A DNA stretch of 49,131 nucleotides from Gammaproteobacteria bacterium (lineage in GTDB: Bacteria; Pseudomonadota; Gammaproteobacteria; Xanthomonadales; Wenzhouxiangellaceae): the NCBI GenBank assembly GCA_009908385.1, contig JAAAPE010000147.1, positions 1 to 49,131 on the forward strand. The letters are read 5' to 3'. Shown in pieces: positions 1 through 49,131 of this stretch (its first letter is position 1; each line of letters starts with the position of its first letter). Below the pieces are notes generated by a model that saw nothing but the letters and a program-made list of their open reading frames with translations, searched no databases and had not been told where the DNA came from. Position numbers and translations under genes: made by a program.

Positions 1-1399
1 GCTGTCCATCAGCTTCGACGCGAGCGGTGTCGGCGGATTCCAGCTGAGATATCCCGATGTCGGGCGGGTCGGCGTCACCGCCGAATACACCGGAAGCGGG
101 CCGGACGCCGGACTGGTCATGACCGGCGAGGGTCGATTCGTGGCGCGGCCCGCGCGCTTTACCCTCGACATTCCGGGTAATCCGGCCGCCGAGGACGAGA
201 ACGGCGACCCCTTCACGCAGGCCGGCAGCCCGTTCCGGATCACGGTGGCCGCACGCAACGCCAGCGACGCGATCACGCCCAACTTCGGACGGGAATCGAC
301 TCCCGAGGGGGTCGACCTGGCGCTGAGCCTTTTCGCACCGTCCGGCGGCGTCGAGCCGGGCCTGGTCGGCGGCTTCGGAAGTTTTGCGACCGACTGCGAC
401 GGAAACAGCGCAACGCCGGGGACGGCCTGCGGCGAGTTTTCCTGGCCCGAGGTGGGCATCGTCTCGATCGAACCCAGCCTGGCCTCCGGCGCCTACCTCG
501 GAACGGGGGACGTTGTCGGATCGAGCGTGGATCGAGTCGGGCGCTTCATCCCGAATCACTTCGAGCTGTCCAGCGGCGAGATCGTCGACCGCGCCGCCCT
601 GAGTGGCTGCAGCAGCAGCTCGTTTACCTACATCGGCGAGCGCTTCGACGCCCGCTTCACGCTTTACGCCCGCAACGCGGACGGCGTCACCACGGCCAAC
701 TACGAAGGCGATTTCGCCTACCTTGCCGGAAGCGAGCTCGGCCTGTCGGGTTCGCCGGCGCCCGATATCGATGCAGCGGCCGTCGGCTGGATCATGGGCG
801 TCGGCGATGCAAGCGCCCGTTTGACCGTTTCGCGATCGACCCCCCAGGCGCCCGATCCCGATTACCGGGTCACGACCACGCCGGTCGACAGCGACGGCGT
901 GTCGCTCAGCGGCAACGACCTCGTCGATTCGACGGTTCTGCGATTCGGCCGCCTGGTCGTCGACAATGCCGTGGGATCCGAACTGGGGCCGCTCGAGCTG
1001 CCCTGGCGCAGCGAGTACTGGGGCGGCACGACCTGGCTGACGACGACGGACGATGACTGCACCGTGCTCGAACTCGCTTCCGACGTACAACTCGCCAGCT
1101 CCGGAGGCGATTCGGGAAACGGCACGACGACCGTCTCTCTGGGCGGCGGCGGCACGTCCGTCGATCCGGGCGAAAGCGACCTGACCCTGGGCGCCGGCGT
1201 CGGCTCGATTCACTTCACGGCACCCGGCGTGCCCGGATGGGTGGATGTCCTTCTGATCCTTGGAGCCGACTGGTCCTTTCTGCGCGACGACCTGGACGAC
1301 GACGGCGCCTACGACGACGATCCCCGGGCACGCGCCTCCTTTGGACTGTTCGACGGAAACGACCAGCGAATCTACATTCGGGAAATTCCGCCGCAATAG
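1..1399 (+). CDS. DUF6701 (MshQ-type) surface protein, C-terminal part
   Basis: The reading frame is open from base 2 of the window, so the N-terminus lies outside; about 465 residues are visible. The sequence is acidic, Gly/Ser/Asp-rich and beta-strand-like, with few lysines, as in secreted or surface proteins. Two features match DUF6701 proteins of the MSHA biogenesis MshQ group: a central FDARFTLYARNADG stretch, and a C-terminal end of the form FG.FDGNDQRIYIRE just before the stop. In that family the protein is encoded at the end of a type IV pilus (MSHA) cluster and may be a minor pilus or adhesive tip component; the role is not well defined. The ATG at 119 is only an internal Met. Family call fairly sure, function inferred. 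Confidence 0.75.
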   Translation, partial: LSISFDASGVGGFQLRYPDVGRVGVTAEYTGSGPDAGLVMTGEGRFVARPARFTLDIPGNPAAEDENGDPFTQAGSPFRITVAARNASDAITPNFGRESTPEGVDLALSLFAPSGGVEPGLVGGFGSFATDCDGNSATPGTACGEFSWPEVGIVSIEPSLASGAYLGTGDVVGSSVDRVGRFIPNHFELSSGEIVDRAALSGCSSSSFTYIGERFDARFTLYARNADGVTTANYEGDFAYLAGSELGLSGSPAPDIDAAAVGWIMGVGDASARLTVSRSTPQAPDPDYRVTTTPVDSDGVSLSGNDLVDSTVLRFGRLVVDNAVGSELGPLELPWRSEYWGGTTWLTTTDDDCTVLELASDVQLASSGGDSGNGTTTVSLGGGGTSVDPGESDLTLGAGVGSIHFTAPGVPGWVDVLLILGADWSFLRDDLDDDGAYDDDPRARASFGLFDGNDQRIYIREIPPQ

Positions 1400-1466
1400 A
1401 GCAACTTGCACGGTAGCGCCGCTTGGCGCAGAATGACCCGAAGGAGGGAGGCGGCACCTCGCCGTC

Positions 1467-2438
1467 ATGACGGGCAGGCAGGAATCCATGCTGCAGGCAA
1501 TCGATCAATCCAACCGGCATCGGCGCGTGCTGTTTGTCGACGACTCAAGGCTGATGCGCTACGCCGGCAGCAAGTTCCTGCACGGCCATTGCGAAGTCGT
1601 GCTGGCGGAAGACGGACGCGAAGCCTGGCGCATACTGACCCACGACGATCAGATCGACCTGGTCTTCACCGACTTGATGATGCCGATCATGGACGGGCAC
1701 GAGCTGATCCGTCGAATAAGGCAGTCGGCGGAACAGCGCATCCGTCAGCTCCCCATCCTGGTCGTGACCGGCGACGATGAGTCCAGCGCGCGCGAGCTGG
1801 CGATCAGCGAAGGCGCCAGCGACTTCATCGCCAAGCCGTTCAGCCCGGACGACCTGCGACACGCCCTGGTCGCCGGCAACAGACCGGCTCCGGTGAAACA
1901 GCCGCGCATCCAGGGGCTGCCAGCGCAACTCACCCCGGCCAGCCAACCCGCCAACCCTTTCCATCAACCGGACGAACCGGCCAGCTACTGTCGCCGACTG
2001 CAGCAGACCATCAGCTTCCACCAGCGCCAGCAACTCGACCTGTCCCTGCTGCATGTCCAGTTCCAGGGCTACTGGCAGGTCAACAACCGCTTTGGACGGC
2101 ACTGGTCGGATGCCGTGATGCGCAATCTCGATCGGATACTGGTCGACGAACTGCGCGACGAGGACAGCGTGCACCGCACAGCCGACGACCTGTTCAGCGT
2201 CATCCTCATGGCCACGGGGCGGGCCGGGGCGCGCATACTGGTGAAACGACTCAGGCAGCGCCTGGTGGGCAACCGCATGCGGTTTTCGAGCATGGAGGTT
2301 CCCATCGACGTGCGGTTTGCCGTGCAGTTTCCCGATCTCAGCGTCGAGGACGACCCCGAAATCCTGCTCGACGACGCCCTGCGCCTGATTCACTGGCGCA
2401 CGTCGACGCCGGCGAGGCCGAGGCCCGAGCGGATCTGA
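1467..2438 (+). CDS. Response regulator: receiver domain plus degenerate GGDEF
   Basis: Residues about 20-140 form a complete CheY-like receiver: acidic pair in FVDDSR, phospho-acceptor Asp in TDLMMPIMDG, switch Thr in VVTGDDE and Lys in IAKPF. A Pro/Gln-rich linker leads to a C-terminal domain (about 185-310) with the GGDEF fold pattern, but the signature reads RTADDLFSVIL where a cyclase has GG(D/E)EF. It is therefore unlikely to make c-di-GMP and more likely acts as a phospho-controlled protein-interaction module. An AAGGAGG element (1441-1447) lies unusually far (19 nt) from the ATG at 1467; ATG 1488 is an alternative start. A weak promoter TTGCAC-N17-CAGAAT begins at 1406. The FHA gene follows 19 nt downstream and is probably co-transcribed. 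Confidence 0.85.
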   Translation: MTGRQESMLQAIDQSNRHRRVLFVDDSRLMRYAGSKFLHGHCEVVLAEDGREAWRILTHDDQIDLVFTDLMMPIMDGHELIRRIRQSAEQRIRQLPILVVTGDDESSARELAISEGASDFIAKPFSPDDLRHALVAGNRPAPVKQPRIQGLPAQLTPASQPANPFHQPDEPASYCRRLQQTISFHQRQQLDLSLLHVQFQGYWQVNNRFGRHWSDAVMRNLDRILVDELRDEDSVHRTADDLFSVILMATGRAGARILVKRLRQRLVGNRMRFSSMEVPIDVRFAVQFPDLSVEDDPEILLDDALRLIHWRTSTPARPRPERI

Positions 2439-2457
2439 AGTCAGGTGGTATTCGTTG

Positions 2458-3390
2458 ATGCGGCCACGGCTTAAGCTGGAAGCGCTTGAAGGATCAGGAA
2501 GGGGGACGGCCTCCTCGGTCGAGCTGCCCGGCCTGCCGTGCGTGATCGGCCGCAGCAAGCAGTGCGAGCTTCGGCTCAATCTCGACCGGATCTCGCGCCA
2601 GCACTGCCGCCTCCGGCACAGCGGCAAACAGCTGCTGGTCGAGGACCTGGGCAGCACCAACGGCACGTTCGTCAACAACGAGCGCATCCATATCCCCACA
2701 CTGCTGCGTCCCGGGGACACGCTCCATATCGCCGACTACGCCTTCCGCCTTGTCGAGGACGAGCATCCGGGCGCCGGATCGGCACGTGCCGGCCGGGCCG
2801 AAACGCTGGCGGGCCAGACGATCGTCGGTTTCACCGAAGACCCCACCGGCTTTCCGGTGCAGGCGCCACAGTTCTACGAAATCCTCAACGAGGCGCGTAT
2901 CGACCCCCTGGCAACCCTGCACGAGACGGTTGACGGCAGCGCGGAAGTCCTGGTCGTCACGGCCTGCAGCAGCCATCCCTCGCTGCAGGCGAGCCACGAA
3001 AGGCTCGCGACCATGGCACGGCAACTGGGCGAAGAAGCCCGGTATCACTCGATCGTCCGGCAGGCCGCCCTCGAGGCGGCGCACGAGGCGGGCATCGAGC
3101 AGCAGCCGATCGCGCTGCCGGTCGACGCCGTCGAAATCGAGGATATCCAGCTTCTGCTCAACGAGCTCGCCGACCTGGTCACCCGCTTCAAGCGACTGCG
3201 CCTGGCCCTGCTGGTCGATCCGACCGGTCTCGATCCCGAAACGGTTCGTCAACTGCCGGAAGCACTGAGGGAGATCGGCATCGAGCTTGCACTGCTGCGC
3301 ACGGAAGGCAGCCACCTGGACATTCCCGCGGCCATCTGGGTCGGCGATGCGAAGAGCGCCGAACCGCGTCCGCTTCCGGAGTTCTTCTAG
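2458..3390 (+). CDS. FHA domain protein with degenerate EAL-like C-terminal domain
   Basis: Residues about 20-100 are a clear FHA domain: VIGRSKQCELRL, the SRQHC motif, and LGSTNGTFVN, the conserved phosphothreonine-binding loop residues. From about residue 140 the layout follows an EAL domain (HPSLQASHERLATMARQLGE, then a segment like R.AALEAA, then LREIGIELALL). The EAL, metal-binding and catalytic residues are absent, so no phosphodiesterase activity is expected. I infer a phosphopeptide-binding adaptor working with the preceding degenerate GGDEF regulator. The frame also has TTG at 2455, but ATG 2458 sits 9 nt after AGGTGG (2443-2448), so I chose it. Convergent with the next gene, with only 18 nt between stops. 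Confidence 0.8.
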   Translation: MRPRLKLEALEGSGRGTASSVELPGLPCVIGRSKQCELRLNLDRISRQHCRLRHSGKQLLVEDLGSTNGTFVNNERIHIPTLLRPGDTLHIADYAFRLVEDEHPGAGSARAGRAETLAGQTIVGFTEDPTGFPVQAPQFYEILNEARIDPLATLHETVDGSAEVLVVTACSSHPSLQASHERLATMARQLGEEARYHSIVRQAALEAAHEAGIEQQPIALPVDAVEIEDIQLLLNELADLVTRFKRLRLALLVDPTGLDPETVRQLPEALREIGIELALLRTEGSHLDIPAAIWVGDAKSAEPRPLPEFF

Positions 3391-3408
3391 ATTGCGCGGG
3401 GGAATCCC

Positions 3409-4128
3409 CTAGGGTCCCCGTCCGATCCAGACCTCGAAGGGCCAGTCGCTGCCCGACTGCATGGCCGTCAGCGCTTCGGATTCCCGCGCTTCGATCGTAT
3501 CGAGAAAGCGCTTGGCCCCCTGCATGCGCGCGAACGAATCCAGCCCGTGTTCCAGAAAGCGCTGCAGCCGCTCCACGCCGCCCATCTCGGCCGGTGTCCG
3601 CATCATCCGCACCAGCCGGCGCACGAACGGGCGGCGAACCGTTTCGTCCAGCAGCTCGCCCAGGGAACGGATCAGCGCGATCTGGTCGCGCCTTTCCGTC
3701 CAGCCGCCCTGCTCGCGGTAGGCCCGGGCGTAGGCGGGCTGGTCGATCGCCTCGGCGCCCTGCAGCAAGCGGGCGAGCTCGAAGTCGAACTCGAGGCTCA
3801 CCGCCTGGAGACGCATGGCCTCGCCGGTGGCGTGCAGCAAGTGGTCAGGCAGAAAACGTCGCATGACGGGAACGATCCGCTTGAGCTGGCGATCGCGCGC
3901 ATGGACGTCGCGACCGCCGTAGAGCTCATCGAGAAAGAACTCGCAGGCCGCGCCGTAACGCGGGCTCGCGGCCAGGTCGGCATACGTCGCCTGCAGCCGC
4001 GCGCGCTGCCAGGCCTGCAGGCGATCGAGGGAAGCCCTCAGCGGACCCTCGGCCGGTATTCGTGCGGCGATGGCCAGATTACGCTCGATCTGGCGTTCGA
4101 GGTGGTCGACGGCCGCCGAGGACCCCAT
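3409..4128 (-). CDS. FFLEELY-motif protein of unknown function
   Basis: A 239-residue, Arg/Leu-rich, mostly helical soluble protein with no signal peptide or membrane segment. It contains the signature FFLDELYGGRDV followed by RDRQLKRIVPVMRRFLP, which identifies the FFLEELY-motif family; no biochemical function is known to me. Its ATG (4126-4128) overlaps the TAA stop of the peroxiredoxin gene by one base (TAATG), so the two form an operon with likely translational coupling. It ends 18 nt from the convergent FHA gene; the gap holds a short GC-rich imperfect palindrome (about 3396-3420). Confidence 0.8.
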   Translation of the reverse strand: MGSSAAVDHLERQIERNLAIAARIPAEGPLRASLDRLQAWQRARLQATYADLAASPRYGAACEFFLDELYGGRDVHARDRQLKRIVPVMRRFLPDHLLHATGEAMRLQAVSLEFDFELARLLQGAEAIDQPAYARAYREQGGWTERRDQIALIRSLGELLDETVRRPFVRRLVRMMRTPAEMGGVERLQRFLEHGLDSFARMQGAKRFLDTIEARESEALTAMQSGSDWPFEVWIGRGP

Positions 4129-4574
4129 TACAGCCGCCGGATGACTTCGACCAGCTCCTCCCGGCTGCGGCGGAAAACCGCCACCGACTCGACGTGCGCG
4201 TATCGCACGATGCGGCCTTCGTCGACCAGGAAAACGCCGCGCTTCATGCCGATGAGGCCCTTGCAGCCGTACCGATCCGCTACCGCCAGGTCCGGATCGC
4301 TGAGCAGCGTGAACGGCAGCTCGTGCCTGTCTCGAAAGCGCCGATGGCTGTCGGCATCGTCACGGCTGATGCCGACCACTCGAACGTCGAGGTCCGAGAA
4401 CTGCTCGATACCATCCCGGTAGTCGCACAGCTGGCGCGTACACACGGGCGTATCGTCTCCCGGATAGAAGACCAGGAGTACACGAGTGGAGGTCTGCTCG
4501 GAAAGCCGGAACGGATTCCCGTTCTGGTCGGGCAATGAAAAGTCGGGTGCGGTCTTGCCGATTCGAATCGTCAT
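4128..4574 (-). CDS. bcp: BCP/PrxQ-type thiol peroxiredoxin
   Basis: A 148-residue peroxiredoxin that reduces hydroperoxides with thioredoxin as reductant in the cytoplasm. The active-site segment FYPGDDTPVCTRQLCDYRD places the peroxidatic Cys at 45 and a second Cys at 50, the C-X4-C spacing of atypical two-Cys BCP/PrxQ enzymes. The fold start KTAPDFSLPDQNGN is typical. The frame is open upstream to 4748, but that extension is antisense to the lipase gene and has no homology. The ATG at 4574 is chosen because the domain begins there and a TATAAT ends seven bases before it. No Shine-Dalgarno is visible, so the mRNA is probably leaderless. Operon with the FFLEELY gene. Confidence 0.9.
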   Translation of the reverse strand: MTIRIGKTAPDFSLPDQNGNPFRLSEQTSTRVLLVFYPGDDTPVCTRQLCDYRDGIEQFSDLDVRVVGISRDDADSHRRFRDRHELPFTLLSDPDLAVADRYGCKGLIGMKRGVFLVDEGRIVRYAHVESVAVFRRSREELVEVIRRL

Positions 4575-4581
4575 GCGGTGC

Positions 4582-4589
4582 ATTATAAT
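4582..4589. promoter_or_regulatory. Palindromic -10 element (ATTATAAT) for divergent leaderless genes
   Basis: ATTATAAT is its own reverse complement, so it presents a perfect TATAAT on both strands (4584-4589 on plus, 4587-4582 on minus). Six bases separate the plus copy from the lipase ATG at 4596; seven separate the minus copy from the peroxiredoxin ATG at 4574. Both distances put the start of transcription at the A of the start codon. No -35 match is convincing on either strand. The promoter assignment is an inference from spacing and sequence. Confidence 0.65.
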
Positions 4590-4595
4590 GTCCGC

Positions 4596-5819
4596 ATGCT
4601 CAAGCTGACCCCTGCACTCTCTCCACGCGAAACCAGCCGCCACCCGACCATCGCCCTGGCGATCGCCGGCGGCGGCCCGCTCGGCGCCATCTACGAACTG
4701 GGCGCCCTCCAGGCTCTCGATGAGGCGCTCGACGGCGTCCACATGCACGATCTGGACGTTTACGTCGGGGTCAGCTCGGGTGCCGTGCTATCGGCCAACC
4801 TGGCCAACAGGATCACGATCAGCCAGATGGCGCGCGTTTTCATGAGCACGAAGGAGGCCGAATTCGCCTTCCATCCGGAGAAATTCCTGCGCCCGGCGAT
4901 CCGCGAGTATTTCAACCGGGCGGCCAGCGTTCCCTCGGTCATCTTCGACATGCTCGCCGAAATCATCCGGCATCCCCAGCGGCTGACGAGCCTCGAGAGC
5001 ATCGAAAGCCTGAGCCGGCTGGTTCCCAACGGCATTTTCGACAACCGGAGCATCCACCGCTTCCTGGCGGAGGTGCTCGACAAGCCCGGGCGCAGCAATG
5101 ACTTCCGCAAGCTGACGGCCAAGCTGCGCGTCGTGGCGGTGGAACTCGAATCGGGCCAGGCCATTCGCTTCGGCGAACCCGGTTACGACGATGTCCCGAT
5201 ATCCCTGGCCGTGCAGGCTTCCGCCGCCCTGCCCGGCCTGTACCCGCCCGTGGAAATCGGCGGACGGTACTACGTCGACGGCGCACTGCGCCGAACGCTG
5301 CATGCCTCGGCCGCCCTCGAGGAAGGCGCCGACCTGCTGTTCGCCATCAACCCGCTGGTTCCCTATGACGCGGACAGCGACGAGACCAACCTGGCCCGCG
5401 CCCGCGAACGCATGATCAAGGGCGGTCTGCCGGTCGTGCTCTCGCAGACGTTCCGATCGCTGATCCAGTCGCGCATGCAGGTCGGCATGCGCAAGTACGA
5501 AACCAGCTACCCGGAATCGGCCATCATGCTCGTCGAGCCCAATCGCAACGACGAAAAGATGTTCTACACCAACGTCTTCAGCTATTCCTCGCGCAACGAG
5601 CTCGTCGAACACGCCTTCCAGGTCACCCGGGCCGAACTGCTGGCACGGGCCGACGACCTGGATACCTTCCTCGAGCCCTTCGGGCTGTCGATCAACCGGG
5701 AAATCCTCGCGGCCCGGCGCAGCTTCTCCGACAGCCTCAAGCGCGAGGCGCCCCATTACGCCCCGGTCGGAAATTCCCTCGATCGAACGCTCGACAGCCT
5801 GGAGCGCCTGCTGCGCTGA
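4596..5819 (+). CDS. Patatin-like phospholipase / lipid acyl hydrolase
   Basis: A 407-residue protein with the full patatin catalytic set: oxyanion loop GGGPLG (residues 25-30), nucleophile elbow GVSSG with Ser60, and the dyad Asp in YYVDGALRR. It should hydrolyse acyl esters of phospholipids or neutral lipids. I see no signal peptide, so it is probably cytosolic or membrane-associated. A GTG at 4578 would add six residues, but the TATAAT at 4584-4589 implies that transcription starts at ATG 4596. It lies beside a storage-lipid locus, so a role in lipid turnover is possible but unproven. Confidence 0.88.
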   Translation: MLKLTPALSPRETSRHPTIALAIAGGGPLGAIYELGALQALDEALDGVHMHDLDVYVGVSSGAVLSANLANRITISQMARVFMSTKEAEFAFHPEKFLRPAIREYFNRAASVPSVIFDMLAEIIRHPQRLTSLESIESLSRLVPNGIFDNRSIHRFLAEVLDKPGRSNDFRKLTAKLRVVAVELESGQAIRFGEPGYDDVPISLAVQASAALPGLYPPVEIGGRYYVDGALRRTLHASAALEEGADLLFAINPLVPYDADSDETNLARARERMIKGGLPVVLSQTFRSLIQSRMQVGMRKYETSYPESAIMLVEPNRNDEKMFYTNVFSYSSRNELVEHAFQVTRAELLARADDLDTFLEPFGLSINREILAARRSFSDSLKREAPHYAPVGNSLDRTLDSLERLLR

Positions 5820-5842
5820 AGGCCGCCATCGAGGGTGCCGCC

Positions 5843-5919
5843 CCGTTCCGACGCCGGATCATTCACTTCGGTTCGACGCGGTGGCGAGGCCCTCAGCGAA
5901 TGATCCGGCGTCGGAACGG
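5843..5919. repeat. 22-bp perfect inverted repeat with 33-nt loop
   Basis: The arm at 5843-5864 (starting CCGTTCCGACGCCGG) is matched exactly by its reverse complement at 5898-5919. The hairpin begins just 23 nt after the lipase stop. No T-run follows on either strand, so it is not a textbook intrinsic terminator. It could be a 3'-end stabilising hairpin, a rho-assisted terminator, or a mobile palindromic element. Confidence 0.7.
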
Positions 5920-5957
5920 ACCGCTCTCCAGATCCCTGTTCGAGAAGAAGCCCTAAG

Positions 5958-5988
5958 GGCAGGGGCGAAAAGACGCGGCCCCGGCACC
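5958..5988 (+). repeat. 31-bp direct repeat, copy 1
   Basis: This 31-bp segment (starting GGCAGGGGCG, ending CGGCACC) matches 6137-6167 at 30 of 31 positions. Each copy can fold a small GGGGC/GCCCC hairpin. It lies in the 347-bp gap between the lipase and the acyl-CoA reductase, which holds no gene I can support. Confidence 0.7.
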
Positions 5989-6072
5989 GAAGAGGCCGGC
6001 CTGCAGCCCGCCGCGCCCTGATCAGCCATCAACCTCGAAGGCCGATGGATTTTCGTTCCTGCCGGTGATGAG

Positions 6073-6127
6073 CCGGCGCTTGAAAGCGGAGCGTACTTGG
6101 GGGGTACGTGAGCATTTCAAGCGCCGG
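6073..6127. repeat. Hairpin repeat with 13-bp perfect arms
   Basis: CCGGCGCTTGAAA at 6073-6085 is the exact reverse complement of 6115-6127. Inside lies a second stem, CGTAC/GTACG, around a G-rich loop. It sits about 40 nt past the stop of the acyl-CoA reductase gene (minus strand). The compact nested-hairpin form is REP-like; genome copy number is unknown to me. It may terminate or stabilise the reductase mRNA. Confidence 0.65.
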
Positions 6128-6136
6128 GGAAGCGCC

Positions 6137-6167
6137 GGCAGGGGCGGAAAGACGCGGCCCCGGCACC
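6137..6167 (+). repeat. 31-bp direct repeat, copy 2
   Basis: Second copy of the 5958-5988 element, with a single A/G difference. Its last base is the final base of the reductase stop codon (TAG on the minus strand, 6169-6167), so the repeat abuts the gene end. The two copies flank the 6073-6127 hairpin. Confidence 0.7.
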
Positions 6168-8155
6168 TACCAGTGGATTCCGCGCATCAGCGACGCAAAC
6201 GCCACCTGCTCCTGCGTCGGTTCCACGCGGCCTTCATCCTTCTTGCCCTGCGCGGCAGCCGAATCCGGAAACATGCGGAACGCGGAGTTCATGACAATTT
6301 CGGACACCTTCGGCGCCGTTGCGTGCAGGATCTGGGCAAATATCCCCAGACGGGTGGCGATCCGCTGCGGCTTGTAGATCACCGCCTGCTTGATCATGTC
6401 GGCGGCGTCCTCCGGCGTAATGGTCGGCACGTGCTCATAGATCTTCGTCGGCGCGATCATCGGGGTGCGAACGAGCGGCATGTTGATGGTGGTGAAGGAA
6501 ACGCCGGTGTCCGCGAACTCGGAGGCCGCGCAGCGTGAGAACGCGTCCAGCGCGGACTTCGAGGCCACGTAGGCCGAGAACCGGGGCGCGTTCGACAGCA
6601 CCCCGATCGAAGAGATGTTCACGACCTGCCCGCCGCCCTTTTCGACCATCACGGGCAGGAATCCCATGATGAGCTTCAGCGAGCCGAAGTAGTTGAGCTG
6701 CATCAGCCGCTCGTAGTCATGGAATCGATCGTAGGAGAGCTGGATCGAACGCCTGATCGACCGCCCGGCGTTGTTGACCAGGATATCGACCGCTCCGTGA
6801 TCCTCGAGCACCTGCTTGACCAGCGCTTCGGCCTGCTTCATCTCCGACAGATCGCAGGTGTAGTAGTGCGCCTGCCCGCCGTCGGCCTCGATCTCGGCCT
6901 TGGTTTCCTTGAGACCTTCCTCGCCGCGCGCGACGATGATGACCCGCGCGCCGGCCTGGCCCATCATCGTCGCCGTCGCTCTGCCGATACCGGAGGAGGC
7001 CCCGGTGATCAGCACGACCTTGTCGCGCACCTGTCCGGACAGGGAACGATCGATGAACAGCTCGGGGTCGAGATGGCGTTCCCAGTAATCCCAGATCACC
7101 CAGGCATAATCCTCCAGCGCGGGCACGCTGATGCCCGAGCCCCTGAGCGCCTTCTCCGCGTCCCGATTGTCGAATCGCGTCGGGTAACTGAAGAAACCGA
7201 GCATGTCCCTGGGAATCCCGAGATCTTCGAGCACCTGGTTGATGATGCGCCTGACGGGAGGCAGCATCGTCAGACCCTGCTTGACCGGCGCGGGGATGAA
7301 GCCGAACAGGCGCGCATCGATGCGCATCGACATCAGGGGGGCGTGCGCAGCCTGCGCGAAGAGATTCATGACCTCCCCGATCCGCTTCGGATGGGGGTCG
7401 GTGAGGTGGAAACACTGGCCATCCAGCTTCGGCTTGTGCGCGATGTGGTCCATGGCGCGGGCCACGTAGTCGACCGGAACGATGTTGATTCGACTGCCCT
7501 CCAGGCCCAGGGTGGGCACCCAGGGCGGCAGCATGCGGCGCATCTTCTGGATCAGCTTGAAGAAGTAGTAAGGCCCGTCGATCTTGTCGATTTCGCCCGT
7601 CTTCGAATGCCCGACGACGATCCCCGGGCGGTAGATGCGCCACGGAATCGAGCAGGCGCGCCTGACCAGGCCCTCGGATTCGTGCTTGCTGCGGAAATAG
7701 GGGTGCTGGAGACCGGTCGCCTCCTCGAACATGTCCTCGCGAAAGGTACCCTGGTATAGCCCGGCCGCCGCGATGGAGGAAGTATGGTGAAAGCACTTGG
7801 CATTGATGCTTTCGGCCAGCTGTATGGCGTGGCGAGTCCCCCCGATGTTGGCAGCCTCGTTCGTTTCCGCGTCGGCGGCCAGGTCGTAGATCGCGGCCAG
7901 GTGGAAGAAATGCCGGACTTTGCCCTGGAGCTTTCCCGTATCGGCCTTGCTCACGCCCAGCGCCGGTTTCTTCAGGTCGCCCATGACCGCCACCAGCCGC
8001 CGCTTGTGATCCGACCAGCGCTCGGCGACGAGGTCGTTGAACTTCGTCTTGGAGCCGCGGCGGACGAGCACGTAGATCGTCCCTTTGCGCTGGACCAGCT
8101 GGTCGATCAGGTTACGTCCAATGAATCCGGTTCCCCCCGTGACGAAATAGGTCAT
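6167..8155 (-). CDS. Alcohol-forming fatty acyl-CoA reductase (two-domain SDR)
   Basis: A 662-residue protein of two dehydrogenase domains. The N-terminal extended-SDR/Male-sterile-type domain has GGTGFIG at residues 7-13 and NIVPVDYVARAMDHIAH. The C-terminal classical SDR has the TGASSGIGRATA NAD(P) loop, NNAGRSIRRS, and catalytic Tyr/Lys in FSAYVASKSALDAFSR. Length, domain order and the terminal EQVAFASLMRGIHW closely match, from memory, the Marinobacter enzyme (Maqu_2220 type) that reduces fatty acyl-CoA to the aldehyde and then the primary alcohol with NADPH. It would supply alcohol for the wax ester synthase at 10977-12446. A GGGAGG Shine-Dalgarno lies 8-9 nt before ATG 8155. The gene diverges from the acyl-CoA-binding protein. 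Confident. Confidence 0.92.
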   Translation of the reverse strand: MTYFVTGGTGFIGRNLIDQLVQRKGTIYVLVRRGSKTKFNDLVAERWSDHKRRLVAVMGDLKKPALGVSKADTGKLQGKVRHFFHLAAIYDLAADAETNEAANIGGTRHAIQLAESINAKCFHHTSSIAAAGLYQGTFREDMFEEATGLQHPYFRSKHESEGLVRRACSIPWRIYRPGIVVGHSKTGEIDKIDGPYYFFKLIQKMRRMLPPWVPTLGLEGSRINIVPVDYVARAMDHIAHKPKLDGQCFHLTDPHPKRIGEVMNLFAQAAHAPLMSMRIDARLFGFIPAPVKQGLTMLPPVRRIINQVLEDLGIPRDMLGFFSYPTRFDNRDAEKALRGSGISVPALEDYAWVIWDYWERHLDPELFIDRSLSGQVRDKVVLITGASSGIGRATATMMGQAGARVIIVARGEEGLKETKAEIEADGGQAHYYTCDLSEMKQAEALVKQVLEDHGAVDILVNNAGRSIRRSIQLSYDRFHDYERLMQLNYFGSLKLIMGFLPVMVEKGGGQVVNISSIGVLSNAPRFSAYVASKSALDAFSRCAASEFADTGVSFTTINMPLVRTPMIAPTKIYEHVPTITPEDAADMIKQAVIYKPQRIATRLGIFAQILHATAPKVSEIVMNSAFRMFPDSAAAQGKKDEGRVEPTQEQVAFASLMRGIHW

Positions 8156-8252
8156 TGCTCAGCCTCCCTCGGGCGTTGTTGGTCGAATTCCCCCAAAGAT
8201 ACCGATTCCACGGCGATTACGCCACCACGGCCTTCGCCGCTCGCCGGAATCG

Positions 8253-8281
8253 TTGACCCGTCCCCTGCTGCATGCTAGAAA
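8253..8281 (+). promoter_or_regulatory. Candidate sigma-70 promoter for the ACBP-TetR operon
   Basis: TTGACC (8253-8258), a 17-nt spacer and TAGAAA (8276-8281) predict transcription from about 8288. That gives a leader of about 37 nt, which carries AAGGGA ahead of ATG 8325. The reductase gene diverges at 8155, leaving a shared 169-nt control region where the TetR protein encoded downstream could bind. I found no clear operator palindrome. Confidence 0.5.
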
Positions 8282-8324
8282 GTACACTCGGAAATTCCAA
8301 CAAGCCAAGGGAACCCTCTCGACG

Positions 8325-8582
8325 ATGAGCGATCTGGATGCGCGCTTCAGGCAGGCCGCCGATGACGTCCAGGACCTGGACGAACGCCCGGACAACGACA
8401 CGCTGCTCAAGCTCTACGCGCTCTACAAACAGGGGTCGGAAGGCGATGTCTCCGGCGAGAAACCGGGGTTCTTCGACTTCGTCGGCGTGGCCAAGTACGA
8501 GGCCTGGGAAAAGCTCAATGGCATGTCGTCCGAGGAGGCCAAGAAGAAATACGTCGACATGGTCGAGTCCCTGCGAAGCTGA
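8325..8582 (+). CDS. Acyl-CoA-binding protein (ACBP)
   Basis: An 85-residue soluble protein matching the ACBP fold and length (about 86 residues). YALYKQGSEGD contains the acyl-CoA-contacting Tyr/Lys motif, and KYEAWEKLNGMSSEEAKKKY the second conserved helix. ACBPs hold long-chain acyl-CoA esters in the cytosol and pass them to acyltransferases and reductases. The frame opens earlier at 8253, but that stretch contains the promoter; ATG 8325 starts the domain with AAGGGA upstream. TetR follows 15 nt later. Its place between a fatty acyl-CoA reductase and a wax ester synthase suggests acyl-CoA delivery to storage-lipid synthesis. Confidence 0.93.
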   Translation: MSDLDARFRQAADDVQDLDERPDNDTLLKLYALYKQGSEGDVSGEKPGFFDFVGVAKYEAWEKLNGMSSEEAKKKYVDMVESLRS

Positions 8583-8597
8583 GTCCCGACTGCCGGC

Positions 8598-9230
8598 ATG
8601 AGCCGGAACACCCGCGAACGGATCCTGGGCGCCGCCCTGCAGCTTTTCAACGAGCAGGGAGAACCGCACGTCACGACCAACCGGATCGCCGACGAGCTGG
8701 ACATCAGCCCCGGCAACCTGCACTACCACTTCCGGACCAAGGGCGATCTCATCCAGGCGCTGTTCGGTTCATTCGAGCAGCAGATGCTCGAATTGCTTGC
8801 AACGCCGGAATCCCGCGAAGTCCACATCGAGGACATCTGGTTCTTCCTGCACCTGGTTTTCGAGACTATCGGTGAGTATCGCTTTATCTACCGCGACCTG
8901 ACCGACCTATGCGGCCGCTTTCGCACTATCCATCGGCGCTTCCAGGGCATTATTCGGCTGTCGATGCAGACCGCCCGATATCTCAGCGACGGGCTGGCCG
9001 ATCAGGGTCAGCTCGAAGCCGAACCCGAAGAGCTCGAGGCCCTGGTACGCAATATCATGCTGGTATCGACCTTCTGGTTCGCATTCGACCAGGTCGTCGA
9101 ACGCGACACGAACCCGCGCCCCGACCGGGCCGTGTGGCAGGTCATGGGCCTGATAAGTCCTTACCTGGTCGGCAGCGCACGCGAAGAGCTTTCGGAGCTG
9201 GCCCGGGCATACCGAACGGACTCAGGCTGA
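8598..9230 (+). CDS. TetR/AcrR family transcriptional regulator
   Basis: A 210-residue protein with an N-terminal TetR DNA-binding domain. RERILGAALQLFNEQGEPHV leads into the helix-turn-helix TTNRIADELDISPGNLHYHF, ending with the hallmark NLHYHFRTKGDLI. The C-terminal helical ligand domain (about 60-205) is Trp/Phe-rich (DIWFFLHLVFETIG), consistent with a hydrophobic ligand. It is the second gene of the ACBP operon, so I infer an acyl-CoA or fatty-acid-responsive repressor of this locus. The start ATG 8598 lacks a clear Shine-Dalgarno; translation may be coupled to the ACBP gene. Confidence 0.9.
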   Translation: MSRNTRERILGAALQLFNEQGEPHVTTNRIADELDISPGNLHYHFRTKGDLIQALFGSFEQQMLELLATPESREVHIEDIWFFLHLVFETIGEYRFIYRDLTDLCGRFRTIHRRFQGIIRLSMQTARYLSDGLADQGQLEAEPEELEALVRNIMLVSTFWFAFDQVVERDTNPRPDRAVWQVMGLISPYLVGSAREELSELARAYRTDSG

Positions 9231-9274
9231 GCGAACAATTCGGGCAAGCCGCGGATTGCTTGCGCGGAAAACCC

Positions 9275-9302
9275 AAAAAAAGACCCGGACGATGTCCGGG
9301 TC
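9275..9302 (-). terminator. Intrinsic terminator of the phasin gene
   Basis: GACCCGGAC (9282-9290), a GAT loop and GTCCGGGTC (9294-9302) form a perfect 9-bp stem. On the minus strand it is followed by seven T (plus-strand A at 9275-9281). It lies about 80 nt past the phasin stop. On the plus strand no T-run follows, so it serves the minus strand. Confidence 0.85.
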
Positions 9303-9381
9303 AAGCGTCGCAGCGTGTACCGGGCCGAGGGAGGAAGCCCGGGCTGCTTCGGGGTAGTCTGGAGGAGTCGACTACAAACCG

Positions 9382-9981
9382 TCAGGACTTGGTGCTGGCA
9401 GCACTCTTGCTCGGCGAGCTGGCAGCCGGGGCCGCAGCGCCCTTCTTCTGCTGCTCGGACAGCGCACGAACCTGCTTGTTGAGTTCGGCCACCCGATTGC
9501 TCAGCTGCTTGATCTCGTCGGAGGTCGGAACGCCGAGTCGCGAAAGCGCCCGGGCCACGCGCTGCTCGAACACTTTCTCGAGCTTGTCCCAGTTGCTCTG
9601 GGCGGTTTCACGAACCTTGCCCACGCGGCTCTCGACGTCATCGCGAACCCCGCTGACCGTCTCGTTGGCAGCCTTCCGGCCCTTGTTTTCGAGCTTGCCG
9701 CCTTCCTTGACGAGGCGCTCGAAGAGCTTGTTGCTCTCGCCGATGACCTTGCTGCTGGTCGACTCGACCGACTTGCGGCTCTGTTCGTACAGCTTGCCGC
9801 CTTCCTGCTGCGCCATGGAAAAGGCGCCCAGGCCGGCCAGCCAGATCTCGTGAGCGTAGTCCTGGACCTGCGAAGTCGCGGTCTTGCGCGCCGAGGTCTT
9901 GCGAGCCGCCGTCTTGCGGGTTGCGGTCTTCTTGGCCACCTTCTTCTTGGCGACCTTCTTCTTGGCAGTCTTCTTGGCCAT
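9382..9981 (-). CDS. Phasin family granule protein with N-terminal Lys/Ala-rich arm
   Basis: A 199-residue protein. Residues 1-36 are a repetitive Lys/Arg/Ala/Thr arm (AKKTAKKKVAKKKVAKKTA), resembling the histone-like tail of PhaF/AlgP. Residues about 40-125 are an amphipathic helical phasin domain (YAHEIWLAGLGAFSMAQQEG, the phasin signature). Near 150-175 comes LGVPTSDEIKQLSNRVAELN, the coiled-coil oligomerisation motif of polyhydroxyalkanoate granule-associated proteins. The tail is Ala/Ser-rich. It should coat storage inclusions and, through the basic arm, bind DNA. AAGGAG lies 10 nt before ATG 9981; a 7-bp hairpin (10002-10020) lies in the leader. No PHA synthase is in the window, whereas wax ester genes flank it. 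Confidence 0.9.
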   Translation of the reverse strand: MAKKTAKKKVAKKKVAKKTATRKTAARKTSARKTATSQVQDYAHEIWLAGLGAFSMAQQEGGKLYEQSRKSVESTSSKVIGESNKLFERLVKEGGKLENKGRKAANETVSGVRDDVESRVGKVRETAQSNWDKLEKVFEQRVARALSRLGVPTSDEIKQLSNRVAELNKQVRALSEQQKKGAAAPAASSPSKSAASTKS

Positions 9982-10079
9982 GATTTCTCAGCTCCTTGAT
10001 GTCCCGCCGGGATGGCGGGATGTATACGTTGAATTTGAGAGTTAAGATAAGGCGGGTTTCTAGAGTGGGCACACTAATC

Positions 10080-10856
10080 ATGGACACCGCTAACTGGGCC
10101 GGTTTTCCCCATGCCAACAAGGCTTTCCAGTATCCCGGAGACAAGCTGAAGCAGTCCTGGGAAGCGCTTCATCGCGGCGACGTGGAGCCGCTGCCCCCCG
10201 ACGAGGCGGTGCTCGAGGCCTGGCGTCGCTACCATGCGGGTGACTTCGCCGGTGCCGTCGAACAGGCCGAGGCGGCCGGTCCGGAGGCTCATGCCGCGGC
10301 CAACAAGGCCAGCGGCATCTACGCCGACTACCTGGAAGAAGACGAAGCCACCAAGGTTGCCATTTACCAGGCCGGCATCCGGCGCGCCGAGCGCGCCATC
10401 GAGGCCAACGAGGAAGACGCCAACGCCCACTATTTCCACGCCTTCCTGCTGGGACGCTACAGCCAGAGCATCTCGATCGCCAAGGCGCTGTCCCAGGGCA
10501 TCGGCGGCAAGGTGCGCGATTCGCTCGAGCGCGCGCTGGCACTGGCGCCCGATCACGCCGAAGCGCACACGGCGTTCGGGCTCTACCAGGCCGAGATCAT
10601 CAACAAGGTCGGCAAGATGGTGGGCAAGCTGACCTACGGCGCAAGCGCGGACAAGGCGATGGAACATTTCGAACGCGCCCTCGAACTGACGCCCGACGCT
10701 CCCATCGCCCATATCGAATACGGCAACGGCCTCTACCTGCTCTACGGCGAAAAACGTCTCGATGACTCCAACGCCGCCTACGAGAAAGCCGCGTCGCTCA
10801 AACCGATCGACGCGATGCAGAAACTGGACGTGGAGTTCGCGAAAGCGTCCGTCTAG
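10080..10856 (+). CDS. TPR-repeat protein in the storage-lipid locus
   Basis: A 258-residue soluble helical protein. Tetratricopeptide-like units are visible at EAWRRYHAGDFAGAVEQAEA, around ANAHYFHAFLLGRYSQ, at SLERALALAPDHAEAHTAFG, at HFERALELTPDAPIAHIEYG and at AAYEKAASLKP. There is no signal peptide or catalytic motif. The frame opens at 9996, but ATG 10080 starts the folded part (MDTANWAGFP) and leaves a divergent control region shared with the phasin gene. TPR proteins are scaffolds; given its neighbours I infer a partner of granule or wax ester enzymes, without direct evidence. It converges on the wax ester synthase gene across a heptad repeat array. Confidence 0.75.
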   Translation: MDTANWAGFPHANKAFQYPGDKLKQSWEALHRGDVEPLPPDEAVLEAWRRYHAGDFAGAVEQAEAAGPEAHAAANKASGIYADYLEEDEATKVAIYQAGIRRAERAIEANEEDANAHYFHAFLLGRYSQSISIAKALSQGIGGKVRDSLERALALAPDHAEAHTAFGLYQAEIINKVGKMVGKLTYGASADKAMEHFERALELTPDAPIAHIEYGNGLYLLYGEKRLDDSNAAYEKAASLKPIDAMQKLDVEFAKASV

Positions 10857-10860
10857 GGCG

Positions 10861-10976
10861 TGGTCAGTGGTCCGTGGCCTGACTACTGACTACTGACTAC
10901 TGACTACTGACTACTGACTACTGACTACTGACTACTGACTACCGACTACCGACCACTGACTACCGACCACCGACCA
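10861..10976. repeat. CTGACTA heptanucleotide tandem array with inverted heptads
   Basis: Nine perfect CTGACTA units (10879-10941) are followed by five variants (CCGACTA, CCGACCA, CTGACTA, CCGACCA, CCGACCA), 14 units in all. Every change is a C/T transition at unit positions 2 or 6. The array ends exactly at the stop codon of the wax ester synthase gene (10977-10979). Two inverted heptads (TGGTCAG, TGGTCCG) at 10861-10874 can pair with the array to form a long imperfect hairpin between convergent genes. Confidence 0.9.
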
Positions 10977-12446
10977 CTACTCTTCCTCGATCCACTGGTG
11001 CACCAGCTCGGCGTCCTCCGGGGAGAGCGTCTCCACCTCCGGACCGAGCAACATGGTCAGGTGGAGCAGGTTCTCGAACTCGCGCCGAAAGTTGACGACG
11101 ACGTTGCGCGGATCCGGCACCAACCGGTTGTCGGTGATCAGCCCCGAAAAGACCTGTCCGTCGTAGCTGATGATGCTGATACCCATGCCTACCGAGCCGG
11201 TCTGGGGCACCCAGAACATCATCTCCCGGATCCTGGCTCCGGCCAGGTAGAGCGGTGACTGCGGGCCTGGAACGTTGGTCAGGACGGTCGAGGCCTTGCG
11301 GCTGAAGAGTTCGAGGGCCGGCTTCTGAAGCGAGGCGGGCCCCATCCCGAGCGCGGCCAGCAGGCCGAGCGACATCATGGCCTGGCGCGAATCCTTCAAC
11401 TCCCGCATGAACTCCGCCACGCGATAAACCCTCGCGAGCGGATTCTCCTCGGCCACCGGCAGTTCCAGAAAGACCAGCCCGAAATGATTGCCGAGCTCAC
11501 GCGCGTGTTCGAGAGGGCGCAGGTTGACCGGCACCGTCGCCCGCATCGTGATTTCGGAGGGGTCGTCCCCGCACTCGACCAGGTAGCGGTGAAGGGCACC
11601 GGTCATGACCGCGATCAGAACGTCGTTGACGGTGCAGCCAAGCGCCTTCCCTACGGCCTTGACTTCTTCGAGATCGATCGGGTCGGCCCAGGCGACGTTT
11701 TTCCGAACGCCCAGCCTGCCCTTGAAGCGTGACGGCGGATCGTCGGGCAGGAGCAGCGCGTTTGCGAGCTCCGCCATCAGGTCGGCCGCGACTCCGGCGT
11801 AATCGGCGGCGACATGCGGCTCACGAATCATCTGCGCCGCCTCCTCGAGCATCTTGTAGCTGAAATGCCCGACCACGTCGATGCCCTCGCGCGCAGGCGC
11901 CATCAGCCGCCGAAAGATGTTGGACTCGGCCGCGCGCTTCTTCTTCCAGTGATGAGGGCTGATCTGTTGAAGCGACTTTTCCGGATCCGACTCGGTCAGC
12001 GAAAGCAGGACCTGCACCAGGGCGATGCCGTCGGCATAACAGTGGTGAACTCGGCTGATGACCACGGGGCCGTCGGCGTAGTTTTCGACCAGGTGGAATT
12101 GCCAAAGCGGCTTGGTCTTGTCCAGCGGCGTGGACACCAGCTGCGAGACGAGCTCTTCGAGCTCGGCCTTGCCGGCGTTGCCGGGCAGAGCGGTCCGCAC
12201 GATATGGGCGCTGGGCTCGAACAGGTCGTCGCTTTCCCACCAGCAACCGCGCGCGGTCTCCACGGCCTTCTGCCTGAAACGCCGGAACGAGAGGAACCGG
12301 TTCGTCACCACCTGCGCGAAAGCCTCGAAATCGATCGCGTGGTCGAGCACGATCACCCCGGTGATCATCATCAGGTTCGTCGGCTGCTCCATGCGCAACC
12401 AGGCAACATCGACTTTCGAAATCGGCTCGCGCGTCGCGCTGTTCAC
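10977..12446 (-). CDS. Wax ester synthase / diacylglycerol O-acyltransferase (WS/DGAT)
   Basis: A 489-residue acyltransferase that joins acyl-CoA to a fatty alcohol (wax ester) or diacylglycerol (triacylglycerol). The catalytic HHxxxDG motif is HHCYADG at residues 134-140. The family PLW motif (113-115), the ND motif in GCTVNDVLIAV (274-275) and NVPGPQSPLYLAG near the C-terminus are all present. The length is close to the family norm of about 460. The start is GTG 12446 with GGGAAGG just upstream; KVDVAWLRMEQPTN aligns with the usual N-terminus, so an internal Met is less likely. Together with the acyl-CoA reductase it completes a wax ester pathway. The stop codon abuts the heptad repeat. Confidence 0.93.
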   Translation of the reverse strand: MNSATREPISKVDVAWLRMEQPTNLMMITGVIVLDHAIDFEAFAQVVTNRFLSFRRFRQKAVETARGCWWESDDLFEPSAHIVRTALPGNAGKAELEELVSQLVSTPLDKTKPLWQFHLVENYADGPVVISRVHHCYADGIALVQVLLSLTESDPEKSLQQISPHHWKKKRAAESNIFRRLMAPAREGIDVVGHFSYKMLEEAAQMIREPHVAADYAGVAADLMAELANALLLPDDPPSRFKGRLGVRKNVAWADPIDLEEVKAVGKALGCTVNDVLIAVMTGALHRYLVECGDDPSEITMRATVPVNLRPLEHARELGNHFGLVFLELPVAEENPLARVYRVAEFMRELKDSRQAMMSLGLLAALGMGPASLQKPALELFSRKASTVLTNVPGPQSPLYLAGARIREMMFWVPQTGSVGMGISIISYDGQVFSGLITDNRLVPDPRNVVVNFRREFENLLHLTMLLGPEVETLSPEDAELVHQWIEEE

Positions 12447-12565
12447 CGCAGACCTTCCCTCTCGGATGCGTCAGGGGATTCTTTCATGACCCCTCGTGCG
12501 GGTCAATTCCAACGCCGGCGCCGGCCGTCGCCGCCGTAACAACCCCGGCGCGAAGCCGTACCCGG

Positions 12566-13015
12566 CTAATGAACCTGTCTCTGCGTTCCCTGCTCGGGCG
12601 CACCGGCGAGATCATAGGGTAGTTTGACCTGGTCGAGACCGAACTGTTTGAACACCGGCTGGAGCTGATGATGAATCAGGGGATAAAGCTGTCGCGTCAG
12701 GCTGCCGTGGTTCGCCTTGAAGCGTTCGAAGTCGACCGGGTCACCCTGAAACTGGCGGTAGACCGCCTGCAACACGAGCTCGATGGTGAACAGGGGATTG
12801 TCCGGAGTGTCGGTGTCGCGATGGCCCCGGCAGACGAGATGCGCGCTCACCTGGTACTGGGGCAATTCGCCGTCGTGGCTGTATTCCCGGGGCGTCAACT
12901 TGAGCTCCACCTTGGCGCTAAAGCGCTGGCTGGCGGGCACCACTTCGGTGAGGTCGGCATGAAGCCGGGTGACCTGCGTATGCGTCAGGGCGAACTGGTC
13001 GAGGAGATTAATCAT
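12566..13015 (-). CDS. SecB-like chaperone-fold protein (putative)
   Basis: A 149-residue soluble protein without signal peptide. The pattern is that of SecB-like proteins: alternating beta strands (FSAKVELKLTPREYS, YQVSAHLVCRG, FTIELVLQAVYRQF), then a helix and a closing LYPLIHHQLQPVFKQFGLDQ.KLPYDL. Similarity is at the level of fold pattern, not clear identity, so the call is tentative. A TTG at 13048 could extend the frame; ATG 13015 (MINLLDQFALTHTQ) fits the fold start better. It lies 116 nt downstream of the exported acylase gene on the same strand; a hairpin at 13085-13105 separates them. Confidence 0.5.
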   Translation of the reverse strand: MINLLDQFALTHTQVTRLHADLTEVVPASQRFSAKVELKLTPREYSHDGELPQYQVSAHLVCRGHRDTDTPDNPLFTIELVLQAVYRQFQGDPVDFERFKANHGSLTRQLYPLIHHQLQPVFKQFGLDQVKLPYDLAGAPEQGTQRQVH

Positions 13016-13084
13016 CGGGCTGCCTGTAGGATTCCAGACTCTCCACAATGGCCGCCCGGGCGGTCGTATTCAACCCGAAAGGAA

Positions 13085-13105
13085 GCGCCCGCCAGTGGCG
13101 GGCGC
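13085..13105 (-). terminator. Probable terminator after the acylase gene
   Basis: GCGCCCGCC, an AGT loop and GGCGGGCGC form a perfect 9-bp GC stem. On the minus strand it is followed by TTCCTTTC, a weak T-rich tract. It sits 26 nt past the acylase stop. Confidence 0.55.
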
Positions 13106-13131
13106 ATGTGGAACCAACATTCTCGCGGAGA

Positions 13132-15984
13132 TCAGGGCGCGAAAGTGGTCACGTCGATCGCAGAACCCTGCGCCTCGCTCTCCCCGAACACGAGCGACAG
13201 GTAGTCGTTCACCAGCCAGCGCTGAAGCTGGTTGGTGTAGAAGGGACTCACCAGCACGCCGCTCCGGCCGCCCGGCAGCACTTCGCTGACGTTGGGCGTA
13301 CCCGGCGTCATCTCGGCGACAGTCCGGCGAGCCGGGCCGGAGCCGAACATGAAGTCGTTGAGACCGTCCGCGCGCACGCTGTGCGATGAGGCATCGACCG
13401 TCTGGTAGCCGCCGGCGCGGGCCACGCCCGGCAGGTTCGGCCCGAGATCGCTCAGACCGCCTCCGTTGGGCACGTTGAACGGATCGCTGCCGAGCGGATG
13501 CCTGAACACGATGCGGTGCAGCTTGCCCCAGCGGTAATCGTCCTGGTCGGTCGAATTGCCGAAGGCCGGCGCGAACTCGTCGCTGGCCAGCAGCTCCAGG
13601 GTCTGCGCCAGGCTGGCCAGCAGCACCGTGTCGCGGGCCGCAGCCAGGTCGGGCGCGCCTTCGACGTTGAAGAACGGAATGCCCGAGGCGCCGACGCCGC
13701 CGCTCTCGTCGAAGCTGGCCAGCTGATTGTGGAACGCGCGCAGCGCGTCGCTGGAGCCGGGCAGCGCGTCGCCGAGCTGAAGGCCTTCGAGCGTGGCATC
13801 AATGGTGTTGCCGATGACCTGCCCGCGCCACACCGAGTAGATCGTGGCTGCGACGCTGTTGGCCACCGCTTCGGCGGAAGGCGCTCCAGCCCCGGCCGGA
13901 CTGCCGGGATCATAGCCATCGGCCAGGCCGGTGGGCGTGGAAAAGTCCCAGTCCGACAGCCGGCCGACCGCTTCCTGCACGGCCGGGTTCGCCGCGAACT
14001 GGGCCAGGCCCGGCCAGGCCCCCTCCTCGGTCGCATTGACGAATGCATCGAGGATGTAGGGCACGATCAGCTCGGCGTCGAAGAGCTGGTTGTCGGCCTG
14101 CAGCGCCTTCATGTCCGCGACGCTGATGGGGCTGCCGGAGGCAATCATGTCCTGCAGTTCCCGGTCGATGCGCGCCATGCGAAGCTCGGAATAGGACGGA
14201 TTGAGATAGTAAATGCCGTTGCCGCCCGGGCGCAGCTGGTTGAGCGGGTTGTTGTCCAGCGTCGTGCCGACCGGGTCGTTGTTGGCGTTGGCGATGTAGC
14301 CCCAGGGCGGGTTGACCACGCTCGGCATCTCCGACTTGGGCAGGGAGGCGAAGGGCGCGGCGCGCGTCGAGTCCTCGTTGGCCGGCAGCCAGTCATGGCC
14401 GAGGGCACCGGAACCGTCGCGAAGCAGGAAGGGCGGAACGCCGCCTCCGACTTCGTTGTTCTGCAGGTCCTCGCGCAGGGGAACGGCGCCGGTCGTGAAA
14501 TACGCGATATTGCCGTCGACATCGGCGTAGACGACGTTCTGCGAACCGAAGGTCCAGTTGTCGATCACCGACCGGAACTCTTCCATGTTGCTGGCGCGCT
14601 CGAAGCCGCGGATCGAGGACAGCTCGAAGGTCGCCCCCCAGCCGGCGTATTGCACGGAAATCGCCGAGCTCGAATCGGGCTGGGCCACGATCGGGCCGTT
14701 GTTGCGCCGGGGCACCAGGAAGGTGATCCCGCCGGAGTCGTAGCCGACGTTGGCGCGACTGATGTTGTCCGGCTGGCCGTCACCGATGCTGTTGACGAAA
14801 TAGCTCTGGAAGGCGTAGAGAACCGGATCATCGCCGTCGGCGTGGACCGTGTGCGTGGGCAGCCCGTAGCTGTTGGTCCTGATTTCTTCCTGGAAGTAGT
14901 CCGTGACGTCGATGTTGTGGTTGGTCAGCCCCCAGCAGATGTCGACGTTGCAGCCCAGCAGGGTCAGGGGCGTGCCCGGGGGCGTGACCCCGCTGACGAT
15001 GCGGTTCTCGTCGCGGATGACGATGTTTTCGTTGATCATCAGCGCCGGCATGTCCAGCCCCAGGTGGGGGTCGTTGGCCATGATCGGGTAACCGCTTTCG
15101 GTGTGGTCCCCGGAGACGACCCACCAGTTGGAGCCGGCCCGGTTGTCGGCCCGGCCGATGGTCGTGCCGAGCAGCGGAATCTCCCGCACACGCTGCATGT
15201 AGTTCTGCAGGCTGCCGACCACGGCGTCGTCGATCTGCGGCAGGTTCTGCCAGGCTGAGCCACCCTGCCCCTTGCCGCCGGCCCCTTCGCTTTCGGTCTG
15301 GCTGCCGCCGGGCACGGGAATGATGCCCGTCGTTTCGAAGAAGTTCGGAATGCTGATCCGGTCATCCATCGGCTGGGCCCGCGAGATGTCCTCGGAAAAC
15401 AGCGTCGCGCCGTCGAACCCGACGACTTCGCCCACGCCCTGGTAGGTGGCAAGCCGTATGGTGCGGTCGACGACCCCGGAATCGAAGCTGAGCTGGAAGG
15501 CCAGAAGCTTGCCGATGATCAGCGAATCGACCGGTGACCAGCGCTCGACTTGCGTGAGCTCGAGCACGCCGTATTCCGGCGGCAGCTGCGGCGTCGTGGC
15601 GATGAAGGCGTTGACGCCGTCCGCGTAGGCCTTGACCCAGGCCTTCTCGTCGGCGGTCATGTGCTGCCAGGTCTCGAGCGCACCGCGCCGCAGACCGAGC
15701 GTCCGCAATTCGATATCGCTGCTCAGCGCGCCCTGGCCGAGCAGCTCGGCGAGCGTGCCCGACGCAACGCGTCTGAGGTAGTCCATCTGGAAGAGCCGGT
15801 CGCGCGCGTGAAGGTAGCCGCGCACGTAGTTGACGTCGCCTTCGGTCTCGCCGACGATCGTCGGAATGCCATTGGCGTCGGTGTAGACGTTCACCGGAGC
15901 GTTCAGCGCCGGCATCGACACCGACTGCGCATGCAAACCGGCAGCCAATGCCAGGCCGCCGACCAGTGTGATCAGCTTTTTCAT
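13132..15984 (-). CDS. Penicillin acylase family (Ntn) amidohydrolase, exported
   Basis: A 950-residue precursor. MKKLITLVGGLALAAGLHAQ is a signal peptide for periplasmic export. Residues about 25-280 would be the alpha chain and a linker containing a Gly/Glu/Ser-rich stretch. Autocleavage is expected before Ser285 in RAGSNWWVVSG, the Ntn nucleophile signature, leaving a beta chain of about 665 residues that includes MANDPHLGLDMPALM. Members hydrolyse amides such as penicillins, acyl-homoserine lactones or N-acyl amino acids; the substrate here cannot be told from sequence. The frame opens at 16071, but ATG 15984 begins the signal peptide with AGGGG upstream. The length is slightly above the family norm of 750-850. 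Confidence 0.9.
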   Translation of the reverse strand: MKKLITLVGGLALAAGLHAQSVSMPALNAPVNVYTDANGIPTIVGETEGDVNYVRGYLHARDRLFQMDYLRRVASGTLAELLGQGALSSDIELRTLGLRRGALETWQHMTADEKAWVKAYADGVNAFIATTPQLPPEYGVLELTQVERWSPVDSLIIGKLLAFQLSFDSGVVDRTIRLATYQGVGEVVGFDGATLFSEDISRAQPMDDRISIPNFFETTGIIPVPGGSQTESEGAGGKGQGGSAWQNLPQIDDAVVGSLQNYMQRVREIPLLGTTIGRADNRAGSNWWVVSGDHTESGYPIMANDPHLGLDMPALMINENIVIRDENRIVSGVTPPGTPLTLLGCNVDICWGLTNHNIDVTDYFQEEIRTNSYGLPTHTVHADGDDPVLYAFQSYFVNSIGDGQPDNISRANVGYDSGGITFLVPRRNNGPIVAQPDSSSAISVQYAGWGATFELSSIRGFERASNMEEFRSVIDNWTFGSQNVVYADVDGNIAYFTTGAVPLREDLQNNEVGGGVPPFLLRDGSGALGHDWLPANEDSTRAAPFASLPKSEMPSVVNPPWGYIANANNDPVGTTLDNNPLNQLRPGGNGIYYLNPSYSELRMARIDRELQDMIASGSPISVADMKALQADNQLFDAELIVPYILDAFVNATEEGAWPGLAQFAANPAVQEAVGRLSDWDFSTPTGLADGYDPGSPAGAGAPSAEAVANSVAATIYSVWRGQVIGNTIDATLEGLQLGDALPGSSDALRAFHNQLASFDESGGVGASGIPFFNVEGAPDLAAARDTVLLASLAQTLELLASDEFAPAFGNSTDQDDYRWGKLHRIVFRHPLGSDPFNVPNGGGLSDLGPNLPGVARAGGYQTVDASSHSVRADGLNDFMFGSGPARRTVAEMTPGTPNVSEVLPGGRSGVLVSPFYTNQLQRWLVNDYLSLVFGESEAQGSAIDVTTFAP

Positions 15985-16145
15985 CCTCGAGTACCCCTGA
16001 TTGTTTTGGTATGCGGGCTCGATTATGGCACAAACGGCCTGACACGCTCCAAACGCCCCATTTGCGGGCATTTCACGGTCCGATGCCGCTCAAAACGCTC
16101 AGCGGCACTCATCCGGCGCATTTCCTCACGCGCGCCCCGAGCGCT

Positions 16146-16151
16146 TATAAT
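16146..16151 (+). promoter_or_regulatory. -10 box of the pdh operon
   Basis: A perfect TATAAT at 16146-16151 lies 66 nt before the pdhA start and predicts transcription from about 16158. The region 17 nt upstream (16123-16128) is a poor -35 match, so an activator or an extended element may be needed. An AGAGAGGAG Shine-Dalgarno is at 16204-16212. Confidence 0.6.
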
Positions 16152-16217
16152 ACGGCCCCGCTTCGGAGCGGCCGTCCGGCCTCCGAATTCCGGAATATCA
16201 CAAAGAGAGGAGTCGAC

Positions 16218-17318
16218 ATGGCGCACACTGCCGCCGCCTTCAAGGTGGACTATTTCCAGTTCCTCAAGCCAGACGGCAAGCTGGTCGAGGACCAGCAGGT
16301 GCCGGCCCTGGCGAGGGATTTCGATCGCCTGACCGAACTGTACAAGCTGATGGTGCTCACGCGCACTTTCGACAAGAAAGCGGTGGCGCTCCAGCGCACT
16401 GGCAAGCTCGGCACCTATGCTTCCAGTCTGGGCCACGAAGCGGCGCACGTGGCGATCGGCGCGGCGATGAAGGAAGAGGACTGCTTCGCCCCGATGTACC
16501 GCGAGTACGGCGCACAGTTCTACCGCGGTGTGAAGATGTCGGAAGTCCTGCTTTACTGGGGCGGCGACGAGCGCGGCAGCGATTTCAGCGGCCCAAAGCA
16601 CGATTTCGCCTGGTGCGTTCCGATCGCCACGCAGTGCCTCCACGCCGCCGGCGCGGCCCTGGCCTACAAGCTCAAGAAGGAAGACCGCGTGGCCGTCACC
16701 GTGGTCGGCGACGGCGGTTCGTCGAAGGGCGACTTCCTCGAGGCGATCAACGCCGGCAGCGCCTGGAAGCTGCCGCTCGTGCTGGTCATCGTCAACAACC
16801 AGTGGGCCATCTCGGTGCCGCGCAAGAAGCAGAACACCGCCGCCACGCTGGCCCAGAAGGGCATCGCCGGCGGGTTGCCCAGCATCCAGGTCGACGGCAA
16901 CGACCTGATTGCCTGCCTGTGGGCGATGGACAAGGCGGTGAGCGCCGCCCGACAGGGCAAGGGCTCTTTCGTCATCGAGATGATCACCTACCGGCTCAGC
17001 GACCACACCACGGCCGACGATGCGCGCCGCTACCGCCCCGGCGATGAAGTCGACGAAGCCTGGGACCGCGAGCCGCTCAAGCGCCTCAAGGCCTACCTGG
17101 TGGACCAGGGCGCCTGGGACGAGCAGCAGGACGAGGAACTGCTGGGCGAGTGCAAGAAGTGGGTCCAGCAGGCCGCCGACGAGTACCTCGAGATGATCGA
17201 GAACGACCCGCAGCCGGTGACCGCCATGTTCGACTACATGTTCGCCGAGCTCCCCCAGGACCTGATCGAGCAGCGCACCTACGCGCAGGAATACGCCGAG
17301 GACGGAGGGCACCACTGA
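16218..17318 (+). CDS. pdhA: Pyruvate dehydrogenase E1 component, alpha subunit
   Basis: A 366-residue E1-alpha of the heterotetrameric 2-oxoacid dehydrogenase type; it binds thiamine diphosphate and decarboxylates pyruvate. The TPP motif begins VVGDGGSSKGDFLEAIN and closes with VIVNNQWAISVPR. MYREYGAQFYRG and TYRLSDHTTADDARRYR are further family signatures, the latter around the phosphorylation-loop equivalent. The start ATG 16218 follows AGAGAGGAG by 5 nt. Its stop overlaps the pdhB start (TGATG). A branched-chain E1-alpha is an alternative; the MFDYMFAELPQ tail and the operon order favour pyruvate dehydrogenase. Confidence 0.88.
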   Translation: MAHTAAAFKVDYFQFLKPDGKLVEDQQVPALARDFDRLTELYKLMVLTRTFDKKAVALQRTGKLGTYASSLGHEAAHVAIGAAMKEEDCFAPMYREYGAQFYRGVKMSEVLLYWGGDERGSDFSGPKHDFAWCVPIATQCLHAAGAALAYKLKKEDRVAVTVVGDGGSSKGDFLEAINAGSAWKLPLVLVIVNNQWAISVPRKKQNTAATLAQKGIAGGLPSIQVDGNDLIACLWAMDKAVSAARQGKGSFVIEMITYRLSDHTTADDARRYRPGDEVDEAWDREPLKRLKAYLVDQGAWDEQQDEELLGECKKWVQQAADEYLEMIENDPQPVTAMFDYMFAELPQDLIEQRTYAQEYAEDGGHH

Positions 17319-18298
17319 TGGCAGAAATTACCCTGATCGAAGGCGTCACGATGGCGCTCGCCCGGGCGATGGAAGAAGACCCCGGCGTGGTGATGTTCGG
17401 CGAGGACGTCGGCGTCAACGGCGGCGTTTTCCGTGCCACCGCCGGGCTGCACGACAAGTTCGGCGACGAACGCGTCATCGACACGCCGCTAGCCGAGGTG
17501 ATGATCGCGGGCATGAGCGTGGGCATGGCCTCCCAGGGCATCAAGCCCGTGGCCGAGGCACAGTTCTGCGGCTTCACGATGCCGATGATCGACCACATCA
17601 TGTGCCACGCTGGCCGCCTGCGTAACCGCACCCGCGGCCGCATGAGCTGCCCGATGGTGCTTCGCTTCCCGTCCGGTGGCGGCATCCACGCACCCGAGCA
17701 CCACTCCGAGAGTCCTGAGGCGCTGTTCGCCCACATGCCGGGCGTGCGCGTGGTGATCCCGTCGTCGCCGTCGCGTGCCTACGGCCTGATGCTGGCTGCC
17801 ATCCGCGACCCGGACCCGGTCATCTTCATGGAACCCAAGCGCATCTACCGCTGGCAGAAGGAAGAAGTGGCCGACGACGGCGAGGAACTGCCGATGGACG
17901 TCTGCTACACGCTTCGCGACGGCAACGACATCACGCTCGTGACCTGGGGATCGATGGTCAAGGAGACGCTGCAGGCCGCCGATCAGCTGGAACAACAGGG
18001 CCTTAGCGTGGAGGTCATCGACGTGGCCACCGTCAGCCCGCTCGACATGGACACGATCATCGAATCGGTCGAGCGCACCGGCCGTTGCGTGATCATCCAG
18101 GAAGCGCCGAAGCACTGCGGCGTGGCCAGTGAGATCGCCGCCGGCCTGGCGGACGCGGGCATCTGGCACCTGCACGCACCCGTCAAGCGCGTTTGCGGCT
18201 ACGATGTGGTCATGCCGCTTTATCGAAACGAAATGAAGTACATGCCCAGCGTCCGGCGGATCGTCGACGCGGCCAAAGAGATTCTGGAGGTTTCATGA
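17318..18298 (+). CDS. pdhB: Pyruvate dehydrogenase E1 component, beta subunit
   Basis: A 326-residue E1-beta that completes the TPP active site with PdhA. Signatures include VVMFGEDVGVNGGVFRAT, RVIDTPLAEVMIAGMSVGMA, and the PSGGGIHAPEHHSES loop with the catalytic His pair. The C-terminal transketolase-C-like domain contains VTWGSMVKETL and VIDVATVSPLD. ATG 17318 overlaps the pdhA stop by one base and the pdhB stop overlaps the E2 start (ATGA), indicating tight translational coupling that suits equimolar subunits. Confidence 0.9.
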   Translation: MAEITLIEGVTMALARAMEEDPGVVMFGEDVGVNGGVFRATAGLHDKFGDERVIDTPLAEVMIAGMSVGMASQGIKPVAEAQFCGFTMPMIDHIMCHAGRLRNRTRGRMSCPMVLRFPSGGGIHAPEHHSESPEALFAHMPGVRVVIPSSPSRAYGLMLAAIRDPDPVIFMEPKRIYRWQKEEVADDGEELPMDVCYTLRDGNDITLVTWGSMVKETLQAADQLEQQGLSVEVIDVATVSPLDMDTIIESVERTGRCVIIQEAPKHCGVASEIAAGLADAGIWHLHAPVKRVCGYDVVMPLYRNEMKYMPSVRRIVDAAKEILEVS

Positions 18299-19659
18299 GC
18301 GTTTTCAATCTGCCCGACCTCGGCGAGGGCCTGCCGGATGCCGAAATCGTCGAATGGCTGGTGTCCGAGGGTGACACCGTCGAAGTCGACCAGCCCCTCG
18401 TTTCGATGGAAACGGCCAAGGCTGTGGTCGAGGTTCCCAGCCCCTTCGAAGGCAAGGTGGTGAAGTTCTACGGCGGCCCCGGCGACGTGATCAAGACCGG
18501 CGCGCCACTGGCCGAATTCGAGGTCGAGGGCGAAGCCGGCACCGAAGCCTCGACCCAGGACGAACCGCCTGCCACCGAAGCGGCCGCAGAGGAAGGACAG
18601 CCGCCCGCCGAGGCCTCCGGGGAAGAATCGTCCGGGGAAGACGAGGCTGCAGCGCAGGAAACCCCGGCGCAGGAAACCAAGGACCGCGAGGATTCCGGCA
18701 CCGTGGTCGGCAAGATGCAGGCCGGCGGCGAAGTGCTGCAGGAGCGCACCTCGACCGTCGGCGGCGTCAGGGTCACTCCGGCCGTCCGCGCGCTTGCCCG
18801 CAAGCACAAGGTCGACCTGTCCCGGGTCAGCCCGAGTGGCGCCGACGGCGTGGTGACGGCCGCGGACGTTCGCAAGGCCGCCGAGGAAGGCACAGCGCAG
18901 GATGAGCCCCGCCGGGAGCGAGCGGCCGCGGGTAAGCCCGAGCCGGAATTCCCGACCGAGCCGGAACGCGAGCAGAAGCCGGCCTCCCCGGAGCGCTCCA
19001 GCCAGCCGGCCGCGTCGGCCAGCGGCGAATGGGAGCCCCTGCGTGGCACGCGGCGGACCATGGCGCGTACCATGAGCGAGTCGCACAAGCGCGTCGTTCC
19101 GACCACGCTGATGGACGATGCGGACATCCACGCCTGGCGCGCGGGCGAGGACGTCACCTTCCGCCTGCTGCGCGCCCTGGCCGCCGGCGCGAGAGCCGAA
19201 CCGGGCCTCAACGCCTGGTTCGACGACGAGCAGAACATGCGCATGGTGCACAAGGGCATGGATGTGGGCATGGCGGTCGACACCGCCGACGGCCTGTTCG
19301 TGGCCCGGCTGAAGGGCGTGCACAACGGTTCGCGCGAAGACATCCGCGGCGAGATCAACCGCCTGAAGGAAAACGTCAAGAACCGCAGCATTCCGCCCGA
19401 GGACCTCAAGGACTACACCATCATGCTGTCCAACTTCGGGGTTTTTGCCGGGCGCTACGCCACGCCGATCATCAATCCGCCCTGCGTGTCCATCGTGGCC
19501 GCCGGCGTGCTGCGCCACGAGGTCGTGCCGGTGCTGGGCGGCGTCGAGGTGCATCGCATGATCCCGCTGTCGCTGACCTTTGACCACCGTGCCTGCACCG
19601 GCGGCGAGGCGGCCCGGTTCCTCAGGGCCATGATCGCCGACCTGTCCAAGGCCGAGTGA
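18295..19659 (+). CDS. pdhC: Dihydrolipoyl acyltransferase (E2) of the pyruvate dehydrogenase complex
   Basis: A 454-residue E2 core protein. The N-terminal lipoyl domain (about 1-80) carries Lys42 in SMETAKAVVEV, the lipoylation site. A Glu/Ala-rich flexible linker (85-135) is followed by the E1/E3-binding domain (RVTPAVRALARKHKVDLSRV) and a second linker. The catalytic domain ends in LTFDHRACTGGEAARF. The active-site His is present, but the usual HxxxD Asp is Thr. There is one lipoyl domain, fewer than in E. coli AceF. No E3 gene follows, so lipoamide dehydrogenase is presumably supplied elsewhere. The start ATG 18295 overlaps the pdhB stop. Confidence 0.9.
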   Translation: MSVFNLPDLGEGLPDAEIVEWLVSEGDTVEVDQPLVSMETAKAVVEVPSPFEGKVVKFYGGPGDVIKTGAPLAEFEVEGEAGTEASTQDEPPATEAAAEEGQPPAEASGEESSGEDEAAAQETPAQETKDREDSGTVVGKMQAGGEVLQERTSTVGGVRVTPAVRALARKHKVDLSRVSPSGADGVVTAADVRKAAEEGTAQDEPRRERAAAGKPEPEFPTEPEREQKPASPERSSQPAASASGEWEPLRGTRRTMARTMSESHKRVVPTTLMDDADIHAWRAGEDVTFRLLRALAAGARAEPGLNAWFDDEQNMRMVHKGMDVGMAVDTADGLFVARLKGVHNGSREDIRGEINRLKENVKNRSIPPEDLKDYTIMLSNFGVFAGRYATPIINPPCVSIVAAGVLRHEVVPVLGGVEVHRMIPLSLTFDHRACTGGEAARFLRAMIADLSKAE

Positions 19660-19663
19660 TGTC

Positions 19664-20113
19664 ATGAAATCGCACATTGCTCCGAACATGATCATCGGGG
19701 CCTGCGAGTGGATCGCGCTGCCGGATCTGGGCATCAACCAGCTCCGGGCGCGCGTCGACACGGGTGCCAAGAGCTGTGCCCTGCATGCACTGGATATCGA
19801 GCAGATCGAGCGCGATGGTGTCGCCTACGCGATGTTCCGGGTGCCGGTCGGTCGACACGAAGCCATGCGCCTGCAGCGTTGCGAGGCACAAGTGCGACGC
19901 GTTCGCCGGGTCCGCAACACCTCGGGCGAACCCGAGGAACGCCTGACGATTCGCACGCCGATCATCGTGGGCCACTCAAGATGGGATGTGGACATCACCC
20001 TGACCAATCGTGAGAGAATGCGCTATCGCATGCTGCTCGGCCGGACCGCCATGGAAAACCACGCGCTGGTCTACCCGGCGCGCACGTTCCTGCAGGGCAA
20101 ACCGCGCCTGTAG
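19664..20113 (+). CDS. RimB/RloA-like putative ATP-dependent zinc protease (retropepsin-like)
   Basis: A 149-residue protein of the Zn_protease (PF05618-type) family, which has a retropepsin-like fold. The active-site motif is VDTGAKSCALHA; later conserved blocks are RTPIIVGHSRWDVDITLTNR and MRYRMLLGRTAM. In pseudomonads the equivalent RimB is encoded with RimK and affects its S6-modifying activity, so this is probably the RimK partner; proteolysis itself is not established. It starts 4 nt after the pdhC stop, suggesting readthrough from the pdh operon, and rimK follows 33 nt later. I see no rimA phosphodiesterase gene. Confidence 0.85.
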   Translation: MKSHIAPNMIIGACEWIALPDLGINQLRARVDTGAKSCALHALDIEQIERDGVAYAMFRVPVGRHEAMRLQRCEAQVRRVRRVRNTSGEPEERLTIRTPIIVGHSRWDVDITLTNRERMRYRMLLGRTAMENHALVYPARTFLQGKPRL

Positions 20114-20146
20114 GGTCTGACACGAAACTACAGGGGTTCGCCTCCC

Positions 20147-21052
20147 ATGCGTATCGCCATCCTTTCCCGAAGCCGCCGCATCTACTCGACCCGCCGCCTG
20201 CTGGAGGCCGCCAAGGAGCGCGGGCACGATGTTCAGATCGTCGACACCCTGCGCTGTTACATGAACATCGCATCGCACCGTCCGACGATCCACTTTCGGG
20301 GCGATCCGATCGAGCGCTTCGACGCCGTCATTCCGAGAATCGGCGCTTCGGTGACCTTCTACGGCACGGCGGTCCTGCGCCAGTTCGAGATGATGGGCAC
20401 CTTCCCGCTCAACGAGTCGGTGGCGGTCACGCGCTCGCGCGACAAGCTGCGTTCGCTCCAGCTTTTGTCACGCAAGGGCATCGGCCTGCCGGTCACCGGA
20501 TTCGCCTACGCCACCAAGGACATTGGTGACCTGATCCAGATGGTCGGCGGCGCGCCGCTGGTGGTCAAGCTTCTGGAAGGCACCCAGGGGATCGGCGTGG
20601 TGCTTTGCGAGACGAAAAAAGCCGCCGAGTCGGTGCTGGAAGCCTTCATGGGCCTGAACGTCTCGATCATGGTGCAGGAGTACATCAAGGAAGCCGGCGG
20701 CGCCGACATCCGCTGCTTCGTGGTCGGCGGCAAGGTCGTCGCCGCCATCAAGCGCCAGGCCCAGCCCGGCGAATTCCGCTCCAACCTGCACCGCGGCGGC
20801 TCGGCCAGCCTGATCAAGATCACGCCGGAAGAGCGCTCCACGGCGGTGCGGGCGGCCAAGATCATGGGCCTGAACGTCGCCGGCGTGGACCTGCTTCGCT
20901 CCAACCACGGTCCGCTCGTCATGGAGGTCAATTCCTCCCCCGGTCTCGAAGGCATCGAGACCGCCACGGGCAAGGACGTCGCCGGCATGATCATCGGCTT
21001 CATGGAAAAGAACGCCCGCCACAACAAGACTCAGACCCGCGGCAAGGGCTGA
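20147..21052 (+). CDS. rimK: Ribosomal protein S6 glutamate ligase RimK
   Basis: A 301-residue ATP-grasp ligase that adds glutamates to the C-terminus of ribosomal protein S6. The full RimK pattern is visible: [37 protein letters not shown], the nucleotide loop [36 protein letters not shown], and the Mg-binding [17 protein letters not shown]. The length matches E. coli RimK (300). The preceding gene is the RimB-like partner. A GC-rich hairpin (21059-21103) starts 7 nt after the stop. Confidence 0.95.
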
Positions 21053-21058
21053 ATAGCG

Positions 21059-21103
21059 CCCGCGTTCTTGCATGACGCCCCGTCGCACCGCATGCAGCGC
21101 GGG
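21059..21103. other. Hairpin after rimK
   Basis: CCCGCG (21059-21064) pairs with CGCGGG (21098-21103), and TGCATG (21069-21074) pairs with CATGCA (21091-21096), with a small internal loop. It has no following T-run. It may mark the end of the pdh-rim transcript. Confidence 0.4.
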
Positions 21104-21152
21104 GGCTGGTTGAGTATGATCGAGGCATCCCGCTGTCCAGACGAGTGAGGGC

Positions 21153-23423
21153 GTGAGCGCAATCAGCAGGTTTTCGATCGGCCGTCTCGACGTCGACGCC
21201 ACCGCCAGGCGACTCTGTGCCGGCGACGCGGAGGTACGCGTCGAACCCAAGGTCTTCGACCTGTTGCTCTACATGGTGCGGCATCGCGGGCGCGCGATCG
21301 CGCAGGACGAACTTCTTGAACAAGTGTGGGGGCGTCGCATTGCCAGCGACGCCGTCATCTCCCAGGCGATTCACAAATTGCGCGCGCTGTTGAGGACGCA
21401 CGCTGGCCTCGAGGATGCGCTCGTGACCCTCAGGGGGGTCGGCTATCGAATGGATGCCGACATCAGCCCGCAGGATGACTCGCCAGCGCTCCAGAACCGC
21501 CTCGCCCGTCTCCCCTGGCCGGCCCTTCTGGGGGCACTTTTCCTGGTCATCGGACTGCTCGTCTGGTGGCAGGCCTGGCGTGTGAGTGAACCGCTTGCGC
21601 CCCGCATCGCGCTTCTCCCGATGGAGAACGCCACAGGCAACGACTCCCTCGACTGGGTGCGAGCCGGCGGCACGGCGCTCATCAGCGAACATCTCGAACG
21701 AAGCGGCATCGAAGTGGTCGCGCAGCGCGAGCTCAACGCACTGACCCGGGCGGCCGGTGAGGACGGAGGAGCGGTCGAGGCCGCCGTGGATATCGGCGGT
21801 GTCGACCAAGTGTTCGCTCCCCGCCTGGTTCCCGACGAAGGCGGGTATCGTCTGGAGCTGATCGACCTGACCGACCGGAGTCGCTCCCGGCTCGAACTGG
21901 CCGGAAGCGGTCCAGCGTCACTCTCGCTGGGAATGGCCGGCCTGCTCGCCGAGCGACTTGGCGCTCCCAGGCACACACCGGCAGGCGCGCTCGGTCTCGG
22001 CAACCCCTTCCTCGATGAAGCCTACGCACGCGCTTATCATCATCGACAGACCGGAGATCTCGAAGACGCTCTCGAACTTTACGAGTACATCCTGCGCGAA
22101 GCTCCGGAGGCCCACTGGGCGCGCTATCACTACAGCATCACGCTGCGCTATGCCGGGGAGATGGAAGCCGCTCGCGCACAGCTCCAGGAACTGTTTGAAA
22201 CCCGACTGGAGGACGCGTGGCTGGATGCAGCCATCCGCTCGACCATGGGTAACCTGGAGTGGTACGCGGGAGACCTCGAACGCGCCGAGCAGCTCTACCT
22301 GGACGCCCGGGAAAGATTCGAGTCACACGGCATGACCGGCGGGGTCGCTTCTGCCCTTGGGAATCTGGGCATGGTCGCGTTCACGCGCGCGGATTACGAG
22401 CGCGGACGCCACTTCGCGCACCAGGCCCTCGACATCTATCGCAGGCAGAATAATCGTATTCAACAGGCCCGTCTGCTCCACAATATCGGCTATTCGCACT
22501 TCGACCAGGGCAATCTCGAGCAGGCCTTGTCCTTCCTGGAGCGCGCTCATGCCAGGCGCGTCGAGCTGGGACTTCGCGACCAGGCCGCCAATACCCGTAC
22601 CGTGATCGCCGAAATCGCGCTCGAACAAGGGCGTCTCGACGAAGGCGAAAGAATGCTCGAGCAGGCGCTGGCCGAGTTCCGGAGCTCCGGCAACGTCCGC
22701 GCCATCGGCCAGACGATCGCGCGCCTGGCCGGAGTCGACTACCAGCGCGGGCGTTTCGCTAGCGCCCGCGAGCTGGCGCTGGAATCCCTCACGCTCGCTC
22801 GCTCTCGCAACGAGCAGGCCAGTGCCGCGCAGTCAGCGCTGCTGCTGGGCCGGAGTTTGCATTCCCTTGGCGACCATGCCGGCGCCGGGCGACACTACGA
22901 ACAGGCGGCATCGATCTGGTCGGACCTGGACAACACGCCCGGCAGGATCACCTGCCAGATCGAGCTTGTCCGCCTCGCGCTCGACCGGGGCGAACAGGCT
23001 GCCGCCCAGAGCGCATTCAGTAAGCTCGAGGACCTCGCCGGAGACTACGGCGACCAGCGCTACCTCGATAGCGTGAAAGCGCTCGGCCTGCGGCTGCAGA
23101 TCGTCGCGGGGCAACTGGGGAGCGTGGATTCAGCCATCGACGAGCTGCTCCTCGACCTGGATCCCGGCGAGCTGGCCGACGCCGAGTTGATCATCGAGCT
23201 GGCCGAGGCCTTGCATCGAGCCGACGCACGACACCCCTCGCTCGAGCGCCTGATGCCGGCGGCCGAGCAATGGGCCACCCGCCTGTACCCCGCCGCGCGC
23301 CATCTTTACAGAACCGCTGCAGACCCCGATGAATGCCGGGCAGCGAGCCGCGCCCTCGAGCAGCTCCATGGTCCGGAGTGGCGCCGATCCCTCACTCTCG
23401 AGGCAACTTGCGAATCCGGTTGA
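21153..23423 (+). CDS. CadC-like membrane transcriptional regulator with TPR sensor domain
   Basis: A 756-residue protein in three parts. Residues 1-105 are an OmpR/PhoB-type winged helix (VRVEPKVFDLLLYMVRHRGR, DELLEQVWGRR, VISQAIHKLRALLR, TLRGVGYRM). One transmembrane segment follows at about 121-141 (WPALLGALFLVIGLLVWW). The rest is periplasmic: a short alpha/beta part (RIALLPMENATG, as in TolB-type domains), then many TPR units (for example AEQLYLDARERFESHGMTGG). The topology is that of CadC/ToxR one-component regulators that read an envelope signal. The start is GTG 21153 after GAGGG, with short spacing. The target is unknown; the secreted-protein genes downstream are candidates. Confidence 0.85.
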   Translation: MSAISRFSIGRLDVDATARRLCAGDAEVRVEPKVFDLLLYMVRHRGRAIAQDELLEQVWGRRIASDAVISQAIHKLRALLRTHAGLEDALVTLRGVGYRMDADISPQDDSPALQNRLARLPWPALLGALFLVIGLLVWWQAWRVSEPLAPRIALLPMENATGNDSLDWVRAGGTALISEHLERSGIEVVAQRELNALTRAAGEDGGAVEAAVDIGGVDQVFAPRLVPDEGGYRLELIDLTDRSRSRLELAGSGPASLSLGMAGLLAERLGAPRHTPAGALGLGNPFLDEAYARAYHHRQTGDLEDALELYEYILREAPEAHWARYHYSITLRYAGEMEAARAQLQELFETRLEDAWLDAAIRSTMGNLEWYAGDLERAEQLYLDARERFESHGMTGGVASALGNLGMVAFTRADYERGRHFAHQALDIYRRQNNRIQQARLLHNIGYSHFDQGNLEQALSFLERAHARRVELGLRDQAANTRTVIAEIALEQGRLDEGERMLEQALAEFRSSGNVRAIGQTIARLAGVDYQRGRFASARELALESLTLARSRNEQASAAQSALLLGRSLHSLGDHAGAGRHYEQAASIWSDLDNTPGRITCQIELVRLALDRGEQAAAQSAFSKLEDLAGDYGDQRYLDSVKALGLRLQIVAGQLGSVDSAIDELLLDLDPGELADAELIIELAEALHRADARHPSLERLMPAAEQWATRLYPAARHLYRTAADPDECRAASRALEQLHGPEWRRSLTLEATCESG

Positions 23424-23569
23424 GCCCCTTCGAAAGGGCAATCTTCAAGAAAAAATAAGGTTGCCGAAAAGCAGATGCCTGCCGTTCACCCCAGTCTGAT
23501 CGCCATGTAGCGGCGCACGGCCCCATCGCCTGCGACCGCTACCCCAATGACGACTCGAGGAAGAGGGCC

Positions 23570-23665
23570 ATGCACGAAACGGAACCCCGGCACCTGACCA
23601 TCAGGCCGTTCGGCCAGTCCGTGACGGCAGCCCGTCGAAGCTGCCAGAAGCAATGGAGTGTTTGA
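23570..23665 (+). CDS. Candidate 31-residue cationic peptide ORF
   Basis: ATG 23570 follows an excellent purine-rich site (GAGGAAGAGGG, 23557-23567) and encodes 31 residues with a basic middle (AARRSCQKQW). I recognise no family. It overlaps the next small ORF by 8 nt. The 354-nt gap between the CadC-like gene and the delta-60 protein otherwise holds only an imperfect stem just after 23423 (23437-23465). Evidence is the ribosome-binding site and layout only. Confidence 0.35.
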   Translation: MHETEPRHLTIRPFGQSVTAARRSCQKQWSV

Positions 23666-23762
23666 TTACCTGCTCCAATTCGCGTCGGTTGCCGTGGGTG
23701 TCATCACCGCCTGCCTGGGTATTGCCGTAGTCGTTCGAAACCGTGATGACGACAAACGATAG
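23658..23762 (+). CDS. Candidate 34-residue single-pass membrane peptide ORF
   Basis: GTG 23658 opens a 34-codon frame with a hydrophobic helix (FASVAVGVITACLGIAVVV) and a charged end (RNRDDDKR), typical of small inner-membrane proteins. It overlaps the preceding 31-codon ORF, whose ribosomes could reinitiate here, and stops 15 nt before the next gene. A GGAG sits almost at the start codon and AGAAG slightly further up. No homologue recognised. Confidence 0.4.
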   Translation: MFDYLLQFASVAVGVITACLGIAVVVRNRDDDKR

Positions 23763-23777
23763 AGGGAGCAAAATACG

Positions 23778-25136
23778 ATGGCCCAACAACGAATTTCCAT
23801 GCTTACCTCGCTGATCGTACTGGCGGTCGGCATCCAGGTCGAAACGAGCCGCGCCCAGATCGGCTCCCTCGACCCGCAATTCAATGGCACAGGCACGGTG
23901 ACGCACCCCGTGGCGGAGTGGGCCTTGGCGAACGCGGTCTCGCTCGCTCCCGATGGCTCGGTAACCTTAATCGGTCACGCCGAAGACAACGGCAACCCCG
24001 CGAACCGCTCGGGAACGCTGACGATCTTCGATCCGGACGGAACCCTGGTACATTCGCAGGTCTATCCAGCCGGGGCCTTCGGCTGCTCGAGCGTGCCGCG
24101 TGCATTTCTTACGGGAACCCGGGTGAGCAACGGCGACCTGATCGCTGCGGGCTACCGCCAGACCACTTGCAGCGGCTCTCCCCGCGTGTTCGAGATCTTT
24201 CGCACCAACGCGGGTGGCGGCGTACTCCAGCAGTACGACCCAGCCGTGTTCTACGGCGAAATTGCCTATGCCTACGCCGTGGCGGTCCAATCCGACGGCA
24301 AGGTAGTCAGCGCCGGATTCGCGGATCAGACGAGCTTCGAGGACACCTCTCGGGATATCGCCCTGGCCCGTCACAACGCCGACGGCACGCTCGATACCGG
24401 TTTCGGCAACGAGGGCGAGATCATGCTGGATATCACCGGTGACGAAGATCGGCTGACCGCCGTTGCCGTCCTGGACAACGGGAAAATCCTCGCGGGCGGA
24501 ATGGCCAGATCGAGCGATGACCGAGACTTCCTGCTGCTTCGCTTTGAGGCAGACGGCACTCTCGACAGCAACTTCGGCATGGATGGCGTGGTCACCCACG
24601 ATCTGGACGGCTACGACGATCGAATCTGGGACTTCGCGACGATGCCCGACGGCCGGATCCTGGTCGCCGGCGACAGCATTGCGACAGACGGAGTGACCCG
24701 TCGATTCACACTCGCGCGATTCAACCCGGATGGTTCCCTCGACACGGACTTTGCTGTCAATGGCACGGCCTTTATCGAGTTCGGCGGACCGGTCGCTTCT
24801 GCGCAAGCCCTTCGCATCGGCCCCTCAGGCCGCATCTACGCCGCCGGTCAAATCGAGATCGGCAGCGGTGAAACGACGCGACAGGTGGCCGTGGCCGTCA
24901 TGCGATCCGACGGCACCCAAGACCCGGCATTCGGAACCGATGGCACGACCGTTTTCGATTTCGGTGTCGGTCCCATCGACCAGGCCAAGGCGATCGACAT
25001 CGATCCCATGGCCGGCCGTATCGCGGTAGGGGGCTATAGCGGCGAGACCGACAGCGAAGGGGATCGCTTCTGGCAGATTGCCGCTGCCCGGCTGATCGGA
25101 TTTCCCGATGCACTGTTCGCCGACCGCTTTCAATGA
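23778..25136 (+). CDS. Secreted delta-60 repeat beta-propeller-like protein
   Basis: A 452-residue protein with an N-terminal signal peptide (MLTSLIVLAVGIQVETSRAQ region). At least five delta-60 type repeats follow; each has the form ARxNxDGTLDxxFGxxG then a strand ending ILAGG or similar, for example ARHNADGTLDTGFGNEGEIM and LRFEADGTLDSNFGMDG. Such repeats probably build a beta-propeller. The protein ends ALFADRFQ, nearly the same tail as the next protein. A GAGGGAG Shine-Dalgarno precedes ATG 23778. No enzymatic residues are recognised; extracellular or outer-membrane location is inferred. Confidence 0.85.
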   Translation: MAQQRISMLTSLIVLAVGIQVETSRAQIGSLDPQFNGTGTVTHPVAEWALANAVSLAPDGSVTLIGHAEDNGNPANRSGTLTIFDPDGTLVHSQVYPAGAFGCSSVPRAFLTGTRVSNGDLIAAGYRQTTCSGSPRVFEIFRTNAGGGVLQQYDPAVFYGEIAYAYAVAVQSDGKVVSAGFADQTSFEDTSRDIALARHNADGTLDTGFGNEGEIMLDITGDEDRLTAVAVLDNGKILAGGMARSSDDRDFLLLRFEADGTLDSNFGMDGVVTHDLDGYDDRIWDFATMPDGRILVAGDSIATDGVTRRFTLARFNPDGSLDTDFAVNGTAFIEFGGPVASAQALRIGPSGRIYAAGQIEIGSGETTRQVAVAVMRSDGTQDPAFGTDGTTVFDFGVGPIDQAKAIDIDPMAGRIAVGGYSGETDSEGDRFWQIAAARLIGFPDALFADRFQ

Positions 25137-25152
25137 CCCAGGGAGTGCCATC

Positions 25153-26679
25153 GTGAATGCAGCAACTTCACCTATCTGCTTGCTTGTCCGACTGAGCGCG
25201 ACGCTGGCCTGCGGGATACTGGCCAGTCAAACGGCATTATCTCAAGCATCGGGGAGTTGCAGCTGGACCGGCTCCGCGGACAGCGACTGGCACACCGCCG
25301 CCAACTGGAATTGCGATCAGCACGACAACGTACCCGGTCCGGATGATGCGGTGACGATCGCGCCGGCAAGCGCAGTGGAAGTGACATTCGGTGACGACGC
25401 CGAGATCTGGTCGCTGGAGCTTGGAATCGACCATGGGGACTCGCATACCGAGGCGCACCAGATCAAGACGACCGCGGACGACGTCGTGCTCACGCTTTCC
25501 GGAGGCCCGCTTGTTGTACGCCAGACGGGCCGTTTCAATCTGGGCCAGTCGAAAGTATCGGGAGGCATCGGCGCAAGACCCGCTCTGCGGGCGACCGTGA
25601 CTTCATCCCAGCCGGTGCTGGTGCACGGACGCTTGTTCATCGGCAATACGCACATCCACAATGACGTGATCCTCGACCGCCCCGCCATCGGCGGAGCGCG
25701 GGGCTATGTCCAGGCTAGGGGCTGGAACAACGTCCATGGCGCCATCCATGTAATCGACGGCTTTCTCCAACCGGTTGTGCCGGGCGGCCACTACGGCACC
25801 CCCGCCCCGCACCTGCGCATCATCGATCACGACCTGATCGTGGAGGAAGTCGCCAGCGTGCAGCTCTTTGCCGACCCGGGTGGTTTCAGCGCGCCCGCGA
25901 TAACCGTCGAGAACGGACTGCTCGATCAGCGAGGCAATGTGACAACGTCTGCCTTCAGCAACGCGAGCAGCGCGCCGTTCGTCATTGATGCCGTGGTGGT
26001 CAACCAGGGAATGATCCGAAGCCGCCTGTCGACACCTCCGGGACTGGCGTTTCGAGGGCCGACCGGCGCAGTTCACCAGAACAGCGGGCAGATCGAGATC
26101 GGCGCCCTGCTCGGCTCCGACACCGAAGACGATGCCGTTGAGGGCTTCGGGCTTCTGGTGGAAGACGGACGCAGCCTGCACAATACCGGCACCGTCAAGA
26201 TTCATCGCCTGCGCGACGCCGAAGGCACGGTAGCCAACACCGACGGCGGTCTGATCACCGACGCAACCGAAGTCGCCGGCAGCGGCAGCCACATCCTCGG
26301 CTTCGCCGGACCGCAGGCCGTAGAGATCGAAATTGGTGATGCCGGCACCATCGAGCGGCTGAGCATGGCCTGGCACGGCGAGGACCACCCGGACGCGGCC
26401 TTGAACCCCGATATCGCCGGCACCGGCCACTGGTGGAATCTGGCCAGCCTGACGGCCGGCGACGATCCGGCTTCCGGCGATCTTTCACTGAGCCTTCCGC
26501 GCCTCAATGCAGGCGTGCCCCGGGTCTGCCGCTATACCGAGGCGCCGCCGGACTGGGACTGCCTCGCCACCCAGGTGAGCAGCGGTTACGCCACGGTCGC
26601 CGGGCTGACCGAACTGTCCCAGTGGGCCGTGGCCGACCTGGCCGACCTGCTCTTCGGCGACCGCTTCGAACAGCCCTGA
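25153..26679 (+). CDS. Secreted beta-rich protein with shared C-terminal LF.DRF tail
   Basis: A 508-residue protein. The GTG start (25153) is 7 nt after GGGAG; the N-terminus is a signal peptide (LLVRLSATLACGILASQTA). The mature start CSWTGSADSDWHTAANWNCD is the WxG..D.W...NW motif seen at the beginning of many beta-helix, autotransporter-like and adhesin proteins. The remainder is Gly/Asp/Val-rich beta structure with no catalytic motif. It ends LLFGDRFEQP, matching the upstream delta-60 protein. The 16-nt gap to that gene implies one operon. An upstream in-frame Met at 25108 overlaps the previous gene and lacks signal character. Confidence 0.75.
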   Translation: MNAATSPICLLVRLSATLACGILASQTALSQASGSCSWTGSADSDWHTAANWNCDQHDNVPGPDDAVTIAPASAVEVTFGDDAEIWSLELGIDHGDSHTEAHQIKTTADDVVLTLSGGPLVVRQTGRFNLGQSKVSGGIGARPALRATVTSSQPVLVHGRLFIGNTHIHNDVILDRPAIGGARGYVQARGWNNVHGAIHVIDGFLQPVVPGGHYGTPAPHLRIIDHDLIVEEVASVQLFADPGGFSAPAITVENGLLDQRGNVTTSAFSNASSAPFVIDAVVVNQGMIRSRLSTPPGLAFRGPTGAVHQNSGQIEIGALLGSDTEDDAVEGFGLLVEDGRSLHNTGTVKIHRLRDAEGTVANTDGGLITDATEVAGSGSHILGFAGPQAVEIEIGDAGTIERLSMAWHGEDHPDAALNPDIAGTGHWWNLASLTAGDDPASGDLSLSLPRLNAGVPRVCRYTEAPPDWDCLATQVSSGYATVAGLTELSQWAVADLADLLFGDRFEQP

Positions 26680-26707
26680 GCAAGACGTGCAGACCGGAAC
26701 GAGGCCC

Positions 26708-26734
26708 CTTGAAACAGGACAATCCAGGCCATAC
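26708..26734 (+). promoter_or_regulatory. Sigma-32-like heat-shock promoter of hsp20
   Basis: CTTGAAA (26708-26714), a 12-nt gap and GGCCATAC (26727-26734) resemble the sigma-32 consensus CTTGAAA / CCCCATNT. The -35 is perfect and the -10 keeps the CCAT core. Predicted transcription from about 26741 gives a leader of about 78 nt. Confidence 0.5.
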
Positions 26735-26793
26735 ATGGGATCCTGCAGGCGCCGGACGTGTCTGCCGAACGTTGTTGTTCGTTTTGCTTTCTT

Positions 26794-26816
26794 GAATCCG
26801 TTTGAGGAGGTGATTC
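26794..26816 (+). promoter_or_regulatory. Short hairpin enclosing the hsp20 Shine-Dalgarno
   Basis: GAATC (26794-26798) can pair with GATTC (26812-26816), placing GAGGAGGTG (26803-26811) in the enclosed loop, after a U-rich leader. It could act as a weak RNA thermometer. The stem is only 5 bp, so this is speculative. Confidence 0.25.
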
Positions 26817-26818
26817 GT

Positions 26819-27364
26819 ATGGCAATGACCCATCTGACCACACCCAGCCGTTGGTTCCGCCGTTCCAGTTCCGTGCCGGTCAGCCGATTGGGCTCCGGCT
26901 CCGTGAAGCATGAAGCTGATCCAATCAGTCGAATCCACGAACAGATGGACCAGCTGTTTGACAGCTTTTTCGGCGGTGCCGGCTGGTCGATGGATCGTCC
27001 CCTGGTCGATGGTTCCAACCCGCTGTTGCAGCCCCAGCTCGACATTTTCGAAACCGGCAATGAATACCGGCTGTCGGTCGAGCTGCCGGGCGTGGAGCGT
27101 GATGACATCGATCTGAGCGTCGATGAGGACGCGCTCGTGATCCGGGCACGCAAGGACCGTCGCAGCGAGGACGTGAAGGACGACCAGTATCATCGCATCG
27201 AACGCATATACGGTCGCTACGAGCGCATGCTCACGCTGCCCTTCGATGCGGACACCGACAATATTGGTGCCGAACTCAAGAACGGCGTTCTCGAAGTGAC
27301 GGTTCCGCGCCGCGACGATGTGGAAACCAGCCGCGGCCGACGGATCGAGATCAAGGGTGGCTGA
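26819..27364 (+). CDS. Hsp20/alpha-crystallin small heat-shock protein
   Basis: A 181-residue holdase chaperone that binds unfolding proteins in the cytoplasm. The alpha-crystallin domain runs from about 75 to 165: QPQLDIFETGNEYRLSVELP, GVERDDIDLSVDEDALVIRA and the conserved LKNGVLEVTVPR. The C-terminal RIEIKG holds the I-x-I anchoring motif for oligomers. The N-terminal arm is Arg/Ser-rich. ATG 26819 follows GAGGAGGTG (26803-26811). It has its own heat-shock-like promoter and an intrinsic terminator at 27395-27420, so it is monocistronic. Confidence 0.93.
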   Translation: MAMTHLTTPSRWFRRSSSVPVSRLGSGSVKHEADPISRIHEQMDQLFDSFFGGAGWSMDRPLVDGSNPLLQPQLDIFETGNEYRLSVELPGVERDDIDLSVDEDALVIRARKDRRSEDVKDDQYHRIERIYGRYERMLTLPFDADTDNIGAELKNGVLEVTVPRRDDVETSRGRRIEIKGG

Positions 27365-27394
27365 TCCGGCGTCTTGACGCCGTGACGCGATTTC

Positions 27395-27420
27395 GGGGTG
27401 GCCTGCCACCCCTTTTTTTT
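27395..27420 (+). terminator. Intrinsic terminator of hsp20
   Basis: GGGGTGGC (27395-27402), a CT loop, GCCACCCC (27405-27412), then eight T. A perfect 8-bp stem 31 nt past the hsp20 stop. Confidence 0.93.
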
Positions 27421-27468
27421 CCTCGACCGCTCATCGGCGCGGCACGCCGGCCTCTCCCGCGGAGCGCG

Positions 27469-28059
27469 TCAGAATTCGAGGCGATCGAACTCGCGGATGT
27501 TGATCAGCATCTCGTGGATACCCTTTTCCATGCCGCGGCGGTCGGTCGCCTCGGACAGGCGACGGATGCTGTCGACGATGGCAATCCACCAGTTCATGTG
27601 TGTGGCCGACAGCTGGGCCGCCACCGCCACCAGGTCGCGCGTGAGCGACAGCGTCTCCTCGGCTTCCTTCTTGATCGCGACCAGGCTGTCGAGATCGGGG
27701 TGACGCTCGTCCAGGTCGGACAGAAGGCGATCGATTACCGCCGGATCGGTTTCGAGCTCTTTCGACGGGCTCGGTTCACCTTCCGGGTCCAGGAACGCGA
27801 TATCGAGCAGGGACAAGAGGTCGCGGAACGACCCGCGCAGGCTCAGCCAGAGCTCCTGGCGACGGGCGTGCTCACGCGAACGCTGGATCAGGCTGAGCAG
27901 GCCGAGCAGGATGAAACCCTCGATGCAGAACACGACCAGTTCCGGCACCAGTTCGTCGTGGAAGGGGTTGCTCGGCGCCGGGTGGATGAAGTAGAGCCAG
28001 AGTCCGATGCCGATGACGCCGAAGAGCACCATCGGCGTGATCCATACGAGACGGCTCAT
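27469..28059 (-). CDS. Membrane protein of unknown function (two TM segments)
   Basis: A 196-residue protein. The first 60 residues hold two hydrophobic helices (PMVLFGVIGIGLWLYFI and LVVFCIEGFILLGLLSLI); the rest is a soluble acidic helical domain (LRGSFRDLLSLLDIAFLD, ending EFDRLEF). No family recognised. Its ATG overlaps the stop of the next upstream gene (28056-28625) by 4 nt, so the two are translationally coupled and probably function together. Confidence 0.6.
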   Translation of the reverse strand: MSRLVWITPMVLFGVIGIGLWLYFIHPAPSNPFHDELVPELVVFCIEGFILLGLLSLIQRSREHARRQELWLSLRGSFRDLLSLLDIAFLDPEGEPSPSKELETDPAVIDRLLSDLDERHPDLDSLVAIKKEAEETLSLTRDLVAVAAQLSATHMNWWIAIVDSIRRLSEATDRRGMEKGIHEMLINIREFDRLEF

Positions 28060-28625
28060 TGCCCGTCCTCCCCGTCACCCGGCTCGGCGGCAAAGGCGCG
28101 GACGATCCGGCAGATCTTCTCGGCCTCGGCCGCGGACAGATCGAGCGGCAGTCCGGCGATGTGCACGGTTCGGTTTTCGGCCAGGGCCACCGGCACGACA
28201 TTGGAGGGATTTTCGGTCGACTCCAGAGCGATCCGCTCGGCCACCTCCTGGTCGGGACCGATCCCGCTGCGCCCGCTTGGCCCGCGGGGAATGGCGCGCA
28301 GCCGTTCCGAACCCACGGTATCGAAAGCGGCGGGGTTCTCGCTCCAGGCCAGGAAATCGGCCAGCGCCAGCCGGAAACGCTCGGCGTAGAGTTCGAGCGC
28401 CTCCAGGCGAAGGCTCGACTCCTCGAGCTTGTGAAAACGTGACGCCAGGTCGTCGACGTCGACCTTGCGCAGGTCGGCGCGCTCCTCCTCGGTCAGCTCG
28501 GCGGCCAGCTGTTCGACGGCGTTGCGGCGACTTCGCGCCGACGCGGGATTGACCAGCCCTTCCATGCCCGCATACTTGAGGAATTCCAGCAGGCTGTCGA
28601 CTGAATACGAGCCCTTGGGCATCAT
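28056..28625 (-). CDS. Hypothetical helical protein
   Basis: A 189-residue soluble protein with no signal or membrane segment. The N-terminus (VDSLLEFLKYAGMEGLVNPA then SRRNAVEQLAAELT) is a short helical domain reminiscent of SAM-like binding folds; a Glu/Arg-rich likely coiled coil (RFHKLEESSLRLEALELYA) follows. Function unknown. GGGAG precedes the ATG by about 9 nt. It overlaps the downstream two-TM membrane protein gene (ATGA), suggesting a soluble/membrane pair. Confidence 0.6.
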   Translation of the reverse strand: MMPKGSYSVDSLLEFLKYAGMEGLVNPASARSRRNAVEQLAAELTEEERADLRKVDVDDLASRFHKLEESSLRLEALELYAERFRLALADFLAWSENPAAFDTVGSERLRAIPRGPSGRSGIGPDQEVAERIALESTENPSNVVPVALAENRTVHIAGLPLDLSAAEAEKICRIVRAFAAEPGDGEDGQ

Positions 28626-28674
28626 TGCGGTCGTCTCCCTTGCATCCCGCGCAGCGTTGTCAGCCCGAAGTATA

Positions 28675-28956
28675 TCAACGCCTGGAGCGCAGCCAGCGAA
28701 TCAGCCATGCCAGGCCCAGCCCGGCCAGCAGCACCAGGTAGGCCGAGACCACGGCGATGATGTTGCGGTTGAGATCCTCGAACTCCAGCGTGAGGTGAAG
28801 CCAGGCCAGCGCGCCGCCGGCCAGCGCCGTCGCGACCAGCGCAGGCAGACGGTCCGCCCACCATGCGCCACCGCGAAGACCGCGAGGCCCGGAATAGGCG
28901 TATAGCCAGAGCAGGAAGAGGGTCACCGGGAGCAGAATCAGGGCGTCGATCAGCAT
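28675..28956 (-). CDS. Small membrane protein (93 residues)
   Basis: Three hydrophobic segments (LIDALILLPVTLFLLWLYAY, LPALVATALAGGALAWLHL and IIAVVSAYLVLLAGLGLAWL) and a basic end (RWLRSRR) indicate an inner-membrane protein with its C-terminus in the cytoplasm. GGAG lies about 9 nt before the ATG. No family recognised. It is 49 nt upstream of the coupled pair at 27469-28625 and probably shares their transcript. Confidence 0.55.
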   Translation of the reverse strand: MLIDALILLPVTLFLLWLYAYSGPRGLRGGAWWADRLPALVATALAGGALAWLHLTLEFEDLNRNIIAVVSAYLVLLAGLGLAWLIRWLRSRR

Positions 28957-29070
28957 CGAATCGGGTTCTCCGTCTTTCGTCTAGTCCTCGGTGGACACGC
29001 CTGCGGTCGGTTGAAGCCGCGCCCGATGGCGGGACCACCACGACCGGACCGAGCATGCCGGACAAGCGTT

Positions 29071-29757
29071 TCAGGCCGCGGCGATCGTTAAATCCAGCTC
29101 CGGCAGACCTTCGACATGGGCGCGAACCCGCTCACCCGGCTCGAGCGCCGCGACGCCGGCCGGCGTCCCCGTGAACACCGCGTCTCCGGCCTCTAGCGTG
29201 ACCGTCCGGGACAGTGCAGCGAGCAGTTCCGGCACGGGCCAGATCATCTCGCCCAGCCGCGCGGCCTGCCGCCTACGGCCGTCGACGGCGAGTTCGATGG
29301 TCGATTCCGGCGCGGGTGCCCAGTCCCGAGACGGCACGATCAGGCCGACCGGACCCGACTGGTCGAAGCCCTTGCTCATTTCCCAGGGCTGCCCGGCCTG
29401 CTTGGCGCGAGACTGTACGTCGCGGCGCGTCAGATCGACCCCCACGGCGTAACCGAAGACCGATGCGGCCGCCTGCTCCGGCGAAAGGCACCGTCCACCC
29501 GATGCCAGGAAGACCACCAGCTCGACTTCGTGATGCAGCTCCTCGGTCTCGGGCGGGTAGGCCACGGAATCGGCGTGAACCAGCGCCCGGGCGGGCTTGG
29601 AGAAGAACACGGGCGAGGCGCGCTCCGGATCGACGCCCATCTCGCGTGCGTGCTCCGCATAGTTGCGGCCCACGCACCAGGCGTGACGAACCGGAAATTC
29701 CCGACCGTCGCTCGTCGGCAGCGACGGCGGATGCCATGTCACGGCCGCACGGCTCAT
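29071..29757 (-). CDS. Fumarylacetoacetate hydrolase (FAH) family protein
   Basis: A 228-residue single-domain FAH-fold enzyme. VGRNYAEHAREMG starts the fold. Metal ligands are visible in LHHEVELVVFL (the E.E pair) and in GYAVGVDLTRRDVQ, with the binding Lys in WEMSKGFDQSGPVG and the closing TGTPAGVAALEPGERV. Members hydrolyse or isomerise beta-diketo acids such as acylpyruvates, or decarboxylate oxaloacetate; the substrate is not determined by sequence. The ATG overlaps the trpS stop by 4 nt, an odd but tight operon link. Confidence 0.88.
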   Translation of the reverse strand: MSRAAVTWHPPSLPTSDGREFPVRHAWCVGRNYAEHAREMGVDPERASPVFFSKPARALVHADSVAYPPETEELHHEVELVVFLASGGRCLSPEQAAASVFGYAVGVDLTRRDVQSRAKQAGQPWEMSKGFDQSGPVGLIVPSRDWAPAPESTIELAVDGRRRQAARLGEMIWPVPELLAALSRTVTLEAGDAVFTGTPAGVAALEPGERVRAHVEGLPELDLTIAAA

Positions 29758-30764
29758 CCCAGCGACCGGATGCCGACGGCTTCGCGCAGCTCCGCGATGA
29801 ATGGCCGGCTGAGTTCGCGGGCCCGTTCGGCGCCGCGCTCGAGTTCCTCCTCGACCTTGTGCGGGTTGTTGATCAGCGCATCAAAGCGCTCCCGCGGCGC
29901 TTCGAGCTCGGCGTTGACCAGCTCGAACAGCTGCTGCTTGACTTCGCCCCAGGCGATGCCGTCGGCAAAGGCCTGGCGCATCTCGGCGCGCTGTCGCTCG
30001 CTGGCGAAGGCCGCGTAGACGGAGTACACGGCGGCCTTGTCGGGATCCTTGGGCTCGCCCGGCTCCTGGGAGTTGGTCTTGATCTTCATGATCGCCTTTC
30101 GCAGCTTCTTTTCGGGCAGCCACAAGGGGATCGTGTTGTCGTAGCTTTTCGACATCTTGCGCCCGTCGGTGCCGGGCAGCGTGGCCACGTGCTCGTCGAC
30201 CAGCGCTTCGGGCAGCACGAAGTGCTCGCCGTAGCGGTGATTGAAGCGCTGCGCAATGTCGCGGGCCATCTCCAGGTGCTGGATCTGGTCCTTGCCGACC
30301 GGTACGCGATGGGCATTGAACATCAGGATGTCGGCGGCCATCAGCACCGGGTAGCAGAACAGGCCCATGGTGATCCCGTAATCCGGGTCCTCGGACGCCT
30401 CGACGTTGTCGTCGACCCTCGCCTTGTAGGCATGTGCGCGATTCATCAGCCCCTTGGCGGTCACGCAGGTGAGCAGCCAGGTCAGCTCGGGAATCTCGGT
30501 GATGTCGGACTGTCGGTAGAACACCGAACGCGAGGTATCCAGCCCCAGCGCCAGCCAGGTCGCGGCGATCTCGAGCGTCGACTGCCGGACGCGGGCGGGA
30601 TCCTCGCACTTGACCAGCGCATGGTAGTCGGCCAGGAAATAGAAGGAATCCGTTCCGGAATCGCGGCTGGCGGCAATCGCGGGCTTGATCGCACCGACGT
30701 AATTGCCCAGGTGCGGCGTGCCGGTGGTGGTGATGCCGGTGAGAACGCGCTTGTTGGCAGGCAT
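29754..30764 (-). CDS. trpS: Tryptophan--tRNA ligase
   Basis: A 336-residue class I aminoacyl-tRNA synthetase charging tRNA-Trp. The HIGH-equivalent is in TTTGTPHLGNYVGAI, and GRKMSKSYDNTIPLW holds the KMSKS loop; GKDQIQHLEMARDIAQRFN is the Trp-binding/tRNA segment. The length matches the family (330-350). The frame opens at 30836, but ATG 30764 starts at the conserved N-terminus (MPANKRVLTGITTTG). It diverges from the RuBisCO-like gene over 70 nt containing TTACAATAA on the minus strand, a possible -10. Confidence 0.95.
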   Translation of the reverse strand: MPANKRVLTGITTTGTPHLGNYVGAIKPAIAASRDSGTDSFYFLADYHALVKCEDPARVRQSTLEIAATWLALGLDTSRSVFYRQSDITEIPELTWLLTCVTAKGLMNRAHAYKARVDDNVEASEDPDYGITMGLFCYPVLMAADILMFNAHRVPVGKDQIQHLEMARDIAQRFNHRYGEHFVLPEALVDEHVATLPGTDGRKMSKSYDNTIPLWLPEKKLRKAIMKIKTNSQEPGEPKDPDKAAVYSVYAAFASERQRAEMRQAFADGIAWGEVKQQLFELVNAELEAPRERFDALINNPHKVEEELERGAERARELSRPFIAELREAVGIRSLG

Positions 30765-30834
30765 TGGCTGGAGTCTGGCTCGGGGTCGAAAAGCGTTATT
30801 GTAAGCGGTCGAGGAGACTCGCCGGAACGCAATC

Positions 30835-31941
30835 ATGACAGCCGATCTGATCGAAGCGACCTACATCGCCACCCGACCCGACCGCCCCGCCGACGTGCTG
30901 GCCGAGGCCGTTGCGCGCGAACAGAGCCTCGAGATCCTGCCCGAGCTCATCCCCGGGCACATCGCCGAGCGCCTGCTGGGTCGCGTCCTCGAGGTCGAGC
31001 GGGTCGATGAAACGCGCTGGGCGATGCGCATCGGGTATCCCGAGTTGCTGGCCAGCAAGCAGATGGGCCAGTTGCTACAACTGCTCTACGGCAACGTTTC
31101 CTTCTACCCGCGCATCCGGCTGACGGCCCTCTCGCTTCCGCGCTCCCTGCTCGACGAACTGCCGGGGCCACTGGGCGGCATCGCCCGGATCCGGGAAATC
31201 ACGGGCGTCGAGGGACGCGCCATGCTGATCACCGTGCTCAAGCCGCGCGGGAGCAGCCCGGAACACCTGGCCGATCTGGCGTTGCGTTTCGCGCGCGGGG
31301 GCGGCGACCTGCTCAAGGATGACCAGAACCTGGTCGAAGCCGACATCCAGAGCTTCACAAAGCGCATCACATCATGCGCTCAAGCAATTGAAAAAGCTTC
31401 TGAAAAGACCGGACGGAACTGCCTCTACCTGCCGCACGCGGCCGGCAGCGGCGATCACCTCAGGCGCCAGCTCGAGGCCGTCGCTCGAGCGGGCCTGCAC
31501 GGCGTCGTCCTCTGTCCCTGGGTGATGGGACTGGAAAGCGCGGCGACCACGGCGCGGGAATTCGGGCTGATGTGGCTGGCCCATCCGGCCATGGCGGGAA
31601 GCCTGACCGAACCGGACGATCACGGCGTGAGCACGGACGTGCTGCTGGGTACGCTGGTGCGGGCGGCCGGCGCCGATATCAGCATCTTTCCCGGCAGCGG
31701 CGGGCGTATCAGCTCCAGCCACGACGATGAAGGACGAACCTGCCGCGCCCTGACCGAACCGCTCGGAACGCTTCCCGCCACGCTGCCCTGCACCGGCGGG
31801 GGCAAGCGCCTCGACCAGGTGGCCGCCGCCGGGCGCCGGCTCGGACCCGACTTCGCGGTTCTCGTCGGCGGGGACCTGCTCAGACGGGGAGACGCCCTGG
31901 AATCGAGCACGCGCGACGCGATCACGGAGCTGGCCGGCTGA
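30835..31941 (+). CDS. RuBisCO-like protein (form IV-type)
   Basis: A 368-residue homologue of the RuBisCO large subunit. The N-terminal domain pattern (IEATYIATR, YGNVSFYPRIRL, GPLGGIARIREITGV) leads into the barrel with VLKPRGSSPEHLADLALRFA and GGGDLLKDDQN. Lys136 corresponds to RuBisCO Lys175, Lys161 to the carbamylated Lys201, and Asp163 to Asp203. The second KPK lysine is Arg138 and the metal ligand Glu204 is Gln164. Carboxylase activity is therefore unlikely; RuBisCO-like proteins act as enolases, isomerases or decarboxylases on sugar-phosphate-type substrates. No methionine-salvage gene is nearby. GAGGAG lies about 18 nt before the ATG. It ends 3 nt from a convergent thioesterase gene. 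Confidence 0.85.
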   Translation: MTADLIEATYIATRPDRPADVLAEAVAREQSLEILPELIPGHIAERLLGRVLEVERVDETRWAMRIGYPELLASKQMGQLLQLLYGNVSFYPRIRLTALSLPRSLLDELPGPLGGIARIREITGVEGRAMLITVLKPRGSSPEHLADLALRFARGGGDLLKDDQNLVEADIQSFTKRITSCAQAIEKASEKTGRNCLYLPHAAGSGDHLRRQLEAVARAGLHGVVLCPWVMGLESAATTAREFGLMWLAHPAMAGSLTEPDDHGVSTDVLLGTLVRAAGADISIFPGSGGRISSSHDDEGRTCRALTEPLGTLPATLPCTGGGKRLDQVAAAGRRLGPDFAVLVGGDLLRRGDALESSTRDAITELAG

Positions 31942-31944
31942 GCC

Positions 31945-32349
31945 CTACTCTCCGGCGGCTTCCCTCACGACCGGAATCGGCTCCATGGCGTCGTCGACGG
32001 CCACCATCGCGAGGTGGCCTTCGATGGCCAGCTTCTGCTCGCCGCTGCCCGAATCCTCGAGCATGATCTGGACGCGAGTGGTCAGCGAGGTATTGCCGAC
32101 CCGCGTGACATCCCCGACAAGCTCGACGATGGCGCCCTGCGGAATGGGCACCTTGAAATCGACCCGGTCCATGGAAACGGTCACCACCTGGCAGCGGGCG
32201 AAGCGCGTCGCCGTGAGGAAGGCGACCTCGTCCATCCACTTCAGGGCCGTGCCGCCGTAGAGCGTGCCGATGGGGTTCGTGTCCTGGGGAAAGACCAGCT
32301 TGGTGATGCGGGTGCGCGCCCGGGCGATGCGTTCGGAATGGTTGTCCAT
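31945..32349 (-). CDS. YciA-type acyl-CoA thioesterase (hotdog fold)
   Basis: A 134-residue cytoplasmic thioesterase that hydrolyses acyl-CoA to free acid and CoA. The catalytic loop FPQDTNPIGTLYGGTALKWM followed by DEVA is the YciA/BACH signature; VSMDRVDFKVPIPQG and VTRVGNTSLTTRVQI are the next strands. The frame opens at 32373, but ATG 32349 lies six bases after a perfect TATAAT (minus strand) and has no Shine-Dalgarno, suggesting a leaderless mRNA. It could limit the acyl-CoA pool shared with the storage-lipid enzymes. Confidence 0.9.
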   Translation of the reverse strand: MDNHSERIARARTRITKLVFPQDTNPIGTLYGGTALKWMDEVAFLTATRFARCQVVTVSMDRVDFKVPIPQGAIVELVGDVTRVGNTSLTTRVQIMLEDSGSGEQKLAIEGHLAMVAVDDAMEPIPVVREAAGE

Positions 32350-32355
32350 GAACGA

Positions 32356-32361
32356 ATTATA
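32356..32361 (-). promoter_or_regulatory. -10 box for a probably leaderless thioesterase mRNA
   Basis: The minus strand reads TATAAT from 32361 to 32356, with six bases before the ATG at 32349. This spacing puts the transcription start at the start codon. No good -35 is visible; the upstream bases are the T-run of the preceding terminator. Confidence 0.6.
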
Positions 32362-32370
32362 ACCGGGGGT

Positions 32371-32399
32371 CAAAAAAAGAACCCCGCCGTCGTGCGGGG
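32371..32399 (-). terminator. Intrinsic terminator of the ahpC-ahpD transcript
   Basis: On the minus strand CCCCGC (32399-32394) pairs with GCGGGG (32387-32382) across a 6-nt loop, then TTC and seven T (to 32372). It lies 55 nt past the AhpD-like stop and immediately upstream of the thioesterase promoter, separating the two units. Confidence 0.85.
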
Positions 32400-32454
32400 C
32401 TCAATCACGGGCTTGGGGCACAAACCCATGGCACAACAATAGATTAACTCGCGA

Positions 32455-32691
32455 TCAGGCAGCGGCCTTCACACCGGCACCCGGGCTCTCGGCGTCGAAC
32501 ACCGTGGCCACGGCGTGCATGACCGAAGCGATTCGGACGGCATGCTGGATGACCTCGTTGCTTACGCCTGCCTCCTTGAGCACCCTTTCGTGACTGTCGA
32601 TGCACAAGCCGCAGCCGTTGATAGCGGAAACGGCCAGCGACATCAGTTCGAAGTCGGCCTTTTCGATGCCGGGACGGCCGATCACGTTCAT
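32455..32691 (-). CDS. Truncated AhpD-like protein (CxxC core only)
   Basis: A 78-residue protein covering only the C-terminal part of AhpD (normally about 175 residues). The catalytic core [20 protein letters not shown] keeps Cys-x2-Cys and the proton-relay His; [20 protein letters not shown] is the usual preceding stretch. In frame upstream of the ATG, the AhpD sequence [13 protein letters not shown] is still readable back to about 32730, then homology stops, so some 85-90 N-terminal residues have been lost. No Shine-Dalgarno lies close to the ATG. It is either a pseudogene or a minimal single-core AhpD, which would act as reductant of AhpC. Confidence 0.65.
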
Positions 32692-32760
32692 GCGCAGACC
32701 GGCCGGCGGGCTGCCGTAGTCCTTATGAACCGCGCCGGCGGGCGCGACTTTCCGGCACGG

Positions 32761-32784
32761 CTTGACTCGACTTCGTCGATCAAG
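32761..32784. repeat. Hairpin over the ahpC stop at the ahpD deletion junction
   Basis: CTTGA-C-TCGAC, a TTC loop and GTCGATCAAG make a 10-bp stem with one bulged base. The ahpC stop codon (32782-32780) lies inside it. It stands between ahpC and the truncated ahpD, and may be a processing hairpin or a deletion scar. Confidence 0.55.
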
Positions 32785-33319
32785 CCGCCTGCAGGACGTC
32801 CTCGCCCGGCTGCCAGTTGCAGGGGCAGAGCTCGTCGGTCTGCAGGGCGTCGAGGATGCGCAGGACTTCCTTGGGGTTGCGGCCCACGCTCATATCGGTG
32901 ACCGACACGTGGCGGATGATGCCCTGCGGGTCGACCAGGAAGGTCGCACGGGTGGCCACGCCTTCTTCGGCGTGCAGGATACCCAGAGCCGAACTCAGTT
33001 CGCGCTTGACGTCGGCAAGCATCGGGATCTTGAGATCCTTCAGATCTTCGTGGTGCTGGCGCCAGGCCAGGTGCACGAATTCGGTGTCGGTGCTGGCCGC
33101 CAGAACCTGGCAGTCACGATCGGCGAATTCGTCCGCCAGGTCGCTGAACGCCTTGATTTCCGTCGGGCAGACAAACGTGAAGTCCTTCGGATAGAAGAAA
33201 ACCAGCTGCCAGTTGCCTTCGTAGGTGTTGTTGTCGATATCGGTGAAGGCGGATTCCATTTCGGTATCCACGGTAGCCTTCAGCTTGTAGTTGGGGAACT
33301 TGTCACCAATCGTCAGCAT
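32780..33319 (-). CDS. ahpC: Alkyl hydroperoxide reductase AhpC (two-Cys peroxiredoxin)
   Basis: A 179-residue cytoplasmic peroxiredoxin. The peroxidatic Cys51 is in [13 protein letters not shown]. The C-terminal [13 protein letters not shown] carries Cys165 and Cys167, the arrangement of the AhpD-dependent (mycobacterial-type) AhpC branch rather than the AhpF-dependent E. coli type. The partner AhpD downstream is truncated. AAAGGAG lies 10 nt before the ATG. It is transcribed divergently from oxyR, so peroxide induction by OxyR is expected. Confidence 0.94.
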
Positions 33320-33420
33320 TTACTTGAAACTCCTTTATATCCAGTGACTTAATTTGATGCATACGGAATGCTTGAATTGGCCGCCATACCCAGGACCGGG
33401 GCGCTGCAAGGCGCTTACAA

Positions 33421-33457
33421 ATTGATTGTCCTAATGGTTGTCATAGTTACTTGATAT
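33421..33457 (+). promoter_or_regulatory. Predicted OxyR binding site
   Basis: ATTG-N7-TAAT-N7-ATAG-N7-ATAT matches the OxyR pattern ATAG-N7-CTAT-N7-ATAG-N7-CTAT at 12 of 16 positions with exact 11-bp periodicity. It overlaps the putative oxyR -10 (33455-33460), which fits autorepression, and lies about 100 nt upstream of the ahpC start, a plausible activating position. Confidence 0.6.
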
Positions 33458-33460
33458 GAT
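33455..33460 (+). promoter_or_regulatory. -10 box for a probably leaderless oxyR mRNA
   Basis: TATGAT with seven bases before ATG 33468, and no Shine-Dalgarno. The spacing puts the transcript start at the start codon. It overlaps the predicted OxyR operator. Confidence 0.5.
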
Positions 33461-33467
33461 GCCGCGC

Positions 33468-34382
33468 ATGAACCTCCGCGCCCTCCAGTACCTCGTCGCG
33501 TTGGCCGACGTCCGCCACTTTTCACGGGCCGCTGAGCGCTGTCACGTCAGTCAACCCACGCTGAGTACGCAGATCCGGAAGCTCGAGGACGAACTGGAAG
33601 TCCAGATGGTCGAACGCCATCCCCGGCAGGTGATGCTCACGCCGGTGGGCGAGGAAATCGTCAGCCGCGCCCGCAACCTCCTGGGCGAAATGGACGCTAT
33701 CCGATCGATTGCGCGCCGTTCCCGCGATCCGCACAGCGGCACCGTCCGCATCGGCATCTTTCCCACCCTGGCGCCCTATTTCCTGCCCCATGTCATTCCC
33801 AGGGTGCGACAGACCTTCCCGCGGCTGACGCTGCGACTCTACGAGGAGAAAACCGAGGACGTCATCCACATGCTCGGCGAAGGCCAGCTGGACGCCGGGC
33901 TGCTTGCCCTGCCCCTGTCGGAGGACTGGCTGGAGCAACGCACGCTGTTCGAAGAACCTTTCGTTCTGGCACTGCCGGCCAACCATCCGCTGGCCGTCAA
34001 CAGCGAAGTGCGCATGGAGGACCTGGCCGATCAGGAGCTGTTGCTCCTCGAAGACGGCCATTGCCTGCGCGAACAGGCGCTGGAAGTCTGCCACTTGACC
34101 GGCGCCCATGAAAAGCTCGATTTCCATGCCACCAGCATGGAAACGCTGCGGCACATGGTCGCGGCCAATACCGGCATCACGCTGATGCCCACCCTGTCGA
34201 TCAAGCCCCCTCTGGCCAGCACCGACAATCTGGTGACCCGGCCCTTCAGGGAACCCGGGCCGAAGCGCACGATCGCCATGGTCTGGCGCAGATCATCGGC
34301 GCTTGCCGATTTCCTCGAGGAACTGGCCGGGATTTTCGCCGCGATCGATCCGGAACTGCTTACGCCGCCCAGGCACGACTGA
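33468..34382 (+). CDS. oxyR: Hydrogen-peroxide-responsive LysR-type regulator OxyR
   Basis: A 304-residue LysR-family activator. The N-terminal winged helix is MNLRALQYLVALADVRHFSR followed by AAERCHVSQPTLSTQIRKLE. The sensing loop LLEDGHCLREQALEVCHL carries both redox cysteines; counted from ATG 33468 they are Cys199 and Cys208, the same numbers as in E. coli OxyR. This supports that start over the in-frame ATGs at 33456 and 33459. Peroxide would form the 199-208 disulfide and activate ahpC, which is divergent. A predicted binding site overlaps its own promoter. Confidence 0.95.
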   Translation: MNLRALQYLVALADVRHFSRAAERCHVSQPTLSTQIRKLEDELEVQMVERHPRQVMLTPVGEEIVSRARNLLGEMDAIRSIARRSRDPHSGTVRIGIFPTLAPYFLPHVIPRVRQTFPRLTLRLYEEKTEDVIHMLGEGQLDAGLLALPLSEDWLEQRTLFEEPFVLALPANHPLAVNSEVRMEDLADQELLLLEDGHCLREQALEVCHLTGAHEKLDFHATSMETLRHMVAANTGITLMPTLSIKPPLASTDNLVTRPFREPGPKRTIAMVWRRSSALADFLEELAGIFAAIDPELLTPPRHD

Positions 34383-34425
34383 AGCAACCGAAGGCGAGGG
34401 TCGTTTCCGGCCCAGGCGACCAACC

Positions 34426-35541
34426 TCAGGGCGAACCGGATTCCTCCGGCGCGACAAGAAGATACTCGGTCGTTGGCCTCAAGCGATCGAAACGCTCCCC
34501 GGCCAGGGCGAACTGCCAGGGCGACAGTCGACCATCGACGGCCACCACATCGATTTCCCGCGCGGTCCGTTCCGCGCCGGTGGCCGCGGGAGAGTCGCTT
34601 GCATCAGCATCGGCGGATCCGCTCTCGGCATCCGCGGACTGAGCGTCACCGCCACGCCCACGCTCGTCGAGACCAACCCGGAAATGGACCCAGCTGCCCG
34701 ATTCGTCGGAAAAGCTGATCGCCGTGAAAACCATCCCGTCGCGCGTTGCAAAGACCGTCTCGACCGCATCCTCGGGTACCAGCCCGGGATCGTGCGGACG
34801 CACGCCGGTCATGTTGAGCCTGGCCAGCGCGTTCGCGGTCTGCCTGAGCTGCCAGGCGGGCTCGACTTCGCGCCCGGGCGGCGCGTCCAGCATGACCCAC
34901 GTGCCGCCCGCTTCGTCCGCCGGGCGCAGATCGACCTCGTCGCCGTCGCCGTGGCGCACTGTCACCGACTCGATGTCCTCGACCGGAATGTCCATGATCG
35001 CGCGCTCGAGCCACTCGATGCGTTCGACCGGAAGATCGATATCCTGATCGGTCAGCCAGGCGCGCGTTTCTTCGGCCAGGCGCACGTAGCGGCCGATACC
35101 GGCCGGATCCCGCTCACCGACGATCAGGCCCGGGAGCTGCGAGCCGGGAAAGCGGATGACCACGCCGCTGCCCTCGCCCGAACCCGGATCGGCAACGCCC
35201 AGGCGGCCGTACCAGTCCGCCCGGTCGGTCCTGCCCTCCAGGCGAGTCGCCCGCGCCAGGTCGCGCAGCAGATCGTGAATGCGGGCGAAATCGGCCTCGT
35301 AGTCGTGCATTTCGCGCATGCGCCAGCGCTCGCGCTCACGATGCAGGGTCGCAACGGTCTCACCGTCCGGCGCGACGATCTCGAGCGCGTCGACGTCGTT
35401 GATCCCGTCGGCCAGCCCGGGCAGGAGCGCCGTGTCGTCGGCGAGCGTCGGGGACGGATCGGGCCGGCCCACCAGCACCAGCGCCAGCATGAGCGCCAGC
35501 ACCGTCCCCACACCGAGAATGATCAGCTTCTTCGCGTTCAT
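34426..35541 (-). CDS. DUF4340 protein of a Gld-type ABC operon
   Basis: A 371-residue protein with an N-terminal signal anchor (KLIILGVGTVLALMLALVLV) and a large periplasmic domain of DUF4340 type: ALEIVAPDGETVATLHRERE, RWRMREMHDYEADFARIHDL, then repeated beta units (GRYVRLAEETRAWLTDQDID). A Ser/Ala/Asp-rich insert lies near residues 300-325. DUF4340 genes commonly follow GldG-like genes. Its ATG overlaps the stop of the GldG-like gene by 4 nt, making it the last gene of this operon. Function within the complex is unknown. Confidence 0.85.
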   Translation of the reverse strand: MNAKKLIILGVGTVLALMLALVLVGRPDPSPTLADDTALLPGLADGINDVDALEIVAPDGETVATLHRERERWRMREMHDYEADFARIHDLLRDLARATRLEGRTDRADWYGRLGVADPGSGEGSGVVIRFPGSQLPGLIVGERDPAGIGRYVRLAEETRAWLTDQDIDLPVERIEWLERAIMDIPVEDIESVTVRHGDGDEVDLRPADEAGGTWVMLDAPPGREVEPAWQLRQTANALARLNMTGVRPHDPGLVPEDAVETVFATRDGMVFTAISFSDESGSWVHFRVGLDERGRGGDAQSADAESGSADADASDSPAATGAERTAREIDVVAVDGRLSPWQFALAGERFDRLRPTTEYLLVAPEESGSP

Positions 35542-37424
35542 GCCGCTTTACCTCGTCGCTCCTGCCGCGCCCGCCGGAGATTTCGGCGCCGCCAGGCCAT
35601 GGCGAGGGCGAAGAGCGTGACCAGGGCGGGCATCAGCGCGATGTTGATCATCTTGATGCGGGTGCCGAGCGCTTCGATGTCCTCGTCGAGCTCGCGCCGC
35701 ACCTGGCGGAGCTGGCGCCGGATTTCCACCCGCTGTTCCATGAATCGGTCGATCTCGGCCTCCTGTTCCTCGGTCAGGATGTCCAGATCCGTGTCGCCCC
35801 GCGCCTGCTGAAGCTCGGTGAGGCGCTGTTCGGTTTCGGCCAGTTCGGCTTCCAGGCGCTGCTCGGTGGCGCGCAGGTTCTGCTCGGCCTCGCGTCGAAG
35901 CGATTCGACCAGCGTGAAGGGGCGGTTCGAGGTCGCCCGGGAACGAACGCTGATGAGGTCTGCGTTGCCGATCAGGTTGTCGATGGCGTTGATCACGAAA
36001 TCGCCGTTGTCCGCGAAGGGCTCGAGCATGGTCGTGTTGAAAAAGCGCTGCCGGGACACCCAGTAACGGTCCGCGAGCATATCGACGTCGGCGACCACGA
36101 TGGCGTTCAGCGCATAGGGCGAGGTGTTCCCGGAAGCGGCCTGCTGTTCGCTCGAGTCCCCGCCCTCGCCCGCGAAGGCACGCGGCACGTCGCCTTCCAG
36201 ACGGGCGGCCAGGGTGTAGCGTTCGCCGGTGGCACCCATTTGATCGATCAATTCCGACGGGTCGGACAGGAACTGCAGGCGCTCCACGTCGAGCATGCCC
36301 GCCTGCTCGCTGGAGTGCATCAGCGTTTGCAGCGTGAGCGGGCTGTCTTCCGCCAGGTCCAGGCGGCCGGCGCTGGCGAGGTTGACCGCGTCGAGCTCGC
36401 CCGTGATGACGTCGTCACTGCTCATGTTGTCGGCCGTCACGCCGAGAATGCCCACGTGCCGCACCGGCCGCTGGCTCTGCGCGGTGTTGACCTGCAGGGC
36501 GAGCCCGGCATCGGCCACGAAACGATCGCCGGTGAATTCCACGCCCCATGCTTCGAACAGCGGCGCGAGATCGGAACCGCGATCCATGTTCATGGCCGCC
36601 ATCGGGTCGTTGGGATTGGCCGGCACGGCGGACTCCGCATAGGGGTCGACGAAGGCCAGAAGCCGCCCGCCCCCGGCCAGGAAACGCTCGATATCGGCAA
36701 GCAGCGCGTCGTTGAGGTCCTGCGGGTGCACCAGGACGAGGACGTCCAGGTCGTCGGGCAGGGCCTCGTCTTCCGCGGTCACCGACTCCACCTCGAACAT
36801 CTCGTTGATCTGCTCGTGAATCGCCCAGGGTTCGCGCTGCTGCCCGGTCTGCATATCCATGCCGCCATCCATGTCGATGCCGCTGAGCAGCGCCGCGCGG
36901 GGCTTGTCCGGCCGGCTGAGCAGGTAGACCATCCGGGCCAGCTCGTACTCCAGGAACTGCTCGCGTGCCGGAGACAGGAAGGGGAGCACTTCGAGGCCAT
37001 CGATCATGTTGGTGCCGACGATCCCGAGGTAGAGGCTGTCGCCACCGCTGCCGACCGGCACCGCTTCTAGTCCGTAACTCGCAGCCTGGTCCTCGGCCTC
37101 GCTGAACGGCTCCGGGTCGATGCGCCGAACACGCAGTTCACCGTCGGCCTGCTCGGCCATTTCGTCGAGCAACTCCTGAACACGACGGGCGAAGTTGCGC
37201 ACCATCGGCAGATCCGCGCTTGCATCTTCGCTGAAATAGAACTCCAGCGTGACCGGCTCCTCGAGGTCTTCGAGAATGTTCTTCGTTCCGGAGCTGAGCG
37301 TATAGAGACCCTGTTCGGTCAGGTCCACGCGCATGCCGCGCAGCGCGGCGCCACCGAGAATGGTGAGAGCCAGGAAGAGGATCGCAAGCAGGATCAGCCC
37401 GGTTGCACTGTAGACGTTCTTCAT
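35538..37424 (-). CDS. GldG-like ABC auxiliary protein
   Basis: A 628-residue protein with an N-terminal TM segment (TGLILLAILFLALTILGGAA), a periplasmic ABC_transp_aux/DUF4350-like domain (VDLTEQGLYTLSSGTKNILE; VTLEFYFSEDASADLP; LARMVYLLSRPDKPRAALLS; DVLVLVHPQDLNDALLADIE; GGRLLAFVDPYAES), a long Glu/Arg coiled coil (about 510-595), and a C-terminal TM segment (NIALMPALVTLFALAMAWRR). This is the GldG architecture. It works with the permease and ATPase encoded upstream. It lies 3 nt from the permease gene. Confidence 0.87.
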   Translation of the reverse strand: MKNVYSATGLILLAILFLALTILGGAALRGMRVDLTEQGLYTLSSGTKNILEDLEEPVTLEFYFSEDASADLPMVRNFARRVQELLDEMAEQADGELRVRRIDPEPFSEAEDQAASYGLEAVPVGSGGDSLYLGIVGTNMIDGLEVLPFLSPAREQFLEYELARMVYLLSRPDKPRAALLSGIDMDGGMDMQTGQQREPWAIHEQINEMFEVESVTAEDEALPDDLDVLVLVHPQDLNDALLADIERFLAGGGRLLAFVDPYAESAVPANPNDPMAAMNMDRGSDLAPLFEAWGVEFTGDRFVADAGLALQVNTAQSQRPVRHVGILGVTADNMSSDDVITGELDAVNLASAGRLDLAEDSPLTLQTLMHSSEQAGMLDVERLQFLSDPSELIDQMGATGERYTLAARLEGDVPRAFAGEGGDSSEQQAASGNTSPYALNAIVVADVDMLADRYWVSRQRFFNTTMLEPFADNGDFVINAIDNLIGNADLISVRSRATSNRPFTLVESLRREAEQNLRATEQRLEAELAETEQRLTELQQARGDTDLDILTEEQEAEIDRFMEQRVEIRRQLRQVRRELDEDIEALGTRIKMINIALMPALVTLFALAMAWRRRNLRRARQERRGKAA

Positions 37425-37427
37425 GAC

Positions 37428-38168
37428 TCAATCCGCCTTCTTCAGTTCGAGCACGATGCGATTGGCCAGCAGCCAGAAGCCGATGACCAGGGCGAAGTAC
37501 ATCAGGTCGCGCAGGTCGATCACACCCCGGGAGATCGAATTGAAGTGCACCAGGAAGCTCAGGTTGGCCACACCGTCGAGAAGCACCTGCGGCATCCAGC
37601 CCCGAAACAGGTCGAGCACCATCGGCAGGCCCGACAGCAGGAATCCGAAGCAGACCACGACCGAGAGGATGAACGCCACGACCTGGTTGCGCGTCACGGC
37701 CGAGAGCGCCTCGCTGATGGCGAGCATGCCGCCTGCCATGAGCCAGCTTCCGACGTAGGCGGCCGCGATCACGCCGTTGTCCGGATCGCCCAGGACGTTG
37801 ACGGTAATCCACATGGGGAAGGTCAGCAGTAAGGCGAGACCGACGAACAGCCAGGCGGCGAGGAACTTGCCGAGCACGGCCTCGCCGATGGTCAGCGGGA
37901 GGGTCAGCAGCAGCTCGACCGTGCCGTACTTGCGTTCCTCCGCCCAGAGGCGCATGCCCACAGCGGGCACCAGGAACAGGTAGAGCCACGGATGGAAGCG
38001 GAAGAAGGGCTCCAGATCGGCGATACCACGTTCGTAGAACCCGCCAAGATAGAAGGTGAAGGCCGCCGACATCACCAGGAAAATGACGATGAAGACGTAG
38101 GCCACCGGCGTGGCGAAGTAGCCCACGAGCTCACGGCGCATGATGGTCCGGACATTGCTGAGCTTCAT
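37428..38168 (-). CDS. GldF-like ABC transporter permease
   Basis: A 246-residue inner-membrane permease of the ABC-2/GldF type with about six TM segments (for example VAYVFIVIFLVMSAAFTFYL, LYLFLVPAVGMRLWAEE, VVAFILSVVVCFGFLLSG). The conserved RLWAEERKYGTVELLLTLPL loop, the ABC-2 coupling region, is present. The ATG overlaps the ATPase stop by 4 nt, giving the order ATPase, permease, GldG-like, DUF4340. The transported substrate is unknown. Confidence 0.9.
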   Translation of the reverse strand: MKLSNVRTIMRRELVGYFATPVAYVFIVIFLVMSAAFTFYLGGFYERGIADLEPFFRFHPWLYLFLVPAVGMRLWAEERKYGTVELLLTLPLTIGEAVLGKFLAAWLFVGLALLLTFPMWITVNVLGDPDNGVIAAAYVGSWLMAGGMLAISEALSAVTRNQVVAFILSVVVCFGFLLSGLPMVLDLFRGWMPQVLLDGVANLSFLVHFNSISRGVIDLRDLMYFALVIGFWLLANRIVLELKKAD

Positions 38169-39085
38169 GCCGCCTCCTCGCGCGTGATGGTGCGGAACAC
38201 TTCATCGAGCCGACCCGGCTCGTACTGGAGCTGCTGGACCGGCCAGTTCTCCTCCTCGATCACCCGGCTGACCGCCTGGAACAGGTTGCCGCGGCCGGAG
38301 GGGAAAACGGTCACCCGGGCGTTGCGGAGTTCCACCTCGCGCGCTTCGTCGAGCCGGCCCAGCCTGGAGGCCGCGCGCTCGGGGTCGTCGACGTGCAGGG
38401 TCACGGCGTTGTGGTAGCGCGAGCGCGCCAGCAGTCCGGCCGGCGTGTCGTCGGCGAGCAGGCGCCCGCGCGCGATGATCATCGCCCGGCTGCACAACGC
38501 GTCGACCTCCTCGAGAATGTGGGTTGAGATGACGATGATCTTGTCCGGCGCCATCTCGCGGATGAGTTGCCTCACCTGCTGCTTTTGATTGGGGTCGAGG
38601 CCGTCGGTCGGCTCGTCGAGGATGAGCACGGGCGGGTCGTGCAGGATGGCCTGCGCCAGGCCCACGCGGCGCTTGAAGCCCTTGGAAAGCGTTTCGATCG
38701 TCTGTTGCATGACAGCGCCGAGCTCCAGCCTCGCGCTCGCGTCGGCGACACGCCCGACTCGGTCATCGCCCGTGATGCCGCGGGCGTCGGCGATGAAATG
38801 AAGAAACTGCGAGACGGTCAGCTCGCCGTAGAGCGGTGCCCCCTCGGGCAGGTAGCCGATCATCCGACGCGCCGCCACCGAGTCGTTCCTGATGTCGTGC
38901 CCGAACACTTCGGCCGTTCCGGCAGTGGGCGAGAGGAAACCGGTGAGCATTTTCATCGTGGTGGACTTGCCGGCCCCGTTGGGACCGAGGAAGCCGAGGA
39001 CGGTTCCGGGTTCCACCTCGAAGGAGATGTCGTCGACGGCCAGCAGTGGGCCGAAGCGACGGGTCAGGTTCCTGGCTGCAAGCAT
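38165..39085 (-). CDS. GldA-like ABC transporter ATP-binding protein
   Basis: A 306-residue ATPase. Walker A GPNGAGKSTT, Q-loop region GYLPEGAPLYGELTV, signature LSKGFKRRVGLAQAI, Walker B and Glu in VLILDEPTDGLDP, and switch His in IISTHILEEV are all present (ISTHILEEV in exact spelling). The C-terminal extra domain is typical of ABC-2 exporters. The frame opens at 39160, but ATG 39085 (MLAARNLTRRFG) is the family N-terminus. First gene of the four-gene operon. In Bacteroidetes the related Gld transporter serves gliding motility; here the role is unknown. Confidence 0.9.
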   Translation of the reverse strand: MLAARNLTRRFGPLLAVDDISFEVEPGTVLGFLGPNGAGKSTTMKMLTGFLSPTAGTAEVFGHDIRNDSVAARRMIGYLPEGAPLYGELTVSQFLHFIADARGITGDDRVGRVADASARLELGAVMQQTIETLSKGFKRRVGLAQAILHDPPVLILDEPTDGLDPNQKQQVRQLIREMAPDKIIVISTHILEEVDALCSRAMIIARGRLLADDTPAGLLARSRYHNAVTLHVDDPERAASRLGRLDEAREVELRNARVTVFPSGRGNLFQAVSRVIEEENWPVQQLQYEPGRLDEVFRTITREEAA

Positions 39086-39257
39086 CCGTCCGTTCTCTTC
39101 TGGTTGGTCGTTGAACAAGTGCCGCCCCGGCGCTATAGGGACAGGATTGCGATTTTTCAAGACCGCCCGGATTCGAGGCGAGTTCCCCCACGCGGCCCAT
39201 TCCGGACTCTAACAGGTCTTTCCCCGGGGGCGGGAAGCGGTTACGTTATCTCCCGGT

Positions 39258-40322
39258 ATGGAACCGACAATCCTCGATCACCTTCCCGACGGCCTGCTCG
39301 ACCGGCCGGCCAGCCGCCTGCACGAAGTGCTCGACGGGCCCACCCTCGTTCACCTGCCCGGGCGCCGCCCTCGGCCCCTGTTCGTGTGCGTGCTCCAGCA
39401 CGGCAACGAGATTTCGGGCTGGGAGGCCGTCCGGCGATTGCTCAAGGGCCGCTACAGCCGTGACCCGCTGCCGCGCAGCCTGATCCTGCTGATCGCCAAT
39501 GTTCGCGCCGCGTCGCGAAATCGCCGCTACCTCTCCGATCAGCCCGACTACAACCGCTGCTGGCCGGGCTCGGACACCGAACGGGGCGAAGTGCACGAGC
39601 TGTTCGCCCGAATCACCGAACACGTCCGCGCACAGAAGCCGCTGGCCAGCATCGACATCCACAACAATACCGGGGAGAACCCGCACTACGCGGCGATCAA
39701 CCGCATCGAGCCGGCCCACCTGCGCCTCGCCTCGCTGTTCTCGCGGACCGTTCTCTATTTCACGCAGCCCCGCGGCGTTCAGTCGATCGCCTTCGGCGAT
39801 TTCTGCCCGTCCGTGACGCTCGAATGCGGCCCGCCATCGCGCCTCGACGGCGCGGACCACGCCCTGTCCTACCTGTCTTCGATCCTCAACGCCGAGGAAC
39901 TCGACGCGCGCCCCCCGTCGCCGGAGGATATCGAGTTGTTCCAGATGGTGGCGACGGTCAACATGCCCCCGGCGCACTCGTTCAGCTTTCGGCCCGACGG
40001 GTCGGATATCGTGCTCAGGGAGGATCTCGACCAACTCAACTTTCGGGAGCTGCCGCCGGGCACGCGACTGGGTCACGTCAACGCCCCGGTCGATACCGCC
40101 CTGCTCGTTCGCGGCCACGACGAGGTCGACACCTCGACCGTCTGGTTCAACGTGGACAAAGGCGATATCCTCACCAGCAGGCCGATGATGCCGGCCATGC
40201 TCACGACCGACGAGCGCGTCATCCGGCAGGACTGCCTGTGCCACCTCATGGAGCGCATCCCGGCAGGACGGCACCCGACGGAGCCGGAAGAGTGGCACGA
40301 GCTTCCGGAGAGTCGACCGTGA
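39258..40322 (+). CDS. Succinylglutamate desuccinylase/aspartoacylase-family protein
   Basis: A 354-residue M14-like zinc hydrolase of the AstE/AspA family. Zinc ligands are in VLQHGNEISGWEAV (His and Glu) and the third in ASIDIHNNTGENPHYA. Substrate-binding Arg/Asn are in SRNRRYL and QPDYNRCWPG; CPSVTLECGPP supplies the catalytic Glu region. It should cleave an N-acyl amino acid or a similar amide; the exact substrate is not clear. It is not in an arginine succinyltransferase cluster, so true AstE function is doubtful. It diverges from the GldA-like gene. Confidence 0.83.
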   Translation: MEPTILDHLPDGLLDRPASRLHEVLDGPTLVHLPGRRPRPLFVCVLQHGNEISGWEAVRRLLKGRYSRDPLPRSLILLIANVRAASRNRRYLSDQPDYNRCWPGSDTERGEVHELFARITEHVRAQKPLASIDIHNNTGENPHYAAINRIEPAHLRLASLFSRTVLYFTQPRGVQSIAFGDFCPSVTLECGPPSRLDGADHALSYLSSILNAEELDARPPSPEDIELFQMVATVNMPPAHSFSFRPDGSDIVLREDLDQLNFRELPPGTRLGHVNAPVDTALLVRGHDEVDTSTVWFNVDKGDILTSRPMMPAMLTTDERVIRQDCLCHLMERIPAGRHPTEPEEWHELPESRP

Positions 40323-40350
40323 CAACTCGAAAGCCCAGGAGAATCGCAGC

Positions 40351-40560
40351 ATGAACCTGTTTTCCGCCCTGGTCGCCATCGCCGCCATCATCGGGATCGT
40401 GGCGGTGTCGCGGCACTGGTTCGAGTCCCGGCGCGGGCGCGGCATTGACCGCGAGCACCTCGAGCGCGTCGAAATCGAACTGCGCGAGCGAATCGAGACC
40501 CTCGAGCGCATCGTCACCGACCAGCGCGACAAGCTTCGCAAGCAGATCGATGACCTCTGA
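40351..40560 (+). CDS. Small membrane protein, PspB-like layout
   Basis: A 69-residue protein with one N-terminal TM helix (LFSALVAIAAIIGIVAV) followed by a charged coiled coil (EHLERVEIELRERIETLERI). The layout resembles phage-shock protein B and similar envelope-stress adaptors, although no psp gene is nearby. It overlaps the DUF502 gene by 11 nt and is 28 nt after the AstE-like gene, so all three are probably co-transcribed. Confidence 0.65.
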   Translation: MNLFSALVAIAAIIGIVAVSRHWFESRRGRGIDREHLERVEIELRERIETLERIVTDQRDKLRKQIDDL

Positions 40561-41158
40561 ACACGACGGCGCGGTCGCGCGCCTGGTCCGACTGTTCCTC
40601 AAGGGGCTGGGCACGATCATCCCGATCGCGCTCACGCTGCTGATCGTCTTCTGGCTGGCAGGCATCGCCGAGCGCGGCATCGGCTCGCTGATCAAGCTGG
40701 CGCTACCCGAGGAATGGTACGTCACGGGCATGGGACTGGTCGGGGGCATCGCCCTGGTCATCGCCATCGGCCTGCTCAGCCAGGTCTGGCTGTTCCAGAA
40801 ACTGATCGAGCTCGGGGAGGCCGTGCTCGACCGCATGCCGGTGATCAAGTCCGTCTTCAGGGCAACCAAGGATTTCGTCGAGTACTTCTCCAGCGACGAC
40901 GCCGAACGCTTCACCCAGGCCGTGATGGTGCGCCATCCCGACCTGAAGATCGGGTTGATGGGCTTCATTACCCGCGAGGACTTCTCGAACCTGCCCTTCG
41001 GCGAGGAAGGGGAAGTCGCCGTCTACCTGCCGCTGAGCTACCAGGTGGCGGGCTACACGATCTTCGTGCCGAAGGAATGGTGCGAACCCATGGACATTCC
41101 GTTCGAGGATGCCCTGCGCCTGATCCTGACCGCGGCGATGTCGCGGCGAGGAGGCTGA
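40550..41158 (+). CDS. DUF502 family membrane protein
   Basis: A 202-residue inner-membrane protein. Two TM helices (GLGTIIPIALTLLIVFWLAG and GLVGGIALVIAIGLLSQVWL) precede the DUF502 soluble domain: RMPVIKSVFRATKDFVEYFS, a strand like AVMVRHPDLKIGLMGFIT, and VAVYLPLSYQVAGYTIFVPK. The family is widespread and uncharacterised. ATG 40550 lies inside the end of the preceding small gene (11-nt overlap); earlier in-frame Met codons overlap that gene and lack homology. Confidence 0.88.
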   Translation: MTSEHDGAVARLVRLFLKGLGTIIPIALTLLIVFWLAGIAERGIGSLIKLALPEEWYVTGMGLVGGIALVIAIGLLSQVWLFQKLIELGEAVLDRMPVIKSVFRATKDFVEYFSSDDAERFTQAVMVRHPDLKIGLMGFITREDFSNLPFGEEGEVAVYLPLSYQVAGYTIFVPKEWCEPMDIPFEDALRLILTAAMSRRGG

Positions 41159-41164
41159 AGGAGC

Positions 41165-41285
41165 AGATCCGAAGCACGAAGCACCCGATCCGAGAACCGG
41201 CTTCGCCCAAAGACACCGGCCGGATTCGGGACTTCGAATTTCGTGCTTGTTTCGGACTTGGTGCTTCGAATTTCGAAATTGACCG
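41165..41285. repeat. Degenerate heptad repeat pair (TTCGNNN type) forming a hairpin
   Basis: On plus, 41233-41285 parses into heptads TTCGAAT, TTCGTGC, (TTGT), TTCGGAC, TTGGTGC, TTCGAAT, TTCGAAA, TTGACCG. The left flank read on the minus strand (about 41194-41167) gives CTCGGAT, CGGGTGC, TTCGTGC, TTCGGAT. The two halves are inverted and can pair imperfectly (about 19 of 28). The gap separates the convergent DUF502 and prpC genes. Confidence 0.6.
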
Positions 41286-41320
41286 GACAGTGACCGGACT
41301 GCGAGCCGGGCTGTGCCCGG

Positions 41321-42442
41321 CTATCTCTCTTCGATTGCGGGCACGCCCCGATCTTCCGGTCCGACATAATCCGCGCCGGGTCGGATGATGCGGTTGTTGG
41401 CACGCTGTTCCATGATGTGGGCGCACCAGCCGGTGACACGCGACATCACGAATATGGGCGTGAACAGGCCCGTGGGAATTCCCATGAAGTGGTACGCCGA
41501 GGCGTGGTAGAAGTCGGCGTTGGCGAACAGCTTCTTTTCGTCCCACATGGTCTTTTCGACGATCTCGGAGACCGGGAACAGGGTGTCGTCGCCGACATCA
41601 TCCGACAGCTTGCGCGACCACTCGCGGATGATGGCGTTGCGCGGATCCTTCTCGCGGTAGACCGCGTGTCCGAAACCCATGATCTTCTCTTTCTCCTCGA
41701 GCTTGCGGAGCACGTCTGCACGCGCCTGCTCGGGGGAGTCGTACTGCTCGAGCATGGCCATGGCCATCTCGTTCGCGCCGCCGTGCAGCGGCCCCCTCAG
41801 AGAGCCGATTGCCCCGGTCACGCAGCTGTGCATGTCCGAAAGGGTCGAGGCGCACACGCGCGCGGTGAAAGTCGAGGCGTTGAACTCGTGTTCGGCGTAG
41901 AGAATCAGCGAGACGTCCATCACCCGCGCATGAAGATCGCTCGACGCCTTGCCGTGCAGCAGGTGCAGGAAATGACCGCCGATGGTGTCGTCGTCGGTCT
42001 CGACGTCGATGCGCTTGCCGTCGTGACTGTAGCGGTACCAGTAGGTGATCATCGACGGGAAGCTGGCAAGCAGTCGGTCGGCGACGTCCTGCTGCTCGTC
42101 GAAGCTTTCCTCCGTCTCCAGGTTGCCGAGGAAGGAGCAGCCCGTCCGCATCACGTCCATGGGGTGGGCGTTGGCGGGAATCCGCTCGAGCACCTCCTTG
42201 AGCGCATCGGGGAGCCCCCGGAGCGCCTTCAGGCGACGCGTGTAGGCGTCCAGCTCCTCGCGATCGGGCAGATGGCCCTTGAGAATCAGGTGGGCCACTT
42301 CGTTGAACGAGGCCTTCTCGGCCAGCTCGTCGACGGCGTAGCCGCGATAGCGCAGGCTGTTGCCCGACGCACCGACGGTGCAAATTTCGGTCTGGCCGGC
42401 GGACTGGCCGCGCAGGCCGGCTCCGGTCTTCTTCTCGGTCAT
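41321..42442 (-). CDS. prpC: 2-methylcitrate synthase
   Basis: A 373-residue citrate-synthase-fold enzyme condensing propionyl-CoA with oxaloacetate. Catalytic residues are in [17 protein letters not shown] (His), [15 protein letters not shown] (His) and the Asp region near [19 protein letters not shown]. The short length and the N-terminus ([16 protein letters not shown]) are those of PrpC-type rather than hexameric citrate synthases. The ATG overlaps the prpB stop by 4 nt. It ends next to the heptad-repeat hairpin. Confidence 0.93.
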
Positions 42443-43323
42443 GACGACTCCTTGCTGAACAACTGATCCAGTTTCTGCTCGAACTCGTGATAGCCGAGCA
42501 CTTCGTAAAGCTCCTCGCGGGTCTGCATGGCATCGACCACGTTCTTCTGGTGGCCGTCGCGGCCGATCGCCTCGTAGACGCCCAGTGCGGCCTTGCTCAT
42601 GGCGCGGAAGGCCGACAGCGGATACAGCACGAGTCCGGCGCCGGCATCACGCAGCTCATCGACGGAAAACAGCGGCGTCTTGCCGAACTCCGTGATGTTG
42701 GCGAGCACGGGCACGTCGACCTGGCGGGCAAACTCGGCGAACTCCTCGAGCGTGTGCAGGGCCTCGGCGAAGATCATGTCGGCGCCGCAGTCGACGTACA
42801 GGCTGGCGCGGTCCACGGCGGCGGCCATACCCTCGCCGGCGTAGGCGTCGGTGCGGGCCATGAACACGAAGGAATCGTCCCGGCGCGCATCGACCCCGGC
42901 GCGAACGCGGTCGGCCATTTCTTCCGCACTCACCAGCGCCTTGTTCGGTCGGTGCCCGCAGCGCTTGGCGGCCACCTGGTCCTCGAGGTGAATGGCGGCA
43001 ACGCCCGCCCCTTCCATCTCACGCACCGTTCGCGCGATGTTGAAAGCGCTGCCCCAGCCGGTGTCGACGTCGACGAGCAGCGGCAAATCGCTCACCGCCG
43101 TGATCCGGCGCGCGTCCTCGACCACGTCGGCCAGCTGCGTGATCCCGAGATCCGGCAATCCGTAGGAGGCGTTGGCCACGCCCGCTCCGGACAGGTAGAT
43201 CGCCTGATGGCCGGCCTTTTCGGCCAGCAGCGCGCTATAGGCGTTGATCGTGCCGACGACCTGCAGCGGCGGGTTGTCGGCGACGAGCTTTCTGAAGCGT
43301 GCGCCGGGCGTTCGATCGCTCAT
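42439..43323 (-). CDS. prpB: 2-methylisocitrate lyase
   Basis: A 294-residue member of the isocitrate lyase/PEP mutase family, splitting methylisocitrate into pyruvate and succinate. [20 protein letters not shown] carries the Mg-binding Asp; [17 protein letters not shown] holds the KRCGH catalytic loop. The frame has a TTG six bases earlier (43329), but ATG 43323 is preferred. A TAAAAT on the minus strand (43364-43359) may be its -10. prpC follows with overlap; no prpD, acnD or prpF is in the window, so the dehydratase step is encoded elsewhere. Confidence 0.93.
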
Positions 43324-43416
43324 GCTCAAGCGGACTCCGGGATTGGGGACAGCCCGTCATTTTATCACGGGGGACCCACTCGACCGCGCCGTTCGGAGAG
43401 CGAGCCCGTGAGACGT

Positions 43417-44937
43417 TCAGACGCGATGACCCAGGGAGGTCTCGGCGGCGTAGATGGCCCGGTTGGCGAGCGCGTTGGCGTCCTCGAGCGGAAGAAAGGG
43501 GATGCTGACCTGGCCCTGCGGGAGCACCAGACGCAAGGTCGCCAGGCCGTGCCGGCGGAAGAACGGCGTGCGAACCACCACCGCCTGCTGCACCATCGAC
43601 AGCTCGAAGGCGTCGCGGCGCAGGCCGAAAACGCCCTGCTGAATCCAGCAGACGCCGTCGACGACCTGCCAGCCCCAGCAGCGCCAGCTCCGATGGACCA
43701 GGTACAGCACCGCGAGCAGGATGGCCGGCGGGATCAGCAGAAAGGGACTGGCCTGGGGAGCGAACCACCAGAGCACAACCACCGGCGCCACCACGGCCGC
43801 GCTGATCCTTGCCCAGAACAGGCTGCGGAATCGAGGGCTGATGGGGCGAAACGTCCCGGGAATCGAAAACCCCGGCATCAGCCGGTCGACGATATCCAGA
43901 TCGTCGCGCCGTAGCCCCGGAACGAGAAAATGCCTGGCGGTGGGGTCGACTTCGAATTCCTTGCTGCTCGCCTGCTTGCCGACCAGGTACCACTGCCCGA
44001 TCAGGCGACCCAGGGCCGTCTGGTAGAGCGTCAGCCCGGTCAGCTTCTGCCTCCGGATGTTCTGCTCGCGCTTGTCGAGCAGCCCGCCGACCGCAAGGAC
44101 CCGATCCCCGAGATCGCGCAGCACGAAACCGTGGAAGCGGATCAGGGCCAGCACACCGGACAGGCCGAACAGCAGCATGACCAATCCCAGCACGAGCGAC
44201 GCGGCTCCAATCCAGCCGGCTTCGAGCACTCGCTGGAAAAGGGCACTGACGCCGATCGACTCGATCCAGCGCTCGATCCGTTCCCACAGCGTCCCGGCGG
44301 CCCAGGCGGCGATGCCGGCGATCAGCCAGACCTGGTTGCTGACCAACCCGTGTGCAAAAAGGCGGAGGGAGCCGGGCCGGTGCATCAGCGCCGGATCAGC
44401 CCGAGGCTCTGCCGCCTCGTGCGAATCCGCTGTCGGCTCGCCGCTGTCCGCGGGATCGACGTCCGCCCCGCCATGGCGGGCGATATGGTCGCGCAGGGCC
44501 AGCGCCAGCTCGCGGCTGACGCCCGGCAGGGAGACTTCCGTGGACTCCGCCCCCGGGGTTTCGAGCGTGAAACGCACCAGCCCGAAGGGACGGAAGTAGA
44601 TCGGCTGGCTCAGCCCCACGTTCTGCACCCGGGCGAAGCGGATGCGCAGGTCCTTGTTCTCGATCAGCCCCCGGCGCACGCGAATGGCATCGCCTTCGAT
44701 GCGGAACCGGAATCGTCGGTGATAGATGATGGCGAAGAGCACGCCGCCCAGCAGCAGGACCAGGCCGCCGAGCACGAATTCCCGCAGGCCCAGCCGGTCG
44801 AGGAAAGCGAAGCCGGCACCGGCGCCGGCAAAGGCGTAGAGATTGTCCCGGACGAACTTCGCGCCGCCGTTGATGACCAGGAACAGCAGCGCCATCGGCG
44901 CCAGGCGCTGCCAGGTATTGACGTCAATCCGGCTCAT
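43417..44937 (-). CDS. YdbT-like membrane protein with PH (DUF304) domains
   Basis: A 506-residue inner-membrane protein. Paired TM helices near the N-terminus (EFVLGGLVLLLGGVLFAIIY), the middle and the C-terminal third alternate with three bacterial PH (bPH2/DUF304) domains: FRFRIEGDAIRVRRGLIENK, then DRVLAVGGLLDKREQNIRRQ, then WQVVDGVCWIQQGVFGLRRD. This is the YdbT layout. An Asp/Glu-rich insert is near residues 155-185. It overlaps the YdbS-like gene by 14 nt; the pair is conserved in many bacteria but its function is unknown. Confidence 0.85.
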   Translation of the reverse strand: MSRIDVNTWQRLAPMALLFLVINGGAKFVRDNLYAFAGAGAGFAFLDRLGLREFVLGGLVLLLGGVLFAIIYHRRFRFRIEGDAIRVRRGLIENKDLRIRFARVQNVGLSQPIYFRPFGLVRFTLETPGAESTEVSLPGVSRELALALRDHIARHGGADVDPADSGEPTADSHEAAEPRADPALMHRPGSLRLFAHGLVSNQVWLIAGIAAWAAGTLWERIERWIESIGVSALFQRVLEAGWIGAASLVLGLVMLLFGLSGVLALIRFHGFVLRDLGDRVLAVGGLLDKREQNIRRQKLTGLTLYQTALGRLIGQWYLVGKQASSKEFEVDPTARHFLVPGLRRDDLDIVDRLMPGFSIPGTFRPISPRFRSLFWARISAAVVAPVVVLWWFAPQASPFLLIPPAILLAVLYLVHRSWRCWGWQVVDGVCWIQQGVFGLRRDAFELSMVQQAVVVRTPFFRRHGLATLRLVLPQGQVSIPFLPLEDANALANRAIYAAETSLGHRV

Positions 44938-45508
44938 GAACCGACGCCCTGTCCGCCTCCGCGCCGCTGGACTCGTCTTCCCGAGCCGCGCTTTCGGCGA
45001 TCTGCTCGAGCAGGTACTGCCGGACGCGGCGCGCAGCGGCCCGGTCGAGGCCCTTGACGGTGAGATCCGCCGTCATGCCGCCTGCAGTGAAGCACTTCAC
45101 GCGCATCAGCCCGAGATAGCGCTCCAGCGGCCCGTGCAGCGCCTCGACGTGCTGGATGCGCGCGAAGGGCACGATCACGGTCTTGCGCCAGGCGACGCCG
45201 TAACGATAGATGAGATCGTGCTCGCGCAGGGCCCAGGCCCGGTAGCGCGCATCGAGCCGGGCATAGACGGCCGATACCACGGCGACCACGACGGGCGGCA
45301 GGGGCAGCCACCAGAATCCGTCCAGCGGCACGAACGGCAGCTTCGGAATGACCAGCGCCGCGACGGCCAGCAGCAGCCAGAAGGCGGTCTGCGTGATCAG
45401 CGCCCAGGGCAGGTAGGCGTCGGCCACCGGGACGAGTTCCACCCGCTGGAATTCCGGCAGCGCCGAAGCCTCGACCTGCTCGTTGCTGAAGCGATTTCCC
45501 TCTTCCAT
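44924..45508 (-). CDS. YdbS-like PH-domain membrane protein
   Basis: A 194-residue protein with two TM helices (LITQTAFWLLLAVAALVIPK and WWLPLPPVVVAVVSAVYARL) and one bPH2 domain (HDLIYRYGVAWRKTVIVPFA, RIQHVEALHGPLERYLGL). I chose ATG 45508 because homology starts there and GAAGAG is close by. An ATG at 45586 overlaps the kinase stop (ATGA) and would add 26 low-complexity residues; coupling makes it a real alternative. A GTCTCGCGAGAC palindrome (45546-45557) lies in that stretch. It works as a pair with the YdbT-like protein. Confidence 0.82.
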   Translation of the reverse strand: MEEGNRFSNEQVEASALPEFQRVELVPVADAYLPWALITQTAFWLLLAVAALVIPKLPFVPLDGFWWLPLPPVVVAVVSAVYARLDARYRAWALREHDLIYRYGVAWRKTVIVPFARIQHVEALHGPLERYLGLMRVKCFTAGGMTADLTVKGLDRAAARRVRQYLLEQIAESAAREDESSGAEADRASVHEPD

Positions 45509-45582
45509 CCCCGACTCTTCGCCTTGGCCTTGGTGTGATTTCAGTGTCTCGCGAGACCCTTCCGCCCCGCCAGTGCAATTGG

Positions 45583-46671
45583 TCATGCGCCGGCCCGGCC
45601 GGCCTTGCGAATCACGCGCCGGCAGCGCCAGAGCAGGTAGTTGACCGCAATCCAGAAATGCCGGAAGGCCTTGTTGCTCGTCTGCCGGTGATGGTAACGG
45701 TAGTAGATCTGCTGCGCGATGACGGCCAGGCGGAACAGGCCGTAGACTTCGTAGAAGGCCCAGTTGTCGGGATGAAAGCCGGTGCGGTCACAGTAATAGT
45801 CCACCACCTCCCGGCGCGTCATCATGCCGGGCAGGTGCGTGGGTTGCCGGCGGAAACCGCGAAAATAGAAGTCGTCGTCCGCCTGCACCCAGTAGGCCAG
45901 TGAATTGCCGAGATCCATCAGGGGATCGCCGAGCGTGGCCAGCTCCCAGTCCAGGACCCCGATGATCCGCATCGGATCCTCGGCGTCGAGCACGAGATTG
46001 TCGAAGCGATAATCGCCGTGAATCACGCGAATGGCGATCTCGTCGGGGACGTGATCGGCCAGCCAGTCCCTGACGTAGCGGCCCGAGCCGACGTTCCAGG
46101 TCCTGGCCTTCAGGAAGCGCTTGGACCAGCCCTCGATCTGGCGGCGGTTGTACCCCGCCCCCTTGGCCAGGTCCTCGAGGCCGGCCGACTCGATGTCGAC
46201 CGTATGCAGTTCGATCAGCCGGTCGATGGCATTCCGGCACAGGGTGCGCACCGCCTTCTCGTCCAGCGCCAGACCCTTCGGCAGGTTGCGCCGCAGGATG
46301 ATGCCCTCGATGCGCTGCATGACGTAGAAATCGCAGCCCATGATGTCCTGGTCGGTGCACAGGGCAACCATGTCCGGCACGAGCGGAAACACCGGCTCGA
46401 GCGCGGCCTGGATATCGTGCTCGCGCACCATGTTGTGCGCCGACCTGGCCTTGGTCCCGGGCGGCGGGCGGCGCAGGATCAACTCGCGGTTCGGGTAGCG
46501 AAGCAGGTAGGTCAGGTTCGAGGCGCCTTTCGAGAACTGACGGACCTCGGGATCGCCCTGCAAGCCGTCGACCCGGGCCTTCAGCCACGCGTCGACCGCG
46601 TCCACGTCGAACCGGTCCTCGTCGCGCATCGCGCGCGGCCGGTCGATCCAGTCGCTCTCGGGCTCAGTCAT
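45583..46671 (-). CDS. APH-family phosphotransferase (ACAD10-type kinase domain)
   Basis: A 362-residue aminoglycoside-phosphotransferase-fold protein. The nucleotide-binding N-lobe is at FSKGASNLTYLLRY and ELILRRPPPGTK; the catalytic loop IRVIHGDYRFDNLV and the metal Asp in IGVLDWELATLGDPLMDLG are intact. In bacteria this subgroup is repeatedly paired with acyl-CoA dehydrogenases, as in the human fusion ACAD10/11, which phosphorylates 4-hydroxyacyl-CoAs before their dehydration. It overlaps the acyl-CoA dehydrogenase gene by 8 nt, so the same role in catabolism of hydroxy fatty acids is likely. Confidence 0.88.
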   Translation of the reverse strand: MTEPESDWIDRPRAMRDEDRFDVDAVDAWLKARVDGLQGDPEVRQFSKGASNLTYLLRYPNRELILRRPPPGTKARSAHNMVREHDIQAALEPVFPLVPDMVALCTDQDIMGCDFYVMQRIEGIILRRNLPKGLALDEKAVRTLCRNAIDRLIELHTVDIESAGLEDLAKGAGYNRRQIEGWSKRFLKARTWNVGSGRYVRDWLADHVPDEIAIRVIHGDYRFDNLVLDAEDPMRIIGVLDWELATLGDPLMDLGNSLAYWVQADDDFYFRGFRRQPTHLPGMMTRREVVDYYCDRTGFHPDNWAFYEVYGLFRLAVIAQQIYYRYHHRQTSNKAFRHFWIAVNYLLWRCRRVIRKAGRAGA

Positions 46672-47881
46672 GGCGATCTCGATACCGGGCCAGTTCGAAC
46701 CTCGCGATCAATCCGCGGTGCACCTCATCCGGACCGTCGGCGATTCGCAAGGCTCGCGCGCCCGTCCAGGCCGCCGCCAGCGGGAAGTCGTCGCTCATAC
46801 CCGCCCCGCCATGGATCTGCATGGCCATGTCGATCACCCGCTGCGCCATCGAAGGCACCGCTACCTTGATCTGGCTGACTTCGCTCATCGAGCGCACGAT
46901 GCCGCGGTGGTCGAGGCTCCAGGCCGCCTTGAGCACCAGCAGCCGGGCCTGCTCGATGGCGATGCGCGCCTCGGCGATGCGCTCGCCGTTCCCGCCGAGC
47001 TTGGCCAGGGGCCGCCCGAAGGCCTCCCGCTCGAGCGAGCGCCGGCAGGCCAGTTCCAGCGCCCTCTCGGCCAGGCCGACGAGACGCATGCAGTGATGGA
47101 TCCGCCCCGGCCCCAGGCGACCCTGCGCAATCTCGAAGCCCTTGCCGGGGCCGGCAATGACGGCCGACTTCGGCAGCCGTACGTCGGTGAAACTGACTTC
47201 GCCGTGACCGTAGGGTGCGTCGTGGAAGCCCATGGCGTTGAGCATGCGCTCGATCTTCACGCCCGGCGTGTCGAGCGGCACGAGAACCATCGAATGCCGA
47301 TGGTGCCGATCGGCATCGGGGTCGGTCAGACCCATGAAGACGGCCACCCGGCAATCGGGATGCCCGATGCCTGTCGACCACCATTTCCGGCCGTTGAGCA
47401 CGACTTCCTCGCCGTCGAGCAAGGCCGTCGCCTGCATGTTGGTGGCGTCGGCCGAGGCGACCTCCGGCTCGGTCATGCAGAAGGCCGAGCGAATCTCGCC
47501 GGCCAGCAGCGGTTCGAGCCATTGACGCTTCTGGGCCTCGGACCCGTAGTGGTACAGCACTTCCATGTTGCCGGTATCGGGCGCATTGCAGTTGAAGATC
47601 TCGGGGGCGATCAGCGAGCGTCCCATGCGTTCGGCCATCGGCGCATAGTCGAGGTTCGACAGCCCCCGACCGAGCTGCTCGTCCGGCAGGAACAGGTTCC
47701 AGAGCCCGGCCTCGCGGGCCCGGGTCTTCAATTCGCCGATGACCGGGAGCACCTGCCAGGGATCGTCGAGCGAGGCGAGCTCGCGATGGTAGTCGGGCTC
47801 GACCGGCTCGACTTCCTCGCGCATGAAGCGATCGAGTCGGCGGGCGATCGCGACGGCGTGGTCGGACGGCGAAAAATCCAT
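46664..47881 (-). CDS. Acyl-CoA dehydrogenase (ACAD10/11-like)
   Basis: A 405-residue FAD enzyme. FCMTEPEVASADATNMQATA is the flavin/substrate loop, LNGRKWWSTGIGHPDCRVAV the middle beta domain, and MAMQIHGGAGMSDDFPLAAA the C-terminal helix bundle with the family signature. The ACAD10/11 subgroup often uses Asp rather than Glu as base; I cannot assign it here. The partner kinase gene overlaps. GGGGA lies shortly before the ATG at 47881. It oxidises acyl-CoA, the reverse direction of the storage genes elsewhere in the window. Confidence 0.92.
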   Translation of the reverse strand: MDFSPSDHAVAIARRLDRFMREEVEPVEPDYHRELASLDDPWQVLPVIGELKTRAREAGLWNLFLPDEQLGRGLSNLDYAPMAERMGRSLIAPEIFNCNAPDTGNMEVLYHYGSEAQKRQWLEPLLAGEIRSAFCMTEPEVASADATNMQATALLDGEEVVLNGRKWWSTGIGHPDCRVAVFMGLTDPDADRHHRHSMVLVPLDTPGVKIERMLNAMGFHDAPYGHGEVSFTDVRLPKSAVIAGPGKGFEIAQGRLGPGRIHHCMRLVGLAERALELACRRSLEREAFGRPLAKLGGNGERIAEARIAIEQARLLVLKAAWSLDHRGIVRSMSEVSQIKVAVPSMAQRVIDMAMQIHGGAGMSDDFPLAAAWTGARALRIADGPDEVHRGLIARFELARYRDRHD

Positions 47882-47957
47882 GGGTGTCCCCGGCTTGGTC
47901 CAAAACGCCCAATGCTACCCCATCGCCGCCCGACCGGGCGCGACCGAGCCGTGACGA

Positions 47958-49131
47958 CTACGCCGACGTCAGCACGCACAGGACCGAGGATGAGTCCTCG
48001 AAGCGCGTCTCCCGCGGGGGGTTGAGCACCAGTCCGCCGCTCTCCCGGGCCTGCACCCCCAGCAGGGTATCGCCGCGCGCGGCAACGGCCGCCTCCATGT
48101 CGCGAAAGCGCTCGCCGGCGCGCAGCCCGTAGGCCGACAGGGGTCGGAACTCGATTTCCGGGCCGCCGACCGTGAACAGTTCGTCGAAGATCTGCCGGAT
48201 AGCCGGCTGCAGGGCGATGCGTGCCAGCAGGTGGCTGACGATCAGGGGGCTGATCACGGCCTCGACCCCGGTCGCGCCCGCCAGCCCCTCGTTGGCCGCA
48301 TCGGCCAGCTCCAGCAGGATCTGCGGGCGCTTGTCGCGGCCGGCGAGCAGGCTCTCGATCAGCCGATGGCCGACGATCGTGCGCGCGTCGGCTTCCTCTT
48401 CGCTCGCCAGTCGATCGCTGGCCAGCAGAAGGATGCTCGTCACGCCCTCGAGATCGCCCGCGCGCAGGCTCCCGGCCAGCAGAAAATCTTCCTGCACGTG
48501 TTCGACCGGCACCCGCGCGGCACGGGCGGAATAACGCTCGATTTCCTCCCGGCGCATGCCGATGTCCGACGAGGACACCAGCCGCACCTCGAAATCCCGG
48601 TCCCCGTAGCTGGCCAGTTCGTCGAGGAGGTTCGGTACGCGCTGGTTCCAGCCCAGGACCAGCAGGCGGTGTTTCCCGGCCGCCTGCCGCCGCGAGCGAC
48701 GCGCTTCCGGGCGCTCGATCGGCGGCAAGCGCGAACCGGCGGCCTGTGCCGGCGCGGTGTCGGCAAGGCTCCGGGCCAGCATGACCAGCTTGTCGCCGGC
48801 CTCCAGACGGGTGCTCGAAACGGGGTTGAGCGATACGCTCGGCGACTCGTCGGCGCTTCGGACCAGCCCCATCACTATGACATTGGGAAACTGCCCCGTG
48901 ACCTCCTTGAGCGTGGCCCCGGCCAGGTTGCCGACGCGGCGAAGGAGGATCTCGTTGCCCGCGCGCGCGGTCAGCACTTCCCTCAGGAACGAGGAAAGCC
49001 CGGGATGGAGGATATTCTGGGTCAGCAGGCGGCTGATGGCGTCGTCGGAGGGAACGATCTCCAGCGGGCCACGGTAGGCGCTGCGCGCCATGTCGATGCG
49101 CCGGATGTCCTGCAGCTCGGCCACGACCAGC
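47958..49131 (-). CDS. CASTOR/POLLUX-type ion channel regulatory region, partial
   Basis: The frame is open to the window edge (…LVVAELQDIRRIDMARSAYRG has no start need), so the N-terminus with the channel pore lies outside. About 390 residues are visible: two RCK-like nucleotide-binding halves, the second opening with HRLLVLGWNQRVPNLLDELA, and the CASTOR/POLLUX middle motif at ILLLASDRLASEEEADARTI. The C-terminal TrkA-C-like part is GDTLLGVQARESGGLVLNPP. The GTG at 49124 is internal. Bacterial members are probably cation channels gated by a cytosolic ligand. It ends 76 nt upstream of the acyl-CoA dehydrogenase start. Confidence 0.78.
   Translation of the reverse strand, partial: LVVAELQDIRRIDMARSAYRGPLEIVPSDDAISRLLTQNILHPGLSSFLREVLTARAGNEILLRRVGNLAGATLKEVTGQFPNVIVMGLVRSADESPSVSLNPVSSTRLEAGDKLVMLARSLADTAPAQAAGSRLPPIERPEARRSRRQAAGKHRLLVLGWNQRVPNLLDELASYGDRDFEVRLVSSSDIGMRREEIERYSARAARVPVEHVQEDFLLAGSLRAGDLEGVTSILLLASDRLASEEEADARTIVGHRLIESLLAGRDKRPQILLELADAANEGLAGATGVEAVISPLIVSHLLARIALQPAIRQIFDELFTVGGPEIEFRPLSAYGLRAGERFRDMEAAVAARGDTLLGVQARESGGLVLNPPRETRFEDSSSVLCVLTSA

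Follow-up and report, generated by a model that had tools for sequence, protein, structure and literature searches.

A locus of six genes spans positions 6167-12446 of the window (the whole 49,131-nucleotide stretch analyzed, from a gammaproteobacterium of the Wenzhouxiangellaceae), encoding a two-domain fatty acyl-CoA reductase (FAR), an acyl-CoA-binding protein (ACBP), a TetR-family regulator, a phasin, a TPR protein, and a wax ester synthase/diacylglycerol acyltransferase (WS/DGAT), each with an open reading frame (Table 1). A first-pass annotation had read this locus as a module for wax esters or neutral lipids; the genes proved real, and the overall reading stands in part. FAR and the ACBP-TetR pair are divergent (169 bp between), TetR and phasin convergent (151 bp), phasin and TPR divergent (98 bp), and TPR and WS/DGAT convergent (120 bp). 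The TetR gene starts 15 bp behind ACBP, and the two presumably form one operon. TTGACC (8253), TAGAAA (8276), and AAAGATACC (8195) lie in the divergent FAR/ACBP-TetR region and recur in relatives. An ORF at 8338-8601 (+) was rejected as the ACBP because it is in the wrong frame, and a candidate tRNA-Tyr at 43180 was rejected for want of Rfam support.

Table 1. Features of the six-gene locus and of its left-hand neighbors (positions in the window)
Feature	Position	Strand	Evidence or remark
FFLEELY-motif protein	3409..4128	-	NF047641 211 bits, cut-off 55
AhpC/TSA-family peroxiredoxin-like protein	4128..4748	-	PF00578 E 7e-36
Patatin-like lipase	4578..5819	+	PF01734 E 6e-27; GVSSG, DGA motifs
Two-domain fatty acyl-CoA reductase (FAR)	6167..8155	-	NF005539 987 bits
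FAR / ACBP-TetR divergent promoter region	8156..8324	.	Boxes recur in relatives
Acyl-CoA-binding protein (ACBP)	8325..8582	+	85 aa, PF00887 E 7e-30
TetR-family regulator	8598..9230	+	PF13972 E 2e-37, PF00440
Phasin	9382..9981	-	PF05597 E 3e-41, TIGR01837
Phasin promoter -10 box, TATCTT (minus strand)	10044..10049	-	Fixed spacing to 16-bp element
16-bp operator-like element TAGAGTGGGCACACTA	10061..10076	+	Over phasin -35; 3 bp 5′ of TPR start codon
TPR protein, PTPIP51/BstC-like fold	10080..10856	+	PF21033 RMD1-3, TPR_11, Foldseek
WS/DGAT	10977..12446	-	TIGR02946, HHCYADG

Neighborhood comparison recovered the same gene order in many genomes, which points to more than chance and bears out the earlier proposal of a conserved neutral-lipid gene set. 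All six genes occur together in 24 of the 36 fetched family loci, in addition to the window, while five family genomes have the gene blocks separated. One comparison kept the best 80 loci of a longer list; in L159, L184, and L189, labeled as Betaproteobacteria or Rhodocyclales, the same six genes stand in shuffled order. With distant WS/DGAT paralogues counted, the same 46 of 62 near-complete genomes hold both FAR and WS/DGAT, and the other 16 hold neither; six of the 46 (G046, G052, G057, G061, G073, and G080) hold WS/DGAT only as distant paralogues. The TPR protein follows the same division, being encoded in 43/46 FAR-bearing and 0/16 FAR-lacking near-complete genomes. Fisher tests were run on joint presence and absence (for the element described below, on 13 versus 7 only), and their values overstate independence because the genomes are related. 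The FAR-ACBP-TetR-phasin-TPR-WS/DGAT set is an evolutionary unit.

This unit extends leftward, beyond the six genes first annotated, to the patatin and the FFLEELY protein. FFLEELY (NF047641) has matches in 54 of 81 genomes and is found in 37/46 FAR-bearing and 0/16 FAR-lacking near-complete genomes. With group labels that we assigned from record titles, it lies close to FAR in 25/52 loci and, among Betaproteobacteria, in 3/6 named loci; the patatin, a candidate enzyme for mobilizing the store, does so in 27/52 and 4/6. The AlphaFold model of the FFLEELY protein is all-helical (pLDDT 91.7), and a fold search against the PDB returned zero matches at E ≤ 0.001. An AhpC/TSA-like peroxiredoxin adjoins the patatin or FFLEELY gene in many family loci, and its place in the gene set is uncertain.

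The TPR protein, initially viewed as a plain organizer of the inclusion, was reinterpreted from its Foldseek matches as resembling lipid-binding TPR proteins. TPR domains usually bind other proteins. The sequence matches PF21033 (RMD1-3) at 32.8 bits against a cut-off of 26.7, as well as TPR_11, and the AlphaFold model (pLDDT 96.4) has as its top matches 7cc7 (PTPIP51/RMDN3, E 2e-6, TM 0.62/0.69) and 7t1s (the sterol transporter BstC, E 4e-6), both at 18-19% identity. PF21033 and the fold place it among RMDN/PTPIP51-like TPR proteins, and it is predicted to bind lipid. A generic scaffold or chaperone for the inclusion, in keeping with the usual role of such domains, is nonetheless a serious second candidate: generic TPR proteins match by both sequence and fold (one with a TM-score of 0.75 on the target), and 2pl2, a generic TPR protein, fits as well as PTPIP51 when judged by TM-score. 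Against it, the lowest Foldseek E-values belong to two lipid-binding TPR proteins, and the PF21033 match is above cut-off.

A 16-bp element was detected in all 49 phasin/TPR intergenic regions, at least five of which duplicate loci already included (L114, L117, L124, L135, and L147). At a score threshold of 15, it was also found at 97 of 104 phasin genes from the cluster loci retrieved, a count that includes the 49 regions on which the matrix was trained, with the same orientation in 96 of the 97; the shuffle control (single-base shuffle, 60 loci) used a threshold of 20. The seven misses include L142, which has no upstream sequence, and L067, a split gene; no element is present at the cluster phasins of L154, L159, G186 (L195), and G218 (L240), the last with a TetR relative of ~34% identity. 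Across 72 non-redundant promoters the spacing between the element and the -10 box is fixed, so placed that the element covers the phasin -35 (about -39 to -24), which suggests repression. The element is an imperfect palindrome, nearly perfect in L238. Scored separately were ten long ORFs that match the phasin model weakly (20-27 bits) and that we judge to be PhaE-like, six from FAR-lacking and four from FAR-bearing genomes; the element was found at 0/10. Two of the six FAR-lacking matches reach the cut-off once neighboring pieces are summed.

The element also follows FAR in trans. Further phasin genes distant from FAR carry it in 18 of 18 cases in FAR-bearing genomes (13 genes in 10 genomes plus 5 genes in 5, that of G031 on a separate contig, its assembly being fragmented) versus 0 of 7 in FAR-lacking ones. 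The ACBP-TetR pair was located in 13 of the 15 genomes behind the 18, with TetR not found in G052 and G031, and the absence of TetR was checked in two of the seven FAR-lacking controls. The linked TetR most likely controls the phasin coat in trans through this highly conserved candidate operator. The first-pass proposal of a regulated module is sharpened to a candidate site at the phasin promoters and some TPR promoters; no copy was seen at the FAR, ACBP-TetR, or WS/DGAT promoters of the window. A wider regulon was rejected: six family genomes have exactly one perfect site each, at phasin/TPR, and their one-mismatch counts do not exceed the reversed-pattern control. Separately, TetR relatives of 32-37% identity were noted in 12 plasmid records at ≥80% coverage.

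The element may instead be read by something other than the linked TetR, such as another regulator or a specialized sigma factor, but this is doubtful. Such a factor would account for the window's ACBP-TetR and FAR promoters having no copy, for the nearly constant, promoter-box-like orientation, and for TetR-bearing clusters (L240, L154, and L159) without the element. The constant orientation is, however, also explained if one half of the element doubles as the -35. The imperfect palindrome, near-perfect in one locus, has a size that suits TetR proteins, and both the tracking of FAR-bearing genomes in trans and the ACBP-TetR pairs located in most of them favor the linked TetR.

FAR matches NF005539 over its full length (residues 1-662; 987 bits against a cut-off of 549) with adh_short and NAD_binding_4 domains and both SDR motif sets (TGGTGFIG, GASSGIG, YVASK), which places it among the Maqu_2507-type two-domain bacterial reductases; by this relationship it would convert acyl-CoA to fatty alcohol. 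WS/DGAT scores 413.6 bits with TIGR02946 (cut-off 309.95) and has HHCYADG at residue 134, fitting HHxxxDG, while PF00887 covers residues 5-80 of the small ACBP. Enzymes of the WS/DGAT family often have both wax ester synthase and DGAT activities. This established duality, together with a patatin-like lipase in the gene set, would also suit a triacylglycerol inclusion in which WS/DGAT acts chiefly as a DGAT and the FAR alcohol serves another purpose. We regard that as improbable, given that FAR and some WS/DGAT are jointly present or jointly absent in all 62 near-complete genomes and that 40 of the 46 FAR-positive ones hold a closely related WS/DGAT, fitting one pathway.

The phasin exceeds the cut-offs of both PF05597 (141 bits) and TIGR01837 (114 bits) and has a Lys/Ala-rich, histone-like N-terminal tail; tails are present in relatives too. 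A distant phaC, raised earlier as a possible sign that the phasin belongs to PHA granules, was not found: neither PF07167 (PhaC_N) nor TIGR01839 has a match in the window genome (85% complete). Searches for PhaC used PF07167 across genomes and the class II model TIGR01839. Among the near-complete family genomes, 15 have no PhaC_N match; all but one of these (14/15) retain a phasin, and the exception, G023, also lacks FAR, WS/DGAT, TPR, and FFLEELY. Strong PhaC_N matches do occur in the family, in 16 of 43 genomes, and the phasin of these 16 may act on PHA granules. There is precedent for phasins at lipid inclusions, from which the Rhodococcus ruber protein was reportedly isolated (PMC5658603). 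That phasin and TetR form a PHA-granule block beside the wax-ester genes by happenstance, as the PHA-granule names of the two phasin models, the strong PhaC_N in 19/81 genomes overall, and the resemblance to Pseudomonas phaD and phaIF in the available portion of PMC9049629 might suggest, is the least credible reading, set against phasin retention without PhaC_N and the seven FAR-lacking genomes whose phasin genes have no element.

At roughly 70% probability, we take the locus for a module dedicated to wax-ester inclusions, with its linked TetR acting in trans on the phasin coat. This reading draws on the observed gene content, its conservation, joint presence and absence, a phasin without PhaC_N, and the element with its trans link to FAR-bearing genomes; from these we infer the enzyme products, TetR as the binder of the element, repression over activation, the ligand, DNA tethering, and the roles of the TPR protein and the patatin. 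Acyl-CoA, likely carried by ACBP, would be reduced by FAR to a fatty alcohol that WS/DGAT would esterify with a second acyl-CoA. The phasin would coat the droplet, its tail probably tying it to DNA. The TPR protein would most likely work at the droplet or membrane, binding lipid or passing it on, and the patatin probably mobilizes the store. The TetR protein, whose gene accompanies ACBP, is most likely a repressor of the phasin (and TPR) promoters that acts through the 16-bp element and would come off it once acyl-CoA or a related lipid builds up; coat protein would then be made during lipid storage. A more elaborate lipid-droplet programme, with TetR acting on one 16-bp operator in trans, phasins as nucleoid tethers, the TPR protein as a PTPIP51-like lipid-transfer loader, and FFLEELY as a droplet factor, is tentative.

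What is known of wax-ester droplets in bacteria comes, to our knowledge, mainly from scattered genes of Marinobacter and Acinetobacter; little is known of how such droplets are coated and controlled or of how their lipid is handled. The present locus supplies a compact and conserved set of parts together with a precise candidate site for regulation. The predictions that follow are wax-ester storage in Wenzhouxiangella and in WS/DGAT-holding Lysobacter relatives, phasins with a non-PHA role, and a droplet role for two protein families without an assigned function. A word search of the accessible text on Wenzhouxiangella AB-CW3 (PMC7691419) found no mention of wax, phasin, polyhydroxy, or storage.

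Marinobacter aquaeolei VT8 (Maqu_2507-type FAR plus WS/DGAT) has the same two-domain reductase type and the same synthase family, and the window FAR is 61-63% identical over its full length to the FARs of seven Marinobacter loci. In line with the first-pass annotation, the reductase there stands apart from its partners: ACBP, TetR, phasin, TPR, WS/DGAT, patatin, and FFLEELY are all missing from the ~10 kb flanks of 11/11 FAR loci, one of these loci being shorter than 12 kb. Among the literature matches listed, Galvan et al. 2023 (PMC10351704) alone concerns wax esters; the portion available describes a Maqu_2507-like reductase and ACBP near ws/dgat on Beta- and Gammaproteobacterial metagenomic scaffolds, one Beta scaffold with a phasin. 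TetR, tetratricopeptide, and Wenzhouxiangella go unmentioned in that portion of the main text, where the whole set, its co-occurrence, and the operator were likewise not found.

No Pseudomonas-type phaC-phaD cluster above the class II cut-off was detected in 369 class genomes, and the phaC clusters examined among class genomes had no TetR of the window regulator's family. That regulator may be related in sequence to PhaD. In Pseudomonas putida (phaC1ZC2D, phaIF), the accessible part of PMC9049629 describes a TetR-like regulator on a phasin promoter and a nucleoid-binding phasin, PhaF, a parallel to the arrangement proposed here. PhaD is an activator there, whereas the position of the window element suggests repression and the window genome has no PhaC_N match. 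The MLDS-MLDSR pair of Rhodococcus jostii RHA1, as presented in the available text (PMC5504291), is a further parallel, in which a droplet protein with a Lys-rich DNA-binding tail has its gene controlled by a linked regulator; that system comes from a different phylum, and its regulator has a predicted XRE-type helix-turn-helix, whereas the window regulator is a TetR.

The first-pass annotation had placed six genes in one compact locus, coding for a fatty acyl-CoA reductase (FAR), an acyl-CoA-binding protein (ACBP), a TetR regulator, a phasin, a TPR protein and a wax ester synthase/diacylglycerol acyltransferase (WS/DGAT), and all six were found there intact. FAR reads leftward, ACBP and TetR rightward with a gap of 15 bp, phasin leftward, TPR rightward, and WS/DGAT leftward. 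A two-domain SDR enzyme by type (NF005539, 987 bits), the reductase shares 61–63% identity over its whole length with the FARs of seven Marinobacter loci, while the WS/DGAT displays an HHCYADG motif. The TetR protein may be kin of PhaD. FAR, WS/DGAT, TPR and FFLEELY (NF047641; with a patatin, a further partner to the left) each gave a single match per model in the window's genome at the thresholds used. This genome holds one phasin gene, its two phasin matches being pieces of it. A tie between the neighboring E1/E2 genes and acyl-CoA supply is conceivable.

Features of the window and their coordinates
Feature	Coordinates	Remarks
Six-gene locus	6167-12446	
Operator-like element TAGAGTGGGCACACTA	10061-10076	Phasin/TPR intergenic region; sole exact pattern match in the window
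Protein of 160 aa, no family match	12566-13048	Between the locus and the penicillin-amidase family protein
Penicillin-amidase family protein, 979 aa	13132-16071	PvdQ match very weak; found behind the locus in many genomes of the family
2-oxoacid dehydrogenase-type E1 alpha, E1 beta and E2 genes	16011-19659	Adjoin the locus in many family genomes
tRNA-Tyr, unusual anticodon ATA (ARAGORN)	43180-43269	Probably spurious; the window has no Rfam tRNA hit at gathering score

Conservation of the set in relatives, proposed as a check on the module, was borne out. Among 40 fetched loci centered on WS/DGAT, the complete set occurs in 26, including 24 of the 36 from the window's family (G012, a family genome with a partial match, was left out). 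The blocks lie apart in five family genomes: the split falls between TetR and phasin in G025, G027 and G033, and FAR to TPR stay within a few kb with WS/DGAT elsewhere in G032 and G036. The remaining seven incomplete family loci are near contig ends or unresolved.

Named genomes were also scanned with a FAR alignment, and the best 80 loci of a longer list were kept. Within these 80, the 52 loci that we labeled Xanthomonadales and other (12 of them under 12 kb) show these partners near FAR, with the number of loci in each case: ACBP (50), TetR (49), phasin (38), patatin (27), FFLEELY (25), TPR (24) and WS/DGAT (6). The partners were not found near FAR in the 11 Marinobacter and three Endozoicomonad loci among the best 80, nor, except for one WS/DGAT and one TetR, in the four from Competibacteraceae; the four Marinicella loci have ACBP and TetR and no other partners. 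Six loci among the 80 bear Betaproteobacteria, Burkholderiales or Rhodocyclales names and hold phasin (6/6), TetR, TPR, ACBP and WS/DGAT (5/6 each), patatin (4/6) and FFLEELY (3/6) in differing gene order and orientation. Because the same genes stay together in a different order, this argues for a shared function of the set rather than mere common descent.

Our comparison of presence and absence covered 81 genomes, the window's own and 80 relatives, of which 62 are near-complete (≥90% complete, ≤5% contaminated). FAR and WS/DGAT each occur in 46 of the 62, the same 16 lacking both (rows compared by eye), with the WS/DGAT count taking in six genomes that have distant paralogues only (G046, G052, G057, G061, G073 and G080). 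TPR is present in 43 and FFLEELY in 37 of the 46 FAR-bearing near-complete genomes, and neither in any of the 16 FAR-lacking ones. The three FAR genomes without TPR (G046, G057 and G073) possess PhaC, and their WS/DGATs are distant paralogues only. Absence occurs inside the window's own genus (G023) and in genus group g14, where G049 and G059 lack FAR, WS/DGAT, TPR, FFLEELY and phasin and G074 has them all; gains or losses must therefore have recurred. From a sample of the whole class (n = 274, own genome included), FAR was retrieved from 10 genomes at E 1e-150 and TPR from four at E 1e-20, one of which (G258) has no FAR match.

A 16-bp operator-like element lies over the −35 region of the phasin promoter. 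Close forms of TAGAGYNNNCACACTA occur in 49/49 extracted phasin/TPR intergenic regions (at least five of the 49 being named duplicates). By matrix score, the element is found ≤220 bp upstream of phasin in 97 of 104 distinct phasin genes from the fetched loci, in identical orientation in 96 of the 97, and it also precedes nine TPR genes without a neighboring phasin. No match above score 20 was obtained in 1.03 Mb of single-base-shuffled sequence. In 72 non-redundant phasin promoters, TANNNT (A in 68/72, last T in 70/72) lies at a constant distance behind TAGTGTGNNNRCTCTA, so that the element spans about −39 to −24, the −35 included; this position favors repression of the promoter. The half-sites TAGTGTG and TAGAGY form an imperfect palindrome, of which the version in locus L238 (TAGGGTGTTCACACTA) is nearer to perfect. 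At L241 (G147, another family of the class; 4558–9694), ACBP, WS/DGAT, phasin and TetR genes lie together beside an AMP-binding enzyme, the element precedes phasin, and FAR sits on a different contig. Weaker copies (scores 17–18) directly upstream of FFLEELY in L159 (829–844) and L189 (1226–1241) suggest a possible wider regulon in these two Betaproteobacterial clusters.

The element was also sought in trans, at phasin genes above the Pfam cutoff that lie far from FAR or on other contigs. It precedes all 18 such genes in FAR-bearing genomes (13 and 5 in two rounds; scores 16 to 28) versus none of seven in same-order genomes that lack FAR; weak PhaE-like phasin matches, four of ten in FAR-bearing genomes, gave 0/10. 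The ACBP-TetR pair was located near FAR or TPR in 13 of the 15 FAR-bearing genomes of this test, the exceptions being G052 and G031. Among the seven FAR-lacking genomes, TetR absence was tested directly for two, G043 and G054 (E 1e-20). From these distributions, some trans-acting factor traveling with the FAR block probably reads the element. The obvious candidate for its putative reader is the TetR of the same block, but the element is missing before the cluster phasins of L154, L159, L195 and L240, which counts against this assignment.

A distant phaC, named in the first-pass annotation as a finding that would speak against the module, was not found with the PhaC_N model (PF07167; no class III PhaC model was used), because the window's genome, 85% complete, has no PhaC_N match and phasin is kept in 14 of 15 near-complete family genomes without one. 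The fifteenth, G023, lacks phasin together with FAR, WS/DGAT, TPR and FFLEELY. Strong PhaC_N matches occur in 19 of the 81 genomes, 16 of these among the family's 43. The phasins possess tails rich in Lys and Ala, which sit for the most part at the N-terminus in the Wenzhouxiangella group and at the C-terminus in Lysobacter relatives and resemble those of the DNA-binding granule protein PhaF (passages of PMC9049629) and the DNA-binding droplet protein MLDS (passages of PMC5504291).

The TPR protein was modeled confidently, with a pLDDT of 96.4. Its best PDB fold match by E-value is the PTPIP51 TPR domain (7cc7, E 2e-6, TM 0.62/0.69), followed by BstC, a sterol transporter from bacteria (7t1s, E 4e-6), with the next entry at 1.5e-4. 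By TM-score the generic TPR 2pl2 (0.58/0.75) matches equally well, and when ranked on sequence, consensus TPR designs come first. A passage of PMC9239997 states that the PTPIP51 domain binds phospholipid in its cavity and transfers phosphatidic acid in vitro. From the modeled fold, we infer a putative lipid-binding role for the TPR protein. The Marinobacter adhaerens HP15 plasmid (NC_017507.1, 82783–83199) encodes a TPR relative (35% identical, with 54% of the protein covered) and is the only plasmid record with one at E 1e-5. The FFLEELY protein model is all-helical (pLDDT 91.7), with no PDB fold match at E 0.001 and no paper under the names tried in the partial literature covered.

Passages of PMC10351704 describe metagenomic scaffolds on which reductase and ACBP lie near ws/dgat; a phasin does so on one scaffold. 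In the partial literature covered, the whole set was not seen described together with its TetR, TPR, FFLEELY or operator, which is no proof of novelty. The enzymes and coat protein are known parts, here joined in a conserved module that adds new partners and a candidate control of its own.
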